A stretch of 38,316 bases of DNA, from IMG/VR virus record IMGVR_UViG_3300017764_000019, positions 1-38,316 of that record. One strand, given 5' to 3'. The notes beneath the pieces were generated by a model. That model worked only from the letters and a program-made list of their open reading frames with translations. It made no database searches and was not told the DNA's origin. Positions 1 through 38,316 of this stretch are shown one piece after another. The translations under genes were made by a program, and so were the position numbers. The DNA is from a virus. How positions within the stretch are numbered: position 1 is the first letter of the stretch; the number at the start of each line of letters is the position of its first letter.

Positions 1-732
1 AGTCAGATTCCATTTAGTGTCGCGTATAGCAACCGTACTAATTACTTTGAGTCGCGTCCGCCACTGGAAGACATCGCGATGTTAAATTTAAAAGCGTACC
101 AGGTCCAGTCTGATCTAGACAATCAACTCCACATCAGCGCTGTACCAATGCTCGCTTTTTATGGCTTCCCATCATCGGCTGAAGAGGTTTCTGCTGGTCC
201 GGGAGAAGCCATAGCATTCCCTGCGGATGGTCGCGCAGAATATATATCTCCGCCTAGTGATGCATTTTCTTCACAGTTTGAGCGTTTGCAGCAAATTGAG
301 CAACAAATAAATGAGTTAGGTTTGTCCGCAGTATTAGGGCAAAAGTTGAGTGCTGAAACCGCAGAATCCAAGAAAATTGATAGGTCACAAGGCGATAGCA
401 CAATGATGGTTATCGCGCAAAACATGCAGGATATGATTGACAATTGTTTACAATATCACGCGCAATATCTTGGCGATTCACAGCCAGGCAGTTGCTATGT
501 TAATCGCGACTTCCTTGGATCTAGGCTTGAACCACAGGAGATTCAGTCACTGCTTCAGCTATATACTGCGGGCACAATTACGCAAGAGACGCTACTTTCT
601 CAGCTAAGTGAAGGCGAAGTATTAGGTGATGATTTTGATGTTGACAACGAGCTTGATGCTACGCAGAATGGCGGTTTACTGGATGAGACAGAATCCACAT
701 TGATAGAAGAACCCACACCTAACGTCTCCTGA
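1..732 (+). CDS. Portal protein, DUF4055 type (3' part; start outside window)
   Basis: The frame is open from base 1 and stops at 730-732, so the N-terminus lies outside the window. The visible 243 residues begin SQIPFSVAYSNRTNYFESRP and continue PPLEDIAMLNLKAYQ, the pattern of the C-terminal half of DUF4055 portal-like proteins, where a Pro-Pro-Leu-x-Asp segment precedes the long helical clip/wing region. Residues after about 110 (FERLQQIEQQINELGL) look helical and the last 50 residues are very acidic. Portal proteins form the dodecameric ring at the capsid vertex through which DNA is packed. The next genes are head morphogenesis and scaffold, as expected. Family assignment is from memory of the motif pattern. 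Confidence 0.8.
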   Translation, partial: SQIPFSVAYSNRTNYFESRPPLEDIAMLNLKAYQVQSDLDNQLHISAVPMLAFYGFPSSAEEVSAGPGEAIAFPADGRAEYISPPSDAFSSQFERLQQIEQQINELGLSAVLGQKLSAETAESKKIDRSQGDSTMMVIAQNMQDMIDNCLQYHAQYLGDSQPGSCYVNRDFLGSRLEPQEIQSLLQLYTAGTITQETLLSQLSEGEVLGDDFDVDNELDATQNGGLLDETESTLIEEPTPNVS

Positions 733-768
733 TATTTGTGCCAGAATAGGTGCAGCATAGTTGGATTT

Positions 769-1029
769 ATGAGCAGCAACACTGATCGCCGCCTTCTTCA
801 ATACACACAGCGCAAGTTGCCCGACAATGTATTTGCAATTGTCCGAATGACTTGGTTCTATGATGGCGTCTTAGAATCAGTAGAAGAAGTGCGACTAATT
901 GATGAAGGATTGGAGACGTTAAATGGATTCATTGATTGCATGAAAAGCGCGATAGAAGCTGGCGCAGACATTTGCATAATTTCGTCATATTCAGCAGCAG
1001 AGATCGGCCTTGAAGAAGAAGATCAATGA
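769..1029 (+). CDS. Hypothetical protein between portal and head morphogenesis genes
   Basis: An 86-residue acidic protein beginning MSSNTDRRLLQYTQ. I do not recognise the family. The frame is also open from a TTG at 736, but ATG 769 gives a more natural N-terminus after a short gap from the portal stop. It ends GLEEEDQ and its TGA overlaps the next ATG (ATGA at 1026-1029), so it is probably translationally coupled to the Mu-F-like gene. Its central part (VFAIVRMTWFYDGVLESVEEV) looks like a beta hairpin followed by a helix. The position suggests a small head or packaging accessory protein, which is inference only. Confidence 0.65.
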   Translation: MSSNTDRRLLQYTQRKLPDNVFAIVRMTWFYDGVLESVEEVRLIDEGLETLNGFIDCMKSAIEAGADICIISSYSAAEIGLEEEDQ

Positions 1030-2315
1030 CTGTCCCCGCTGAGCTTTATAGAAATGCGATTGATCTCAATCGTTTCAGCAATTCTGTGGCTCGCCGTATT
1101 ATCAATGTTTACAATGATATTGTCATTGACGCTGTAAATCAACTTAAAATTATCGACGAACTTGGTTTAGATGACGCGAATCAATTGTTCCGCGCCGCAA
1201 GGCTGAGAAGTGTACTCGCGCAATTGAAGGAATCACTCACAGGTTGGGCCGGTGATGCAAGTAATTTTACGGCGACAGAGTTGCAAGGCTTGGCGATATT
1301 ACAAACAGATTTTGTAACTCAGCAGCTAAGAAATGTAATACCTGCAGGGTCGCGCTCTTTGGTTAATACTGTTGAGGTTTCGGCTAACTTTGCACGTACT
1401 GTAGTCTTGGCCGATCCTACTGACATAAACACAGTTGTCTTGAGCGACGATCTGTTTAAATCGGTTTATGGTGTAGAGCAGGGCGGTCAACGTGTGGTAG
1501 GACGTTCGACTTTTAACTTAACTTCATTGCAGGGAAGCGCCATAACACTACCAAATGGCAAGATCATCGACAAAGCGTTCAGAGGCTTGGCGATAAATTC
1601 AGCTGAGATGTTTGCTCAAATCACGCGCCAAGGTCTCTTATCTGGCGAGACTTTAAATCAAATATCACGCCGACTAAAAGGAAGACTTAAATTTGGCGAT
1701 TATGCACCATTGTCAGTCGGTCAAGTGAGAGCTGCTGGGTTGTCAATTAAGCAATTACAACAGGCTGGTGGCGAGCTAACGTCTGTCGCCAATCATCAGG
1801 TACAAACTTTAGTAAGAACGAGTGTGAACCAAATTAGTAATACGGCTGCAATGAATGTATATGAGGCAAACACCGACATCACAAAAAAATATCAATACGT
1901 GGCGACATTGGATACACGAACAACAGCAATATGTCGCGCCTTAGATGGTCAAATGTTCGAGTATGGTAAAGGACCTGAACCGCCACAACATTTTAATTGT
2001 CGCTCAACAATTGTAAGTGTTATAGATTATGACAATTTACCCTTTGATCCACCTGATGATGAGGGTATGAGGTCCGCCATTGGTGGCATGGTTCCTGCCG
2101 ACACAACGTATGGTGATTGGATCGCAAAACCTGAGAATGTTGCTATAAAGGTCCGAGCGCTAGGCAGAGGTAGGGCCGATTACTTTGACAAATTGAGGCG
2201 TCAACCAGGTATGAATCCACAGAAAGCCTTGCAGAAACTTGTACGTGACGATGGCAGTGAGCTTTCATTGGCCGACTTGAGGTCTAGATATGGAAAAATA
2301 GCGCGAGACAATTAA
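1026..2315 (+). CDS. Head morphogenesis protein, phage Mu gpF / SPP1 gp7 family
   Basis: A 429-residue protein. The diagnostic part is near residues 290-335: YVATLDTRTTAICRALDG, then PPQHFNCRST, the conserved Mu-F/SPP1 gp7 signature with the DTRTT and HFNCRS motifs. The N-terminal 250 residues are helical and poorly conserved, as usual. In SPP1 and Mu these minor head proteins associate with the portal inside the procapsid and affect DNA ejection or head assembly. It lies directly after the portal gene and overlaps the preceding stop by four bases. Confidence 0.9.
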   Translation: MTVPAELYRNAIDLNRFSNSVARRIINVYNDIVIDAVNQLKIIDELGLDDANQLFRAARLRSVLAQLKESLTGWAGDASNFTATELQGLAILQTDFVTQQLRNVIPAGSRSLVNTVEVSANFARTVVLADPTDINTVVLSDDLFKSVYGVEQGGQRVVGRSTFNLTSLQGSAITLPNGKIIDKAFRGLAINSAEMFAQITRQGLLSGETLNQISRRLKGRLKFGDYAPLSVGQVRAAGLSIKQLQQAGGELTSVANHQVQTLVRTSVNQISNTAAMNVYEANTDITKKYQYVATLDTRTTAICRALDGQMFEYGKGPEPPQHFNCRSTIVSVIDYDNLPFDPPDDEGMRSAIGGMVPADTTYGDWIAKPENVAIKVRALGRGRADYFDKLRRQPGMNPQKALQKLVRDDGSELSLADLRSRYGKIARDN

Positions 2316-2339
2316 ACTGAATTTAGTTCTTTTGTCGCC

Positions 2340-2429
2340 ATGCCTTACCCATACACCCATAAATCCGCGATTGCAGTTAAAACAACTAAGAAAAAATCGA
2401 CTAAAAAAGTAGAGAGCAAAGTCGATTAA
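2340..2429 (+). CDS. Tiny lysine-rich protein (29 aa)
   Basis: An ATG reading frame of 30 codons encodes MPYPYTHKSAIAVKTTKKKS and a further basic tail, with 8 of 29 residues lysine. It sits 24 bases after the head morphogenesis stop and 23 bases before the next tiny lysine-rich gene. Its spacing and composition match the following three small basic genes, which argues that it is translated. I do not know a function. A DNA-associated or internal head role is only a guess from its charge. Confidence 0.5.
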   Translation: MPYPYTHKSAIAVKTTKKKSTKKVESKVD

Positions 2430-2452
2430 ACTGAATTAATTGCGCCAAAAAC

Positions 2453-2536
2453 ATGCCACAAGGTCCAGGAACATACGGATCCAAGATGGGTCGGCCACCT
2501 AAGAAAAAGAAAACTAAAAAGGGAGCCAAAAAGTGA
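2453..2536 (+). CDS. Tiny basic protein with AT-hook-like GRPPKKKK
   Basis: A 27-residue frame beginning MPQGPGTYGSKMGRPPKKKK, with 9 lysines. The short string PQGPGTYGSK-x-GRPPKKK is one I recall from small proteins beside head genes of other marine phages, which supports a real gene despite the length. Gly-Arg-Pro followed by lysines resembles an AT-hook minor-groove binder. The TGA at 2534-2536 overlaps the GTG start of the next gene (GTGA), a coupled arrangement. The function is unknown. Confidence 0.6.
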   Translation: MPQGPGTYGSKMGRPPKKKKTKKGAKK

Positions 2537-2778
2537 ATGTTAAACCGGCAAAAGGCAGCCGTGTTAGCTGGCTATATCGCGGTGTAAGAACCTTCGGGGA
2601 GGTCACTGGTTATGCGGGCAAAAAGGGAACAATTAAGGGGCCTTCAGGAGGCTCAGTGAGTCGCGTTGGCAGCAAAGAAGATCCTGTGGTCCGCATTAAA
2701 TCAGAGAGTACAGGCAACCCAGTCCTCAAAAAACAGTCAGAACTCAGCAAAGCTGCGAAAAAAAGCAAAAAGAAATGA
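2533..2778 (+). CDS. DUF2945 / hypervirulence-associated TUDOR-like protein
   Basis: An 81-residue protein starting at GTG 2533, overlapping the previous stop. The residues GSRVSWLYRGVRTFGEVTGY, then SRVGSKEDPVVRIKS and a late Leu-Lys-Lys-x-Ser-Glu-Leu, follow the DUF2945 layout: a small beta barrel in which Ser/Lys-Lys/Glu-Asp-Pro precedes the last strands. Family members are widespread small proteins of unknown function. The C-terminus is a lysine-rich tail like those of its neighbours. An ATG at 2536 is out of frame, so GTG is the only reasonable start. Confidence 0.7.
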   Translation: MNVKPAKGSRVSWLYRGVRTFGEVTGYAGKKGTIKGPSGGSVSRVGSKEDPVVRIKSESTGNPVLKKQSELSKAAKKSKKK

Positions 2779-2785
2779 CGCCGTA

Positions 2786-2971
2786 ATGACTGAAAGTTGC
2801 TGGGAGCTTACGGTGAGCGCAGACGCGATTCGTTTACTGAGTCGCTCTGTGTCTTTGTATTTAGAAAGATGGCCGGGCTCTGACCCTGAAGAACAAGAGG
2901 CTTTGATGGAGCTAAAGATGTTACTTTCCACCATGGTCCTGGAAACTCTTTATGATGAACAGTTGCCATGA
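2786..2971 (+). CDS. Small acidic hypothetical protein (61 aa)
   Basis: The reading frame from ATG 2786 encodes MTESCWELTVSADAIRLLSR followed by a helical, leucine-rich stretch ending LETLYDEQLP. The frame is open upstream to 2666, but that part overlaps the DUF2945 gene, so the internal ATG is preferred. Its TGA overlaps the next ATG (ATGA, 2968-2971). The family is not recognised. It is helical by pattern and acidic, unlike the basic proteins around it. Confidence 0.6.
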   Translation: MTESCWELTVSADAIRLLSRSVSLYLERWPGSDPEEQEALMELKMLLSTMVLETLYDEQLP

Positions 2972-3252
2972 GCCAGAGAGACCCGCGATTAAAGAGGTAT
3001 GGTTTGTCTGGTTATAACAAACCCAAAAGGACACCTAATAATCCAAAAAAATCACACGTTGTACTGGCGAAATCAGGGGACAAGATCAAGCTGATTAGGT
3101 TCGGGCAACAAGGCAAAACTGGCAGCCCAAAGCGCGAGGGTGAATCTGAGGCAGATCGCAAGAGGCGCAAATCATTTAAGGCGCGTCACGCAAAAAATAT
3201 TGCCCGAGGCAAACTGAGTGGATCTTATTGGTCAAACCGCGTCAAGTGGTGA
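2968..3252 (+). CDS. Small basic conserved phage protein (possibly DUF6321)
   Basis: A 94-residue, very basic protein: RYGLSGYNKPKRTPNNPKKS, then KLIRFGQQGKTGS, and a C-terminus SFKARHAKNIARGKLSGSYW ending NRVKW. The last block (FKARHAKNIARGK-x-S-x-x-YW) is a strong signature I remember from a family of small phage proteins near head genes, probably DUF6321; the accession is from memory. The function is unknown. It closes the small-gene run between head morphogenesis and scaffold, and is translationally coupled to the gene before it. Confidence 0.75.
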   Translation: MSQRDPRLKRYGLSGYNKPKRTPNNPKKSHVVLAKSGDKIKLIRFGQQGKTGSPKREGESEADRKRRKSFKARHAKNIARGKLSGSYWSNRVKW

Positions 3253-3262
3253 GATTGTTGTT

Positions 3263-3291
3263 TTGGCGTTTGTGCATAAGAAGCATAAAAT
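3263..3291 (+). promoter_or_regulatory. Candidate promoter for scaffold/coat genes
   Basis: In the 61-base gap before the scaffold gene, TTGGCG (3263-3268) and TAAAAT (3286-3291) are separated by exactly 17 bases. They match sigma-70 consensus at 4 of 6 and 5 of 6 positions. The ATG at 3314 lies 22 bases further on. This is one of very few gaps in the late region that could hold a promoter. Confidence 0.45.
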
Positions 3292-3313
3292 GGCTTGTTA
3301 AATCCGCTTAAAC

Positions 3314-3985
3314 ATGTCACAAGAAGAAACTTCAGTGGAGCAGAGTGTAGATTCGCGCAAGCTAGAGGACGAACTAGAGGCAATGCGCAGAAAAAACGCC
3401 GAGCTTTTGGATGAATATAAGAAAGCAGTCCAGTCAGCAAAAGCCATTCCTGACGGCGTAGACGTTCAAAAGTTGATCGAATTTAAGCAAAGAACTGAGC
3501 AATCAGAGCTGGAATCAAAGGGCAAATACACAGAAGCACGGCAGGCTCTTGAACAGCAATATCGCGATGCAGCAGCAGAAAAAGACAACAGAATCCAAGA
3601 ACTTGAGGCGCGAGTCAAGGAGCTTGAGCTTATTTCGCCAGCCATCACCGCACTTGCTGATGTTGTCTACGACCCTGACATGGTACTTAAGACAAAGCTA
3701 TCGTCTGACAAGATTGAACGTGAGGCCGATGGAACTGTTGTTGTTGTTGATGGTTATGAGCGTAAACCAGTAACTGATTGGGCGAAGTCAAATCTGCCTG
3801 AGTGGATGCAAAAAGCTCCAAGACCTACTGGTGGCGGAGCACCATCAAGCAGAAGCACTACAGAAGTCCCCTCTGGAACCAAAAACCCATTTTTGCGCGA
3901 AAATTACAACCTGACAGAGCAATCGCGTCTCTTTAGAACTGATCGCGACTTATATGAAAGATTTAAATCCGCAGCCAATGGTTAG
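3314..3985 (+). CDS. Probable capsid scaffolding protein
   Basis: A 223-residue protein with a long charged coiled-coil region from about residue 15 to 110 (LEDELEAMRRKNAELLDEYK through IQELEARVKELEL), then a small domain and a Pro/Gly/Ser-rich linker (APRPTGGGAPSSRSTT) before a short C-terminal segment. Length, coiled-coil architecture and position immediately upstream of the coat gene match phage scaffolds, which line the procapsid and leave before DNA fills it. No protease motif is visible. The assignment rests on architecture and location rather than a sequence motif. Confidence 0.75.
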   Translation: MSQEETSVEQSVDSRKLEDELEAMRRKNAELLDEYKKAVQSAKAIPDGVDVQKLIEFKQRTEQSELESKGKYTEARQALEQQYRDAAAEKDNRIQELEARVKELELISPAITALADVVYDPDMVLKTKLSSDKIEREADGTVVVVDGYERKPVTDWAKSNLPEWMQKAPRPTGGGAPSSRSTTEVPSGTKNPFLRENYNLTEQSRLFRTDRDLYERFKSAANG

Positions 3986-3987
3986 TA

Positions 3988-3995
3988 TATAAATA
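3988..3995 (+). promoter_or_regulatory. TATAAATA element upstream of the coat gene
   Basis: The 71-base gap between scaffold and coat contains TATAAATA, identical to the core of T4-type late promoters and also a fair sigma-70 -10 box. No convincing -35 is seen 17 bases upstream. A related TATAAATC lies at 23092, before the secreted protein at 23103. It is a plausible site for extra coat-gene transcription. Confidence 0.3.
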
Positions 3996-4056
3996 AGTAA
4001 GGCTGTGCCTTCGCGCCTCTGTGGGGCAATTTGTAAACCTTTAACGATTATTTATC

Positions 4057-5106
4057 ATGGCGACTCTTCGCTCTGATATTATTGTGCCCGAGGTATTTAC
4101 TCCTTATGTGATTGAGCAAACTACACAACGTGACGCTTTTCTCGCGTCTGGTGTAGTTCAACCACTGGCGGAGCTAAATGCTACAGAGGGCGGCGATTTT
4201 ATCAGCATTCCTTTCTACAAGGCAAACCTTAGTGGCGACTTTGAGGTGCTGAGTGACAGCTCTTCACTGACACCTGGCAAAATTACGGCCGACAAACAAG
4301 TTGGCGTTATGCTCCATAGGGGCAGAGCGTTTGAAGCGCGAGATTTGGCAGCACTTGCTGCTGGATCAGATCCAATGGCTGCAATCGGTCAAAAAGTTGC
4401 TGATTATGTTGCTAATCAACGCCAAAAGGATCTACTTTCTTGTTTGGCCGGTGTTTTTGGAAGCCTGGGGTCCACTAGCTCTTCTGCTGCTTTCTTCGGG
4501 CTAACAGTTGATGGTGAGTCTGGCGATTCACCCACTATGCTTTCACCGCGCCATATTGCTGAGGCTAAGTCCTTGCTTGGCGATCAAGGTGAGAAACTGG
4601 CGGCCGTGTGTATGCACAGCTCAGTTTTTTATAGCTTGGTTGAACGTCGCGCAATTGATTATGTAACTAACACTGAGGCCCGACTTGACACGTCGGCGAC
4701 TGGTGCAAGTACAATCAATGCTTTTGGCGGCTCAGTTGCTCGTGCATATGAAGACGCGAACACATTTGCAACCTATATGGGTCTGCGTGTGATTGTGTCA
4801 GATGATGTGCAGACAGCAGGCTCGGGCAGTTCTACTGAATACGCGACTTACTTTTTTTCGCAAGGAGCCGTGGCCTCTGGGGAACAGATGGCGCTAAGAA
4901 GTGAAACTGACCGCGATGTGTTGGCCAAAAGTGATGCACTCAGCCTCGACCTTCACTACTGTTATCACCCAGTAGGGTCGAAATGGGCAGTGACAACTGT
5001 CAACCCAACTCGCGCACAGCTTGAAACTGTGAGCAATTGGTCGAAAGTGTACGAGACCAAAAACCTCGGCATTGTTCGTGCAACTGTTACTTCCAACTTG
5101 GACTAA
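4057..5106 (+). CDS. Major capsid (coat) protein
   Basis: A 349-residue protein beginning MATLRSDIIVPEVFTPYVIE. Features typical of phage coat proteins of this type are an N-terminal segment with the pattern IIVPEVFTPYV, a GGDFISIPFY strand, a long helix with ARDLAALAAGSDPMAAIGQK, YVANQRQKDLLSCLAGVFG, and the C-terminal HYCYHPVGSKWA. These correspond to the HK97-like coat fold as inferred from other phages with this coat family. It follows the scaffold and precedes the decoration-like gene. No scaffold or protease fusion is present. It is expected to be the most abundant virion protein. Confidence 0.85.
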   Translation: MATLRSDIIVPEVFTPYVIEQTTQRDAFLASGVVQPLAELNATEGGDFISIPFYKANLSGDFEVLSDSSSLTPGKITADKQVGVMLHRGRAFEARDLAALAAGSDPMAAIGQKVADYVANQRQKDLLSCLAGVFGSLGSTSSSAAFFGLTVDGESGDSPTMLSPRHIAEAKSLLGDQGEKLAAVCMHSSVFYSLVERRAIDYVTNTEARLDTSATGASTINAFGGSVARAYEDANTFATYMGLRVIVSDDVQTAGSGSSTEYATYFFSQGAVASGEQMALRSETDRDVLAKSDALSLDLHYCYHPVGSKWAVTTVNPTRAQLETVSNWSKVYETKNLGIVRATVTSNLD

Positions 5107-5119
5107 GAGGTAACTAATT

Positions 5120-5482
5120 ATGGCATCAATTTTCGAGGCAACAGCGGGCAAACTAATCGGCCCAACTACTGGTGGCACTGTTACTCAGGCAACCAACAAA
5201 GGCACGGCAGTGACTCTGAACACTGACTCGGGCCAGATCACCATGAATGACGCGAGCTTGGCTGGCGGAGCAGAGGTGAGCTTTACGGTCAACAATGATC
5301 GTATCAGCAGCACAGATGTTGTTGTGGTTAATCACAGCTCCGCTGGAACTGCTGGTTCTTATTTAGTGCAAGCCAACAGCATTGCTGACGGCTCATTTGC
5401 AATCACAGTCGCGAACGTTGGCAGTACTGCTGGCGAGGCAATTGTGCTTTCTTATGTCGCACTAAAAGGTGCATCCTCTTAA
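5120..5482 (+). CDS. Probable head decoration/stabilisation protein
   Basis: A 120-residue, low-charge, Ser/Thr/Gly/Ala-rich protein predicted to be all beta: GTVTQATNKGTAVTLNTDSG, then ITMNDASLAGGAEVSFTVNN and EAIVLSYVALKG. The GTVTQ-T-x-K-x-T-x-VTLN pattern is common in small virion proteins encoded right after the coat gene. The natural interpretation is a capsid-surface decoration protein, though similar modules also occur in tail proteins. Its TAA overlaps the next ATG (TAATG). Confidence 0.6.
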   Translation: MASIFEATAGKLIGPTTGGTVTQATNKGTAVTLNTDSGQITMNDASLAGGAEVSFTVNNDRISSTDVVVVNHSSAGTAGSYLVQANSIADGSFAITVANVGSTAGEAIVLSYVALKGASS

Positions 5483-5655
5483 TGGGTTTGTACGCCTTCA
5501 AACGTCTCAGGGAGCGCGAGGCTGCTGCGCAAGCGGCGGCCTCTTCCTCTGTTGAGAATAAAAAATCGCCAAATAAGAAGAATGGCAGTAACAATCGACG
5601 CAACAGCAGGCGGAGCCAACGCGAACAGTTATCTGACGCTAACGGCGGCAAATGA
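5482..5655 (+). CDS. Small basic protein MGLYAFKRLRE type (57 aa)
   Basis: The ATG overlaps the preceding stop (TAATG). The product begins MGLYAFKRLREREAAAQAAA and continues as a Lys/Asn/Arg/Ser-rich tail to a TGA at 5653. Short proteins with the start MGLYAF-(K/R)-RLRE are familiar to me next to head genes of many phages, usually of unknown function. The last 25 codons overlap the start of the next gene in another frame, so the C-terminus is constrained by that gene. An Ala-rich helix with a basic tail is the only visible structure. Confidence 0.6.
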   Translation: MGLYAFKRLREREAAAQAAASSSVENKKSPNKKNGSNNRRNSRRSQREQLSDANGGK

Positions 5656-6142
5656 TTTCGTTGACGCGATGGTACAGAACGCAGACGTGGCCGACTGGGG
5701 CACTGGCAATGATGACACTCGTAATCGCGCATTAGCTTACGCTGCGCAGCGGCTAGACAGAGAAAGATTCCTAGGTGCTCGCGCTACTGAAACACAGGCG
5801 ATGCAATGGCCTAGAACTGGTGTCAGAAGGCCCGACACGTACATCAATACTTTTTCCGTTGGTTTTCCATTTAGGGTAACAACAGATTACTACACAGACA
5901 CTGAGATTCCTTATGAGATAAAGCGAGCGCAGGTTGAGCTTGCCGTATATTTGCACAATAACAAAGATGGCGTGAGTTTGAGTGGGTTAGAGGATTTCAA
6001 AAAGCTCAAAATTGGCAGCATCGAGCTTGACACTGACAAATATGGGGCAGTTGGGGCCGATAGAATACCTCCAATGGTCGAACGTTATCTAATAGGACTT
6101 AGAATTAGTGGACCAGGCAACATTGCAGTTAAGCGGAGTTAA
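5582..6142 (+). CDS. Head-tail connector (DnaT-like/gp6-type adaptor)
   Basis: Starting at ATG 5582 the product is 186 residues: AVTIDATAGGANANSYLTLT at the N-terminus, NRALAYAAQRLDRERFLGAR in the middle and EIPYEIKRAQVELAVYL later. This is the pattern of phage proteins labelled DnaT-like in family databases, now usually interpreted as head-tail adaptors of the gp6/gp15 class: helical proteins binding below the portal. The frame is open upstream to 5552, but conserved sequence begins at MAVTIDAT. Its start overlaps the preceding small gene by 74 bases. Confidence 0.75.
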   Translation: MAVTIDATAGGANANSYLTLTAANDFVDAMVQNADVADWGTGNDDTRNRALAYAAQRLDRERFLGARATETQAMQWPRTGVRRPDTYINTFSVGFPFRVTTDYYTDTEIPYEIKRAQVELAVYLHNNKDGVSLSGLEDFKKLKIGSIELDTDKYGAVGADRIPPMVERYLIGLRISGPGNIAVKRS

Positions 6143-6144
6143 TC

Positions 6145-6369
6145 ATGATGTTTGACAACGGTGGTGAGGCAATTACGGATACGAACGCACATACAGGGCG
6201 ATTCTGTGCTGTCTATTTTTACGAGGCAAGCACTATTAGCGCGATAAGTGCTGAAGACATCACCGGCAACTCTCTTGTTAATGAGCAATTTCCAGCCGAC
6301 TCATACTTGTATGGCACGATCACAAGCATCACATTGAGTGGTGGTGCAGCAATTGCGTATCGACTGTAA
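6145..6369 (+). CDS. Small head-neck region protein (74 aa)
   Basis: The product contains GRFCAVYFYEASTISAISAE and then FPADSYLYGTITSITLSGGA, ending AIAYRL. The same two-part pattern (G-x-F-x-A-I, then FPAG-x-x-LYG-x-FT-x-ITL-x-SG-x-x-IAY) recurs in many phages between coat and neck genes, which supports coding. It looks like a small beta sandwich. The exact function is unknown; a decoration or neck component is likely from location. The stop shares a base with the next ATG. Confidence 0.65.
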   Translation: MMFDNGGEAITDTNAHTGRFCAVYFYEASTISAISAEDITGNSLVNEQFPADSYLYGTITSITLSGGAAIAYRL

Positions 6370-6749
6370 TGGCATTAAAAGATGCACTGAGGCGAGCTGC
6401 TGATACTGCAATCAAGAAAGTTGGTGGCGATGTCACAGTAAACTTTATAACTCAAGGCGCTTACAACACAACGTCTGGCGAGGTGTCTGAAAGCATTACA
6501 TCTGAGACAGTCAAAGGGGTCTTGGATGATATTAAGAATGTCGAGAAAAACAATTTGACATATGGGGCAAGTAAAACATCGATTCTAGAGATCGACAAAA
6601 AACTTACAGTATCGGCGCTATCACTAGGTAATGAGCCGATGATTGATGACAGAGTTACAATTGAGAGCGTAATTTATCATATTGTCAGAGTCGACATTAT
6701 TGAGCAAGGCAATGAGGCGATTGTCTATGAGATTTATTTGAGAACGTAA
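6369..6749 (+). CDS. Head closure / stopper-like neck protein
   Basis: A 126-residue protein with an N-terminal helix (MALKDALRRAADTAIKKVGG) followed by beta-rich sequence VTVNFITQGAYNTTSGEVSE and a C-terminal VTIESVIYHIVRVDIIEQGN. This size and helix-then-barrel pattern match SPP1 gp16 / lambda gpFII class head-closure proteins, which plug the connector and dock the tail. It is flanked by the adaptor and a tail-completion-like gene, the usual order. There is no single diagnostic motif, so the identity is by pattern and order. Confidence 0.6.
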   Translation: MALKDALRRAADTAIKKVGGDVTVNFITQGAYNTTSGEVSESITSETVKGVLDDIKNVEKNNLTYGASKTSILEIDKKLTVSALSLGNEPMIDDRVTIESVIYHIVRVDIIEQGNEAIVYEIYLRT

Positions 6750-7216
6750 TGAGCAAAAAGATTATTAAAATCGACAAGATAGATGATTATTTATATGGTC
6801 AGGTCGAGCAGCTTCTGCGTGTTGTAGTGTTTGAGACTGACAAAAGGCTCAAAAAAAGTAGCCCGGTTGATACTGGCACGCTAAAAGTAAGTTGGCAGAT
6901 TGGCGAGAATACAAGTGATGATGCAAATGTAAAACCTAAGGGCGACTATGGCACAGCCATTACACCACCAGTTGGGTTTAACTATCAGGCAGGCGAAGAA
7001 AAGCTGGGCAATAATTATCATTGCTACAACAATCAGCCATACGCCGAACCAGTCATCTTCGGCACAAATTTACCATATTCATGGCGAAATGCTAAGCCAC
7101 CTGGTTGGCGCAGCAAAAACAATCAAATCACACAAGCCTATCCAGATCAGATCGCCAAAAGTATGCAAAGGTTTGTCACAAAGGCATATGATCAAATTGT
7201 GCAAGGCAAAAAGTAA
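6749..7216 (+). CDS. HK97 gp10-like neck / tail completion protein
   Basis: A 155-residue protein with the conserved pattern of gp10-like proteins: an N-terminal helix, TDKRLKKSSPVDTGTLKVSW (the S-PVDTG-x-L-x-x-S-x motif), and a later PYAEPVIFGTNLPYSWR. The PVDTG motif is the hallmark of this family (lambda gpZ/HK97 gp10 class), which participates in head-tail joining. The start and stop overlap both neighbours by one base (TAATG), implying coupling. Confidence 0.8.
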   Translation: MSKKIIKIDKIDDYLYGQVEQLLRVVVFETDKRLKKSSPVDTGTLKVSWQIGENTSDDANVKPKGDYGTAITPPVGFNYQAGEEKLGNNYHCYNNQPYAEPVIFGTNLPYSWRNAKPPGWRSKNNQITQAYPDQIAKSMQRFVTKAYDQIVQGKK

Positions 7217-7713
7217 TGGCGGCTTTATCACTCAATGATGTTCGAGCAGTCATTGAGACGCATTTACTGGCAGGTTTTGGCGCAAACGTTAATACAGAAG
7301 CCGACATTACTTTGATTAGTGAAAGCGGCATAACGATTGTAACTGAATCGCCAGAGGCAACTGCCACTCCAATAGCGTTCGCAAATCTTGTTTATAAACC
7401 GACTCCTAGAGATTCTTATTTGCAATGTACCGTTGAGTTTGACGCGACACAATACATAACGCTAGGGGACTCAAGTAGCTTATCAAACAGATTATTCGGA
7501 GATGTCATTGTCAATATATTCACGCCCGCAGGGATTGGTGTGGGGCAAAATTATGATTTGGCGAACAAGGTGTGCAGCCTGTTTACGCGACAGATCTTAA
7601 GCGACATACAGTTTCAGCCATTGGCCGGCCCTAATATTATATATAGCAGCAATGTCGGGTCTTTCTTTCAGACTCAAGTGGTAGTGCCGTTTAACGTATT
7701 TGAGACTTTATGA
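7216..7713 (+). CDS. Tail terminator protein, copy A (DUF4128-like)
   Basis: A 165-residue protein with the DUF4128/gpU-like layout: N-terminal helix (LNDVRAVIETHLLAGF), then ANLVYKPTPRDSYLQCTVEF, VIVNIFTPAGIG, a helix with LANKVCSLFTRQ, and a C-terminal strand FFQTQVVVPFNVFETL. Such proteins cap the tail tube and fix its end. It carries about 20 extra residues near 30-50 relative to copy B, which follows immediately. Two terminator genes in a row are unusual. Confidence 0.75.
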   Translation: MAALSLNDVRAVIETHLLAGFGANVNTEADITLISESGITIVTESPEATATPIAFANLVYKPTPRDSYLQCTVEFDATQYITLGDSSSLSNRLFGDVIVNIFTPAGIGVGQNYDLANKVCSLFTRQILSDIQFQPLAGPNIIYSSNVGSFFQTQVVVPFNVFETL

Positions 7714-7714
7714 C

Positions 7715-8152
7715 ATGCCATTTGCCAATCGTAACACAATAAGAGCAACTGTTGAGGGCAGACTCGCGACTGAGCTGGCGAGTTCTCCTACAGTTCCAGT
7801 CGTTTTTAATAATGTAGTATTTAAGCCGACTCCAAGCACAAGCTGGGTCCAATGCCAAGTGTCATTTGGCGACTCAGATAATCTAACGCTCCAGGGCGAT
7901 GTTGTAGGTGATGTTGGTGGCGACAATCTTTTGACAGGACTGTTGCTAGTTAATATATTTACGCCTGCCAATACAGGCACTTCCGCGAGCCTTGTTTTAG
8001 GTAAACGTATCCGCGATCTCTATAATAGAATTAACGTGTCAGATATTTATTTTGACGCACCAATCGGCCCAATGGTTGTGAACTCCACATTGCCAGACGG
8101 TTTTTATCAAACTCAAGTCCGCGCCACCTTTGAATTTATTGAGGAACTTTAA
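7715..8152 (+). CDS. Tail terminator protein, copy B (DUF4128-like)
   Basis: A 145-residue paralogue of the preceding gene. Shared landmarks in the same order are NVVFKPTPSTSWVQCQVSF, LLVNIFTPANTG, LGKRIRDLYNRI, VSDIYFDAPIGP and FYQTQVRATFEFIEEL. ATG 7715 is preferred over TTG 7700 because it gives MPFANRNTIRATVEGRL, aligning with the first helix of copy A. The pair is diverged but clearly homologous by eye. Either both act on the tail end or one has taken on a related neck role. Confidence 0.75.
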   Translation: MPFANRNTIRATVEGRLATELASSPTVPVVFNNVVFKPTPSTSWVQCQVSFGDSDNLTLQGDVVGDVGGDNLLTGLLLVNIFTPANTGTSASLVLGKRIRDLYNRINVSDIYFDAPIGPMVVNSTLPDGFYQTQVRATFEFIEEL

Positions 8153-8154
8153 TT

Positions 8155-8709
8155 ATGGCATTTTATAGGGGCGAGGATGGCCTTGTCAAGTTTGGTAGCA
8201 CGTCCGCGGATATCACAGCTTTAGCTAACGGCGATCTTTGTGTCATTCTTACGACTGGCGACTCCAACTTCACACTTATTGGTGCGGCTGACTCTAACCC
8301 AGGCACGATATTCAGTGCTACTGGCGCGGGCGTAGGCAGTGGAACAGCCGCGAAAACAGGAACAGTAGCAAGCACTAGGTCCTGGTCATTGACACTAGAT
8401 AAGTCCATTCTTGAGACCACATCAATGGGCGATACACATGCCACAAATGTGGGCAGCATTATCAGTGGGTCGGGGACTGTTGAGCTTTTTTATACAGGTG
8501 GAACTGGAGAAACAAACAACTTCGTTGAGCGAGTTAATACTGGCAACGCTGACGACTTAGTGGTGTTTGAGTTGTTTTTAGATGGCAGCACCAAAAAAGT
8601 ATTCTTCAGAGGAGTACCAACTTCAACTGAGCTAACATCTACAGTGGGAGATATAAGCATTGTCACGGTTAATTTCGTGACTAGCGGATCCGTTTCTCTG
8701 TCTATTTAA
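8155..8709 (+). CDS. Major tail tube protein, copy A, with inserted beta module
   Basis: A 184-residue tube-like protein beginning MAFYRGEDGLVKF. After residue 19 it contains an insert of about 50 residues (DLCVILTTGDSNFTLIGAAD, then GTIFSATGAGVGSGTA) that copy B lacks. This insert is the GTTDFTLIGA/FTATGAGSGTG module I recognise from many marine phage structural proteins. The rest (TRSWSLTLDKSILETTSMGD, GSGTVELFY, VGDISIVTVNFVTSG) aligns with copy B. The fold is expected to be the phage tube/Hcp-like barrel, with the insert in the N-terminal part, possibly surface-exposed. Confidence 0.8.
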   Translation: MAFYRGEDGLVKFGSTSADITALANGDLCVILTTGDSNFTLIGAADSNPGTIFSATGAGVGSGTAAKTGTVASTRSWSLTLDKSILETTSMGDTHATNVGSIISGSGTVELFYTGGTGETNNFVERVNTGNADDLVVFELFLDGSTKKVFFRGVPTSTELTSTVGDISIVTVNFVTSGSVSLSI

Positions 8710-8711
8710 TC

Positions 8712-9131
8712 ATGGCATTTTATCGCGGCGAACAAGGCTTCGTTAAATTCGACAAAGATGCATCATCTGGCATCTCTACAATCGCAGCAGTGCGCACATG
8801 GTCACTTACGGTCGAGAAAGAGCAGCTAGAAGTCACTGCACACGCCGACAACTCTCGTAAGTATGTAGGCGGCCTTGTGGGTGGCTCTGGGTCCATTGAG
8901 GTGCTTTATGATGCACCATCTGCTGGCGACAAACTTGACTTGCTGAATGAGTCATTGACTGAGGCTGATACGGCAAACGCGCATCTTGAGTTGTATTTGG
9001 CGACTGGTAAGAAGCTGTCATTCGACGCACTTATCACTGGAGCGGAATATGCTGCTACAGTGGGCGAGATTGAAGTGATTAACGTCAACTTCACCTGCAC
9101 AGGAACAATTACAAGCGCGATTGGATCATGA
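8712..9131 (+). CDS. Major tail tube protein, copy B
   Basis: A 139-residue protein beginning MAFYRGEQGFVKF, nearly identical to the start of copy A, then TRTWSLTVEKEQLEVT-type sequence, GGLVGGSGSIEVLYD and VGEIEVINVNFTCTG. It is a compact tube protein without the inserted module. The stop overlaps the tail chaperone start (ATGA at 9128). The two tube genes are adjacent, each preceded by a TTAAT(T/C)ATG context, and both look intact, so the tube may contain two subunit types or the longer one may be a minor form. Confidence 0.8.
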   Translation: MAFYRGEQGFVKFDKDASSGISTIAAVRTWSLTVEKEQLEVTAHADNSRKYVGGLVGGSGSIEVLYDAPSAGDKLDLLNESLTEADTANAHLELYLATGKKLSFDALITGAEYAATVGEIEVINVNFTCTGTITSAIGS

Positions 9132-9484
9132 AAACACCTGAGAGAACGGTTGACATGCTGGTAGGCATGTTCGATCTATCTGAGCGTCGGAAATTTGACA
9201 TCAAAAAACCTGATGGCTCGGTTGGAATGAGCCTTTATTTCAAGTCAATCACAAGATCTGACCGTAAAAGGGCACAATCACTCGCGCATACAGACCAGGC
9301 TTTGGACATCAGCACACAGATGTTGTGCCAAATGGCCGAGCTTGAGAATGGGAGTAAGGCATTTGCTTCGGCTGATGTAGTCAAGTTGCAGCGCGAGCTA
9401 CCAGAGAAAATTCTTAATGATTTGGAATTGTTCTTGTTTGAACTTGCGGATGAGGCGAGTTTAGATGAAGCAAAAAACGACTAA
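9128..9484 (+). CDS. Tail assembly chaperone, short form (gpG-like)
   Basis: A 118-residue, mostly helical acidic protein located between tube and tape measure, the fixed place of lambda gpG-type chaperones. The frame ends in an acidic helix (LFLFELADEASLDEAKND) with TAA at 9482-9484. Just before the stop the codons gcA-AAA-AAC form a canonical -1 slippery heptamer, allowing extension into the gpT-like frame. gpG-type proteins bind the tape measure and guide tube polymerisation, and are not in the mature virion. Confidence 0.85.
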   Translation: MKTPERTVDMLVGMFDLSERRKFDIKKPDGSVGMSLYFKSITRSDRKRAQSLAHTDQALDISTQMLCQMAELENGSKAFASADVVKLQRELPEKILNDLELFLFELADEASLDEAKND

Positions 9485-9660
9485 AGCAGGACAGTTGGCT
9501 CACCTTTGAGTTCTACTTAGCCTGCGAACTAGGGATGACAGTTAACCGACTTAGGCAAGAGTTGACCGAGGCTGAGTTCATATATTGGGCAGCTTATTTT
9601 GAAAATAAGGTAGAGGAAGAGAAACGCGAGGCTGAGCGTGCAAAGGCACGGCGGAGGTAG
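9128..9660 (+). CDS. Tail assembly chaperone, -1 frameshift product (gpGT-like)
   Basis: Shifting back one base at A-AAA-AAC (9472-9478) continues as AAA AAA CGA and gives KKRLKQDSWLTFEFYLACEL, then LTEAEFIYWAAYFENKVEEE and a basic end, stopping at TAG 9658. The extension is coding-like, has no start codon of its own at a suitable place, and has the Trp/Tyr-rich helical character of gpT domains. It ends 26 bases before the tape measure start. In lambda the GT fusion bridges the tape measure and tube subunits in a fixed ratio to G. Confidence 0.85.
9472..9478 (+). promoter_or_regulatory. Programmed -1 ribosomal frameshift site A-AAA-AAC
   Basis: The heptamer is read as gcA AAA AAC in the gpG frame, followed by GAC TAA. 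It fits X-XXY-YYZ exactly and is among the most efficient bacterial slippery sequences. The zero-frame stop is only four bases beyond it, which can aid shifting. Confidence 0.85.
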
Positions 9661-9686
9661 AGTGTTTTTAGGGATTTAATTGTAAT

Positions 9687-11939
9687 GTGGCCGCAGTTGA
9701 GATTATTGTTAAGTCGGTTAATGCTGTTCAGCAGTTCAAGAGAGTTTCTGCGGCGACTGATAAGTTAAGTAAGGCAGCTAAAAAGGCCCAGCAAGAAGTA
9801 GAGAGTGTTGGCAAAAGAGCAAAAAGTGCGGGTAAAAAAATAAAAGATGGCATGGACAAAGCAGGTCGTGCTGTTAAAAAAGCGACAGATAAATTTAAGG
9901 GACTAAAGGGGGCTTTACTTGGTATTGGTATCGCTGAATTTACAAGAAGAACAATCAAGCAGGCCGCTTCTTTTGAGCAGTCGCAACTTCGCCTCAAGTT
10001 GTTAGCAGAGCGGTATGGCGAGTTTGGCAGGGTACAAAGTTTAGTAAGTCGGAACGCAAAAACCTTCAATCTATCGTTGGGCGAATCTACTGATGCGTTC
10101 TCTGATATATTTGCAAGGTTGCGTCCACTGGGTATCTCTCTGGATGAGATACAATCGACATTTCAAGGCTTTAACGCAGTCGCGTTTGCCAGTGGCACGT
10201 CAGCAGATGAGGCATCTGCAGCATTTAGGCAACTGAGTCAGGCACTAGGCTCAGGGCGACTTCAAGGTGATGAATTTAGGAGCATTTCCGAGCAATTGCC
10301 TGGCATACTTGGTTTAGTCGCTGATGAATTAAATGTTCAAGTTGGCGAATTAAAGGAACTGTCTAAAGAGGGAAAAATTACCGCGCGTGTGCTGATTAAT
10401 TCTCTATCGAAAGGCTTTGATAAAAATAAGGATAGTATCGAAGAGTTAATAAAGTTATCACCGGCACAGCAATTCAAGGCGCTGGACAATAGAATCAAAG
10501 GTTTGACCACTACGCTCGGCCAAAGAATGCTGCCTGCTGTCGTGCCTGTTGTTGACGTTCTTGCAAATTTTGTCGATATGCTAGGTAAACTGCCAACCGC
10601 AGTGCAAGGCATTCTTGGCACATTAGCACTCGCCGCGACTGGGTTTGCTGGGTTAGCCACCGCAGCCAACTTAGCAGGTGTCGAGTTAAAGGTATTTTTA
10701 TCGTTGCTCGGCAAATTTTCACTTGTAGCCTTGCCAATTGTCGGTGCGTTGGCTGCTATTGGCGATCATTTTGATAGATTGAAAAATATTGATGAGGCTT
10801 TTAAAGGTGAGTCGATCGAAAAGATGGATCAAGAGCTAGAAAAGGCGAATAAAGAGCTTAAAGATTTGGAGGCTGCTTTTGAAAGAGTCAGCGCCATGTC
10901 GTATTTTAAGGGGCAGATTGGTGATCTGAATGATTTAGAAAAGAAAATTGAAGATGTGTCGAAACTGATTGATGAGTTGACAAAACGGCGGACATTAGTC
11001 ATTGATATTGTTCAAAAGGTCCACACCGTCCCAGGCGTTGGCGATTTTCAGATGGATGGACCTACAGGACGTCTTGTACCTGTAAATAAACCGAACCAAG
11101 TCAAACCTCCAGGTGAAGAACAGGATACATTAAAAGATCATTCTGCGGCGATGCACAGGCTGCTAATGCAAGAAATAGAGCTAATTAGAAAGGGAGAAAA
11201 AATTAAAGCGGCGATTAAAGCACATGAGATCGAGTTGCTAAGAATACAAGAGGCTAAGATCGGGCCTTTGATGAAAGAAGAACAGTCACATCGAGCTGTG
11301 CTGACTTTACAGCAAAATCTTAGGAATATAATCTCTGAAAATGAAGACAGGATAAGAGATGTTAAAGACGCAATAACTGATATGGTGACCGATGTAACTG
11401 ATGCCTTTGTCGACTTTCAGGACAAAGAAGTTGAGAAGGTTGTTACAAAACTGGACAGAATGTATGAGGCACTCGGGCAAACCATAAGCAACAGTATCGT
11501 GGACGCTTTGACATCTGCGGTGGATGGAACCAAGAAATTGGCCGATGTTGCTGCTGATACGTTGAGAAGTGTCGCCAGAATATTGATGCAGTTTGGCGTC
11601 AACAGTGCGCTAGGTGCGTTAGGTGGCATGGGTCCAGAAGGTGGATTCTTCGCCAAAATGTTTGGTGGATTTAGGGCAAATGGAGGCAGCGTTAGCGCGG
11701 GCAAATCATATGTTGTTGGTGAGCGCGGGCCAGAGCTTTTCACACCATCTAGAGGCGGCAAAATCTCAGCATCTGGCACTTTTGGTGCGGCTAATGTTGT
11801 AGTAAATGTTGACGCATCTGGGACAAAAGCACAGGGAGATCAGCCGAGCAGTAAACTACTAGGCAAGTTGATCGGAGCTGCTGTGCAATCTGAACTCGTT
11901 AAACAGAAACGTCCTGGAGGGTTACTTGCCGCGAGCTAA
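9687..11939 (+). CDS. Tail tape measure protein
   Basis: A 750-residue protein starting at GTG 9687 (MAAVEIIVKSVNAVQQFKRV). The N-terminus is a Lys/Ala-rich helix; residues of about 92-252 match the tape-measure N-terminal domain, with FGRVQSLVSRNAKTFNLSLG and QALGSGRLQGDEFRSISEQL. Hydrophobic segments follow near 300-360 (VQGILGTLALAATGFAGLAT), then long coiled coils. The C-terminus carries ANGGSVSAGKSYVVGERGPE, typical of lambda gpH relatives. At roughly 1.5 angstrom per residue it would set a tail near 110 nm. It is coupled to gpM by TAATG overlap. Confidence 0.93.
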   Translation: MAAVEIIVKSVNAVQQFKRVSAATDKLSKAAKKAQQEVESVGKRAKSAGKKIKDGMDKAGRAVKKATDKFKGLKGALLGIGIAEFTRRTIKQAASFEQSQLRLKLLAERYGEFGRVQSLVSRNAKTFNLSLGESTDAFSDIFARLRPLGISLDEIQSTFQGFNAVAFASGTSADEASAAFRQLSQALGSGRLQGDEFRSISEQLPGILGLVADELNVQVGELKELSKEGKITARVLINSLSKGFDKNKDSIEELIKLSPAQQFKALDNRIKGLTTTLGQRMLPAVVPVVDVLANFVDMLGKLPTAVQGILGTLALAATGFAGLATAANLAGVELKVFLSLLGKFSLVALPIVGALAAIGDHFDRLKNIDEAFKGESIEKMDQELEKANKELKDLEAAFERVSAMSYFKGQIGDLNDLEKKIEDVSKLIDELTKRRTLVIDIVQKVHTVPGVGDFQMDGPTGRLVPVNKPNQVKPPGEEQDTLKDHSAAMHRLLMQEIELIRKGEKIKAAIKAHEIELLRIQEAKIGPLMKEEQSHRAVLTLQQNLRNIISENEDRIRDVKDAITDMVTDVTDAFVDFQDKEVEKVVTKLDRMYEALGQTISNSIVDALTSAVDGTKKLADVAADTLRSVARILMQFGVNSALGALGGMGPEGGFFAKMFGGFRANGGSVSAGKSYVVGERGPELFTPSRGGKISASGTFGAANVVVNVDASGTKAQGDQPSSKLLGKLIGAAVQSELVKQKRPGGLLAAS

Positions 11940-12283
11940 TGACCACACCTGCTTTCCCTACAATCCAGCCAACTTATGGCACTATAAAGAACAGTCAGCC
12001 GAGGGTAAATGCAAGCCAGTTCGGTGATGGCTACTCTCAGCGTGCCGTCTTTGGCATTAATAATAACCCTAAACAGTACGAATTAATTTTTAATGTTTCG
12101 GAGACTGTAGCTGATCAGATCGAGGTGTTCTTAGATTTAAGGGCTGGGCAGGAGCTATTTACATTTACGCCGCCGAATGAATCAGCAAGTAGTAAGTTCA
12201 TTTGTCCGCAGTGGAGTAAGACTGTGACGTTCTCAAATCGTGCTGAGATCTCAGCAACGTTCGTGGAGGTGTTTGAGGCATGA
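11939..12283 (+). CDS. Minor tail protein, lambda gpM-like
   Basis: A 114-residue protein with NASQFGDGYSQRAVFGINNN near residue 25 and LDLRAGQELFTFTPPNES later, the conserved pattern of gpM-type tail tip proteins (FGDGYSQR, then a short loop with FTPP and a Trp near the end). gpM helps assemble the initiator complex at the distal end of the tail. The order tape measure - M - L - K - I - J is conserved here. Its TGA overlaps the gpL ATG (ATGA). Confidence 0.85.
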   Translation: MTTPAFPTIQPTYGTIKNSQPRVNASQFGDGYSQRAVFGINNNPKQYELIFNVSETVADQIEVFLDLRAGQELFTFTPPNESASSKFICPQWSKTVTFSNRAEISATFVEVFEA

Positions 12284-13323
12284 CAACTTACCCGGCGTGG
12301 AGTGAAGGAATAGGAGAGTTAGCGGACGAAACGCTTGATGTTGATCAGCTGCTCGGCCTAGGTGCTCAGCGCACAGTCGGTGACGTTGTATCGCGTACAA
12401 CTGACCCTAATGGGTCGGCGTTCGTATTCAGGGTTAAATCGACCACAGGGGACGCTAGGTCGGGCTCAGTTGAGCCTAATTGGCCGCAGCACCCATTCGT
12501 ATCAATTACTGAAAGCACCAGCACTGGGTCGGTTACATGGGAGTCAATCAGCCCAGCTTATAACGAGCTTTACTCATTACAACCTTCGGCCATTATTGAG
12601 CTTTTTGAGTTACATCTCACAACAAAGCTAAATGGAGTTGATGATGTAAGATACTTTCACGCTGGAACTAATGGCTTGATTGTTGACATCACTTTTAATG
12701 GGCAAACATACGCAGCAACGCCGATTGCAGTAGATGGCTTTGAGAAATCTTCAAAAGGGCAGCTTCCTCGCCCTAAGATGGTCGTCTCAAACGTAGATAA
12801 TGCAATGACGGCGCTCATCAGCCTTTATAACTTAGAGATGGCGAAAGTAAAAAGAATTTTAACCCTAAAAAAGTTTCTTGATCCTGTCAATTTTTTGGGC
12901 GAGGATACGTTTGGCACTGAGGGCGGTTTTTCTCTAATTACAGAGGACAATAACAGCCTGAATTACGATGAACACACGACTGCAGACCCTGATTTTGGGA
13001 AATTCCCCGATGAAATTTATTATGTTGACCGAATTTCTGCAGAGACAAAAGACGCTGTTGAGTTCGAGCTTGCCAGCAATTTAGACCTTATAAATGTAAA
13101 AATACCAAAACGCCTTATTAGCGATTATTGCCCTTGGAAATATAGAGAGGCAGGCGGTGATTGTACCTACACAGGAACGGCATTTTTTGATGCAAATGAC
13201 AACTCTGTGTCCACTGCAGCAGAGGATGTATGTGGAAAAAAAATTACAAGTTGTAGGGCAAGATTCCCCGACTCAACGACAATTCCTTATGGCGGTTTTC
13301 ATAATGTTAGGATTCAGGCTTGA
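12280..13323 (+). CDS. Minor tail protein, lambda gpL-like, with N-terminal added module
   Basis: A 347-residue protein. The gpL part runs from about residue 95 (ELYSLQPSAIIELFELHL) to the end and includes RYFHAGTNG and the C-terminal cysteines C284, C295, C318 and C325 (DYCPWKYREAGGDCTYTG and DVCGKKITSCRARF). Four such cysteines bind an iron-sulfur cluster in lambda gpL. Residues of about 28-92 hold an extra module, VGDVV through PNGSAFVFRV, SGSVEPNWP and GSVTWESIS, resembling the VGD-x-V / TSG-x-x-EP-x-WP / G-x-VTW module found on many phage structural proteins. It acts in the tail tip. Confidence 0.85.
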   Translation: MTTYPAWSEGIGELADETLDVDQLLGLGAQRTVGDVVSRTTDPNGSAFVFRVKSTTGDARSGSVEPNWPQHPFVSITESTSTGSVTWESISPAYNELYSLQPSAIIELFELHLTTKLNGVDDVRYFHAGTNGLIVDITFNGQTYAATPIAVDGFEKSSKGQLPRPKMVVSNVDNAMTALISLYNLEMAKVKRILTLKKFLDPVNFLGEDTFGTEGGFSLITEDNNSLNYDEHTTADPDFGKFPDEIYYVDRISAETKDAVEFELASNLDLINVKIPKRLISDYCPWKYREAGGDCTYTGTAFFDANDNSVSTAAEDVCGKKITSCRARFPDSTTIPYGGFHNVRIQA

Positions 13324-13657
13324 CGCGGAGGCTCACGCCTTAGAAGTATTTCCAAAAGAAAGTTGTGGCTTTGTAGTAAACGGCGAATATTTGCCATGCA
13401 AAAATATTGCAGATAATCCACTTACTGAATTTATTATTGACCCAAAGGATTACCTATTTGCATTGGAAACTGGCCTAATTGAGGCTATAGTTCACTCGCA
13501 TACAAATGGAAAACCACCAAGCAAGCCCGACTTATTTGCGTGCCAGCAGATCGGTGTAGATTGGTATCTATGGGAGGTAGCCTCAAACACATGGTGGATT
13601 ATTCAACCCTCCTTGGGCGAGAATGGTGCTATGGCGTCCATGATTGCTACACATTAG
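13304..13657 (+). CDS. Tail tip JAB/MPN metallopeptidase (N-terminal half of gpK)
   Basis: From ATG 13304 the product is 117 residues. The JAB/MPN zinc site is complete: E19 in PKESCGF, H64 and H66 in IVHSHTNG, S73 and D76 in PPSKPD. In lambda gpK this domain is fused to a C-terminal NlpC/P60 domain; here the frame stops at 13655 and NlpC continues in another frame. The upstream ATG 13289 is an alternative start. The protein is expected at the tail tip, perhaps as a processing or cell-wall acting peptidase; the exact substrate is unknown. Confidence 0.8.
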   Translation: MLGFRLDAEAHALEVFPKESCGFVVNGEYLPCKNIADNPLTEFIIDPKDYLFALETGLIEAIVHSHTNGKPPSKPDLFACQQIGVDWYLWEVASNTWWIIQPSLGENGAMASMIATH

Positions 13658-13983
13658 TCAGAGATTTTTATCGACTAAACAATATACATTTACCAGATTT
13701 CAAGCGACCAAATGATTTAAATAGCTGTGAGAGTATTTTCCTTGAGCAGGCACCTTCGCATGGTTTTATCGACGTAGGCTGGGGGCAACATCGGCCAGGT
13801 GACATGCTAGTCTTCAAGCTGCAAACCGCGTCAGCAATGCACGGAGGCATTTACGTTGGCGACATGCAGTTGCTGCACCAGCGGATGAACTCTTTGAGTG
13901 TTGTAGAACAGCTCCGCCACTATTATATCAAAAGGGTGTGTGCCGTGTTTAGGTATGGAGCAAAACATAGTCTTAATGGGTGA
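13591..13983 (+). CDS. Tail tip NlpC/P60 peptidase (C-terminal half of gpK)
   Basis: From ATG 13591 the product is 130 residues: LLGREWCYGVHDCYTLVRDF contains the catalytic Cys19 in the HDC motif, and AMHGGIYVGD supplies His84, with His96 a possible third residue. NlpC/P60 domains cut peptidoglycan stem peptides, and tail-tip versions open the wall locally during DNA entry. A GGAGG at 13573-13577, 13 bases before the ATG, suggests separate initiation. The frame is -1 relative to the JAB gene, with a 67-base overlap and no canonical slippery site at the junction. Confidence 0.8.
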   Translation: MVDYSTLLGREWCYGVHDCYTLVRDFYRLNNIHLPDFKRPNDLNSCESIFLEQAPSHGFIDVGWGQHRPGDMLVFKLQTASAMHGGIYVGDMQLLHQRMNSLSVVEQLRHYYIKRVCAVFRYGAKHSLNG

Positions 13984-15325
13984 ATTGGCTGAACGTTACG
14001 GCAAAATACACAGCTATGTAAACCTTAAAACGCCGTCTGACGCACTGCGTTTATTGTGCATAAATCGACCTGGTTTGGCTGATGAATTATTCGTAGCTCA
14101 TCAAAATGGGATCGGCTACACCTTAACGCAGGGGAGTTATGGGTTGGATTATGGCGATCTACACCTACCAATTGGTCAGAAGCCTTTAATTTTAACGCCT
14201 GTCATCAGTGGTAGTGGCGAGGGGAATCTTACACCTATCCTCATTGGAGCCGGCCTTATAGCTGCGTCATTCTTATTTCCAGGCGCAGGATTGTTTGGAA
14301 CAGTCGGCTTATTTGGTGCAGGACAGGCAGCAATTGGCGTCTCATCACTTGCAGTTTTAAATGCAGCCGCAGTAGGTACTGCCTTAAGTGCGGTAGGTGC
14401 AAGTTTGATTATATCTGGAATTGCAAATATTATCTCGCCAATGCCTACGCTAAGTATGGCGAAAGGTGAGGGTGATAATGTGAGAGCTTCTGGGCCACAA
14501 GGTGTCTCAAGGGCGACTGATGGTGTGCAGAATTATTCATATAGCGGAGCTGTAAACACTGCTGGCGCCAATGGTGCAGCTGTCCCAATAGTTTATGGCA
14601 AGTGCTTAATCGGCTCACATTTGATATCTGTTGAGTTTGAGTCTGACGCACGCGAAGACAAGGCGCATCCAGCGGGTGCATATATAAGAGCACAAGGTCC
14701 ACAGACTGTAACTGTAAATTCTGAGGCTTTGACGGCAGACGTTGTAAGTGCTGGTGGAGTTAGAAGCAAACGAATAGAGGATCCAAGCGGTGAGATTAGA
14801 GGGTATAACCCCGCAGTAGATATACTTCAAAGTGATGGTGAGCCATTGTCTTTGATAGAAACAATTTCTATCGCCGCTTCAACTGACAATGTGGGTGTAG
14901 AGACCTCAATGCGCGAGAATGAGGCTTATCTAAAAAAGAATGATAGAAGCAAAAACTTCCAAGTGATCCTGCAAATAAACAATGGATTGTTCGACTTTGC
15001 AGGTGGTATTGGCAGCACAAAGGTCGATGCTTTTTTCACATATCAGATCGACGTTATACATGAGGTAAGTCCGGGAGAAGACCCTGTGGTGGGGAGCATC
15101 AGTGGCTCAGTGTCTGGTTTGTTGGACCCTGGGGAGCAATATACATGGATTCATTGGATTGAATACAGTCAACCTGCCAACCCACAAGATAGAATTAAGC
15201 CAAAAATAAAAATCTTGGACTTTAGAGCGCAGCCAGGATGTACCCTTCAAGTTGTTAGGCAAGGTTACAAAGCCTTACGCGGTGGATCCAGCAAAAACAC
15301 TACACATAAGCAATTTGAGGATTAA
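13955..15325 (+). CDS. Tail assembly protein, lambda gpI-like, with long C-terminal extension
   Basis: From ATG 13955 the product is 456 residues. Residues 1-45 (LMGELAERYGKIHSYVNLKT, then DALRLLCINRPGLADEL) and the Gly/Ala-rich hydrophobic region near 85-150 (FLFPGAGLFGTVGLFGAGQA) are typical gpI. A PIVYGKCLIGS motif ends the usual gpI portion near residue 220. Lambda gpI is about half this length. The remaining ~230 residues are beta-rich (FQVILQINNGLFDFAGGIGS, YTWIHWIEYSQPANPQDRIK) and not recognised. They may be a structural domain facing gpJ. The start overlaps the NlpC gene by 29 bases; GTG 13940 is an alternative. Confidence 0.8.
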   Translation: MEQNIVLMGELAERYGKIHSYVNLKTPSDALRLLCINRPGLADELFVAHQNGIGYTLTQGSYGLDYGDLHLPIGQKPLILTPVISGSGEGNLTPILIGAGLIAASFLFPGAGLFGTVGLFGAGQAAIGVSSLAVLNAAAVGTALSAVGASLIISGIANIISPMPTLSMAKGEGDNVRASGPQGVSRATDGVQNYSYSGAVNTAGANGAAVPIVYGKCLIGSHLISVEFESDAREDKAHPAGAYIRAQGPQTVTVNSEALTADVVSAGGVRSKRIEDPSGEIRGYNPAVDILQSDGEPLSLIETISIAASTDNVGVETSMRENEAYLKKNDRSKNFQVILQINNGLFDFAGGIGSTKVDAFFTYQIDVIHEVSPGEDPVVGSISGSVSGLLDPGEQYTWIHWIEYSQPANPQDRIKPKIKILDFRAQPGCTLQVVRQGYKALRGGSSKNTTHKQFED

Positions 15326-15327
15326 TT

Positions 15328-18300
15328 ATGTCACTTAAATCGGCAGCAGTCATAAAATTTCTCGACCTTTTGTGCGAAGGGCCGATCAATGGCATTGTTC
15401 CTGGTGGTACAGGTGGACTACCAAAGAACATTTTCTTCAATGAAACATCATTGAATGGCAGTTTTGATTCAAATTTGATCGACATAAATTATACAAGCAA
15501 CCTAGGTGGAGTGAATCAGCCTGTCCCTGTTATTGGCGAGTCAAATGGTTTTGGTGGCGATACGGACCTTGCAAATGTGATCGCGTTTAGCCCAGCCTTA
15601 GAAGTCGGCAGCAATTACAACGAAGATGTGGATAGTAACAATGAGGTTACGGCGCGTAGGTATCAAATATCTGCCACAGGCAGCAACACTGAAACAAGAA
15701 CAATCACCGACGCAACAGCGGAGAAGGTAAGTTTTGTCTTCATAATTCCAAGACTTTTCTCGACTGCAAGAGAAGGTTTGGCGAATGGTCAGCTTTTTAA
15801 CGCTACTGTCCGCTGGACGATTGAAATTACAGACAGCTTGGGCGATACAAGAGGGCCAGAGTCTGGCGAAGTTGGCTTTGGTGTGACCGACTTTGATTAT
15901 CAGGTTACTGGGATTTCAACGTCAGAATTTGTATATCAAACGCCGAAAATACCTTTGCATGGTGTCGGCCCATGGCAGGTCAAGGTAAAGAAAGAACGCC
16001 TGATTAGGGCGACGCAAAACGAAGACGCAAGTTCGCCACTGTATAGAGCAATTACTCCTGACCCAACAGCTGATGTTCTGATAAAAGCGATTTATGCAAC
16101 AAATAAAAACCAAGGAATTGGTAATAATATGCAAAGGAGTAGAGCTAGAGAGGCCGCATTTGAGGTTAGTTTTTTTGATTTTATTGATACATCAATTAAA
16201 ACTCCGTTAGCCAATAGTCGAGGCAACAGGCTACTTTGGTCGGCAATTAACACCTACAGATCAAGTCGCGTCAACTATAAAAATACAGCAGTTGTCGCCA
16301 CTAGCATCAACACAGAGGAGTTTAAGAGCTTACCTCGGCGAGCGTATTTAGTAGAGGGACTTAAAGTAAAGATATTTAGCAACGCCACTCCAAGAGCTGA
16401 TGGCAGTTTGTCCTTTGTGGGCGACTTTGATGGTCAGGTGTCAGGCGACAAATTTTACACAACTTGCCCAGTTTGTTGCTTCATTGATTTACTCACTTCG
16501 TCCAGGTATGGCACAGGTGACTTTATTGAGACCGAGAACATAAGTTACATTGATTATTATCCGTTAGCTAAATATGCCAATGAGCGGATTCCATCACAAG
16601 AAGTAAAAGCGACCTATACGCAAACAGGTGACGATATTACAGTGACACATCCTGCGTCAGGTGCGCGAGCTGCACATGGACTGAGTGTTGGCGATGAAGT
16701 TACGCTTAGATTCATGGGAACCTCGAACTCTGCTAAAACAGAAAACGCGAATAATAAATTCATTTTTAAAGTAACCGAGGTAACTTCTACGGCGATCTTT
16801 AAGGTTAAAGCAGCAGCATCGCGATCTGTAGGTACTGCTGAATCGGTGTTTAGTGGCAAACCTGAGCCGCGTTTTGCGTGCAACATGACGATTGCTGGTC
16901 AGGAGCAAGCGTACACAGTTCTGCAGAATATGGCGAGCATATTTAGAGGAATGACGTATTGGCAGTCGAACACTGTGACAGCAGCAGCGGATCATGGGCA
17001 GCTCAATAAGATCACTGATGGGACTGGTGAGACCCCAAGTGTCTCAGTTGCGCCGGTCAATTTATACAACAACAGCAACGTTCTGGATGGGTTGTTTAAT
17101 TATTCTTATGCGTCGATCAAAACCAGACCAACTGTTGTAAAGGTGCGATATAACGACCCTGAAAATTTCTACAGGCCGAACTTTGTCTGCGTTGAGGATA
17201 TATCAATGAGAGACAAGTATGGATACCAAGTCAAGGAAATCATAGGGTTTGGATGCACATCAAAGTCACAAGCAACGCGACTTGCAACCTGGCTTCTTGA
17301 AACAGAAAAGACGAACAATAAAGTCATAACGTTTACGACTGGTTTGCAAGGCTTGATGACGTTTCCTGGACAAGTCTTTGCAGTTGCTGATTTAATGCGG
17401 CAAAACACAAGATTTGCAGGGCGAGTCAAATCAGCCTCAACAAGTCAGGTTATTCTCGACTCTGCGATCACATTCCCTAGCGTATCAGCCGCAAGTATTA
17501 CTTGCATATTGTCGACTGGCATTGTTGAAACAAAATCGGTGAATATAAGTGTCACAACAGGGACAACATCAACAATCTCTGTCTCGACTGATCAGTTCAG
17601 CAGCTCGCCAGAAGCAGGGTCACTATTTTCGATCACTTACACGCAAAGTGACGGCACAAAATTGCAACAGCAAAAATTCAGGTGTCTAAGCGTAGCAGAT
17701 AATGGCGATGCAACATTCACAATTACTGGCACAGAGCATAATGACAGCATATATAGTGTTGTGGACCTATCTGGCACATCTATTGTTGATGAGCCGTCAG
17801 ATGTGACTACATTTGAGTCTGCACCGTCGAAAGTAACAAATTTACAACTCAAATTTTTTCCGATTGAATCAAGTAATAATTTTTCATATATTTGCTTAGC
17901 TTCTTGGAAGCGCGGCATTACAGGCATAACAAGAAACTTTAAAGTTAAAGCTACAATTGGTGACGCCGAATCTACCATCACAGATAATGGTCGCAAAACG
18001 CAACTTGAGATTAAAGATGTTTTGCCGAATACCTTGGTAGAAGTTGAGGTTCAGGCGCTTGGTCAAGCTGATACTGGCGATACTGTTTTTTCAGAAAAGG
18101 CCACTGCTTCGGCCACTGCACCAAGTGCTAGCACGGCTCAAGACCCTGTAGGCTTTACTTCTGGCGATGTAACCATCTCAGATGCAAATATATTGCCGCC
18201 TAACCCAACTGGATTTACAGTTGCTATGGCATCATTCACCTCAAATGTTGTTGCTTGGGATCCGCCTAAAGGCATCAATACAAAAGATTTAGTCGCTGAA

Positions 18301-19488
18301 GTCAGGAAGGCGTTGGCACCAGGCGCTTACGCAACCAATTTTACACCGGCAAATGCTTTTAATAACTCGCTTATAGTTGTTGAGAAAGCCGCCGCAAGTG
18401 GTGCTGATGTCATCCCAGGTGGAAATGGTGTTTATTATTTACGATTTAAAAATTTAACTACTGGTCAGGTAAGCGCGACACCAGCATCGTTTACATTAAA
18501 TAATGATTTCAATAGGAAGCATGTTGTCGCGATGCAGTTTGATGAATCTGCAGATGGAAGCACGACTTATACAAGCGGAGGTGGCACAGCTGCTAATCCT
18601 GGAAGTGCATCTACTGGAACAACGCAAGTCGCCACTAATCCTTTTGCTGGTTTTGATTTAAAGCAAGCAGTGCAGCGGAACGTGAGGCGCACAAATGATC
18701 TCGCCGCTGTTATCACAGAAACCAATCATTTACGATTAATTGATTATTCTGATTCAGGCGAATATTTTCTTAGTTTTGATGCTGACGTGTTCGACCAAAT
18801 AAATCAGGGGAGGACAGGGCGAACTTCAACCATGGATGTGATTGTTGAGCCGCTTATTGAAAACAAACCTATCGGCGTAGATGGCAATCTTATATCCACT
18901 GTTAATACTACAAATGTCGAAGTTTACGTTAGAGCAAGTGCCGGTGTTCAGAAAAAATATCTCGCCCTAGATATTTTAGATATGTATATTGAGCGGGAAA
19001 ACAATACAGAAAAGCTGGAGATGGAGGACAGTTCAAGCGGAAGCAAGGAAATAGCAGTAGAGAATACAGTGCCTGATTTTGGCGATTGGACAAGAATTAC
19101 TGGTCGTACAGAAATGAGAGGGCGATATTTTCAGGCAAAGTTAGTTCTTACGACGGACGACACAAGTCAAAGTCCAGGCGTCAGTAGTGCAAGAATTAAT
19201 TTCTTTATAACGCGACGTAACGACAAGAAAAATGCAATTACGACCGCCTCATCAGGTTTTACTGCAGTTTCTTACGACAAGAGGTTTTATAAATTTGCAA
19301 GCGCAACGACTAATGTCAATCCATCTGTGATGGTAAAATATACAGCAGCAGGTAATGAGAGGCGAACGGAAATCAAAAAGAATGTTACGTTTGAGGGATT
19401 TGACGTACAAGTTCAAGATCTTGACGCGACGTCAACCACAGCAGCAACTATCGGGTACACTGCAGAAGGATACGGCGAGGAACTTTAG
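15328..19488 (+). CDS. Central tail fibre / host specificity protein, lambda gpJ-like
   Basis: A 1386-residue protein, the largest in the window. The N-terminus AAVIKFLDLLCEGPINGIVP is the gpJ hub signature (DL-x-x-EGPI-x-G), and the next 700 residues follow gpJ (LFNATVRWTIEITDSLGDTR, GVGPWQVKVKKE). Near residues 428-506 a module with TYTQTGDDITVTHPASGARA and HGLSVGDEVTLRF interrupts the gpJ core. A fibronectin-III-like segment lies near 830-930, and the C-terminal ~450 residues are divergent and probably fibrous. gpJ forms the trimeric tail tip that contacts the receptor. Confidence 0.92.
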   Translation: MSLKSAAVIKFLDLLCEGPINGIVPGGTGGLPKNIFFNETSLNGSFDSNLIDINYTSNLGGVNQPVPVIGESNGFGGDTDLANVIAFSPALEVGSNYNEDVDSNNEVTARRYQISATGSNTETRTITDATAEKVSFVFIIPRLFSTAREGLANGQLFNATVRWTIEITDSLGDTRGPESGEVGFGVTDFDYQVTGISTSEFVYQTPKIPLHGVGPWQVKVKKERLIRATQNEDASSPLYRAITPDPTADVLIKAIYATNKNQGIGNNMQRSRAREAAFEVSFFDFIDTSIKTPLANSRGNRLLWSAINTYRSSRVNYKNTAVVATSINTEEFKSLPRRAYLVEGLKVKIFSNATPRADGSLSFVGDFDGQVSGDKFYTTCPVCCFIDLLTSSRYGTGDFIETENISYIDYYPLAKYANERIPSQEVKATYTQTGDDITVTHPASGARAAHGLSVGDEVTLRFMGTSNSAKTENANNKFIFKVTEVTSTAIFKVKAAASRSVGTAESVFSGKPEPRFACNMTIAGQEQAYTVLQNMASIFRGMTYWQSNTVTAAADHGQLNKITDGTGETPSVSVAPVNLYNNSNVLDGLFNYSYASIKTRPTVVKVRYNDPENFYRPNFVCVEDISMRDKYGYQVKEIIGFGCTSKSQATRLATWLLETEKTNNKVITFTTGLQGLMTFPGQVFAVADLMRQNTRFAGRVKSASTSQVILDSAITFPSVSAASITCILSTGIVETKSVNISVTTGTTSTISVSTDQFSSSPEAGSLFSITYTQSDGTKLQQQKFRCLSVADNGDATFTITGTEHNDSIYSVVDLSGTSIVDEPSDVTTFESAPSKVTNLQLKFFPIESSNNFSYICLASWKRGITGITRNFKVKATIGDAESTITDNGRKTQLEIKDVLPNTLVEVEVQALGQADTGDTVFSEKATASATAPSASTAQDPVGFTSGDVTISDANILPPNPTGFTVAMASFTSNVVAWDPPKGINTKDLVAEVRKALAPGAYATNFTPANAFNNSLIVVEKAAASGADVIPGGNGVYYLRFKNLTTGQVSATPASFTLNNDFNRKHVVAMQFDESADGSTTYTSGGGTAANPGSASTGTTQVATNPFAGFDLKQAVQRNVRRTNDLAAVITETNHLRLIDYSDSGEYFLSFDADVFDQINQGRTGRTSTMDVIVEPLIENKPIGVDGNLISTVNTTNVEVYVRASAGVQKKYLALDILDMYIERENNTEKLEMEDSSSGSKEIAVENTVPDFGDWTRITGRTEMRGRYFQAKLVLTTDDTSQSPGVSSARINFFITRRNDKKNAITTASSGFTAVSYDKRFYKFASATTNVNPSVMVKYTAAGNERRTEIKKNVTFEGFDVQVQDLDATSTTAATIGYTAEGYGEEL

Positions 19489-20576
19489 TGGCTAATTTTA
19501 AAATATCAGGTCTTACAGCGCGAGGAACAAGTGCAGCAATTGCAGCCGATGATGTCTTGCTTTTAGCGGATCCTAGTACGAATAATCACAAGGTAACTTT
19601 TTCAGATTTTAACCGCATAACTTTAGCAGGTACAGCATCCGCGCCAAGCATTGGATTCTTTGACTCATTTACAACTGGTCTCTATCAATCTGCAGCAAAT
19701 GAGATCGCGTTTTCTGTATCAGGAACGCATGCTGGCAAGTTTGATGGCGATGGTTTTGAGATAGGTGCGCCGTCTGGCACAGCTAGATTTCAGGTTCATA
19801 GCACGACAACTAATGATGATGTCATATTCGAGAACACAGAAGCCAGTTCATCAGCCTCGCCAAACGTTGTATTATATCGACACAAAGCAGCCAATAACAC
19901 TAACGTAAACGGCGATAGTCTTGGTCAATTTATCTTTAGGGGCGAAACAGTTGCAGGTGCTGTAGTGGACTATGCAAGGGTTCTTTGCCGTGCAACTGAT
20001 GTAACAAATAAAGAAGGTGCGATTGATTTCAAGACTATTAGTGCGGGTTTAAGTGATCCAACTAGCCGACTTGTAGTTAAGGGTGCAAATGTCGGCGTAA
20101 ACACAAGTGACCCACAATTGCTGTTTCATGTAAAAACCGATGCAGTAACTGACCCAGTTCGATTGGAATGCACAACAAACTCGGCTGCTACAGGTGCAGG
20201 GTTGGATTTATATCGCCATAGGGGCGCCGCAGGTCAAAACAATGACCAGCTGTCAAAAATCACTTTCAAAGGAAATAATGCTGCCAATAGTTCGGTCAAC
20301 TATGCGAGCATTAACGCGACTATTCTTGACAGTAACGCAACGTCTGAGGACGGGCAACTAACTTTATCAGTTGCGGCGAACAACCAAGAAGATAATGCGC
20401 GAGTAATTATCAACGCTGATCGCATCCAGCTTCTATCAACTGTTAACATTAAACAAACAGCACCAGCGTCAAATAGCGCGACAGGTGTTATGGGAGATAT
20501 TGGTTTTGACTCGACGCATTTCTACATATGTATTGGCGATAACTCATGGAAGCGTATCACGCTGGAGTCGTTCTAA
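19488..20576 (+). CDS. Putative tail fibre or fibre-associated protein
   Basis: A 362-residue protein from GTG 19488, overlapping the gpJ stop by one base. It begins MANFKISGLTARGTSAAIAA, a start shared in style with the next fibre (MSTVKITALSATTDPASSDI), followed by GFFDSFTTGLYQSAANEIAF, a repeating beta pattern typical of phage fibres. The middle has two similar blocks (NVVLYRHKAANNTNVNGDSL and GLDLYRHRGAAGQNNDQLSK), pointing to an internal repeat of about 90-100 residues. It ends FYICIGDNSWKRITLESF without a chaperone domain. It is probably part of the distal tail. Confidence 0.7.
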   Translation: MANFKISGLTARGTSAAIAADDVLLLADPSTNNHKVTFSDFNRITLAGTASAPSIGFFDSFTTGLYQSAANEIAFSVSGTHAGKFDGDGFEIGAPSGTARFQVHSTTTNDDVIFENTEASSSASPNVVLYRHKAANNTNVNGDSLGQFIFRGETVAGAVVDYARVLCRATDVTNKEGAIDFKTISAGLSDPTSRLVVKGANVGVNTSDPQLLFHVKTDAVTDPVRLECTTNSAATGAGLDLYRHRGAAGQNNDQLSKITFKGNNAANSSVNYASINATILDSNATSEDGQLTLSVAANNQEDNARVIINADRIQLLSTVNIKQTAPASNSATGVMGDIGFDSTHFYICIGDNSWKRITLESF

Positions 20577-20579
20577 TTT

Positions 20580-20601
20580 GTCCTAGAATAAACAATAGGA
20601 C
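20580..20601 (+). promoter_or_regulatory. Hairpin between the two fibre genes
   Basis: GTCCTA (20580-20585) and TAGGAC (20596-20601) are perfectly complementary with a 10-base A-rich loop. There is no T-tract, so this is more likely an RNA processing or stability hairpin than a terminator. The next ATG is 16 bases downstream. Confidence 0.35.
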
Positions 20602-20617
20602 TAGAAACTGAGTCACT

Positions 20618-22453
20618 ATGAGCACGGTTAAAATTACTGCTTTATCAGCTACAACCGATCCTGCGAGTAGTGATATTCTTCCCATCGTTTCAGACCCTTC
20701 TGGTTCTGCGGTGACGAAGAAGGTGACGATTGAAAACTTGATGAAGAATGCAGCAGCAGGCTCGGCAAGTTTGCCAGGTGTTGCATTTGACGGCGACCCA
20801 GATAGTGGAGTTGCGCGTGTTGGCGCCAACAATGTGGCGATCTGCACAAATGGTACAAACCGGCTTGATGTTGGTTCAGCTGGTGTTGTTGACATTAAAC
20901 TAGGTGGTAGTGCGTCGACTCCTGCGCTTATTTTTGAGGGCGATGTTAACACAGGCATAAGTCATTCGGCTGATACATTAGTATTTAGCACGGCAGGATC
21001 CTCAAGACTAGACATCGGCTCAGGTGGTGTCATTGACATAAAGTCTGGCGGAAGTTCTTCAGCGCCTGCTTTAATTTTTGGAGGTGACACCAACACAGGC
21101 ATCAGTCACTCGGCTGATACGTTGACTTTTAGCACGGCTGGCAGCTCACAATTAACTATTAACAGCTCGGGAAATGCGAAGTTTGGTGGCAACGGCGAGT
21201 TTGCTGGTCTTGTACAAGTTACACGAGCATTAGAAACACAAACCGCCTTTGCTAGTCTCTTAGGTAATGGCACTGATAGCACATTTAAGGTAACAGCTAA
21301 TGGACATGTTCAAGCACGTCGAGCAAGAAGCAACACGATAGGTAATGTTGCACTGTCAATTCAGCCATCTGACAGCACGGCGCATTATGGTTTTAGGATT
21401 GACCAAGCAAATAATGATCTTAAGATAGACAAAGTTTTTGGAACAAATGCCACGCTATTAACTCTTACCAGCACAGGAAATGCGGAGTTTGGTGGAGCTG
21501 CCTCGTTTGCTGGCACGATTGATCATATTGCTTTTAACACTGGTAGTAACGATGCGGCCGCAAAAGGCATCTCTGCTTATGACAGCGGCCAGCTAATCAT
21601 TCAAGGCTCTTCAGGTGTAACTTCTGGTACACAAACCTCCTTGGCTGTGTATTACGAAAATACTGAAAAGTTTGCAGTTAAGAATGATGGCTCGGCGACG
21701 TTCGCGAGTGATATTGTATTTATAAAAAGAGTAAATAACACCGATGAGTTGTTTTTTGGGTATGGAACCACCTCAGGTATTTATGCAGGTATTGGCGGGA
21801 AAAATAATTTTAATAGCGACCAAACATGCAATCTTCTTTTTTACATAAATAATAGTGCAAGCTCACGCAGTCCAGAGGTGCGCATGGTGCTTGATAGCAA
21901 TGGCTTGATTTCTAACTATGCAACCGGCAACTCAACAAATTTTAAACTCCGCAACGCAGGGAGTTCATCTTCTAGTATATTTTTTACTGAGTGCTATCAA
22001 GGGGGCACAGGCGCAACCAGCGGAGGAACAGTAAAATTTGCTGTCGCAACAAATGGCGGTATTTCAAACGTTCAATCAAATAATGTCGATCTTTGTGATG
22101 AGCGCGAGAAGAAAAATATCGTTGGCCTAGAAACTAAATGGGATAAAGTCAAAAGTTGGGAGCTTAAAAAGTTCCATTACAACGAAGATGCTGACACAGA
22201 TGATCTACGCTATGGCGTAATTGCTCAACAGATTGAAACTGTATGCCCAGAAGTTCTAGCTGATTGGCGGAAACAGGGCGCTGAAGACGCTGTACTTGAT
22301 GATGACGGCGATGTGGTCACCCCTGCTGTTCCTGAAATTATTCGCAAAGGTGTTAAAGAACAACAGATGATGTGGATGGCAATCAAAGCATTGCAAGAGG
22401 CTCAAGCGCGGATTGAAACCCTTGAGGCTAAAGTCGCCGCACTAGAATCATAG
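20618..22453 (+). CDS. Tail fibre with C-terminal peptidase S74 chaperone domain
   Basis: A 611-residue fibre. The N-terminus (VKITALSATTDPASSDILPI) resembles phage tail attachment segments. Residues 89-184 hold two near-identical 48-residue repeats. The C-terminal ~120 residues are an intramolecular chaperone of the S74 type: CDEREKKNIVGLETKWDKVK, FHYNEDADTDDLRYGVIAQQ, KEQQMMWMAIKALQEAQARI and a final coiled coil. These domains help fibre trimers fold and may cut themselves off. The residue at the usual autocleavage Ser is Cys493 here. The sequence style is one I associate with marine cyanophage fibres. Confidence 0.88.
   Translation: MSTVKITALSATTDPASSDILPIVSDPSGSAVTKKVTIENLMKNAAAGSASLPGVAFDGDPDSGVARVGANNVAICTNGTNRLDVGSAGVVDIKLGGSASTPALIFEGDVNTGISHSADTLVFSTAGSSRLDIGSGGVIDIKSGGSSSAPALIFGGDTNTGISHSADTLTFSTAGSSQLTINSSGNAKFGGNGEFAGLVQVTRALETQTAFASLLGNGTDSTFKVTANGHVQARRARSNTIGNVALSIQPSDSTAHYGFRIDQANNDLKIDKVFGTNATLLTLTSTGNAEFGGAASFAGTIDHIAFNTGSNDAAAKGISAYDSGQLIIQGSSGVTSGTQTSLAVYYENTEKFAVKNDGSATFASDIVFIKRVNNTDELFFGYGTTSGIYAGIGGKNNFNSDQTCNLLFYINNSASSRSPEVRMVLDSNGLISNYATGNSTNFKLRNAGSSSSSIFFTECYQGGTGATSGGTVKFAVATNGGISNVQSNNVDLCDEREKKNIVGLETKWDKVKSWELKKFHYNEDADTDDLRYGVIAQQIETVCPEVLADWRKQGAEDAVLDDDGDVVTPAVPEIIRKGVKEQQMMWMAIKALQEAQARIETLEAKVAALES
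20882..21169 (+). repeat. Two tandem 144-bp (48-residue) repeats in the fibre gene
   Basis: Units 20882-21025 and 21026-21169 both encode the order G-V-(V/I)-D-I-K, ALIF-x-GD-x-NTGISHSADTL, FSTAGSS. They differ by scattered substitutions only. A more diverged copy precedes them (GVAFDGDPDSGVARVG). They probably form a repetitive beta shaft and mark recent expansion of the fibre. Confidence 0.8.
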
Positions 22454-22484
22454 CGGCTAAAATCTCCATAAAAGAATTTAATTT

Positions 22485-22811
22485 ATGTCTGATCCTGTCA
22501 CCACGTTCACTTGGTCGATCAACACTCTGGGACGTCACACCGCTGATGGCATTGTCTACATCGTCCACTACAACATAAGCGCAACAGACGGCACCTATTC
22601 TGAAGGTGCTTACGGTTCCGTTGGTCTTGAGGCCCCGCCAGAGGAAGGCTATGACGTTGTTGCTTTCGACGATCTGACTGAAGAAGTCGTGTTGGGTTGG
22701 ACGAAGACTGCTCTCGGCGGTGACGAGCAGGTTAGAACCATTGAATCGGCGCTCCAAAAAAAGATCGATCAGAAGCGCACGCCAACCACAGCACTTGGCA
22801 AGCCTTTTTAA
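22485..22811 (+). CDS. Conserved cyanophage-type small protein (possibly DUF7936)
   Basis: A 108-residue protein: TTFTWSINTLGRHTADGIVY, YNISATDGTYSEGAYGSVGL and a C-terminal EEVVLGWTKTAL followed by a helix. The pattern FTWSI-x-x-L-x-R-x-TADG-x-V is familiar to me from proteins encoded after tail fibres in marine cyanophages; the family number is uncertain. It looks like a small beta domain with a C-terminal helix (TIESALQKKIDQKR) and could be fibre-associated. The leader ATTTAATTTATG lacks a Shine-Dalgarno sequence. Confidence 0.65.
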   Translation: MSDPVTTFTWSINTLGRHTADGIVYIVHYNISATDGTYSEGAYGSVGLEAPPEEGYDVVAFDDLTEEVVLGWTKTALGGDEQVRTIESALQKKIDQKRTPTTALGKPF

Positions 22812-22814
22812 TAA

Positions 22815-22952
22815 ATGGCAGTACGATCTAAGACAGGCTTGGCTCACTTCGATATCGCGCCAAGCAAGCCTAAAAAAACGACTCAAGGAAACAGTAAAAA
22901 CTCAAAGCCGCGTAAAAACTCAAAAAATTATCGAGGTCAAGGTAAACGCTAA
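22815..22952 (+). CDS. Small basic protein MAVRSKTGLA type (45 aa)
   Basis: The frame from ATG 22815 encodes MAVRSKTGLAHFDIAPSKPK and a Lys/Asn/Ser-rich tail ending YRGQGKR. The start MAV-(R/K)-SK-x-G-x-A and the end YRGQG-(K/R) both resemble short proteins I have seen in cyanophage genomes. It begins 3 bases after the previous stop and overlaps the next start, as in an operon. The function is unknown. Confidence 0.6.
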   Translation: MAVRSKTGLAHFDIAPSKPKKTTQGNSKNSKPRKNSKNYRGQGKR

Positions 22953-23077
22953 TGGACAAAACAACCAGTGAGAATTGGGAAAGAATCAAAAAACATCTGG
23001 AGGAAATTGGCGAAACTAACAACTTATATTACAGACGAGCCTGTGCGTTGCTTGCAGGCAAGCCCGACCTGATCTAG
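22952..23077 (+). CDS. Small helical protein (41 aa)
   Basis: The frame encodes MDKTTSENWERIKKHLEEIG followed by NNLYYRRACALLAGKPDLI. The ATG shares a base with the previous TAA. The sequence is a clear amphipathic helix pair and resembles short cyanophage proteins of the form MDKTT-x-ENW-x-x-I. No function is known to me. Confidence 0.6.
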   Translation: MDKTTSENWERIKKHLEEIGETNNLYYRRACALLAGKPDLI

Positions 23078-23102
23078 AGTTAGGTGCGCTTTATAAATCA
23101 AA

Positions 23103-23462
23103 ATGCTTAGTCGCTGCCTTGCTGCAATTTTCGTTGCTGCAATCGCCATGCCAGCACACGCAACTGGGCCGAACAAGCCTGAATTTTATCTCAACCCAGA
23201 GCTAAATACAACCTACACAAAGTCAGGGCCATTGTCGATTCTTGAGACACATTTTGGACTCAAAAGTGGACCTTGGTATATGCAATGTGGCCCCGCTATC
23301 AACAGCAATGATGGCGATAGAGATGTTGGTTTTACAGGTAAGGCTGGATTCACAAGTGACATCAATGAGGACTTAAACGTTTACACAGAGGTCGGCGTCA
23401 TTAAATTTTCACCCCTTACACCTGAATACAACCTTAAGCTAGGAGCAGTCATCGACTTTTAG
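23103..23462 (+). CDS. Secreted/outer-membrane-like beta protein
   Basis: A 119-residue protein with a good signal peptide (MLSRCLAAIFVAAIAMPAHA, cleavage likely after AHA). The mature part alternates as short beta strands: FYLNPELNTTYTKSG, YMQCGPAINSNDGDRDVGFT, LNVYTEVGVIKFSP and a final LKLGAVIDF, the pattern of a small outer-membrane-like barrel. Similar signal-peptide proteins with a GGPA/GKAG motif occur in marine cyanophages. It may be exported by the infected cell or incorporated in the virion. TATAAATC at 23092 could be a -10 element. Confidence 0.65.
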   Translation: MLSRCLAAIFVAAIAMPAHATGPNKPEFYLNPELNTTYTKSGPLSILETHFGLKSGPWYMQCGPAINSNDGDRDVGFTGKAGFTSDINEDLNVYTEVGVIKFSPLTPEYNLKLGAVIDF

Positions 23463-23495
23463 GCTATAATGTGGGAGCCTTTTATTCAGTATCAA

Positions 23496-23630
23496 ATGCT
23501 ACTAAATTATCGCGGAAGAAAGTACGACGCATCGACTAACAACAAAAAATCAAAGACCGAACTAGATTCTGCCCTGAGGCGAAATGAGGGGAAGCTGGTT
23601 TATCGTGGCATTCCCTACTCAAAAAACTGA
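23496..23630 (+). CDS. DUF4278-like protein (44 aa)
   Basis: The frame encodes MLLNYRGRKYDASTNNKKSK and ends KLVYRGIPYSKN. The two-part pattern of L-x-YRG-x-x-Y at the N-terminus and YRG-x-x-Y at the C-terminus is that of DUF4278, a small family typical of cyanobacteria and their phages. The function is unknown. The gap before it contains TATAAT (23465-23470), a possible own -10 element, and the gene is followed at once by a terminator. It is useful mainly as a host marker. Confidence 0.65.
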   Translation: MLLNYRGRKYDASTNNKKSKTELDSALRRNEGKLVYRGIPYSKN

Positions 23631-23656
23631 GCTTAGTCCACTTAGCTAAGTAAACT

Positions 23657-23680
23657 AATCCCTGCCATCAGGGATTTTTT
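23657..23680 (+). terminator. Intrinsic terminator at end of the rightward late/tail block
   Basis: AATCCCTG (23657-23664), loop CCAT, CAGGGATT (23669-23676) and a run of six T (23675-23680) make a perfect 8-bp hairpin with U-tract on the + strand. It probably ends transcription of the small genes after the fibres. Confidence 0.85.
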
Positions 23681-23725
23681 ATTGCTTATTATGAATTGAG
23701 AAAGGTGTGGTGGGGAAATCAACTG

Positions 23726-24286
23726 GTGAACAATCTGCCGACTTTTGACCTTGGACCTCAGATAAAATTGCCGCCTTCTCCTGTATTGCCTCCCAGGATG
23801 AAGCTGGAAGTTCCGCGACTTCAAGTGCCTTCCTATAAGCCTCTTGTGATGCCTTCACAGGCTCAGATGAAGCGGATGATGAAGGATGAAGCTGAAAAGC
23901 AAGATCGTCAAAAACAAAAAAAGAGTAAGCAGTCGGCGCAACCACCCCAACCACTAGCCCCACCAAAACCAGAAGTAGTGATCGCACCAATCAACGAAGT
24001 CACTCAAATCAGTGTACCTGGAACTGAGATAAAAATTCCAGTACCTCGCGCAGAAATAGTATCTACTGCTGTTATGACGGCTGGAGCTTCATCTGTGGCG
24101 GCTGTAGCAGGAACTTTGGCAGCCAGTCGCATATTTAATTACTCACAAAAAATACTTAAGCCAGTGATTACTAAGGTTTTGCGGAGTCTTGCAAAATTAC
24201 TTGGGAAGAGTCCTCCTGAAAGTGACGCCAGGAAGAGATGGAGACGACGTGCCCGCAGATTACAAAAAGGTCGGAGTCAGGTCTAA
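23726..24286 (+). CDS. Pro-rich protein with C-terminal hydrophobic segment, cyanophage type
   Basis: From GTG 23726 the product is 186 residues. The N-terminus is proline-rich (NNLPTFDLGPQIKLPPSPVL), then a Lys/Gln-rich linker, then SVPGTEIKIPVPRAEIVSTA, a hydrophobic Ala-rich helix (VMTAGASSVAAVAGTLAASR) and a basic tail. The VPGT-(E/D)-I-x-(I/L)-PVP-x-x-EI block followed by a membrane-like helix is one I recall from cyanophages. GTG 23705 or TTG 23696 are alternative starts; GGGG at 23712-23715 fits 23726 best. The 3' end overlaps a leftward gene by 116 bases. The role is unknown. Confidence 0.65.
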   Translation: MNNLPTFDLGPQIKLPPSPVLPPRMKLEVPRLQVPSYKPLVMPSQAQMKRMMKDEAEKQDRQKQKKSKQSAQPPQPLAPPKPEVVIAPINEVTQISVPGTEIKIPVPRAEIVSTAVMTAGASSVAAVAGTLAASRIFNYSQKILKPVITKVLRSLAKLLGKSPPESDARKRWRRRARRLQKGRSQV

Positions 24287-24776
24287 TTGTGTAGCCTAGT
24301 TCGAGCAACTTAGCGCATTGATTCGCCCTTGTTAGCTCATAAGATAATCGCTCTCTTTCAAGTTGTCTCCTTACTAAATCTTTACACATTTCAGTGATAC
24401 TTCCATCAATAGGCATTACAAGACCGATCTGCATCCCCCAATTATTCGACCTTACATATGGGTCAGTGATCGTGTCATTGCCAAGATAAAAGGGAGTTAT
24501 GTTTAACGTAGGCCCATTGCATGAGACACCATTGCCAAAAGATTGGCGACTACTGCTTCCCCTTTGGTTTATTTGAACGCTTTGATTTGTATTGTTACTT
24601 GTCGCCGCAGCTTGTGGGCGAGCTTCAACGCTTGTTTCTTCTGCTAGAGAAGGCGTGCAAAATATTACTGAGAGAACACCGACAATGAGGTAACAATAGA
24701 GTCGGTTTCTATGGTACGATCTATATCTATTGTCTCGACGATGCCTGCTGATCTGGTTGTTATTTCTAAGGTCCAT
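24171..24776 (-). CDS. Secreted protein with cyanophage-type VSCxGxTLxxTPF domain
   Basis: A 201-residue reading frame. The core GNGVSCNGPTLNITPFYLGN, MQIGLVMPIDGSITEMCKDL and LRRQLERER-like helix with ARANQCAKLLELGYTIRPDS match a family I associate with cyanophages. A signal peptide (VGVLSVIFCTPSLA) precedes EETSVEA, but the only normal start codon is ATG 24776, 30 or more residues upstream inside the preceding gene. An ATT start near the signal peptide would be an alternative. It shares an operon with the two genes upstream and overlaps a convergent gene by 116 bases. Confidence 0.6.
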   Translation of the reverse strand: MDLRNNNQISRHRRDNRYRSYHRNRLYCYLIVGVLSVIFCTPSLAEETSVEARPQAAATSNNTNQSVQINQRGSSSRQSFGNGVSCNGPTLNITPFYLGNDTITDPYVRSNNWGMQIGLVMPIDGSITEMCKDLVRRQLERERLSYELTRANQCAKLLELGYTIRPDSDLFVICGHVVSISSWRHFQEDSSQVILQDSAKP

Positions 24777-25018
24777 GGGTCGCCTGCAGTGTCAATTGAC
24801 CATGTAGCAGCCGAGTCTGTTATGTTTGTGCTCGGGCTTACATTCTCACCATTGTAGGTAGTAACCGCCGCGCCAAAAACTTCGTGGGCGATTGTCTCAG
24901 TAATTGTTTGATTGGTAGTCGTTGTGGATTGCATACTACCAGTAGTAAAACTCGGCGTTATTGATTGTGCATGCGCTGGTGCGACAAAAATAAAAATCAA
25001 GAGGATGAGTTTGTTCAT
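24665..25018 (-). CDS. Secreted beta-rich protein, cyanophage type
   Basis: A 117-residue protein with a short signal peptide (MNKLILLIFIFVAPAHAQS, likely cleaved after AHA). The mature chain is Thr/Ser/Ile-rich: SFTTGSMQSTTTTNQTITET, VTTYNGENVSPS, DPWTLEITTRSAGIVETIDI. The FT-x-GSM-x-STT-x-T motif and the RSAGVIETIDIDR-like end are familiar from cyanophage genomes. The ATG overlaps the stop of the upstream gene (ATGA on the minus strand). The export signal suggests periplasmic or envelope action; there is no catalytic motif. Confidence 0.65.
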   Translation of the reverse strand: MNKLILLIFIFVAPAHAQSITPSFTTGSMQSTTTTNQTITETIAHEVFGAAVTTYNGENVSPSTNITDSAATWSIDTAGDPWTLEITTRSAGIVETIDIDRTIETDSIVTSLSVFSQ

Positions 25019-25290
25019 TTGATTTCGTTAGATTTTTTGGTTGGATCGTTTGGCTCAAATTTCTTTCTTTGGTTGCCGTTATTTCCGTTTGTTTTTCTCT
25101 CGATTCCAAAACTGGCCATTGCACCGGTCAACAGACTTGCCACAAAAGTGTTATCCATTTTCATATTAGGCACAATAGATAGATAAGAAAGGGTCAGAAG
25201 TGACGCCGACCATAAGAGAACAGCGCACTTAACTAAGTCGGCGATACAATGCCCTTCTTTCTGATGTGCCTCGTCTTTTTCTGATTGCAT
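25015..25290 (-). CDS. Two-TM membrane protein, holin candidate
   Basis: A 91-residue protein: a charged N-terminus (MQSEKDEAHQKEGHCIADLV), a hydrophobic segment CAVLLWSASLLTLSYLSIVP (about 22-41), a short turn, a second segment (FVASLLTGAMASFGI, about 48-62) and a very basic tail (ERKTNGNNGNQRKKFEPNDP). Size, two membrane segments and charged tail fit class II holins. No endolysin gene is visible beside it, so the call rests on topology. It is the first gene of a three-gene leftward operon followed by two secreted proteins. Confidence 0.5.
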   Translation of the reverse strand: MQSEKDEAHQKEGHCIADLVKCAVLLWSASLLTLSYLSIVPNMKMDNTFVASLLTGAMASFGIERKTNGNNGNQRKKFEPNDPTKKSNEIK

Positions 25291-25332
25291 GGTCGGGAAG
25301 AGCTACGATTTCAGTGTAACGAATACAAGTAC

Positions 25333-25518
25333 ATGATGATTGCGCTTATCAAACCGATCCTTTTTAATTTGATCAATTCGGACAATGTAAAAAGGCTTGT
25401 AGTCGATCTACTGAGAGCATATGCACGTACAACCGACAATACAGTTGATGATAAGATCTGTGATTACGTTGAGACGAGCTTGTTCCCATGCATGACAGGA
25501 AATTGCCCGGTTAATTAA
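25333..25518 (+). CDS. Small helical cyanophage-type protein (61 aa)
   Basis: From ATG 25333 the product is MMIALIKPILFNLINSDNVK, then RLVVDLLRAYARTTDNTVDD and a Cys-containing tail. The motif IKP-(I/L)-L-x-x-(L/I)-x-SD-x-VKRL-(I/V)-VDLL-x-A-x-A-x-x-TDN-x-VDD is one I recall from marine cyanophages, so the downstream ATG is preferred over TTG 25285. It looks like three short helices. It starts 43 bases from the divergent holin-like gene. The function is unknown. Confidence 0.65.
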   Translation: MMIALIKPILFNLINSDNVKRLVVDLLRAYARTTDNTVDDKICDYVETSLFPCMTGNCPVN

Positions 25519-25575
25519 CTTAATTATTTCTAAGTAATTTTCTATGGTCAATTAGTTGATCATGGCCGACACTGT

Positions 25576-25591
25576 GTGCAATACGTTGCAC
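25576..25591. promoter_or_regulatory. Inverted repeat upstream of HNH gene
   Basis: GTGCAA-TACG-TTGCAC is a perfect 6-bp inverted repeat, 29 bases upstream of the HNH start codon. A third GTGCAA coincides with that start (25621). It may be an operator or a short RNA hairpin. Confidence 0.3.
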
Positions 25592-25620
25592 CGGTAATTT
25601 GTCCTACGAAATTTTAGGTC

Positions 25621-25932
25621 GTGCAACATACAATTATTGAGACTGCCCTCGTCTCAAAAAAGCAGACTAAGCTGCGTTTCCGCGATAGTATTTTTCTTGC
25701 TTGGGGCTGGTGTTGCTGTTACTGCGGCAAAATGCTCTCACAACATGACGCGACATTAGATCACATTGAGCCGAGACATGTAGGAGGATTGACCGAAAGA
25801 AAAAATCTTGCTGCCTGTTGTTTTAGCTGCAACTCACACAAGTCAGGCCACAATTGGAGGCAATGGTTTAGAGAGCAGCCGTTTTACTCACAAAGCAGGG
25901 AAAAGTGGATTGATGAATGGCAGGATCAATAA
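25621..25932 (+). CDS. HNH endonuclease
   Basis: A 103-residue protein from GTG 25621. The HNH fold is clear: CCYCGK (zinc cysteines), TLDHIEPRHVGGLTERKNLA (the DH catalytic pair and a G-G turn), CCFSCNSHKSG (second Cys pair and the final H region), then NWRQWFREQPFY. This form, with zinc cysteines and W-x-x-WFR-x-Q at the end, is common as free-standing HNH genes in cyanobacteria and their phages. It could be a homing nuclease or act in packaging or host DNA cutting. It is not beside terminase here, so homing or recombination seems more likely. Confidence 0.85.
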   Translation: MQHTIIETALVSKKQTKLRFRDSIFLAWGWCCCYCGKMLSQHDATLDHIEPRHVGGLTERKNLAACCFSCNSHKSGHNWRQWFREQPFYSQSREKWIDEWQDQ

Positions 25933-26100
25933 CTACACCTCATCAATGTGGTCGATTGTATAGGAATTATTAATGTCGTCATTTATTGAGTACCCAGATG
26001 CGATTAATTCATTCAAAGCAGTGTCGACTGAGGACGCATTTATATCCACAAGAAAAAACTCATTATCGCGATAAAGATAGAATCTAACGATACCAATCAT
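25933..26100 (-). CDS. Small acidic protein (55 aa)
   Basis: On the minus strand ATG 26100 opens a frame MIGIVRFYLYRDNEFFLVDI followed by NASSVDTALNELIASGYSIN and an acidic end, stopping directly at the convergent HNH stop. Its ATG overlaps the stop of the upstream leftward gene (ATGA). A beta-strand then helix pattern and the coupling argue for a real gene. The family is not recognised. Confidence 0.6.
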   Translation of the reverse strand: MIGIVRFYLYRDNEFFLVDINASSVDTALNELIASGYSINDDINNSYTIDHIDEV

Positions 26101-26318
26101 AATTCTTCCAAGGTTTTTTTATCGCCTGTTTTATAGCAACTTTTGATCTCCCACATATCCAACATTTGCTCATAAAATATACGAGCCTGCCACTCCTGCT
26201 CATGTTCTCGCGTCATGCCTGCGTATGTAACTCTATAGACGCGACCTGCGTCAGTAGAAACCACAATGAGCGTCGGCTTTTGACTTGAACTATGATGATT
26301 TAGATGATTCTCAGACAT
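26097..26318 (-). CDS. Small hypothetical protein (73 aa)
   Basis: From ATG 26318 the product is MSENHLNHHSSSQKPTLIVV followed by STDAGRVYRVTYAGMTREHE and a helical C-terminus. The frame is open further upstream, but that part lies in antisense to the rightward gene at 26341 and looks non-coding. The strand pattern ending VYRVTYAG and the aromatic helix EQMLDMWEI suggest a small folded domain. The family is unknown. It forms a two-gene leftward unit with the 55-residue gene. Confidence 0.55.
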   Translation of the reverse strand: MSENHLNHHSSSQKPTLIVVSTDAGRVYRVTYAGMTREHEQEWQARIFYEQMLDMWEIKSCYKTGDKKTLEEL

Positions 26319-26340
26319 GATTGGCACCGATTTTGCATGG

Positions 26341-26637
26341 ATGATTGTGGACTTGCCTCTTGAGGAGCAGCTCGCCCTAGAAAAGCATGTACGAGCGGCC
26401 AGGGATTGTGGTGATGTCGATGAAATCAAGGAGCTTTGTGGCGAGTTGTTAAAGCAATCAGTGATGCAAAAAAATCTTTTGAGGCAAGCAGTTGGCAGAA
26501 TTGCCGAGCTTGAACAGCAAAAAGATCTTGCAAAAGCGGCTCACATGAAAATTGTGGCGGAGAAACAACAGGAAGAAGAGAGGGCAAAGCGGAACATATT
26601 CAATGTTATTTTAAATTTATTCCACAGAGGTAAGTGA
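26341..26637 (+). CDS. NblA-like helical protein (possible phycobilisome degradation factor)
   Basis: From ATG 26341 the product is 98 residues: MIVDLPLEEQLALEKHVRAA, RDCGDVDEIKELCGELLKQS, VMQKNLLRQAVGRIAELE, then a coiled tail. The first ~50 residues follow the NblA pattern: a short L-x-(L/V)-E-(E/Q)-Q-(F/L)-x-L start, helix 1, an RD turn, and helix 2 with E-(L/V)-(L/V)-(R/K)-Q and N-(L/I)-(F/L). NblA adaptors trigger phycobilisome breakdown, and some freshwater cyanophages carry nblA. The 40-residue C-terminal extension is not typical. ATG 26317 is an alternative start. This is a by-eye similarity only. Confidence 0.45.
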   Translation: MIVDLPLEEQLALEKHVRAARDCGDVDEIKELCGELLKQSVMQKNLLRQAVGRIAELEQQKDLAKAAHMKIVAEKQQEEERAKRNIFNVILNLFHRGK

Positions 26638-27486
26638 TTTTAATTTTTCAGTCGCGTTACGCAAAATCTTTCTGACAGTTTCTCGACAAAGACCCACCTC
26701 ACCTCCGATATCAACTAAGGTTACGCGCTCTTTACTAAAGTATTTTCTTGAGATTATTTCATATTCACGATCCGTTAATTGTTCGAGCGCATACTCTAGT
26801 TTTTCTAATGATGGCGACCTAACTTCGTCATTTAAATCAGAAAGGGCGTCATCTTGATCTGGTATTTGTGAGACAAGAGAGGACCCATCATCATGGCAAA
26901 GCCGATCAAGACTTGTATGTGGCAAAATTCTCTCCTCCCAAAGCAAGATCTGCTCAATTGGCCGATTAAAATATTCGCTTAGTTCTTGCAGCGTAGGCTG
27001 ACAGTTATAGATCGCAGCAAATTCTGCTTTGTATTCGAACAATTCTTTCATTTGCTGCAACGTGCCGTGTGGCACATAGATCATCCGCACTTGAGTAGCT
27101 ATTGCCCTCACAATTGCCTGCCTAATCCACCAATATGCGTAAGTGCTGAATTTATACCCAAGCGTACCATCAAACTTCTCACAGGCGCGATCCAGGCCCT
27201 TGTAGCCCTCTTGTATGAGGTCGTCTAACTCCATACTTGTGCCTTCGATTTTACCCATGTATTTCTTGGCTACGGTAACAACCAAGCGCAAGTTGTGGCG
27301 AACAAACTTTTCCTTTGCACGTTTGCCCGAACGCATCTCTTTTAATTCAGATTCTGTCCGCTCACCTGGCTCTTCTTCGAGAGCTAGCCAACGGAAAATC
27401 CGCCGTGACAGCTGAATTTCCTGCTCAGCCGTCAACAACGGATATTTGCCGACTTGGTTCAAGTAAAACTGAAGCGAATCAGCCAT
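26617..27486 (-). CDS. RNA polymerase sigma factor, cyanobacterial group 2 (sigma-70) type
   Basis: A 289-residue protein with all main sigma-70 regions: region 1.2 (DSLQFYLNQVGKYPLLTAEQ, residues 3-30), region 2 (KEKFVRHNLRLVVTVAKKYM to FSTYAYWWIRQAIVRAI, 58-130), region 3 (140-200) and region 4 with helix-turn-helix LVDIGGEVGLCRETVRKIL (257-275). Group 2 sigma factors lack region 1.1, as here. The sequence is cyanobacterial in style and unlike T4 gp55. It would redirect host polymerase to phage promoters. It is the last gene of the leftward recombination operon, 6 bases after SSB, and overlaps a convergent gene by 21 bases. Confidence 0.93.
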   Translation of the reverse strand: MADSLQFYLNQVGKYPLLTAEQEIQLSRRIFRWLALEEEPGERTESELKEMRSGKRAKEKFVRHNLRLVVTVAKKYMGKIEGTSMELDDLIQEGYKGLDRACEKFDGTLGYKFSTYAYWWIRQAIVRAIATQVRMIYVPHGTLQQMKELFEYKAEFAAIYNCQPTLQELSEYFNRPIEQILLWEERILPHTSLDRLCHDDGSSLVSQIPDQDDALSDLNDEVRSPSLEKLEYALEQLTDREYEIISRKYFSKERVTLVDIGGEVGLCRETVRKILRNATEKLKSLTSVE

Positions 27487-27492
27487 TTTAGG

Positions 27493-27852
27493 CTAGAACG
27501 ACATACCTCCATCTAAACTATTGCGCGACTTTATGTCAACCTGTTTTGATTCTGTTGAATCGACCTTTGCAGGCAGTGTAAAGTCCTGCACATCAACATT
27601 GAGACCGATTCTTTGTTGGCCGTCTTTTGTGTAATTATTCTGCGAGAGTCGGCCATGTACTGTGATTTGCACACCTTTTTTGAGAAATGTTTTTGCCACA
27701 GTTGCCGAGTTACCCCAAACTGAACAATTAAGCCAGACTGTGTTTTTTTTACGATCTTGTGAACCCAGACTAAAGCTCACAACAGAATCTCCGTTGTGCG
27801 ACCTTTCCTCAGGGTCATTGCCGAGGTAGCCATTGGCTGTGATGCTTAGCAT
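27493..27852 (-). CDS. ssb: Single-stranded DNA-binding protein
   Basis: From ATG 27852 the product is 119 residues: MLSITANGYLGNDPEERSHN, SVVSFSLGSQDRKKNTVWLN, CSVWGNSATVAKTFLKKGVQ, ITVHGRLSQNNYTKDG. This is the bacterial SSB OB fold with the G-x-(L/Y)-x-x-DPE, W-x-x-(C/V)-x-x-WG and G-x-x-(I/V)-x-V-x-G-x-L landmarks. The C-terminal tip GGMSF is only a weak version of the acidic DDIPF tail that recruits host partners. It protects ssDNA made by the exonuclease encoded just upstream. The longer open frame overlaps the Rad52-like gene and is not needed. Confidence 0.9.
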   Translation of the reverse strand: MLSITANGYLGNDPEERSHNGDSVVSFSLGSQDRKKNTVWLNCSVWGNSATVAKTFLKKGVQITVHGRLSQNNYTKDGQQRIGLNVDVQDFTLPAKVDSTESKQVDIKSRNSLDGGMSF

Positions 27853-27853
27853 G

Positions 27854-28486
27854 TCAAATGTTTTGTGATTGGACGATTTGAAGCTCTTTATCCAGCAGTT
27901 GCTGGAGTAGGATTTTATGTTGTTGCGGTTCAAGACTGCCATCTTTCAGGCGATCTTGCAACCTCTTTGAAACCTTCTCAAGAGCGGCCAAATCTAAGCA
28001 TGCTGAAATCGCGGCACTGCCAAGATTAAAAATTTCTTCAGTCGATGGTTCGTTGCCCTCTTCTTTAAAGCTGTCGCCAGAACTGTCATAACATGCCAAA
28101 CCAAGCGGTTTACCAAAGGTCATCAAAGCCCGCTTACGAGCATCTGTCTCCGCTTCTTTAACTGCTGACTCATGCAGCTCGCCGATAGTAATAAAACCTT
28201 TTTTTGGTGCTCGGCCATGACCAGCGCCCCAGCCTTCACGCACGACGTTGCCACAAGAAATACGCACTTTAGCGATATATGAAATGCATTTAATGTCATC
28301 TGATACGCAATCCATAAGCAACGTTTCGCTTGACCAACCATCAAAACCAAATATTCTGTTCGCCTCATCCATGGCAAACCATCCCTCTATGTAATTAAGC
28401 TCATGGCCTGATGGTCCCCTGCGCTTGCTTACATTTTTTTCTAGCATCGGCTGCGCCAATGCGTTTTTGGTGAAGTCGGAAAACAT
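27854..28486 (-). CDS. Rad52-family single-strand annealing protein
   Basis: A 210-residue protein with the Rad52/Rad22 core: GPSGHELNYIEGWFAMDEAN, RIFGFDGWSSETL, VREGWGAGHGRAPKKGFITI and ELHESAVKEAETDARKRALM, followed by TFGKPLGLACYD. The landmarks L-x-YIEG-W-x-A-x-(D/E)-x-AN-x-IFGF-x-GW and the AETDA-x-KRAL helix are diagnostic. Such proteins anneal complementary single strands during phage recombination. A helical C-terminal tail could contact partner proteins. It lies between the exonuclease and SSB genes with 1-base spacing on each side. Confidence 0.92.
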   Translation of the reverse strand: MFSDFTKNALAQPMLEKNVSKRRGPSGHELNYIEGWFAMDEANRIFGFDGWSSETLLMDCVSDDIKCISYIAKVRISCGNVVREGWGAGHGRAPKKGFITIGELHESAVKEAETDARKRALMTFGKPLGLACYDSSGDSFKEEGNEPSTEEIFNLGSAAISACLDLAALEKVSKRLQDRLKDGSLEPQQHKILLQQLLDKELQIVQSQNI

Positions 28487-28487
28487 G

Positions 28488-29306
28488 TCAGAAAGTTAAG
28501 CCGGGGGAATCATCAGGCGTATGTTCGTCATAAAACGCCCAACGCGGCAAGGCTAATGGTTTTTTGCTAAAGCTCGGCCAAGCATTATTTTTTTTACAGA
28601 TTGCGATTGAGCGCATGTTACTATCTCGTAGCTTTTCACCCAGAATCGCCGCCTCTTGATCTAATTCATAAACTCCAACGTTGTACGGATACTCTTTTTC
28701 AACTGCGATAAAAACAAACTTCTTGCATCTAGTTCCACGCATGTAGTGCATTTGCTGCACATGGTATCGAAACGTAGCGCAAGATTTAGCAAAGCCTTTC
28801 GGCGATGCGTCTTTTGTTGTTTTAAGATCCACAACAATGTCATCATTCCACCAGTCAGGTCGACACTTGCAGGTCAAAGGGATGCTATAACTCGTATCAT
28901 CCCACCACAAAGAACGTTCGGCCTCACCCTCTGAAAGCAGCCAGGCAGCGTCGGCGTTTGCTCTTACAGCATCGGCCATGCGCATCACCGTGTCGTATTC
29001 AGTTTGCGTAACTGGCTCGATGTCTCTTTGCTCTAGTGCCGCTATTTTTTCTTTTCCTGCCTTTGTTGTTCTTGACTCAATGACTGCATATCTCCCTTGC
29101 AACTCATTAGGCTCAAGTACGGCGACATGGGTAAATGTGCCTATTTTCATCGCCTGAGTTGGCTTGGAGGTTGGCCGATCTGGGTCAATAAATCTCTTGT
29201 AGTAAGTCCACGGTGACTTGCTGATTGCGTGGAGATGAGAGGCAGATACAGCGGGGTCTTTGTGATAATCTTGATTGCTGATGAAATTTTGTTGTGAAAG
29301 CGTCAC
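28488..29306 (-). CDS. RecE-like exonuclease, PD-(D/E)xK fold
   Basis: A 272-residue protein with the exonuclease VIII / DUF3799 layout: YHKDPAVSASHLHAISKSPW, GTFTHVAVLEP (conserved His60), E130 (EAERSLWW), D151 in CRPDWW, D160-x-K162 in VVDLKTTKDA, and Y181-x-x-Q184/Q185 in YHVQQMHYMRG. These are the catalytic PD-(D/E)xK, Gln-Tyr and GTxxH motifs. It resects dsDNA 5' ends so the Rad52-like partner can anneal the exposed strands, a Redalpha-beta type pair. It starts 41 bases after the RusA-like gene. Confidence 0.9.
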   Translation of the reverse strand: MTLSQQNFISNQDYHKDPAVSASHLHAISKSPWTYYKRFIDPDRPTSKPTQAMKIGTFTHVAVLEPNELQGRYAVIESRTTKAGKEKIAALEQRDIEPVTQTEYDTVMRMADAVRANADAAWLLSEGEAERSLWWDDTSYSIPLTCKCRPDWWNDDIVVDLKTTKDASPKGFAKSCATFRYHVQQMHYMRGTRCKKFVFIAVEKEYPYNVGVYELDQEAAILGEKLRDSNMRSIAICKKNNAWPSFSKKPLALPRWAFYDEHTPDDSPGLTF

Positions 29307-29347
29307 AGGTGATCGCCAAAGTTTGGGCCGAACTTAGCGTAGTTTTT

Positions 29348-29800
29348 TCAACGCTGCAAGGTCGACACTGTTAGCAAAGCACCCGGGGGCTCAAATAGTT
29401 GGCAGTATCTTTTCTCAGCAATTAGCCGCACCACAAGGCAGTCATCCTTCAAAGCACCGCCCATAACTAGGGCATCAAGAGTGGATCTGCACACTTTATC
29501 AATGTCATTTTTCTTAACGAAGTAATGTTGCGGCGCGTTACTGCGTAGATCGCCGTTAGCGCGGAAGTGTGATTTCGGCCTTTTAAATCTAAAAATTATC
29601 TGCACGTCCACTGGCACGTCAAAGGTTACGAGCCTTTGGTCGCGCATTTGTACTTTTGTTGCGTCAGAGACGGCTTGACGCCAAGGCTTCAATCGCTTGC
29701 ATACCTCCACAAGTCGTCCGCGTCCTACATGTTTTTTGCTGCCTTGTGGCGCAGCTTCAATGTTGAGGACCGAGACGTACAGATTTTGCCGCAGAGACAT
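29348..29800 (-). CDS. rusA: RusA-like Holliday junction resolvase
   Basis: A 150-residue protein: IEAAPQGSKKHVGRGRLVEV (PQGS-K motif), LKPWRQAVSDA, FRFKRPKSHFRANG, and KNDIDKVCRSTLDALVMGGA followed by LKDDCLVVRLIAEKRY. The D-x-DK-x-x-R-x-x-LDAL and (L/V)-x-DD-x-x-V blocks carry the catalytic aspartates of RusA. RusA cuts four-way junctions and works with the exonuclease-annealing pair encoded downstream in the same operon. Its ATG (29798-29800) overlaps the start of a divergent reading frame in a shared CATG. Confidence 0.9.
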   Translation of the reverse strand: MSLRQNLYVSVLNIEAAPQGSKKHVGRGRLVEVCKRLKPWRQAVSDATKVQMRDQRLVTFDVPVDVQIIFRFKRPKSHFRANGDLRSNAPQHYFVKKNDIDKVCRSTLDALVMGGALKDDCLVVRLIAEKRYCQLFEPPGALLTVSTLQR

Positions 29801-30191
29801 GGTGGACTTTGTTAAAGAAAAGCGAGCGTTTGAGATGCTTCAATGGGTGCCATATAGCCTCCCATGTGATTATGATCTGCTTCTTGCGGCTAAAGGTCAT
29901 TATACAAAGCTCCAGACCGAGCGGTCTGACAGAGCATTTGATGAATGTAGCCGTCAAAACGTAGATAAATCAATCTCCGAACTTCAAGCATTTAGAACTC
30001 TCCATGAACTTGGCATCTTTTCAGACGACACACTCTTCTCACCACACAAATCTAAATCCCAATATTACACAACAATCCTCAGAAATCAGCGACTTTCAGC
30101 AGGCTCTTCTCAAGTTAAAGAACCGCGCAGAGCAAATAGTAGGCACAGAGCACGAATCAGACTGGCTTCCATTGATGAGAAATGCGGCTAG
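29799..30191 (+). CDS. Uncertain reading frame upstream of and overlapping the helicase gene
   Basis: From ATG 29799 the frame encodes 130 residues: MVDFVKEKRAFEMLQWVPYS, HYTKLQTERSDRAFDECSRQ, SISELQAFRTLHELGIFSDD look protein-like, but after about residue 90 it becomes Arg/Ser-rich (EPRRANSRHRARIRLA) while the helicase frame looks genuine. It overlaps the helicase by 188 bases, and it contains the leftward promoter candidate. It is either a small gene whose tail is dictated by overlap, the 5' part of a helicase joined by a frameshift, or spurious. Confidence 0.4.
   Translation: MVDFVKEKRAFEMLQWVPYSLPCDYDLLLAAKGHYTKLQTERSDRAFDECSRQNVDKSISELQAFRTLHELGIFSDDTLFSPHKSKSQYYTTILRNQRLSAGSSQVKEPRRANSRHRARIRLASIDEKCG
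29899..29928 (-). promoter_or_regulatory. Candidate operator-promoter for the leftward recombination/sigma operon
   Basis: On the minus strand a perfect TATAAT lies at 29904-29899. Eight bases upstream of it is CAGACCG-AG-CGGTCTG (29913-29928 on the + strand), a perfect 7-bp inverted repeat that covers the -35 position. Predicted transcription would start near 29892, about 90 bases before the RusA-like start. This layout fits a repressor or activator site over a promoter. Confidence 0.5.
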
Positions 30192-31608
30192 TCATTACAA
30201 TGTTGAGCTTGACGTTCGAGATAGTGACCTAAGACAATTTCTGGCCACGGCAAAAGCAAAGGTTGCCCCCGAGGGTGTTGGTAAAAAAATCGGAGACAGG
30301 TTAGATCTTACGCCGATCCCCTGGTCTTGGGAGGGTCTAATTATGAAGGCACGCATGAACCTATTAGTCGCGCAACCCAAGGTAGGTAAGACGGCACTTC
30401 TTCTTGAGATGATCGCCAAATGGCATATGGGAGACAGTGAATTTTTAGGGGCGAACTTTATAGGTGAATGTCCACCAGTTATAATCGTTGGAACTGATCA
30501 AAGTGAGGCCGACTGGGGCTCAATGCTATCGGCGGTTAATTTAGTAAGTAAAGACGGCACTATTTGCAAACCAATCGAGCGTATTTGGACAGCAGCCGAC
30601 CCATTGCATTTCAATGATCGCGGACTTGACGCCTTGGGTGCCGAACTTGAAAATCATGAATCGCCATTGTTGATAGTGGATTCTTACCACAGCTGTGTCG
30701 GCCCTCTAGGGCAAGAAGATAGCGGATCTACATATGCCAATCCGTTGGCGGCGCTGCTCATTGTTGCAGCAAAAGCCCGAGCCACAACTTGTGTAATCCA
30801 CCATGCCAACAAAGGTGTCGGTTCAAATATAGTCTCTTCCTCGCGTGGCACCACAGCCTTGACTGCTGTGCCGTCTCAACTGATTCACATGAGTTTTCTT
30901 GAGACGGAAAACAAAAGGGATAAGCGGATCACCCTTAAAACGCAGGGCCGCTCTGGAACGCCAATGAACCTGTTGATCGAACGAACTGACGCAGGTTGGG
31001 TAAGTCATGGCGATGGTGAGGTTGCGGAGGAAGCTCAAAGACTTCAAGGGGTGGCGAATGAACTAGCTGGAAGGCAGGCCGATTTTTATGATTACATTGA
31101 TATGCGGTGGACTTTAGGTGAATTTGCGGTGAGTAGCAGCGAGCTGGGGCAACACTTTAACCTGACAACCAACAAGATCAGTCGTTACTTGAAACAACTC
31201 GTTACAAAAGGCTTGATCGCCTGCTGTGGTCATACTGAGCCGGGAGTTGATGGTGGTAGGCCGAGCCCTCTGTTCAGACCCTCTCCAGAAACCGGGTTAG
31301 AAACGTTAGAAAGGTTAGAAACCTCCGCTTCTACACACGAAATAAGGAGTTTATCACCTTTATCACCTTTAAAACCTGATATAGCGGAGGAAGGTTTATC
31401 ACCTAAGTCGCCAGTGCAGCGTCTTATGTCCGACAACACCTGGCAATCTGGATGGCTTGTGCGCGATGGCTCCAATCCACACTCCGTCACAATTGAGAAA
31501 GTCGGCAACCCTATGTACGCTGTTCGCAATATGCGTTGGGGAATTGACCTGAAAGTCGCGGATAGCCCCTTTGTGTCAAACGTTAGCGATTCAACAAAAG
31601 AGTTTTAA
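30004..31608 (+). CDS. RepA-like AAA ATPase / replicative helicase with winged helix tail
   Basis: A 534-residue protein. Residues 123-130 (AQPKVGKT) are Walker A; LLIVDSYHS with D226 is Walker B; CVIHHANKG and SSRGTTAL follow as sensor-like motifs, together the RepA/DnaB-like AAA_25 family. About residues 365-405 (ELGQHFNLTTNKISRYLKQL) form a winged helix DNA-binding domain. It is probably the helicase or origin protein starting phage replication with host polymerase, since no phage DNA polymerase is seen. ATG 30004 lacks a Shine-Dalgarno; ATG 30175 is a later alternative. The first ~30 residues look unstructured. Confidence 0.82.
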   Translation: MNLASFQTTHSSHHTNLNPNITQQSSEISDFQQALLKLKNRAEQIVGTEHESDWLPLMRNAASHYNVELDVRDSDLRQFLATAKAKVAPEGVGKKIGDRLDLTPIPWSWEGLIMKARMNLLVAQPKVGKTALLLEMIAKWHMGDSEFLGANFIGECPPVIIVGTDQSEADWGSMLSAVNLVSKDGTICKPIERIWTAADPLHFNDRGLDALGAELENHESPLLIVDSYHSCVGPLGQEDSGSTYANPLAALLIVAAKARATTCVIHHANKGVGSNIVSSSRGTTALTAVPSQLIHMSFLETENKRDKRITLKTQGRSGTPMNLLIERTDAGWVSHGDGEVAEEAQRLQGVANELAGRQADFYDYIDMRWTLGEFAVSSSELGQHFNLTTNKISRYLKQLVTKGLIACCGHTEPGVDGGRPSPLFRPSPETGLETLERLETSASTHEIRSLSPLSPLKPDIAEEGLSPKSPVQRLMSDNTWQSGWLVRDGSNPHSVTIEKVGNPMYAVRNMRWGIDLKVADSPFVSNVSDSTKEF

Positions 31609-31640
31609 TATCGCGTCGACTGACTATTATGTAAAAGTCG

Positions 31641-31683
31641 AGCCTGGGTGATGACAGGCTTGGCCCCTGGAGGAGAGGCCAGG
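31641..31683 (+). ncRNA. Structured segment after the helicase gene: two hairpins
   Basis: AGCCTG (31641-31646) pairs with CAGGCT (31655-31660). CTTGGCC (31659-31665) pairs with GGCCAGG (31677-31683), with one G-T pair, so the two stems share two bases and could exclude each other. With the terminator-like stem that follows this gives a compact structured 3' UTR or small RNA in a 222-base gene-free gap. No known RNA family is recognised. Confidence 0.35.
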
Positions 31684-31695
31684 TGATCGGGGAAA

Positions 31696-31742
31696 AAGTG
31701 GGGGGCCGCGATGCAGTTTTGCTCGTGTCCCCGCTTTTTTTT
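31696..31742 (+). terminator. Probable intrinsic terminator after the helicase gene
   Basis: AAGTGGGG (31696-31703) pairs with CCCCGCTT (31729-31736), allowing one G-T pair, around a 25-base loop, and is followed by a run of eight T (31735-31742). The loop is long but the GC stem and T-run are convincing. Confidence 0.6.
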
Positions 31743-31760
31743 GATAAGATCCGCTTATCA
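31742..31760. promoter_or_regulatory. Operator-like inverted repeat TGATAAG-N5-CTTATCA
   Basis: TGATAAG (31742-31748) and CTTATCA (31754-31760) form a perfect 7-bp dyad with a 5-base spacer. It sits between a terminator and the promoter of the small-gene array, the usual place for a regulator-binding site. The cognate protein is not identified. Confidence 0.45.
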
Positions 31761-31770
31761 TGAAACTTCT

Positions 31771-31799
31771 TTGTATTTGTGATAATAATTTGATATATT
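31771..31799 (+). promoter_or_regulatory. Candidate promoter for the small-gene array
   Basis: TTGTAT (31771-31776), a 17-base spacer and TATATT (31794-31799) resemble a sigma-70 promoter with a weak -35. A start near 31806 would give a leader of about 25 bases before TTG 31831, similar to the leaders described further right. Confidence 0.4.
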
Positions 31800-31830
31800 T
31801 TGTTCTTTTGTTACCATTAGCTGGTCCTGC

Positions 31831-32289
31831 TTGATTCACTTGTTCCTCGACCTTTCACCACAACTTGACGATGATGTTAAATCATTGGCTATCAAATCTG
31901 TATATGCAGATCGAATCAGAGAGAGATCAAAAACCTTTGAATTGCGGACGTACTCGCCAGGCATTCTCCCAGGAAGCTGGTGTGCTTTGTATGAAACAGC
32001 TCCAACAAAGGCGATTCAGACAGTTTTCAAAGCGGGCAGAACATTCAAGCTAACTCCGAATAAGGCATGGGAATTGTACTCTGCAAATTTTGGAATTGAC
32101 TTTGATTCTTACTTTAGTTATTTTAGAAGACGCGCCTGGGCTTACGGAGTTGAGATAGCGGATGTAAGATCTTTTAAGGCCGTCTCGCTTCATGAGTTGA
32201 GAGAATCGCCAGGTTTTACAGTTCCACAAATATGTCAGAAGCTAAAGACTAGGCATCAGAGGATCTTATCAGCCACTGACAAACTATAA
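31831..32289 (+). CDS. ASCH/PUA-like domain protein
   Basis: A 152-residue protein from TTG 31831. The core LAIKSVYADRIRERSKTFEL, RTYSPGILPGSWCALYETAP, TKAIQTVFKAGRTF, ELYSANFGIDFDSYFSYF and AYGVEIADVRSFK follows the ASCH/PUA-like family, with the signature of an (A/I)-x-x-I-x-x-(R/G)-x-K-x-(F/V)-ELR block, a P-(G/L)-x-W-x-x-Y and YFRRRAWAYG. Such domains bind RNA or modified nucleotides and are frequent in phages; some act in transcription control. The conserved region begins near residue 18, so the exact start is uncertain. Confidence 0.75.
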   Translation: MIHLFLDLSPQLDDDVKSLAIKSVYADRIRERSKTFELRTYSPGILPGSWCALYETAPTKAIQTVFKAGRTFKLTPNKAWELYSANFGIDFDSYFSYFRRRAWAYGVEIADVRSFKAVSLHELRESPGFTVPQICQKLKTRHQRILSATDKL

Positions 32290-32297
32290 GAAATTCT

Positions 32298-32372
32298 GAC
32301 TACGACTCACTTTTTTGTGTGTTATCATGCTCTCGTCTGCCGTGCAGACTTTCCTCTATCCCCGATTCTATC
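32298..32372 (+). promoter_or_regulatory. Promoter plus hairpin and CU-rich leader (copy 1)
   Basis: GACTAC at 32298, a -10 TATCAT at 32323-32328 and, 6 bases later, the hairpin GTCTGC-CGT-GCAGAC (32335-32349). The 23 bases between hairpin and ATG are CU-rich and include CCTCTATCCCCGATTCTATC; there is no Shine-Dalgarno sequence. The same arrangement recurs before 34136 and 36215, and in part before 35842. Confidence 0.6.
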
Positions 32373-32855
32373 ATGATTTCAAGACGTGTGCGTCCATCTC
32401 AGGACAGTTTGATTTTTGACAATCTAAAGTTATTGTCACAGGGCGTTCTAGAAAATTTTAAAGACGATTTATTTGTTCATGATCGTGAAATTTTACAGAA
32501 AAAAGTGGAGCCTGGCACTTCATGGCTGTGGATTGTTCACAAAAATGGTACACATCTTGCCCGATGGGATGAAGATGCTTACGCCGGTTCAAAGGACTCA
32601 TTGTTGGAACACTTTGTAAGAAGTCTTGTCAGAGGAGATTGGTCAAATAGTAGTATCCACATTTTTCACGTTAATGAGATCATTGACGGCGAAGCTCATG
32701 GGTGGGTTTCAGGCCGACTTGAGATAGATGATATTGCAAGAGCTTTGCCGCGTCCACTTCCTCAACCTAAGCTGCCTGGCGAAAAGATTGAGCAACAAGT
32801 TTACTCGGCTCACTCTGGTTTAGTTCAGGCTCTTCAGCCGACTTCAGTGGCTTGA
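32373..32855 (+). CDS. Hypothetical protein (160 aa) of the accessory array
   Basis: From ATG 32373 the product starts MISRRVRPSQDSLIFDNLKL and includes TSWLWIVHKNGTHLARWDED, SIHIFHVNEIIDGEAHGWVS and a Pro-rich end (ALPRPLPQPKLPG). The frame is open upstream to 32319, but the CU-rich leader abuts this ATG. I do not recognise the family. The mixed alpha/beta pattern with W-x-W-IV-x-K-x-GTHL suggests a folded domain of about 125 residues and a flexible tail. Confidence 0.65.
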   Translation: MISRRVRPSQDSLIFDNLKLLSQGVLENFKDDLFVHDREILQKKVEPGTSWLWIVHKNGTHLARWDEDAYAGSKDSLLEHFVRSLVRGDWSNSSIHIFHVNEIIDGEAHGWVSGRLEIDDIARALPRPLPQPKLPGEKIEQQVYSAHSGLVQALQPTSVA

Positions 32856-32856
32856 G

Positions 32857-33207
32857 ATGATGAGACACACGATAACTTATTCATTTGACGCCGAATTTGC
32901 CAATGCTTTTTATCATGAGGAAGAAAATTCTTTTGCAGCTAATGACTGTGAAGAAAACTCGGTTATTTTGCACAATATAAATCGCGAAAGAATGATAAGA
33001 CTTGTTCGTAATTGGGTGTGTAACAAGGCGATTCAGTCTGTTAATATGCACGAAAAACCCTGGGAAAGGTCAGAAATGTCCGAGAATGAAATGCGTAATC
33101 TTCATGAAATAAATTCGGCGCTCAATTGTTTCTTGTCGCCACCGCCAGACAAAAGTGAAGTAGTTATCGCGATGCAACAGAAGGAAAAAGGCCGACATAA
33201 GGCATGA
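32857..33207 (+). CDS. Hypothetical protein (116 aa)
   Basis: Begins MMRHTITYSFDAEFANAFYH and is acidic in the first half, with a helical middle (INRERMIRLVRNWVCNKAIQ) and a Lys-rich end. The second methionine at 32860 may be the actual start. It lies one base after the previous stop and overlaps the next start (ATGA at 33204). The family is not recognised. Confidence 0.6.
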   Translation: MMRHTITYSFDAEFANAFYHEEENSFAANDCEENSVILHNINRERMIRLVRNWVCNKAIQSVNMHEKPWERSEMSENEMRNLHEINSALNCFLSPPPDKSEVVIAMQQKEKGRHKA

Positions 33208-33584
33208 CCAGTTCGTATTTTAAAAATCTATTTCCCCGACCAACAACAATGAAAACGAAACTAATTACGGCTCCAGCTTTTCCTTGTCTCGGCGCACTTG
33301 TGTTTTCACGCGGTGTTGCAAGCAGGTCAGAGGCGGACGCAATATTCTGCGATGCTGTCAAATATCGCCAGCAGCTTTTCAGGAACGGTGATTGGGGCGA
33401 TCTTGGTGAGGAGGACTGGGACCAAAATGTCCAAACTTGCAAACAGGCAGATGGCGGTCAATTGCTTGGTATATACAAGCTACCTGATGGATCAAGAATT
33501 TGGATTCTCACAGTTGGTTACGCCAGACAGACGCTCGGCCATGATTATTGTTACACCACGATCCTGTTTCCTGACGAATACTGA
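33204..33584 (+). CDS. Conserved hypothetical protein with DWGDL / IWI motifs
   Basis: A 126-residue protein. GALVFSRGVASRSEADAIFC, NGDWGDLGEEDWDQNVQTCK, GIYKLPDGSRIWILTVGYAR and TTILFPDEY match a small family I have seen on plasmids, integrative elements and phages (GDWGDL-x-x-ED, then KIWIIT, then TT-(I/V)-LFP-x-EY), of unknown function. ATG 33249 (MKTKLITAPAFP) is a possible later start and is preceded by a TTTCCCCGA tract like the CU-rich leaders. ATG 33204 is coupled to the gene before. Confidence 0.7.
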   Translation: MTSSYFKNLFPRPTTMKTKLITAPAFPCLGALVFSRGVASRSEADAIFCDAVKYRQQLFRNGDWGDLGEEDWDQNVQTCKQADGGQLLGIYKLPDGSRIWILTVGYARQTLGHDYCYTTILFPDEY

Positions 33585-33856
33585 TGCCTCGCCACAAAAC
33601 TGCAAACTGGGACGGCTTGACTGAGACTCTCAAGCGAGCTGAAACCTCACAGAATCGACTTTGCCCCTTCTTCACACAACTATGTCACAACAACACAGAT
33701 CGCCCAATTGGTTACACAGAAGAAATATTGGCGAGCAATCTCAACGAAGCGTGCGCAATAGCCGCCAATATTTGGGAAGGCAAGATTCCATCGGGCATAA
33801 GCTACATGGTATGGGGCACTGGTGGAAGCATAAAATTGGTAACGCCGACGCAATGA
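33584..33856 (+). CDS. Hypothetical protein (90 aa)
   Basis: Begins MPRHKTANWDGLTETLKRAE and contains NLNEACAIAANIWEGKIPSG, with a glycine-rich end (VWGTGGSIKLVTPTQ). It starts within the preceding stop (TGATG) and ends in the next start (ATGA), so it is part of a coupled run of four small genes. No family is recognised. A helix with repeated alanines followed by a short beta hairpin is the visible structure. Confidence 0.6.
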   Translation: MPRHKTANWDGLTETLKRAETSQNRLCPFFTQLCHNNTDRPIGYTEEILASNLNEACAIAANIWEGKIPSGISYMVWGTGGSIKLVTPTQ

Positions 33857-34023
33857 AAAAAACAAGCATTTTAACCGATATTGAGATTTCTTCGTTGATT
33901 ATTATGATGGAAGATATCAAGGGCGAGTTTAAGGGCGCTGGTGATTATAAGTTGCCAGAGTTCTATGAGACGATCAGAGTTAAGTTACAAAATATGCATA
34001 AGTCGCGTTATAAAGCTCCATAA
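33853..34023 (+). CDS. Small hypothetical protein (56 aa)
   Basis: From ATG 33853 the product is MKKTSILTDIEISSLIIMME followed by DIKGEFKGAGDYKLPEFYET and a basic helix. The ATG overlaps the previous stop (ATGA). The frame is open upstream inside the previous gene but coding there is unlikely. It is helical and of unknown function, and is the last gene before a terminator. Confidence 0.6.
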   Translation: MKKTSILTDIEISSLIIMMEDIKGEFKGAGDYKLPEFYETIRVKLQNMHKSRYKAP

Positions 34024-34049
34024 ATATCGCTCATGGATGCAATATGTTC

Positions 34050-34075
34050 GACCCCTTGACAAGGGGTCTCTTTTT
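34050..34075 (+). terminator. Terminator hairpin containing a consensus -35
   Basis: GACCCCT (34050-34056) pairs with AGGGGTC (34062-34068) around loop TGACA, followed by TCTTTTT. The dyad GACCCCTTGACAAGGGGTC is perfect. Its centre is also the TTGACA -35 of the next promoter, so termination and initiation signals overlap physically. Confidence 0.7.
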
Positions 34076-34084
34076 ATGTATATT
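34056..34084 (+). promoter_or_regulatory. Consensus sigma-70 promoter for the DUF932 gene
   Basis: TTGACA (34056-34061), a spacer of exactly 17 bases and TATATT (34079-34084). This is the best housekeeping-type promoter in the window. Start is predicted at 34091-34092, exactly where the leader hairpin begins. Confidence 0.75.
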
Positions 34085-34091
34085 TAAAGAG

Positions 34092-34135
34092 TCAATCACA
34101 TCACTGATTGATTCTCTCTCATTCCCCGATTTATC
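34092..34135 (+). promoter_or_regulatory. 5' hairpin and CU-rich leader (copy 2)
   Basis: TCAATCA-CATCAC-TGATTGA (34092-34111) is a perfect 7-bp hairpin starting at the predicted transcript end. The next 24 bases are CU-rich (TTCTCTCTCATTCCCCGATT then TATC) up to ATG 34136, with no Shine-Dalgarno. Confidence 0.6.
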
Positions 34136-35122
34136 ATGGCTTCTGAGTTTACTGATGGCGTAATCATGCAAGGCGAACATGCTTGGCATGGCCTCGGACA
34201 AAATATTGAGGGCACACTCCCCGCAAGGGAAGCATTCACCCGAGCCAATGCACTGTTTACAGTCGAAAAAGCTCCACTGCTATTTCGTAACCCTATCACA
34301 GGTGTTGAGTCGGCCTCTGAGCACAGATGTGCGACTTACAGAACAGACACAGGCGATCAGCTTGGCACTGTTAGCCTCAATTATGAGGTGATTCAGAACG
34401 AGGAGCTCTGTAGGTTTGCGGAGATGCTCCGTGATGACTGTGAGATGGATACGGTGGTCGTACTCAAGGGTGGTGCTAAGGTCGCCTTCTCAGCTAAAAT
34501 CTTGGGAACTGACGCCGAAGTTGTCAAGGGTGACATCATTCATAGGCGACTTAATGGCTATCTGTCACATGATGGGACAACCAGCTTTGGTGGAATGTTC
34601 AGCAATGTCCGCATTGTCTGCAGCAATACACTTGGCTGGGCCATGCAAGATGCTAACAAGCACGGCAAACAATTCAAAATCTCACACACCAAACTCGGCG
34701 TGTCACAGATTGATTCGACTTTGAGGTCTATTGACATTGCTCGCCAGACCTTCACTCAAGAGGTCGAAGATTATAAGCGCATGGCCGAGACAGCTATGGA
34801 TTACAACTCTTATCGGACCTGGCTCACAGACCTTTACAATATGCCGAGCGTCAAACAGCAGGATGGTTCCCTGCGTCCAGGCCAGATAGAGGACTCCAAG
34901 GTTAAGTGGAACAAGCTACGCAATGCATGGGCCGGTGGTTATGGCACATCTATTAATGGTGTGTCCGATACTGTCTGGGGTGCTTTCAATGCTGTTACGG
35001 AAGTAGAAACCAGCTTAAGGGATGCATCAGACAGCAGGAACATCGCCACAGTCAATGGTTACTATGTCCAGCAAATTGTCAACAGGGCCAGGCGCTCTGC
35101 TGCTGAATTGTGTGCAGTATGA
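34136..35122 (+). CDS. DUF932 (phage/plasmid-like) protein
   Basis: A 328-residue protein: MQGEHAWHGLGQNIEGTLPA, SLNYEVIQNEELCRFAEMLR, VVLKGGAKVAFSAKILG, LSHDGTTSFGGMFSNVRIVC and SNTLGWAM are the DUF932/TIGR03299 landmarks (WH-x-LG, V-x-x-x-Y-x-x-(I/V)-QN-x-E, SHDG-(T/S), VCSNTL). The family is widespread on phages and plasmids and its biochemical role is unknown. It has its own strong promoter and leader and is followed by a terminator, so it is a single-gene unit. That suggests high early expression. Confidence 0.9.
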   Translation: MASEFTDGVIMQGEHAWHGLGQNIEGTLPAREAFTRANALFTVEKAPLLFRNPITGVESASEHRCATYRTDTGDQLGTVSLNYEVIQNEELCRFAEMLRDDCEMDTVVVLKGGAKVAFSAKILGTDAEVVKGDIIHRRLNGYLSHDGTTSFGGMFSNVRIVCSNTLGWAMQDANKHGKQFKISHTKLGVSQIDSTLRSIDIARQTFTQEVEDYKRMAETAMDYNSYRTWLTDLYNMPSVKQQDGSLRPGQIEDSKVKWNKLRNAWAGGYGTSINGVSDTVWGAFNAVTEVETSLRDASDSRNIATVNGYYVQQIVNRARRSAAELCAV

Positions 35123-35140
35123 TGGGTCTACCAGCTTCCC

Positions 35141-35164
35141 AGGGGCCGCAAGGCCCTTTTTTTT
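35141..35164 (+). terminator. Terminator after the DUF932 gene
   Basis: AGGGGCC-GCAA-GGCCCTT with a run of eight T (35157-35164). The stem is five GC pairs plus two closing pairs. It lies 22 bases before the next ATG, so the hairpin could also head that gene's leader in read-through transcripts. Confidence 0.85.
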
Positions 35165-35180
35165 ACGCCTTTAACTCGCC

Positions 35181-35351
35181 ATGCCAGCTTTTATTTGTGT
35201 TTATTATGTCTACCAAGATGATGTCAAGTATCGGAGAACAATTCAGATTTACGCCAAAGACTTGGAGCGTGCGGTGGACAAATGGACGAACATAAGAAGG
35301 GAGAATGAGTTCTTAGATGCCATCTTCTTGCCTACTAAGTGGGATCATTGA
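35181..35351 (+). CDS. Small hypothetical protein (56 aa)
   Basis: From ATG 35181 the product is MPAFICVYYVYQDDVKYRRT followed by IQIYAKDLERAVDKWTNIRR and a C-terminus LPTKWDH. It has a clear beta-strand, amphipathic helix, beta-strand pattern and no close competitor frame. The leader is CU-rich (ACGCCTTTAACTCGCC) without Shine-Dalgarno and follows a terminator hairpin at a spacing close to that of the other hairpin leaders. The family is not recognised. Confidence 0.6.
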   Translation: MPAFICVYYVYQDDVKYRRTIQIYAKDLERAVDKWTNIRRENEFLDAIFLPTKWDH

Positions 35352-35441
35352 TTTTTCCCATCAGATTTGCAGCAGGTGCTATGGTGCCTCCTGCATTTAT
35401 TTTGGAAAAAAACGTTTATCGGTTGAGTGGTGGCCTTGGTT
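35348..35441 (+). repeat. Dispersed intergenic repeat, copy 1
   Basis: TTGATTTTTCCCAT, then AGCAGGTGCTATGGTGCCTC and GGAAAAAAACGTTTATCGG (35348-35422) match the segment at 37065-37141. AGTGGTGGCCTTGGTT (35426-35441) is repeated exactly at 37035-37050, on the other side of that copy. The same stretch also opens a 44-codon frame from ATG 35381 (MVPPAFILEKNVYRLSGG), which is not conserved in the other copy. Past the repeat, TTAGCATGCTAA (35504-35515) is a perfect palindrome. Confidence 0.6.
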
Positions 35442-35515
35442 TCCAGGTGTCCAGATTGGACATCATGGTTGCCTGGTGTCCCTGGGAGAATATTTTACCC
35501 AACTTAGCATGCTAA

Positions 35516-35582
35516 AAATTCTTAATGTTCGGCGTAACAAAGCGGACTACAGCGAGACAAAGAATAGCTTATATTAAAAATG
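35516..35582 (+). repeat. Duplicated promoter unit, copy 1
   Basis: This segment aligns without gaps to 36105-36171. The first 40 bases are identical except one (AAATTCTTAATGTTCGGCG, then TAACA-A/C-AGCGGACTACAGCGA), a 13-base block differs, and the -10 region TTATATTAA is conserved. GACTAC lies 25 bases upstream of TATATT (35570-35575). It drives the 62-residue gene at 35603. Confidence 0.75.
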
Positions 35583-35602
35583 TCAAGAAAAGAGGTCAAT
35601 TG

Positions 35603-35791
35603 ATGAATCAATTCAATGTCCCCCTGGTTGCAGATTTCAAGCACTTCCTCGAACTTCCTAACGGACATTTCATTAATATCGATTTAGTGCCTAATGCCAA
35701 TGGGGACTGGGTTGTTGAGCATTTGGATGCTACAGGCGAGTTTGTCTGTGGCATACAGATCGCCGCACCAGAGTCTAAATCCCAAGCCTAA
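35603..35791 (+). CDS. Small hypothetical protein (62 aa)
   Basis: From ATG 35603 the product is MNQFNVPLVADFKHFLELPN, GHFINIDLVPNANGDWVVEH, and a C-terminus GEFVCGIQIAAPESKSQA, a small all-beta pattern. AGAGGT at 35591-35596 is a good Shine-Dalgarno, unlike the leaders of its neighbours. The start codon lies inside AATTGAT-GA-ATCAATT (35598-35613). It is transcribed from the duplicated promoter unit. The family is not recognised. Confidence 0.65.
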   Translation: MNQFNVPLVADFKHFLELPNGHFINIDLVPNANGDWVVEHLDATGEFVCGIQIAAPESKSQA

Positions 35792-35799
35792 TCATTTCA

Positions 35800-35841
35800 G
35801 GGGCCGAGTGGCCCCATCTTTCCTCTTCATCCCCGACTTCT
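35800..35841 (+). promoter_or_regulatory. Hairpin and CU-rich leader (copy 3)
   Basis: GGGGCC-GAGT-GGCCCC (35800-35815) is a perfect 6-bp hairpin. The following 26 bases (ATCTTTCCTCTTCATCCCCG then ACTTCT) are CU-rich up to ATG 35842. No convincing -10 is seen at the expected position, so this copy may act as a processing or partial termination site within a transcript. Confidence 0.55.
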
Positions 35842-36099
35842 ATGAGTATTTCCAAATCTGACATCCGCACTGCACTGACACAATGTGCAAAGGCAGCCGT
35901 TCTAAAGCATGAGCTTGAGGTGAAAGATCTCCCCTTTGATCTGGGCAACGTGGACAATGATGAGAGGCTCCAGGACATAGTTGACTTAATTGATGAGCGT
36001 TTGCGCGATCACATGATCAATTATGTTATCTCTGCAGTTCATCATGGTAATCTTGATTCCACTTATAGCACCCCAGATGAACATAATCAGACCTGGTGA
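35842..36099 (+). CDS. Small acidic protein, paralogue A (85 aa)
   Basis: MSISKSDIRTALTQCAKAAV, then DLPFDLGNVDNDERLQDIVD and LIDERLRDHMINYVISAVHH. It is homologous to the gene at 36215: both share S/I-x-K-x-x-IR-x-(A/C)-L-x-QCA, (D/Q)-LPF-(D/N), and a helix (D/E)-(I/M)-V-x-x-I-(D/E)-E-x-L-x-D-(H/Y)-M. Helical and acidic; the family is unknown. The pair, together with the duplicated promoter between them, indicates a local gene duplication. Confidence 0.65.
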   Translation: MSISKSDIRTALTQCAKAAVLKHELEVKDLPFDLGNVDNDERLQDIVDLIDERLRDHMINYVISAVHHGNLDSTYSTPDEHNQTW

Positions 36100-36104
36100 C
36101 AATT

Positions 36105-36171
36105 AAATTCTTAATGTTCGGCGTAACACAGCGGACTACAGCGAAGTGGGTAATGGTTTATATTAATAATG
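36105..36171 (+). repeat. Duplicated promoter unit, copy 2
   Basis: Second copy of the 35516-35582 unit, same length. The -10 TATATT is at 36159-36164 and GACTAC at 36134. Roughly 57 of 68 positions match, with the differences concentrated in the 13 bases just before the -10. Here the unit feeds a hairpin leader rather than a Shine-Dalgarno leader. Confidence 0.75.
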
Positions 36172-36214
36172 TGATCAATCAGGTCACACAACTTTCCCTC
36201 CACTCTTTTTAATT
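36171..36214 (+). promoter_or_regulatory. 5' hairpin and CU-rich leader (copy 4)
   Basis: GTGATC-AATCA-GGTCAC (36171-36187), with one G-T pair, begins 6 bases after the -10, at the predicted transcript start. The 27 bases to ATG 36215 are CU/A-rich (ACAACTTTCCCTCCACTCTT then TTTAATT) with no Shine-Dalgarno. Confidence 0.55.
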
Positions 36215-36493
36215 ATGATCAACACACCACCCAAGTTCAATCTCTTCCCCGAGCAAGTCAAAAAATCAAAGGTAGATATGACGATCCGCAAGCACACAAT
36301 CCGCGCATGTCTTCGTCAGTGTGCTGAGTCTTATCTTGACTGTGGGGATTACACTCCTGAACAGCTCCCATTCAACCCAGAATATGCAGGTGATTCCCCG
36401 ATCTTCCATGACATGGTTGCGGAGATTGAGGAGCAACTGCATGACTATATGTTGGAGCTTGCCCAAGACATGATCTCCGCTCACTCCAAATGA
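36215..36493 (+). CDS. Small acidic protein, paralogue B (92 aa)
   Basis: MINTPPKFNLFPEQVKKSKV, then MTIRKHTIRACLRQCAESYL, EQLPFNPEYAGDSPIFHDMV and AEIEEQLHDYMLELAQDMIS. It is the paralogue of the gene at 35842 with about 20 extra N-terminal residues. Homology starts at the internal ATG 36278, which has AAAGGT before it and a TCTTCCCCGAG tract further up, so that ATG may be a second start. The stop overlaps the next ATG (ATGA). The function is unknown. Confidence 0.65.
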   Translation: MINTPPKFNLFPEQVKKSKVDMTIRKHTIRACLRQCAESYLDCGDYTPEQLPFNPEYAGDSPIFHDMVAEIEEQLHDYMLELAQDMISAHSK

Positions 36494-36651
36494 TCTACAC
36501 CACTCTCCGCCTTGATTACGTCGAACTTATTGCCTTGAGTGACTCCATTCAAGCAGTCTTTCCAGAGAATTTAAGTGATCAGGAAAATGCAGTTCTTGAT
36601 CGCCTCAGCAAACGCATCAGTAAGGCACTGTATCGCCTGGAGGCTAAATGA
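36490..36651 (+). CDS. Small helical protein (53 aa)
   Basis: The frame encodes MIYTTLRLDYVELIALSDSI followed by QAVFPENLSDQENAVLDRLS and a helical basic end (KRISKALYRLEAK). ATGA overlaps link it to the genes on both sides (36490 and 36648), so it belongs to a three-gene coupled unit. It is too short for confident family assignment. Heptad-like spacing of Leu/Ile suggests helices. Confidence 0.6.
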   Translation: MIYTTLRLDYVELIALSDSIQAVFPENLSDQENAVLDRLSKRISKALYRLEAK

Positions 36652-36809
36652 CTATTTCTGTTAACTGGTTTATGGTTCCCTTCGGTCCTATGACTAAAAA
36701 AGATTGGGACTATAAAATGTGGGAAATTGAGACTATGTCCTACATGCCTGATTACATTACTGAGGAGGAGGATGACTTTATGAGTTATTCATCCATTGAT
36801 GTTATCTAG
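36648..36809 (+). CDS. Small acidic protein (53 aa)
   Basis: The frame encodes MTISVNWFMVPFGPMTKKDW, then DYKMWEIETMSYMPDYITEE and an acidic end. Met and aromatic residues are frequent (Trp 3, Met 7). It is coupled to the preceding gene by ATGA. The family is unknown. A strongly acidic small protein in an early array could be a host-protein inhibitor or DNA mimic, but nothing in the sequence shows this. Confidence 0.6.
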   Translation: MTISVNWFMVPFGPMTKKDWDYKMWEIETMSYMPDYITEEEDDFMSYSSIDVI

Positions 36810-36868
36810 TAATCATCAAGGACGCAGGATGGCGTGATGCCAACGTAGCTGCAATAAATCGGAGATAT

Positions 36869-36942
36869 ATGCAAGAAAAAAACATCTTCTCGCCAAGATT
36901 TCAACCTTGCAAGCGGAGCTTGACAAGTCAACTAATAACTGA
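36869..36942 (+). CDS. Possible micro-gene with -1 slippery A-AAA-AAC
   Basis: ATG 36869 follows GGAG (36861-36864). In zero frame it encodes a 32-residue peptide of no clear character, running into the terminator. A -1 shift at A-AAA-AAC (36877-36883) gives MQEKKHLLAKISTLQAELDK and a short end, stopping at 36940-36942, a good coiled-coil helix. The upstream sequence in the zero frame (KDAGWRDANVAAINRRY) also looks coding but has no start codon, so a decayed or frame-disrupted gene is equally possible. Confidence 0.3.
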
Positions 36943-36957
36943 AACTTCACAAAATTA

Positions 36958-36984
36958 CTCAGGGTAACATCCCTGGGTTTTTTT
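36958..36984 (+). terminator. Intrinsic terminator at end of the small-gene array
   Basis: CTCAGGG (36958-36964), loop TAACAT, CCCTGGG (36971-36977) and seven T (36978-36984). The stem is seven pairs including one T-G. It separates the array from the ParB/ABC genes. Confidence 0.85.
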
Positions 36985-37034
36985 GCGCTTTGCACCAGGT
37001 GGGTCATTATGTCCGCGCTGGACCTTTTTGCTCC

Positions 37035-37141
37035 AGTGGTGGCCTTGGTTCTTAGGCTCGAACATTGATTTTTTTCATAAAAAGGCTCAGGAGGTGCTAT
37101 GCTACCTGCGTGCAAATAACATGAAAAAAACAGGTATTCGG
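37035..37141 (+). repeat. Dispersed intergenic repeat, copy 2
   Basis: AGTGGTGGCCTTGGTT (37035-37050) is an exact match to 35426-35441. TTGATTTTTTTCAT, then AGGAGGTGCTATGCTACCTG and GAAAAAAACAGGTATTCGG (37065-37141) match the unit at 35348. The two blocks occur in the opposite order here, so they are separate mobile or recombining units rather than one long duplication. Confidence 0.6.
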
Positions 37142-37151
37142 CACTTGCACC

Positions 37152-37157
37152 TATAAT
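37152..37157 (+). promoter_or_regulatory. TATAAT -10 box before the ParB-like gene
   Basis: A perfect -10 hexamer 27 bases before ATG 37185. No -35 is recognisable 17 bases upstream (AACAGG), so activation or an alternative sigma would be needed. It is a fair candidate for the ParB/ABC/packaging transcript. Confidence 0.45.
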
Positions 37158-37184
37158 GATCGAGTTATTGCAGCAAAAACGCAA

Positions 37185-37763
37185 ATGAGCGGCACAGGTG
37201 ACACTGTTCAATCGCTTTCATCTCTCAAATCAGACCATAAAAACGCGAGAAAACGCACACTTCAGGGGAAAAACCTTATTCAAGAGTCGCTCAGTCGTTA
37301 CGGTGCAGCGCGATCTATTGTGATTGATGAATCCAATCGCGTACTAGCAGGGAACGGCACAATTGAGGCCGCAGCCGCGACAGGCATTGATCGAGTCCGC
37401 ATTATAGAGACCGATGGCGACGAAATTATTGCAGTACGTCGCACTGGACTAACGGAAGAGTCGAAAGTCGGTTTGGCTTTGGCCGATAACAGGACCTCTG
37501 AGCTGGCCGAGTGGGACAAAGAAATGCTGTCGACTTTATCATCTGAGCATAAAATCGACCCATGGTTTGATGATGATACTTTGCTCGCGCTTCTTGCAGA
37601 AGATGAGCCAGACTTTGATGACAGTGAAGTCGCCAATGATCAGCTAGATAAAATCGAAGCAGTTTTTCAGATCATTGTCAATTGTCGAAATGAAGAAGAA
37701 CAAACGGCGACTCTTGATTATTTGTTGGGTCAAGGGTTGGACTGCAAAGCTATGAATGCATAA
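37185..37763 (+). CDS. ParB/Srx-fold protein of the phage packaging-region type
   Basis: A 192-residue protein. YGAARSIVIDESNRVLAGNG with TIEAAAATGI is the ParB/sulfiredoxin-like core; GNG (56-58) matches its phosphate-binding turn. IAVRRTGLTEESKVGLALAD followed by NRTSELAEWD is the usual continuation. The C-terminus (AVFQIIVNCRNEEEQTATLD, then YLLGQGLDCKAM) is a small alpha-beta add-on that occurs in phage members of this family. In phages such genes lie beside terminase and an ABC ATPase, as here. Nucleotide-dependent or DNA-modification-related roles are proposed for relatives. No ParA partner is present. Confidence 0.85.
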   Translation: MSGTGDTVQSLSSLKSDHKNARKRTLQGKNLIQESLSRYGAARSIVIDESNRVLAGNGTIEAAAATGIDRVRIIETDGDEIIAVRRTGLTEESKVGLALADNRTSELAEWDKEMLSTLSSEHKIDPWFDDDTLLALLAEDEPDFDDSEVANDQLDKIEAVFQIIVNCRNEEEQTATLDYLLGQGLDCKAMNA

Positions 37764-37765
37764 TT

Positions 37766-38316
37766 ATGGCGCACCTTAAATTTTCAAAGTCCTCTGAGAT
37801 TAAAAGGACTGCAAGAGTCGCGCAATTAGAAGGTCTTTTCGACATCGCGCCATCACCAAGGTCGACTGTATCTTATGATATAGATCTGCCGATTGACACT
37901 TTTGACTGGAATATTGGTTTAATTGTCGGCCCGAGTGGTTGTGGCAAAACGAGCATTGCGAGTGAATTATTTGGCGAAAATTTTAATCGCCAGTTTACAT
38001 GGGAACACGACAAAACAATTGTGGATTGTTTTCCAAAAAATATGGCGATTAAAGATATTACGTCAACTTTGTCGTCAGTTGGTTTTAGCTCACCACCTAA
38101 TTGGTTGCGGCCCTATCATGTGCTGTCAAATGGCGAGCAATTTAGGGTCGATATTGCTAGAGGGTTGGCCGAGTCGCCAGACTTGCTAGTTGTTGACGAA
38201 TTTACGTCAGTTGTTGATCGCACTGTCGCGAAAATTGGTAGTGCGGCTATAGCAAAAGCAGTGAGGCGGCGCAAGCAAAAATTCGTAGGAGTCGCTTGTC
38301 ACTATGACATTCTTGA
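37766..38316 (+). CDS. Phage ABC-type ATPase (3' end outside window)
   Basis: Open from ATG 37766 to the window edge (183 residues visible). ABC motifs are complete: Walker A GPSGCGKT (55-62), signature LSNGE (120-124), Walker B LLVVDE (140-145), D-loop SVVD (148-151) and H-loop His179 in ACHYD. There are no membrane segments. I recall full-length relatives as soluble ABC ATPases with a C-terminal GNAT (Mom-like) acetyltransferase domain; that half would lie outside the window. It follows the ParB-like gene by 2 bases, pointing to a joint function, perhaps DNA modification. Confidence 0.85.
   Translation, partial: MAHLKFSKSSEIKRTARVAQLEGLFDIAPSPRSTVSYDIDLPIDTFDWNIGLIVGPSGCGKTSIASELFGENFNRQFTWEHDKTIVDCFPKNMAIKDITSTLSSVGFSSPPNWLRPYHVLSNGEQFRVDIARGLAESPDLLVVDEFTSVVDRTVAKIGSAAIAKAVRRRKQKFVGVACHYDIL

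Follow-up and report, generated by a model that had tools for sequence, protein, structure and literature searches.

A phage lineage of cyanobacterial group 2-type sigma factors and its putative NblA-like neighbour in a cyanosiphovirus contig

Virus record IMGVR_UViG_3300017764_000019, from a lambda-like virus that infects marine cyanobacteria and analysed here over its full length of 38,316 nucleotides (the window), encodes an intact sigma-70 family factor of cyanobacterial group 2 type. The features of this protein suggest that it is probably functional and would steer the host RNA polymerase to phage promoters. By its position in the tree, it belongs to an old phage-only lineage within the cyanobacterial group 2 sigma factors. 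The sigma factor itself is of a known kind. The newer point is its neighbour, a small convergent gene that distantly resembles NblA and adjoins the sigma gene in most of the related phage loci.

Identity of the sigma factor

The sequence-only reading had placed an intact sigma gene at exactly the position given in Table 1, and Pfam, PHROG and the solved relatives in the PDB all support this. The ORF starts with ATG and encodes 289 amino acids. In Pfam, the protein matched Sigma70_r2 (PF04542; 1e-17), r1_2 (3.5e-12) and r4 (PF04545; 8e-10), all above the curated cut-offs, and it matched PHROG 351, 'RNA polymerase sigma factor', at 9.3e-64. The best solved relatives found by phmmer in the PDB were SigA/HrdB chains (6.7e-42), with residues 2-283 of the window sigma aligned. 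The top NCBIfam match was TIGR02997, Sig70-cyanoRpoD (1.2e-61), of which the whole model was covered at a score of 208.6 bits, below the cut-off of 384.5; we therefore describe the protein as group 2-type and not as a member of the host subfamily. The alignment to region 1.2 (PF00140) begins at residue 3, which implies that the protein lacks an N-terminal extension, region 1.1 being absent. The late sigma factor gp55 of phage T4 is a reduced protein without region 4. Region 4 is present in the window sigma according to Pfam, and the earlier view that it is of host type and not like gp55 therefore holds. A search for a second Sigma70_r2 match in the record, a virus contig of 38,316 bases, found none.

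The AlphaFold model of the protein, based on an alignment of 30 rows, had a mean pLDDT of 80.3, and fell below 50 at residues 206-222, which we take as the sigma finger region. Initiation-complex SigA chains match the model at E values down to 2.9e-14, and SigA of S. elongatus (9dvu_G) is one of them. Purifying selection is apparent from a pN/pS of 0.236 in comparison with the 79% identical protein of the metagenomic relative L002. A block of 62 nt spanning the start of the gene (27439..27500, minus strand) is identical in L002, synonymous sites included, while the sigma gene overall is 74% identical in DNA.

Phages with related sigma factors

A tblastn search with the window sigma found matches in 185 of 50,697 phage records. 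The best matches were KBS-S-2A (HQ634187; 41% identity over 92% of the query) and the Synechococcus phages S-CBS3 (GU936715; 36% over 97%) and S-CBS1 (HM480106; 45% over 71%). The annotation is rpoD in KBS-S-2A, and rpsD4, 'group 2 RNA polymerase sigma factor', in S-CBS1 and S-CBS3. The viral collection contains at least 80 contigs with a related sigma gene. Published carriers include KBS2A (PMC3751600) and S-LBS1 alongside S-CBS1/3 (PMC6157547). The Prochlorococcus siphovirus P-SS2, likewise a cyanosiphovirus, encodes a group 2 and a group 3 sigma factor; its group 2 sigma, ORF113, adjoins ssb as in the window, but its genome of >106 kb and its second sigma factor set it apart (PMC2784084). 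According to a review, 65 of 153 cyanophage genomes encode a putative sigma factor (PMC10452541).

In view of these published carriers and review counts, phages of this kind were already known to encode sigma factors. The sequence-only reading considered a full host-type sigma uncommon, which is wrong for cyanosiphoviruses, since S-CBS1, S-CBS3, KBS-S-2A, P-SS2 and S-LBS1 all carry one. Judged by homology and gene neighbourhood, the window sigma is the known 'group 2' sigma of cyanosiphoviruses, of the rpsD4/rpoD lineage.

Ancestry of the sigma factor

The best 80 loci listed in a genome scan were all cyanobacterial, and their proteins were 34–38% identical to the window sigma. A quick tree, in which 12 of these 80 loci were named for inclusion, comprised 114 rows (76 phage, 36 cyanobacterial and 2 from E. 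coli) after 12 duplicate rows had been dropped. The phage label required one change on this tree, with a weak support of 43. Of the 76 phage rows, 28 entered a more careful tree with 62 rows in total; the excluded rows comprised, among others, the long-branched S-CBS3 (L083), L064 and L073 and the long cyanobacterial rows L186, L190 and L193. Here, the 28 phage rows formed one clade (97/95), nested within a mixed group 2 node (98/96) that also held 15 cyanobacterial rows. The sister of the phage clade was a picocyanobacterial lineage (82/85). Four presumed SigA rows fell outside the group 2 node; they were assigned by their placement beside E. coli RpoD, and the group names are inferred because the genomes carry no such labels.

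The phylogeny that the sequence-only reading had proposed thus places the window sigma inside group 2. Both its architecture and its tree position are like those of the cyanobacterial group 2 factors (SigB-SigE type), yet it sits on a separate phage branch, at the above distance from the nearest host proteins listed. One ancient transfer from host to phage would be the simplest reading of this tree, although the excluded rows could alter it.

Core binding and promoter recognition

From work on E. coli and Taq, we take D403, Q406 and E407 of the E. coli factor to be core-binding positions, and Y430, W433, W434 and Q437 to be involved in melting of the -10 element. Presumably, R423, T440, R451, H455, E458, R586 and Q589 read or contact promoters. 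The window sigma keeps the equivalents of all positions in the first two sets, and of R441. Those of D403, Y430, W433, W434, Q437 and R441 are invariant in 76 of 76 phage rows, and those of Q406 and E407 are conserved in 75. Damage to core-binding residues, which the sequence-only reading had named as evidence against its proposal, is absent, as all checked positions are kept.

At the positions that presumably read promoters the window sigma carries the substitutions R423L, T440V, R451Y, H455G, E458Q, R586T and Q589K (E. coli numbering), while R584, E585 and R588 of region 4.2 are retained. Three of these substitutions (R423L, R451Y and E458Q) are shared with just two other rows among the 76. 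Hence, reading of the -10 element should be ordinary, whereas reading of the extended -10 and -35 elements may be altered, and the substitutions in the window lineage make a weaker activity on standard promoters possible.

These residues bear on what the factor does in the cell. In the window lineage, the missing counterparts of H455 and E458 and the R423L change might suit a decoy that sequesters core polymerase or anti-sigma factors, and so silences host transcription while initiating none itself. However, a decoy need not retain R584, E585 and R588 of region 4.2 and every aromatic residue for the -10 element, which are all kept under selection, and we regard this explanation as very improbable. 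An alternative explanation might be that the phage factor chiefly reprograms host promoters of carbon, nitrogen and light metabolism, as SigB-SigE do, while host SigA reads the phage genes. The unchanged -10 contacts are in line with this, and so is the linked NblA-like gene, which likewise points to host physiology. It would also be consistent with the reported changes in growth and acetyl-CoA when RpsD4 of S-CBS3 was expressed in S. elongatus (Sawa 2019, as cited in PMC10452541), and with the expectation of the P-SS2 authors that its group 2 sigma uses canonical sigma-70 promoters (PMC2784084). Against host reprogramming, the tree separates the phage lineage from the host sigma factors, and the -35 and extended -10 readers of the window lineage are unlike those of the hosts. 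We therefore consider it unlikely as the main role. A switch of the polymerase towards phage promoters is plausible from the same residues.

Candidate promoter targets

The hexamer GACTAC had been suggested as a general -35 element of the phage, but this idea finds little support: the window contains 10 occurrences against 9.07 expected, i.e., no enrichment, and just one duplicated element stands out. Within positions 24000-38316, neither the pairs of sigma-70 -35 and -10 elements (28 against 22.3, sd 4.5, in shuffled sequences) nor the predicted terminators (15 against 12.8, sd 3.4) gave a signal, and a search of the same region for a promoter class assignable to the window sigma found none.

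The duplicated element is an intergenic repeat of 68 nt, whose two copies match at 98% over 40 nt and then at 86% over 21 nt. Each copy precedes a small rightward ORF and contains TATATT 19 nt past GACTAC, which makes it a candidate promoter or operator, and we claim no more for it. Elsewhere in the viral collection, the element occurs only in L253, which is the same contig as L003 and has a sigma factor 100% identical to that of the window, and as single copies in L254 and L255. In the window, the two direct repeats flank a gene cassette of 589 nt that is missing from L254 and L255, where one repeat remains. It looks as if these relatives lost the cassette by recombination between the copies. 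Since their flanks fit recombination, they do not provide independent evidence for a promoter function of the element. A sigma gene was sought in both contigs, which are fragments, and gave no match.

Gene order around the sigma gene

The sigma gene follows four leftward genes in the order RusA, exonuclease VIII-like, Rad52 and SSB (Table 1), and its ATG comes directly after the stop codon of the SSB gene. The sequence-only reading had called it the last gene of a leftward operon. Indeed, it ends an uninterrupted block of recombination genes, but two small leftward ORFs lie beyond the convergent gene. The larger of these, with 73 amino acids, belongs to a family found in 71 of the 83 loci described below; by eye, its ATG and that of the NblA-like ORF overlap in the palindrome CATG.

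Table 1. Features of the window discussed in the text, with positions, strand and basis or remarks
Feature	Position	Strand	Remarks
55-aa ORF	25933..26100	-	Present also in L002 and L003
73-aa ORF, conserved phage family	26097..26318	-	Divergent from NblA-like ORF
NblA-like small two-helix ORF	26317..26637	+	Convergent with sigma gene; 3' overlap of 21 nt
Sigma-70 family factor, cyanobacterial group 2 type	26617..27486	-	Regions 1.2, 2, 3 and 4; without region 1.1
Single-strand DNA-binding protein (SSB)	27493..27852	-	Proposed start 27852, beside Rad52 stop; Pfam, PHROG
Rad52/22 family annealing protein	27854..28486	-	Pfam
Exonuclease VIII-like (DUF3799, PDDEXK)	28488..29306	-	Pfam, PHROG
RusA-like Holliday junction resolvase	29348..29800	-	First gene of leftward block; Pfam, PHROG
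68-nt intergenic repeat, copy 1	35516..35583	+	GACTAC and TATATT; candidate phage promoter/operator
68-nt intergenic repeat, copy 2	36105..36172	+	Same element

The same layout around the sigma gene is found in S-CBS1, KBS-S-2A and metagenomic relatives. In S-CBS1, an exonuclease gene lies upstream of the sigma gene, followed by the small convergent gp26, then gp25, with lysozyme beyond. In KBS-S-2A, the rpoD gene is followed by the convergent CPKG_00010, of the NblA-like family, and CPKG_00009, like in the window, but an HNH gene lies directly upstream of the sigma gene in place of SSB. S-CBS3 carries the same type of sigma factor, and no NblA-like neighbour was detected.

L255, a relative of 13.7 kb, joins positions 37185-38316 of the window to positions 1-1515 through ~3 kb that hold a terminase-like ORF (named by eye). 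The window is therefore an incomplete genome that lacks this ~3-kb part.

In the sister group (L004-L014), and likewise in L063 and L069, the sigma start codon is immediately preceded by a terminator-like hairpin, whose stem differs in sequence in L011-L013. A regulatory hairpin at this site was rejected, because it is absent from the window and, by folding energy, only 4 of 70 starts rank with the lowest 5% of the control sites.

This arrangement suggests how the phage sigma could act. It would be translated late from a leftward transcript running from RusA through the exonuclease, Rad52 and SSB genes to sigma, and would then compete with SigA in binding the core RNA polymerase of the host. 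The polymerase would be directed to phage promoters in which the -10 element is ordinary and the upstream element relaxed or altered; some host promoters might be served as well. The convergent NblA-like gene would be transcribed from the opposite strand. As the overlap makes the two transcripts mutually antisense, expression of the two genes could be separated in time.

The convergent small gene

Linkage of the small ORF to the sigma gene was assessed in 83 loci, i.e., the best 80 sigma-bearing contigs listed and three isolates, a set that counts near-duplicates and is biased to close kin. Phmmer found the family in 72 of these phage loci and the family HMM in 78, always on the strand opposite to sigma. 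At 77 loci the ORF lies at the 3' end of the sigma gene (72 overlap it, one abuts it and four are 365 nt away), and in L081 the match lies elsewhere. The family HMM did not find the ORF in L047, L073, L078, L080 and L083 (S-CBS3); L047 has just 289 nt beyond the sigma gene. The ORF is under coding pressure, with a pN/pS of 0.15–0.54 in seven pairs of relatives, and of 0.37–0.53 between the window and four relatives. AlphaFold predicts a helical hairpin (helices 15-30 and 34-105; pLDDT 87.2, pTM 0.51).

Searches of Pfam and of PDB sequences with the small ORF found no family, and matches to 3HCDH_N, dynein, LegK1 and SigX were discounted as chance-level. Foldseek gave nothing at E ≤ 0.001 for the model; the Foldseek/VIA list contains generic helical matches and no NblA, a comparison in which two-helix proteins are little informative. 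The top NCBIfam match of the window protein was nevertheless NblA (NF045916), at E 0.0075 and 16.4 bits against a cut-off of 100, and the window protein was the only one of 28 family members to match this model. Pfam NblA (PF04485) detected none of the 28 at E ≤ 1.

The comparison of profiles points further towards NblA. Aligned with hhalign, the small-ORF family reached a probability of 37.5 against five NblA sequences, and of 44.6 against 37 NblA sequences, with a score of 23.6 over 56 columns. This score was unmatched by 200 column shuffles (maximum 16.4). Because column shuffles destroy helix periodicity, a second null was drawn from 330 windows of real neighbouring families, of which the best reached 19.2 when aligned with the small family and 15.6 when aligned with NblA, both below the observed score. 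Rotated NblA alignments scored nearly as high as the observed one (23.0), since a local alignment survives rotation.

A small picocyanobacterial family, detected by profile searches (E ≤ 0.1) in 14 of the 61 genomes, forms a bridge between the two. The phage HMM detects the bridge proteins, and the NblA HMM detects eight of them at E < 1. Aligned with NblA, the bridge family reached a probability of 91.4 and a score of 33.9 (shuffled maximum 17.1), and aligned with the phage family a probability of 96.5 and a score of 48.7 (shuffled maximum 19.0). The bridge family was chosen for matching the phage profile, so that its phage link arises partly by selection; its NblA link does not. Among picocyanobacteria, L233, L235 and L236-L251 represent this small NblA-like family, which Pfam NblA missed in all five proteins tested. 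Among 388 cyanobacterial genomes searched at E ≤ 1e-4 for a prophage copy of the phage ORF, a single one matched, through the bridge-type ORF L238. In S. elongatus, the prophage pigment genes 0759/0760 are annotated as hypothetical protein and restriction endonuclease (PMC9239245).

Alternatively, the small protein might be an anti-sigma factor or co-regulator of the adjoining sigma factor, and no relative of NblA. Its near-obligatory linkage to sigma and its helical hairpin model would fit such a role, as would the failure of Pfam NblA to detect the family and the lack of an NblA chain in the Foldseek list. The scores that tie the bridge family to both NblA and the phage family argue against it, as does the top NCBIfam match of the window protein, and we think this alternative rather unlikely.

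NblA is an adaptor for phycobilisome degradation, which triggers the breakdown of the light-harvesting antennae. The small ORF is similar to NblA in profile along the helix pair, but it has a longer C-terminal helix and escapes detection by Pfam. On balance, these profile links make common descent with NblA fairly probable, whereas an NblA-like function is a possibility that we hold with more doubt than confidence.

Significance for cyanosiphoviruses

A published list of nblA carriers comprises podo- and myovirus isolates and metagenomic sequences (PMC9602691), and in a tabulation of ocean viruses the group closest to S-CBS1 has no nblA entry (PMC5332604). We found no mention of the sigma/NblA-like pair in the consulted portions of the literature on cyanophage and cyanosiphovirus nblA, S-CBS1, KBS-S-2A and S-CBS3. 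More speculatively, the pair could form a conserved control module of cyanosiphoviruses, in which the tail-to-tail sigma factor and distant NblA-family adaptor couple takeover of transcription with phycobilisome breakdown, and the overlapping transcripts, through mutual antisense action, switch the phage between its leftward (replication) and its rightward programme. As a whole, such a module seems unlikely.

To our knowledge, the control of gene expression in cyanosiphoviruses seems to have been little studied. A diverse clade of phage sigma factors provides a direct route to test viral takeover of the cyanobacterial polymerase. If the small ORF is a relative of NblA, attack on the host antenna would extend to siphoviruses, and a function would be assigned to a family that adjoins the sigma gene in almost every relative studied here.

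What the first reader, a model, noticed from the sequence alone, without database searches (positions are those of the whole stretch)
32298..36217. Recurring 5' hairpin plus CU-rich, Shine-Dalgarno-free leader in front of small accessory genes
Four genes (starts 32373, 34136, 35842, 36215) share one layout: a perfect or near-perfect 6-7 bp hairpin, then 23, 24, 26 or 27 CU-rich bases directly abutting ATG, with no purine-rich ribosome site. Three leaders contain TCCCCGA(T/C)T. The hairpins differ completely in sequence (GTCTGC/GCAGAC, TCAATCA/TGATTGA, GGGGCC/GGCCCC, GTGATC/GGTCAC) but keep shape and spacing, which suggests selection on RNA structure. In three cases a -10 box ends 6-7 bases before the hairpin, so the transcript would begin with the stem. 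Such 5'-terminal stems are known to protect mRNA from 5'-end-dependent RNase E decay, and CU-rich leaders can be bound by ribosomal protein S1. A dedicated early-gene expression cassette is my inference.
Basis: partly seen in the sequence, partly recalled or inferred. Interest (0 to 1): 0.78.

Follow-up and report, generated by a model that had tools for sequence, protein, structure and literature searches.

The report
Phage mRNA 5' hairpin and start-codon leader
A group of uncultured viruses of ocean photosynthetic bacteria starts several of its messenger RNAs with a small hairpin, placed exactly at the predicted first base and followed by a short G-poor leader carrying CCCGA just before the start codon; this conserved but undescribed element probably protects those messages and helps ribosomes start without the usual signal.

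Summary
The window is a cyanosiphovirus (IMG/VR) whose nearest cultured kin are KBS-S-2A, S-H1, S-CBS1 and S-CBS3. Related uncultured phages carry the same layout on orthologous genes. The DUF932 gene's leader keeps its stem through compensatory changes (all nine pairs; 92% of cells paired; covariation 1.07 versus 0.33 shuffled). The stem begins exactly 6 nt after a -10 box in 20 of 24 elements, so it should be the first thing transcribed. A CCCGA motif sits 3-9 nt before most of these ATGs (26 versus 0.5 expected in these phages; 0 in 525 kb of host DNA). Nothing matches in Rfam, and six cultured cyanosiphoviruses lack the element.

Corrections: the hairpin at 35800 has no promoter and looks like a terminator. 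The 36215 leader lacks CCCGA, and its start codon is uncertain. Missing Shine-Dalgarno sites are common elsewhere in this phage. Two promoter classes carry the element, and early timing is not shown.

Best reading: a 5'-terminal protective hairpin (ompA/T7-like) joined to an unstructured, Shine-Dalgarno-free ribosome landing site. Structure and position are shown by comparison; protection and translation are inferred. The role of CCCGA is open.

The parts
32323..32328 (+). -10 box TATCAT (with TG one base upstream, extended -10) of gene R
   Evidence: exactly 6 nt before the stem
32335..32349 (+). 5' hairpin GTCTGC-CGT-GCAGAC, predicted to start at +1
   Evidence: orthologous genes in L003, L006, L007, L020, L022, L024 also have a +1 hairpin
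32350..32372 (+). G-poor, C/T-rich leader with TCCCCGA at 32359-32365
32373..32855 (+). gene R, 160 aa, no family match; orthologs at 41-61% identity carry the element
34050..34068 (+). terminator-like hairpin that contains the -35 TTGACA (34056-34061) of the DUF932 promoter
   Evidence: same arrangement in L003, L006 and L020
34079..34084 (+). -10 box TATATT, 17 nt after TTGACA
   Evidence: 11 of 12 consensus bases
34091..34112 (+). 5' hairpin GTCAATCA-CATCAC-TGATTGAT, predicted to start at +1
   Evidence: covariation in 10 orthologs
34113..34135 (+). G-poor leader with TCCCCGA at 34123-34129
   Evidence: CCCGA invariant in 10 orthologs
34136..35122 (+). gene D, DUF932 / phage-plasmid-like protein TIGR03299 (function unknown)
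35800..35815 (+). hairpin GGGGCC-GAGT-GGCCCC; no promoter before it, terminator-like
   Evidence: comparable terminator-like hairpins before CCCGA leaders in L009, L020, L024
35816..35841 (+). G-poor leader with TCCCCGA at 35830-35836
35842..36099 (+). gene S1, 85 aa; the L006 relative sits directly behind promoter plus +1 hairpin
36133..36164 (+). promoter GGACTACA-N18-TATATT (second promoter class)
36171..36187 (+). 5' hairpin GTGATC-AATCA-GGTCAC, predicted to start at +1
36188..36214 (+). C/T-rich leader without G or CCCGA; a TCCCCGA lies at 36246-36252 before the alternative start 36278
36215..36493 (+). gene S2, similar by eye to S1; start may be ATG 36278, where its similarity to S1 begins

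Best explanation
It is a recurrent 5'-leader module of one lineage of picocyanobacterial siphoviruses. A promoter places transcription start (+1 = G) on the first base of a 5-9 bp hairpin. The paired 5' end hinders pyrophosphate removal and 5'-end-dependent attack by RNase E/J. After it comes a 17-30 nt G-poor, unstructured leader, so the ribosome can load without Shine-Dalgarno pairing, probably with ribosomal protein S1; CCCGA at the usual Shine-Dalgarno distance helps in a way not yet known. Shown by comparison: hairpin, covariation, +1 geometry, CCCGA conservation. Inferred: mRNA protection, S1 loading, role of CCCGA.
For: Covariation on DUF932 leaders: all 9 pairs changed on both sides, 92% of cells paired, score 1.07 versus 0.33 shuffled and at most 0.22 when slid. 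Stem starts exactly 6 nt after the -10 in 20 of 24. 22 of 23 genes have a +1 hairpin versus 2.5 expected. The hairpin occurs behind two different promoter types, TTGACA-17-TATATT and GGACTACA-N18-TATATT, which points to an RNA role. Leaders hold 0-2 G. CCCGA before starts: 26 versus 0.5 expected. In L022 the gene equivalent to L020 T lies behind the S-type promoter and hairpin. Literature: host RNase E rises in cyanophage-infected Prochlorococcus (PMC9692554); a 5'-terminal stem-loop can stabilise mRNA in E. coli (Emory 1992, title in the reference list) and B. subtilis RppH needs at least two unpaired 5' bases (PMC3997798); cyanobacterial rbcS initiation needs S1 but not SD (cited in PMC6847405).
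Against: No RNA data: the +1 sites are predicted. 35842 and the L009, L020 and L024 T genes have terminator-type hairpins without a promoter, so the element is not always 5'-terminal. The L010 S gene has a gap of 4, and the group B DUF932 stems begin 4 nt after the -10. A pure protection model does not need CCCGA, and host DNA shows no use of that motif (0 in 525 kb), so a host S1 mechanism does not explain it.
Confidence: 0.55

Rival explanations
1. Translational control site: hairpin plus CCCGA is bound by a phage-encoded RNA-binding protein (as T4 RegA or gp43 bind near start codons, from memory), which represses or activates this gene set together.
For: CCCGA is invariant in 10 DUF932 leaders while the linker drifts and is specific to this phage lineage, absent before starts in host DNA. 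Many loops share TCAC.
Against: Stem sequence is free and the TCAC loop is missing in window R, S2 and several S elements. No candidate binding protein was identified.
Confidence: 0.25
2. DNA operator: the inverted repeats just downstream of the -10 are repressor sites rather than RNA hairpins.
For: The position overlapping +1 is typical of operators.
Against: Repeat sequences differ between genes of one genome, so one repressor cannot read them all. Stems keep pairing through G.U pairs (7 cells), which breaks a DNA palindrome.
Confidence: 0.05
3. Terminator remnants: the hairpins only end upstream transcripts, and the leaders are incidental.
For: True in form for 35800-35815 and for the T genes of L009, L020 and L024, whose hairpins are terminator-like, with a T-run in L020 and L024.
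Against: The other stems lack T-runs and sit exactly 6 nt after a -10 box; the DUF932 gene has a separate terminator-like hairpin further upstream (34050-34068).
Confidence: 0.07
4. Shared ancestry only: one leader was copied to several genes and the similarity is not functional.
For: Leaders within a genome resemble each other, and some promoters are near-identical copies (40 nt, 98%).
Against: Stems have diverged completely with pairing kept, which needs selection.
Confidence: 0.05

Closest known systems
5'-terminal stabilising stem-loops (E. coli ompA and papA; T7 gene 10 leader, the last from memory)
   Same: Stem at or next to the mRNA 5' end, followed by a single-stranded leader to the start codon.
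   Different: Those leaders have a Shine-Dalgarno site (from memory); here there is CCCGA instead, and the module is repeated at several genes with freely varying stems. Stabilisation has not been tested here.
Start-associated sequences (SAS/ESAS) of Cluster K mycobacteriophages (PMC3203893)
   Same: A short conserved motif next to start codons of a subset of non-structural phage genes, about half with an inverted repeat upstream; function unknown.
   Different: SAS is GGGATAGGAGCCC with a purine-rich core; its 17-bp repeats share a consensus sequence, whereas these stems do not. No homology.
SD-independent, S1-dependent initiation of cyanobacterial rbcS mRNA (Mutsuda and Sugiura 2006, cited in PMC6847405)
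   Same: Translation start without Shine-Dalgarno pairing.
   Different: No 5' hairpin or CCCGA motif was described there as far as I know; host loci examined here show no CCCGA before starts.

Membership tests
5'-terminal protective stem-loop (ompA/T7 type) | base-paired stem at the extreme 5' end of the transcript | tested here: met
   Predicted only: stem starts 6 nt after the -10 in 20 of 24 elements; not met for 35842
5'-terminal protective stem-loop (ompA/T7 type) | stem kept by selection | tested here: met
   Compensatory changes at all 9 pairs
5'-terminal protective stem-loop (ompA/T7 type) | lengthens mRNA half-life through the RppH/RNase E route | not testable with these tools
   Needs RNA half-life measurements
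Cluster K SAS/ESAS | 13-bp GGGATAGGAGCCC next to the start codon | tested here: not met
   Leaders hold CCCGA and 0-2 G; motif definition
Cluster K SAS/ESAS | inverted repeats with a shared consensus sequence | tested here: not met
   Stem sequences differ between genes and genomes
Known Rfam cis-regulatory families | match at the curated gathering score | tested here: not met
   No such match in window 29800-38316 or in L003, L015, L028, L010, L020, L024
Intrinsic terminator | GC-rich stem followed by a T-run | tested here: inconclusive
   35800-35815 scored terminator-like with a weak T tail; 32335-32349 only marginally; the 34091 and 36171 stems were not reported
Shine-Dalgarno leader | pairing of the leader with the 16S 3' end | tested here: not met
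   Duplex energy -1.8 to +0.2 kcal/mol for 32373, 34136, 35842, 36215; complement TCGGG of the motif is not in the 16S 3' tail

The most novel reading that the evidence does not exclude
CCCGA at Shine-Dalgarno distance, coupled to a hairpin at +1, is a phage-specific replacement for the Shine-Dalgarno signal, read by a phage-encoded factor or by an unrecognised ribosome or initiator-tRNA contact (CCCGA equals the 3' strand of the initiator-tRNA anticodon stem; one 5-mer, so possibly chance). It would mark this gene set for selective translation during infection.
Probability: 0.25. Interest if true: 0.82.

Novelty: new variant of a known kind. Interest (0 to 1): 0.6.

Why it matters
Cyanophages infect the most abundant photosynthetic cells on Earth, and host RNase E rises during infection of Prochlorococcus (PMC9692554). 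How phage messages survive is an open question; a hairpin built onto base +1 would be a simple answer and can be tested in a reporter. The CCCGA motif may be a translation start signal without Shine-Dalgarno pairing, a question of wider interest in cyanobacteria and plastids.

Tried and rejected
DNA operator and simple terminator readings: rejected for the promoter-linked stems. Rfam: nothing. Cultured relatives KBS-S-2A, S-H1, P-HS2, MED4-117, S-CBS1, S-CBS3: no element by motif scan, inspection of upstream regions or model search, each applied to some of them. Pairing of CCCGA with the 16S 3' tail: none; TCGGG occurs four times elsewhere in 16S, not informative. Scan of viral contigs for GGACTACA-N16-20-TATATT gave mostly chance matches. 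The covariance model from DUF932 leaders is too small to find most other elements. MAFFT could not align the stems; I padded loops and linkers with N by hand to fix the register (failed in 41, worked in 51), so depends on that hand alignment, and its slid controls are the fairer check. L006 ATG 1000 first looked like an element but its CCCGA is coding. Larger phages with DUF932 (L103-L106, L108) have a different upstream hairpin, without CCCGA in a leader. DUF932 homologs were not found in bacterial genomes by the scan.

Full report
What the window is. The window is a 38,316-base IMG/VR virus record with siphovirus structural genes (Mu-F-like head protein, Gp13-like capsid, tape measure, tail), a phage sigma-70 factor and a Rad52-like protein. 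Its head protein is 57% identical to Cyanophage KBS-S-2A and 56% to Synechococcus phage S-H1; its AAA_25 protein at 30004 is 56% identical to that of S-CBS1 and 37% to the S-CBS3 RepA; its sigma factor is closest to picocyanobacterial sigmas. It is therefore a cyanosiphovirus; the host is inferred.

The observation. All four hairpins, leader lengths and motifs are present as described. A -10 box lies exactly 6 nt before the stem for 32373, 34136 and 36215. 35842 has no promoter; its hairpin GGGGCC-GAGT-GGCCCC resembles the terminator at 35141 (75% over 24 nt).

Relatives. Using the DUF932 protein (34136), the ParB-like protein (37185) and the 160-aa protein R (32373), about a dozen related contigs were found. 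They form three groups: A (window, L003, L006/L018, L015, L005), B (L007/L008, L009/L028, L010) and C (L020-L025). Orthologous genes carry the same layout with different stems: for R, GTCTGC/GCAGAC in A and GTCAGT/ACTGAC in B and C; for DUF932, GTCAATCA/TGATTGAT, GTCAGTTG/CGACTGAC, GGGTGAATG/CATTCACCC, GTGGAC/GTCCGC.

Covariation. On ten DUF932 leaders, set in register by hand with N padding, all nine pairs show changes on both sides, 92% of cells are paired, and the covariation score is 1.07 against 0.33 in shuffles and 0.06-0.22 with slid partners. G.U pairs are tolerated (7 cells), which favours RNA over a DNA palindrome.

Position. For 24 promoter-linked elements a -10-like hexamer lies exactly 6 nt before the stem in 20, so by the usual geometry stem base 1 is +1. 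Some stems were trimmed by hand to the GT at +1; the window DUF932 stem could extend 2 bp further out. One of the 24 (L006 ATG 1000) was later judged spurious. Two promoter classes are used: TTGACA-17-TATATT for DUF932 and GGACTACA-N18-TATATT for the S genes. For 23 genes from three families, picked mainly by homology, 22 have a hairpin at +1 to +3 against 2.5 expected; mean folding z is -3.1.

Leader. CCCGA is invariant in DUF932 leaders, 3-9 nt before ATG in the elements that carry it. Leaders hold 0-2 G in 17-38 nt. In these phages [AT]CCCGA[CT]..ATG starts number 26 against 0.5 expected; in 525 kb of picocyanobacterial and other cyanobacterial DNA 0 against 2.6; in six cultured cyanosiphoviruses 2 against 1.05. 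The motif is thus special to this lineage. It does not pair with the 16S 3' tail. Other genes of the window often lack a Shine-Dalgarno site too.

Mechanism. The best-supported reading is a 5'-terminal protective stem plus an unstructured, Shine-Dalgarno-free landing site. RppH and RNase E/J prefer unpaired 5' ends (B. subtilis RppH in PMC3997798; the rest established knowledge); cyanophage infection raises host RNase E in Prochlorococcus, where phage transcripts are thought to be shielded by antisense RNA (PMC9692554); rbcS initiation in cyanobacteria needs S1 but not Shine-Dalgarno (cited in PMC6847405). These are analogies. The lineage-specific CCCGA is not explained by host S1 alone and may point to a phage factor.

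Known kinds. Rfam has no match. The nearest described phage analogue is SAS/ESAS of Cluster K mycobacteriophages (PMC3203893), which fails on sequence and on the conserved repeat. I file this as a new variant of 5'-terminal stem leaders.

Noticed in passing
window 35516-35583 and 36105-36172: A 40-nt block (98% identical) containing GGACTACA, 18 nt before TATATT, is repeated. GGACTACA-N18-TATATT recurs in groups A-C and stands where a -35 box would be; possibly the promoter of the phage's own sigma factor. One copy drives a gene with a Shine-Dalgarno site and no hairpin (ATG 35603).
   Followed up: partly
window 34050-34068: The -35 box TTGACA of the DUF932 promoter lies inside a terminator-like hairpin (GACCCCTTGACAAGGGGTC); the arrangement is kept with changed stems in L003, L006 and L020.
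   Followed up: partly
window 31831-32289: A conserved ORF of about 150 aa in groups A-C has no ATG at its conserved start; it probably begins at TTG or GTG before TTC-CTC, with a very short leader.
   Followed up: partly
L022 9168 compared with L020 8911-9168: In L022 the gene equivalent to L020 T lies directly behind an S-type promoter and hairpin; the S gene seems to be missing there.
   Followed up: partly
L103-L106 and L108, upstream of the DUF932 gene (ATG 7983): Larger phages with a DUF932 homologue have a different conserved hairpin (TCAGGC..GCC[C/T]GA) about 20 nt before ATG, without a CCCGA leader or an obvious promoter.
   Followed up: no
window 35370-35389 and 37088-37107: Another promoter-like repeat (CAG[C/G]AGGTGCTATG) with conserved flanks, before short genes.
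   Followed up: no
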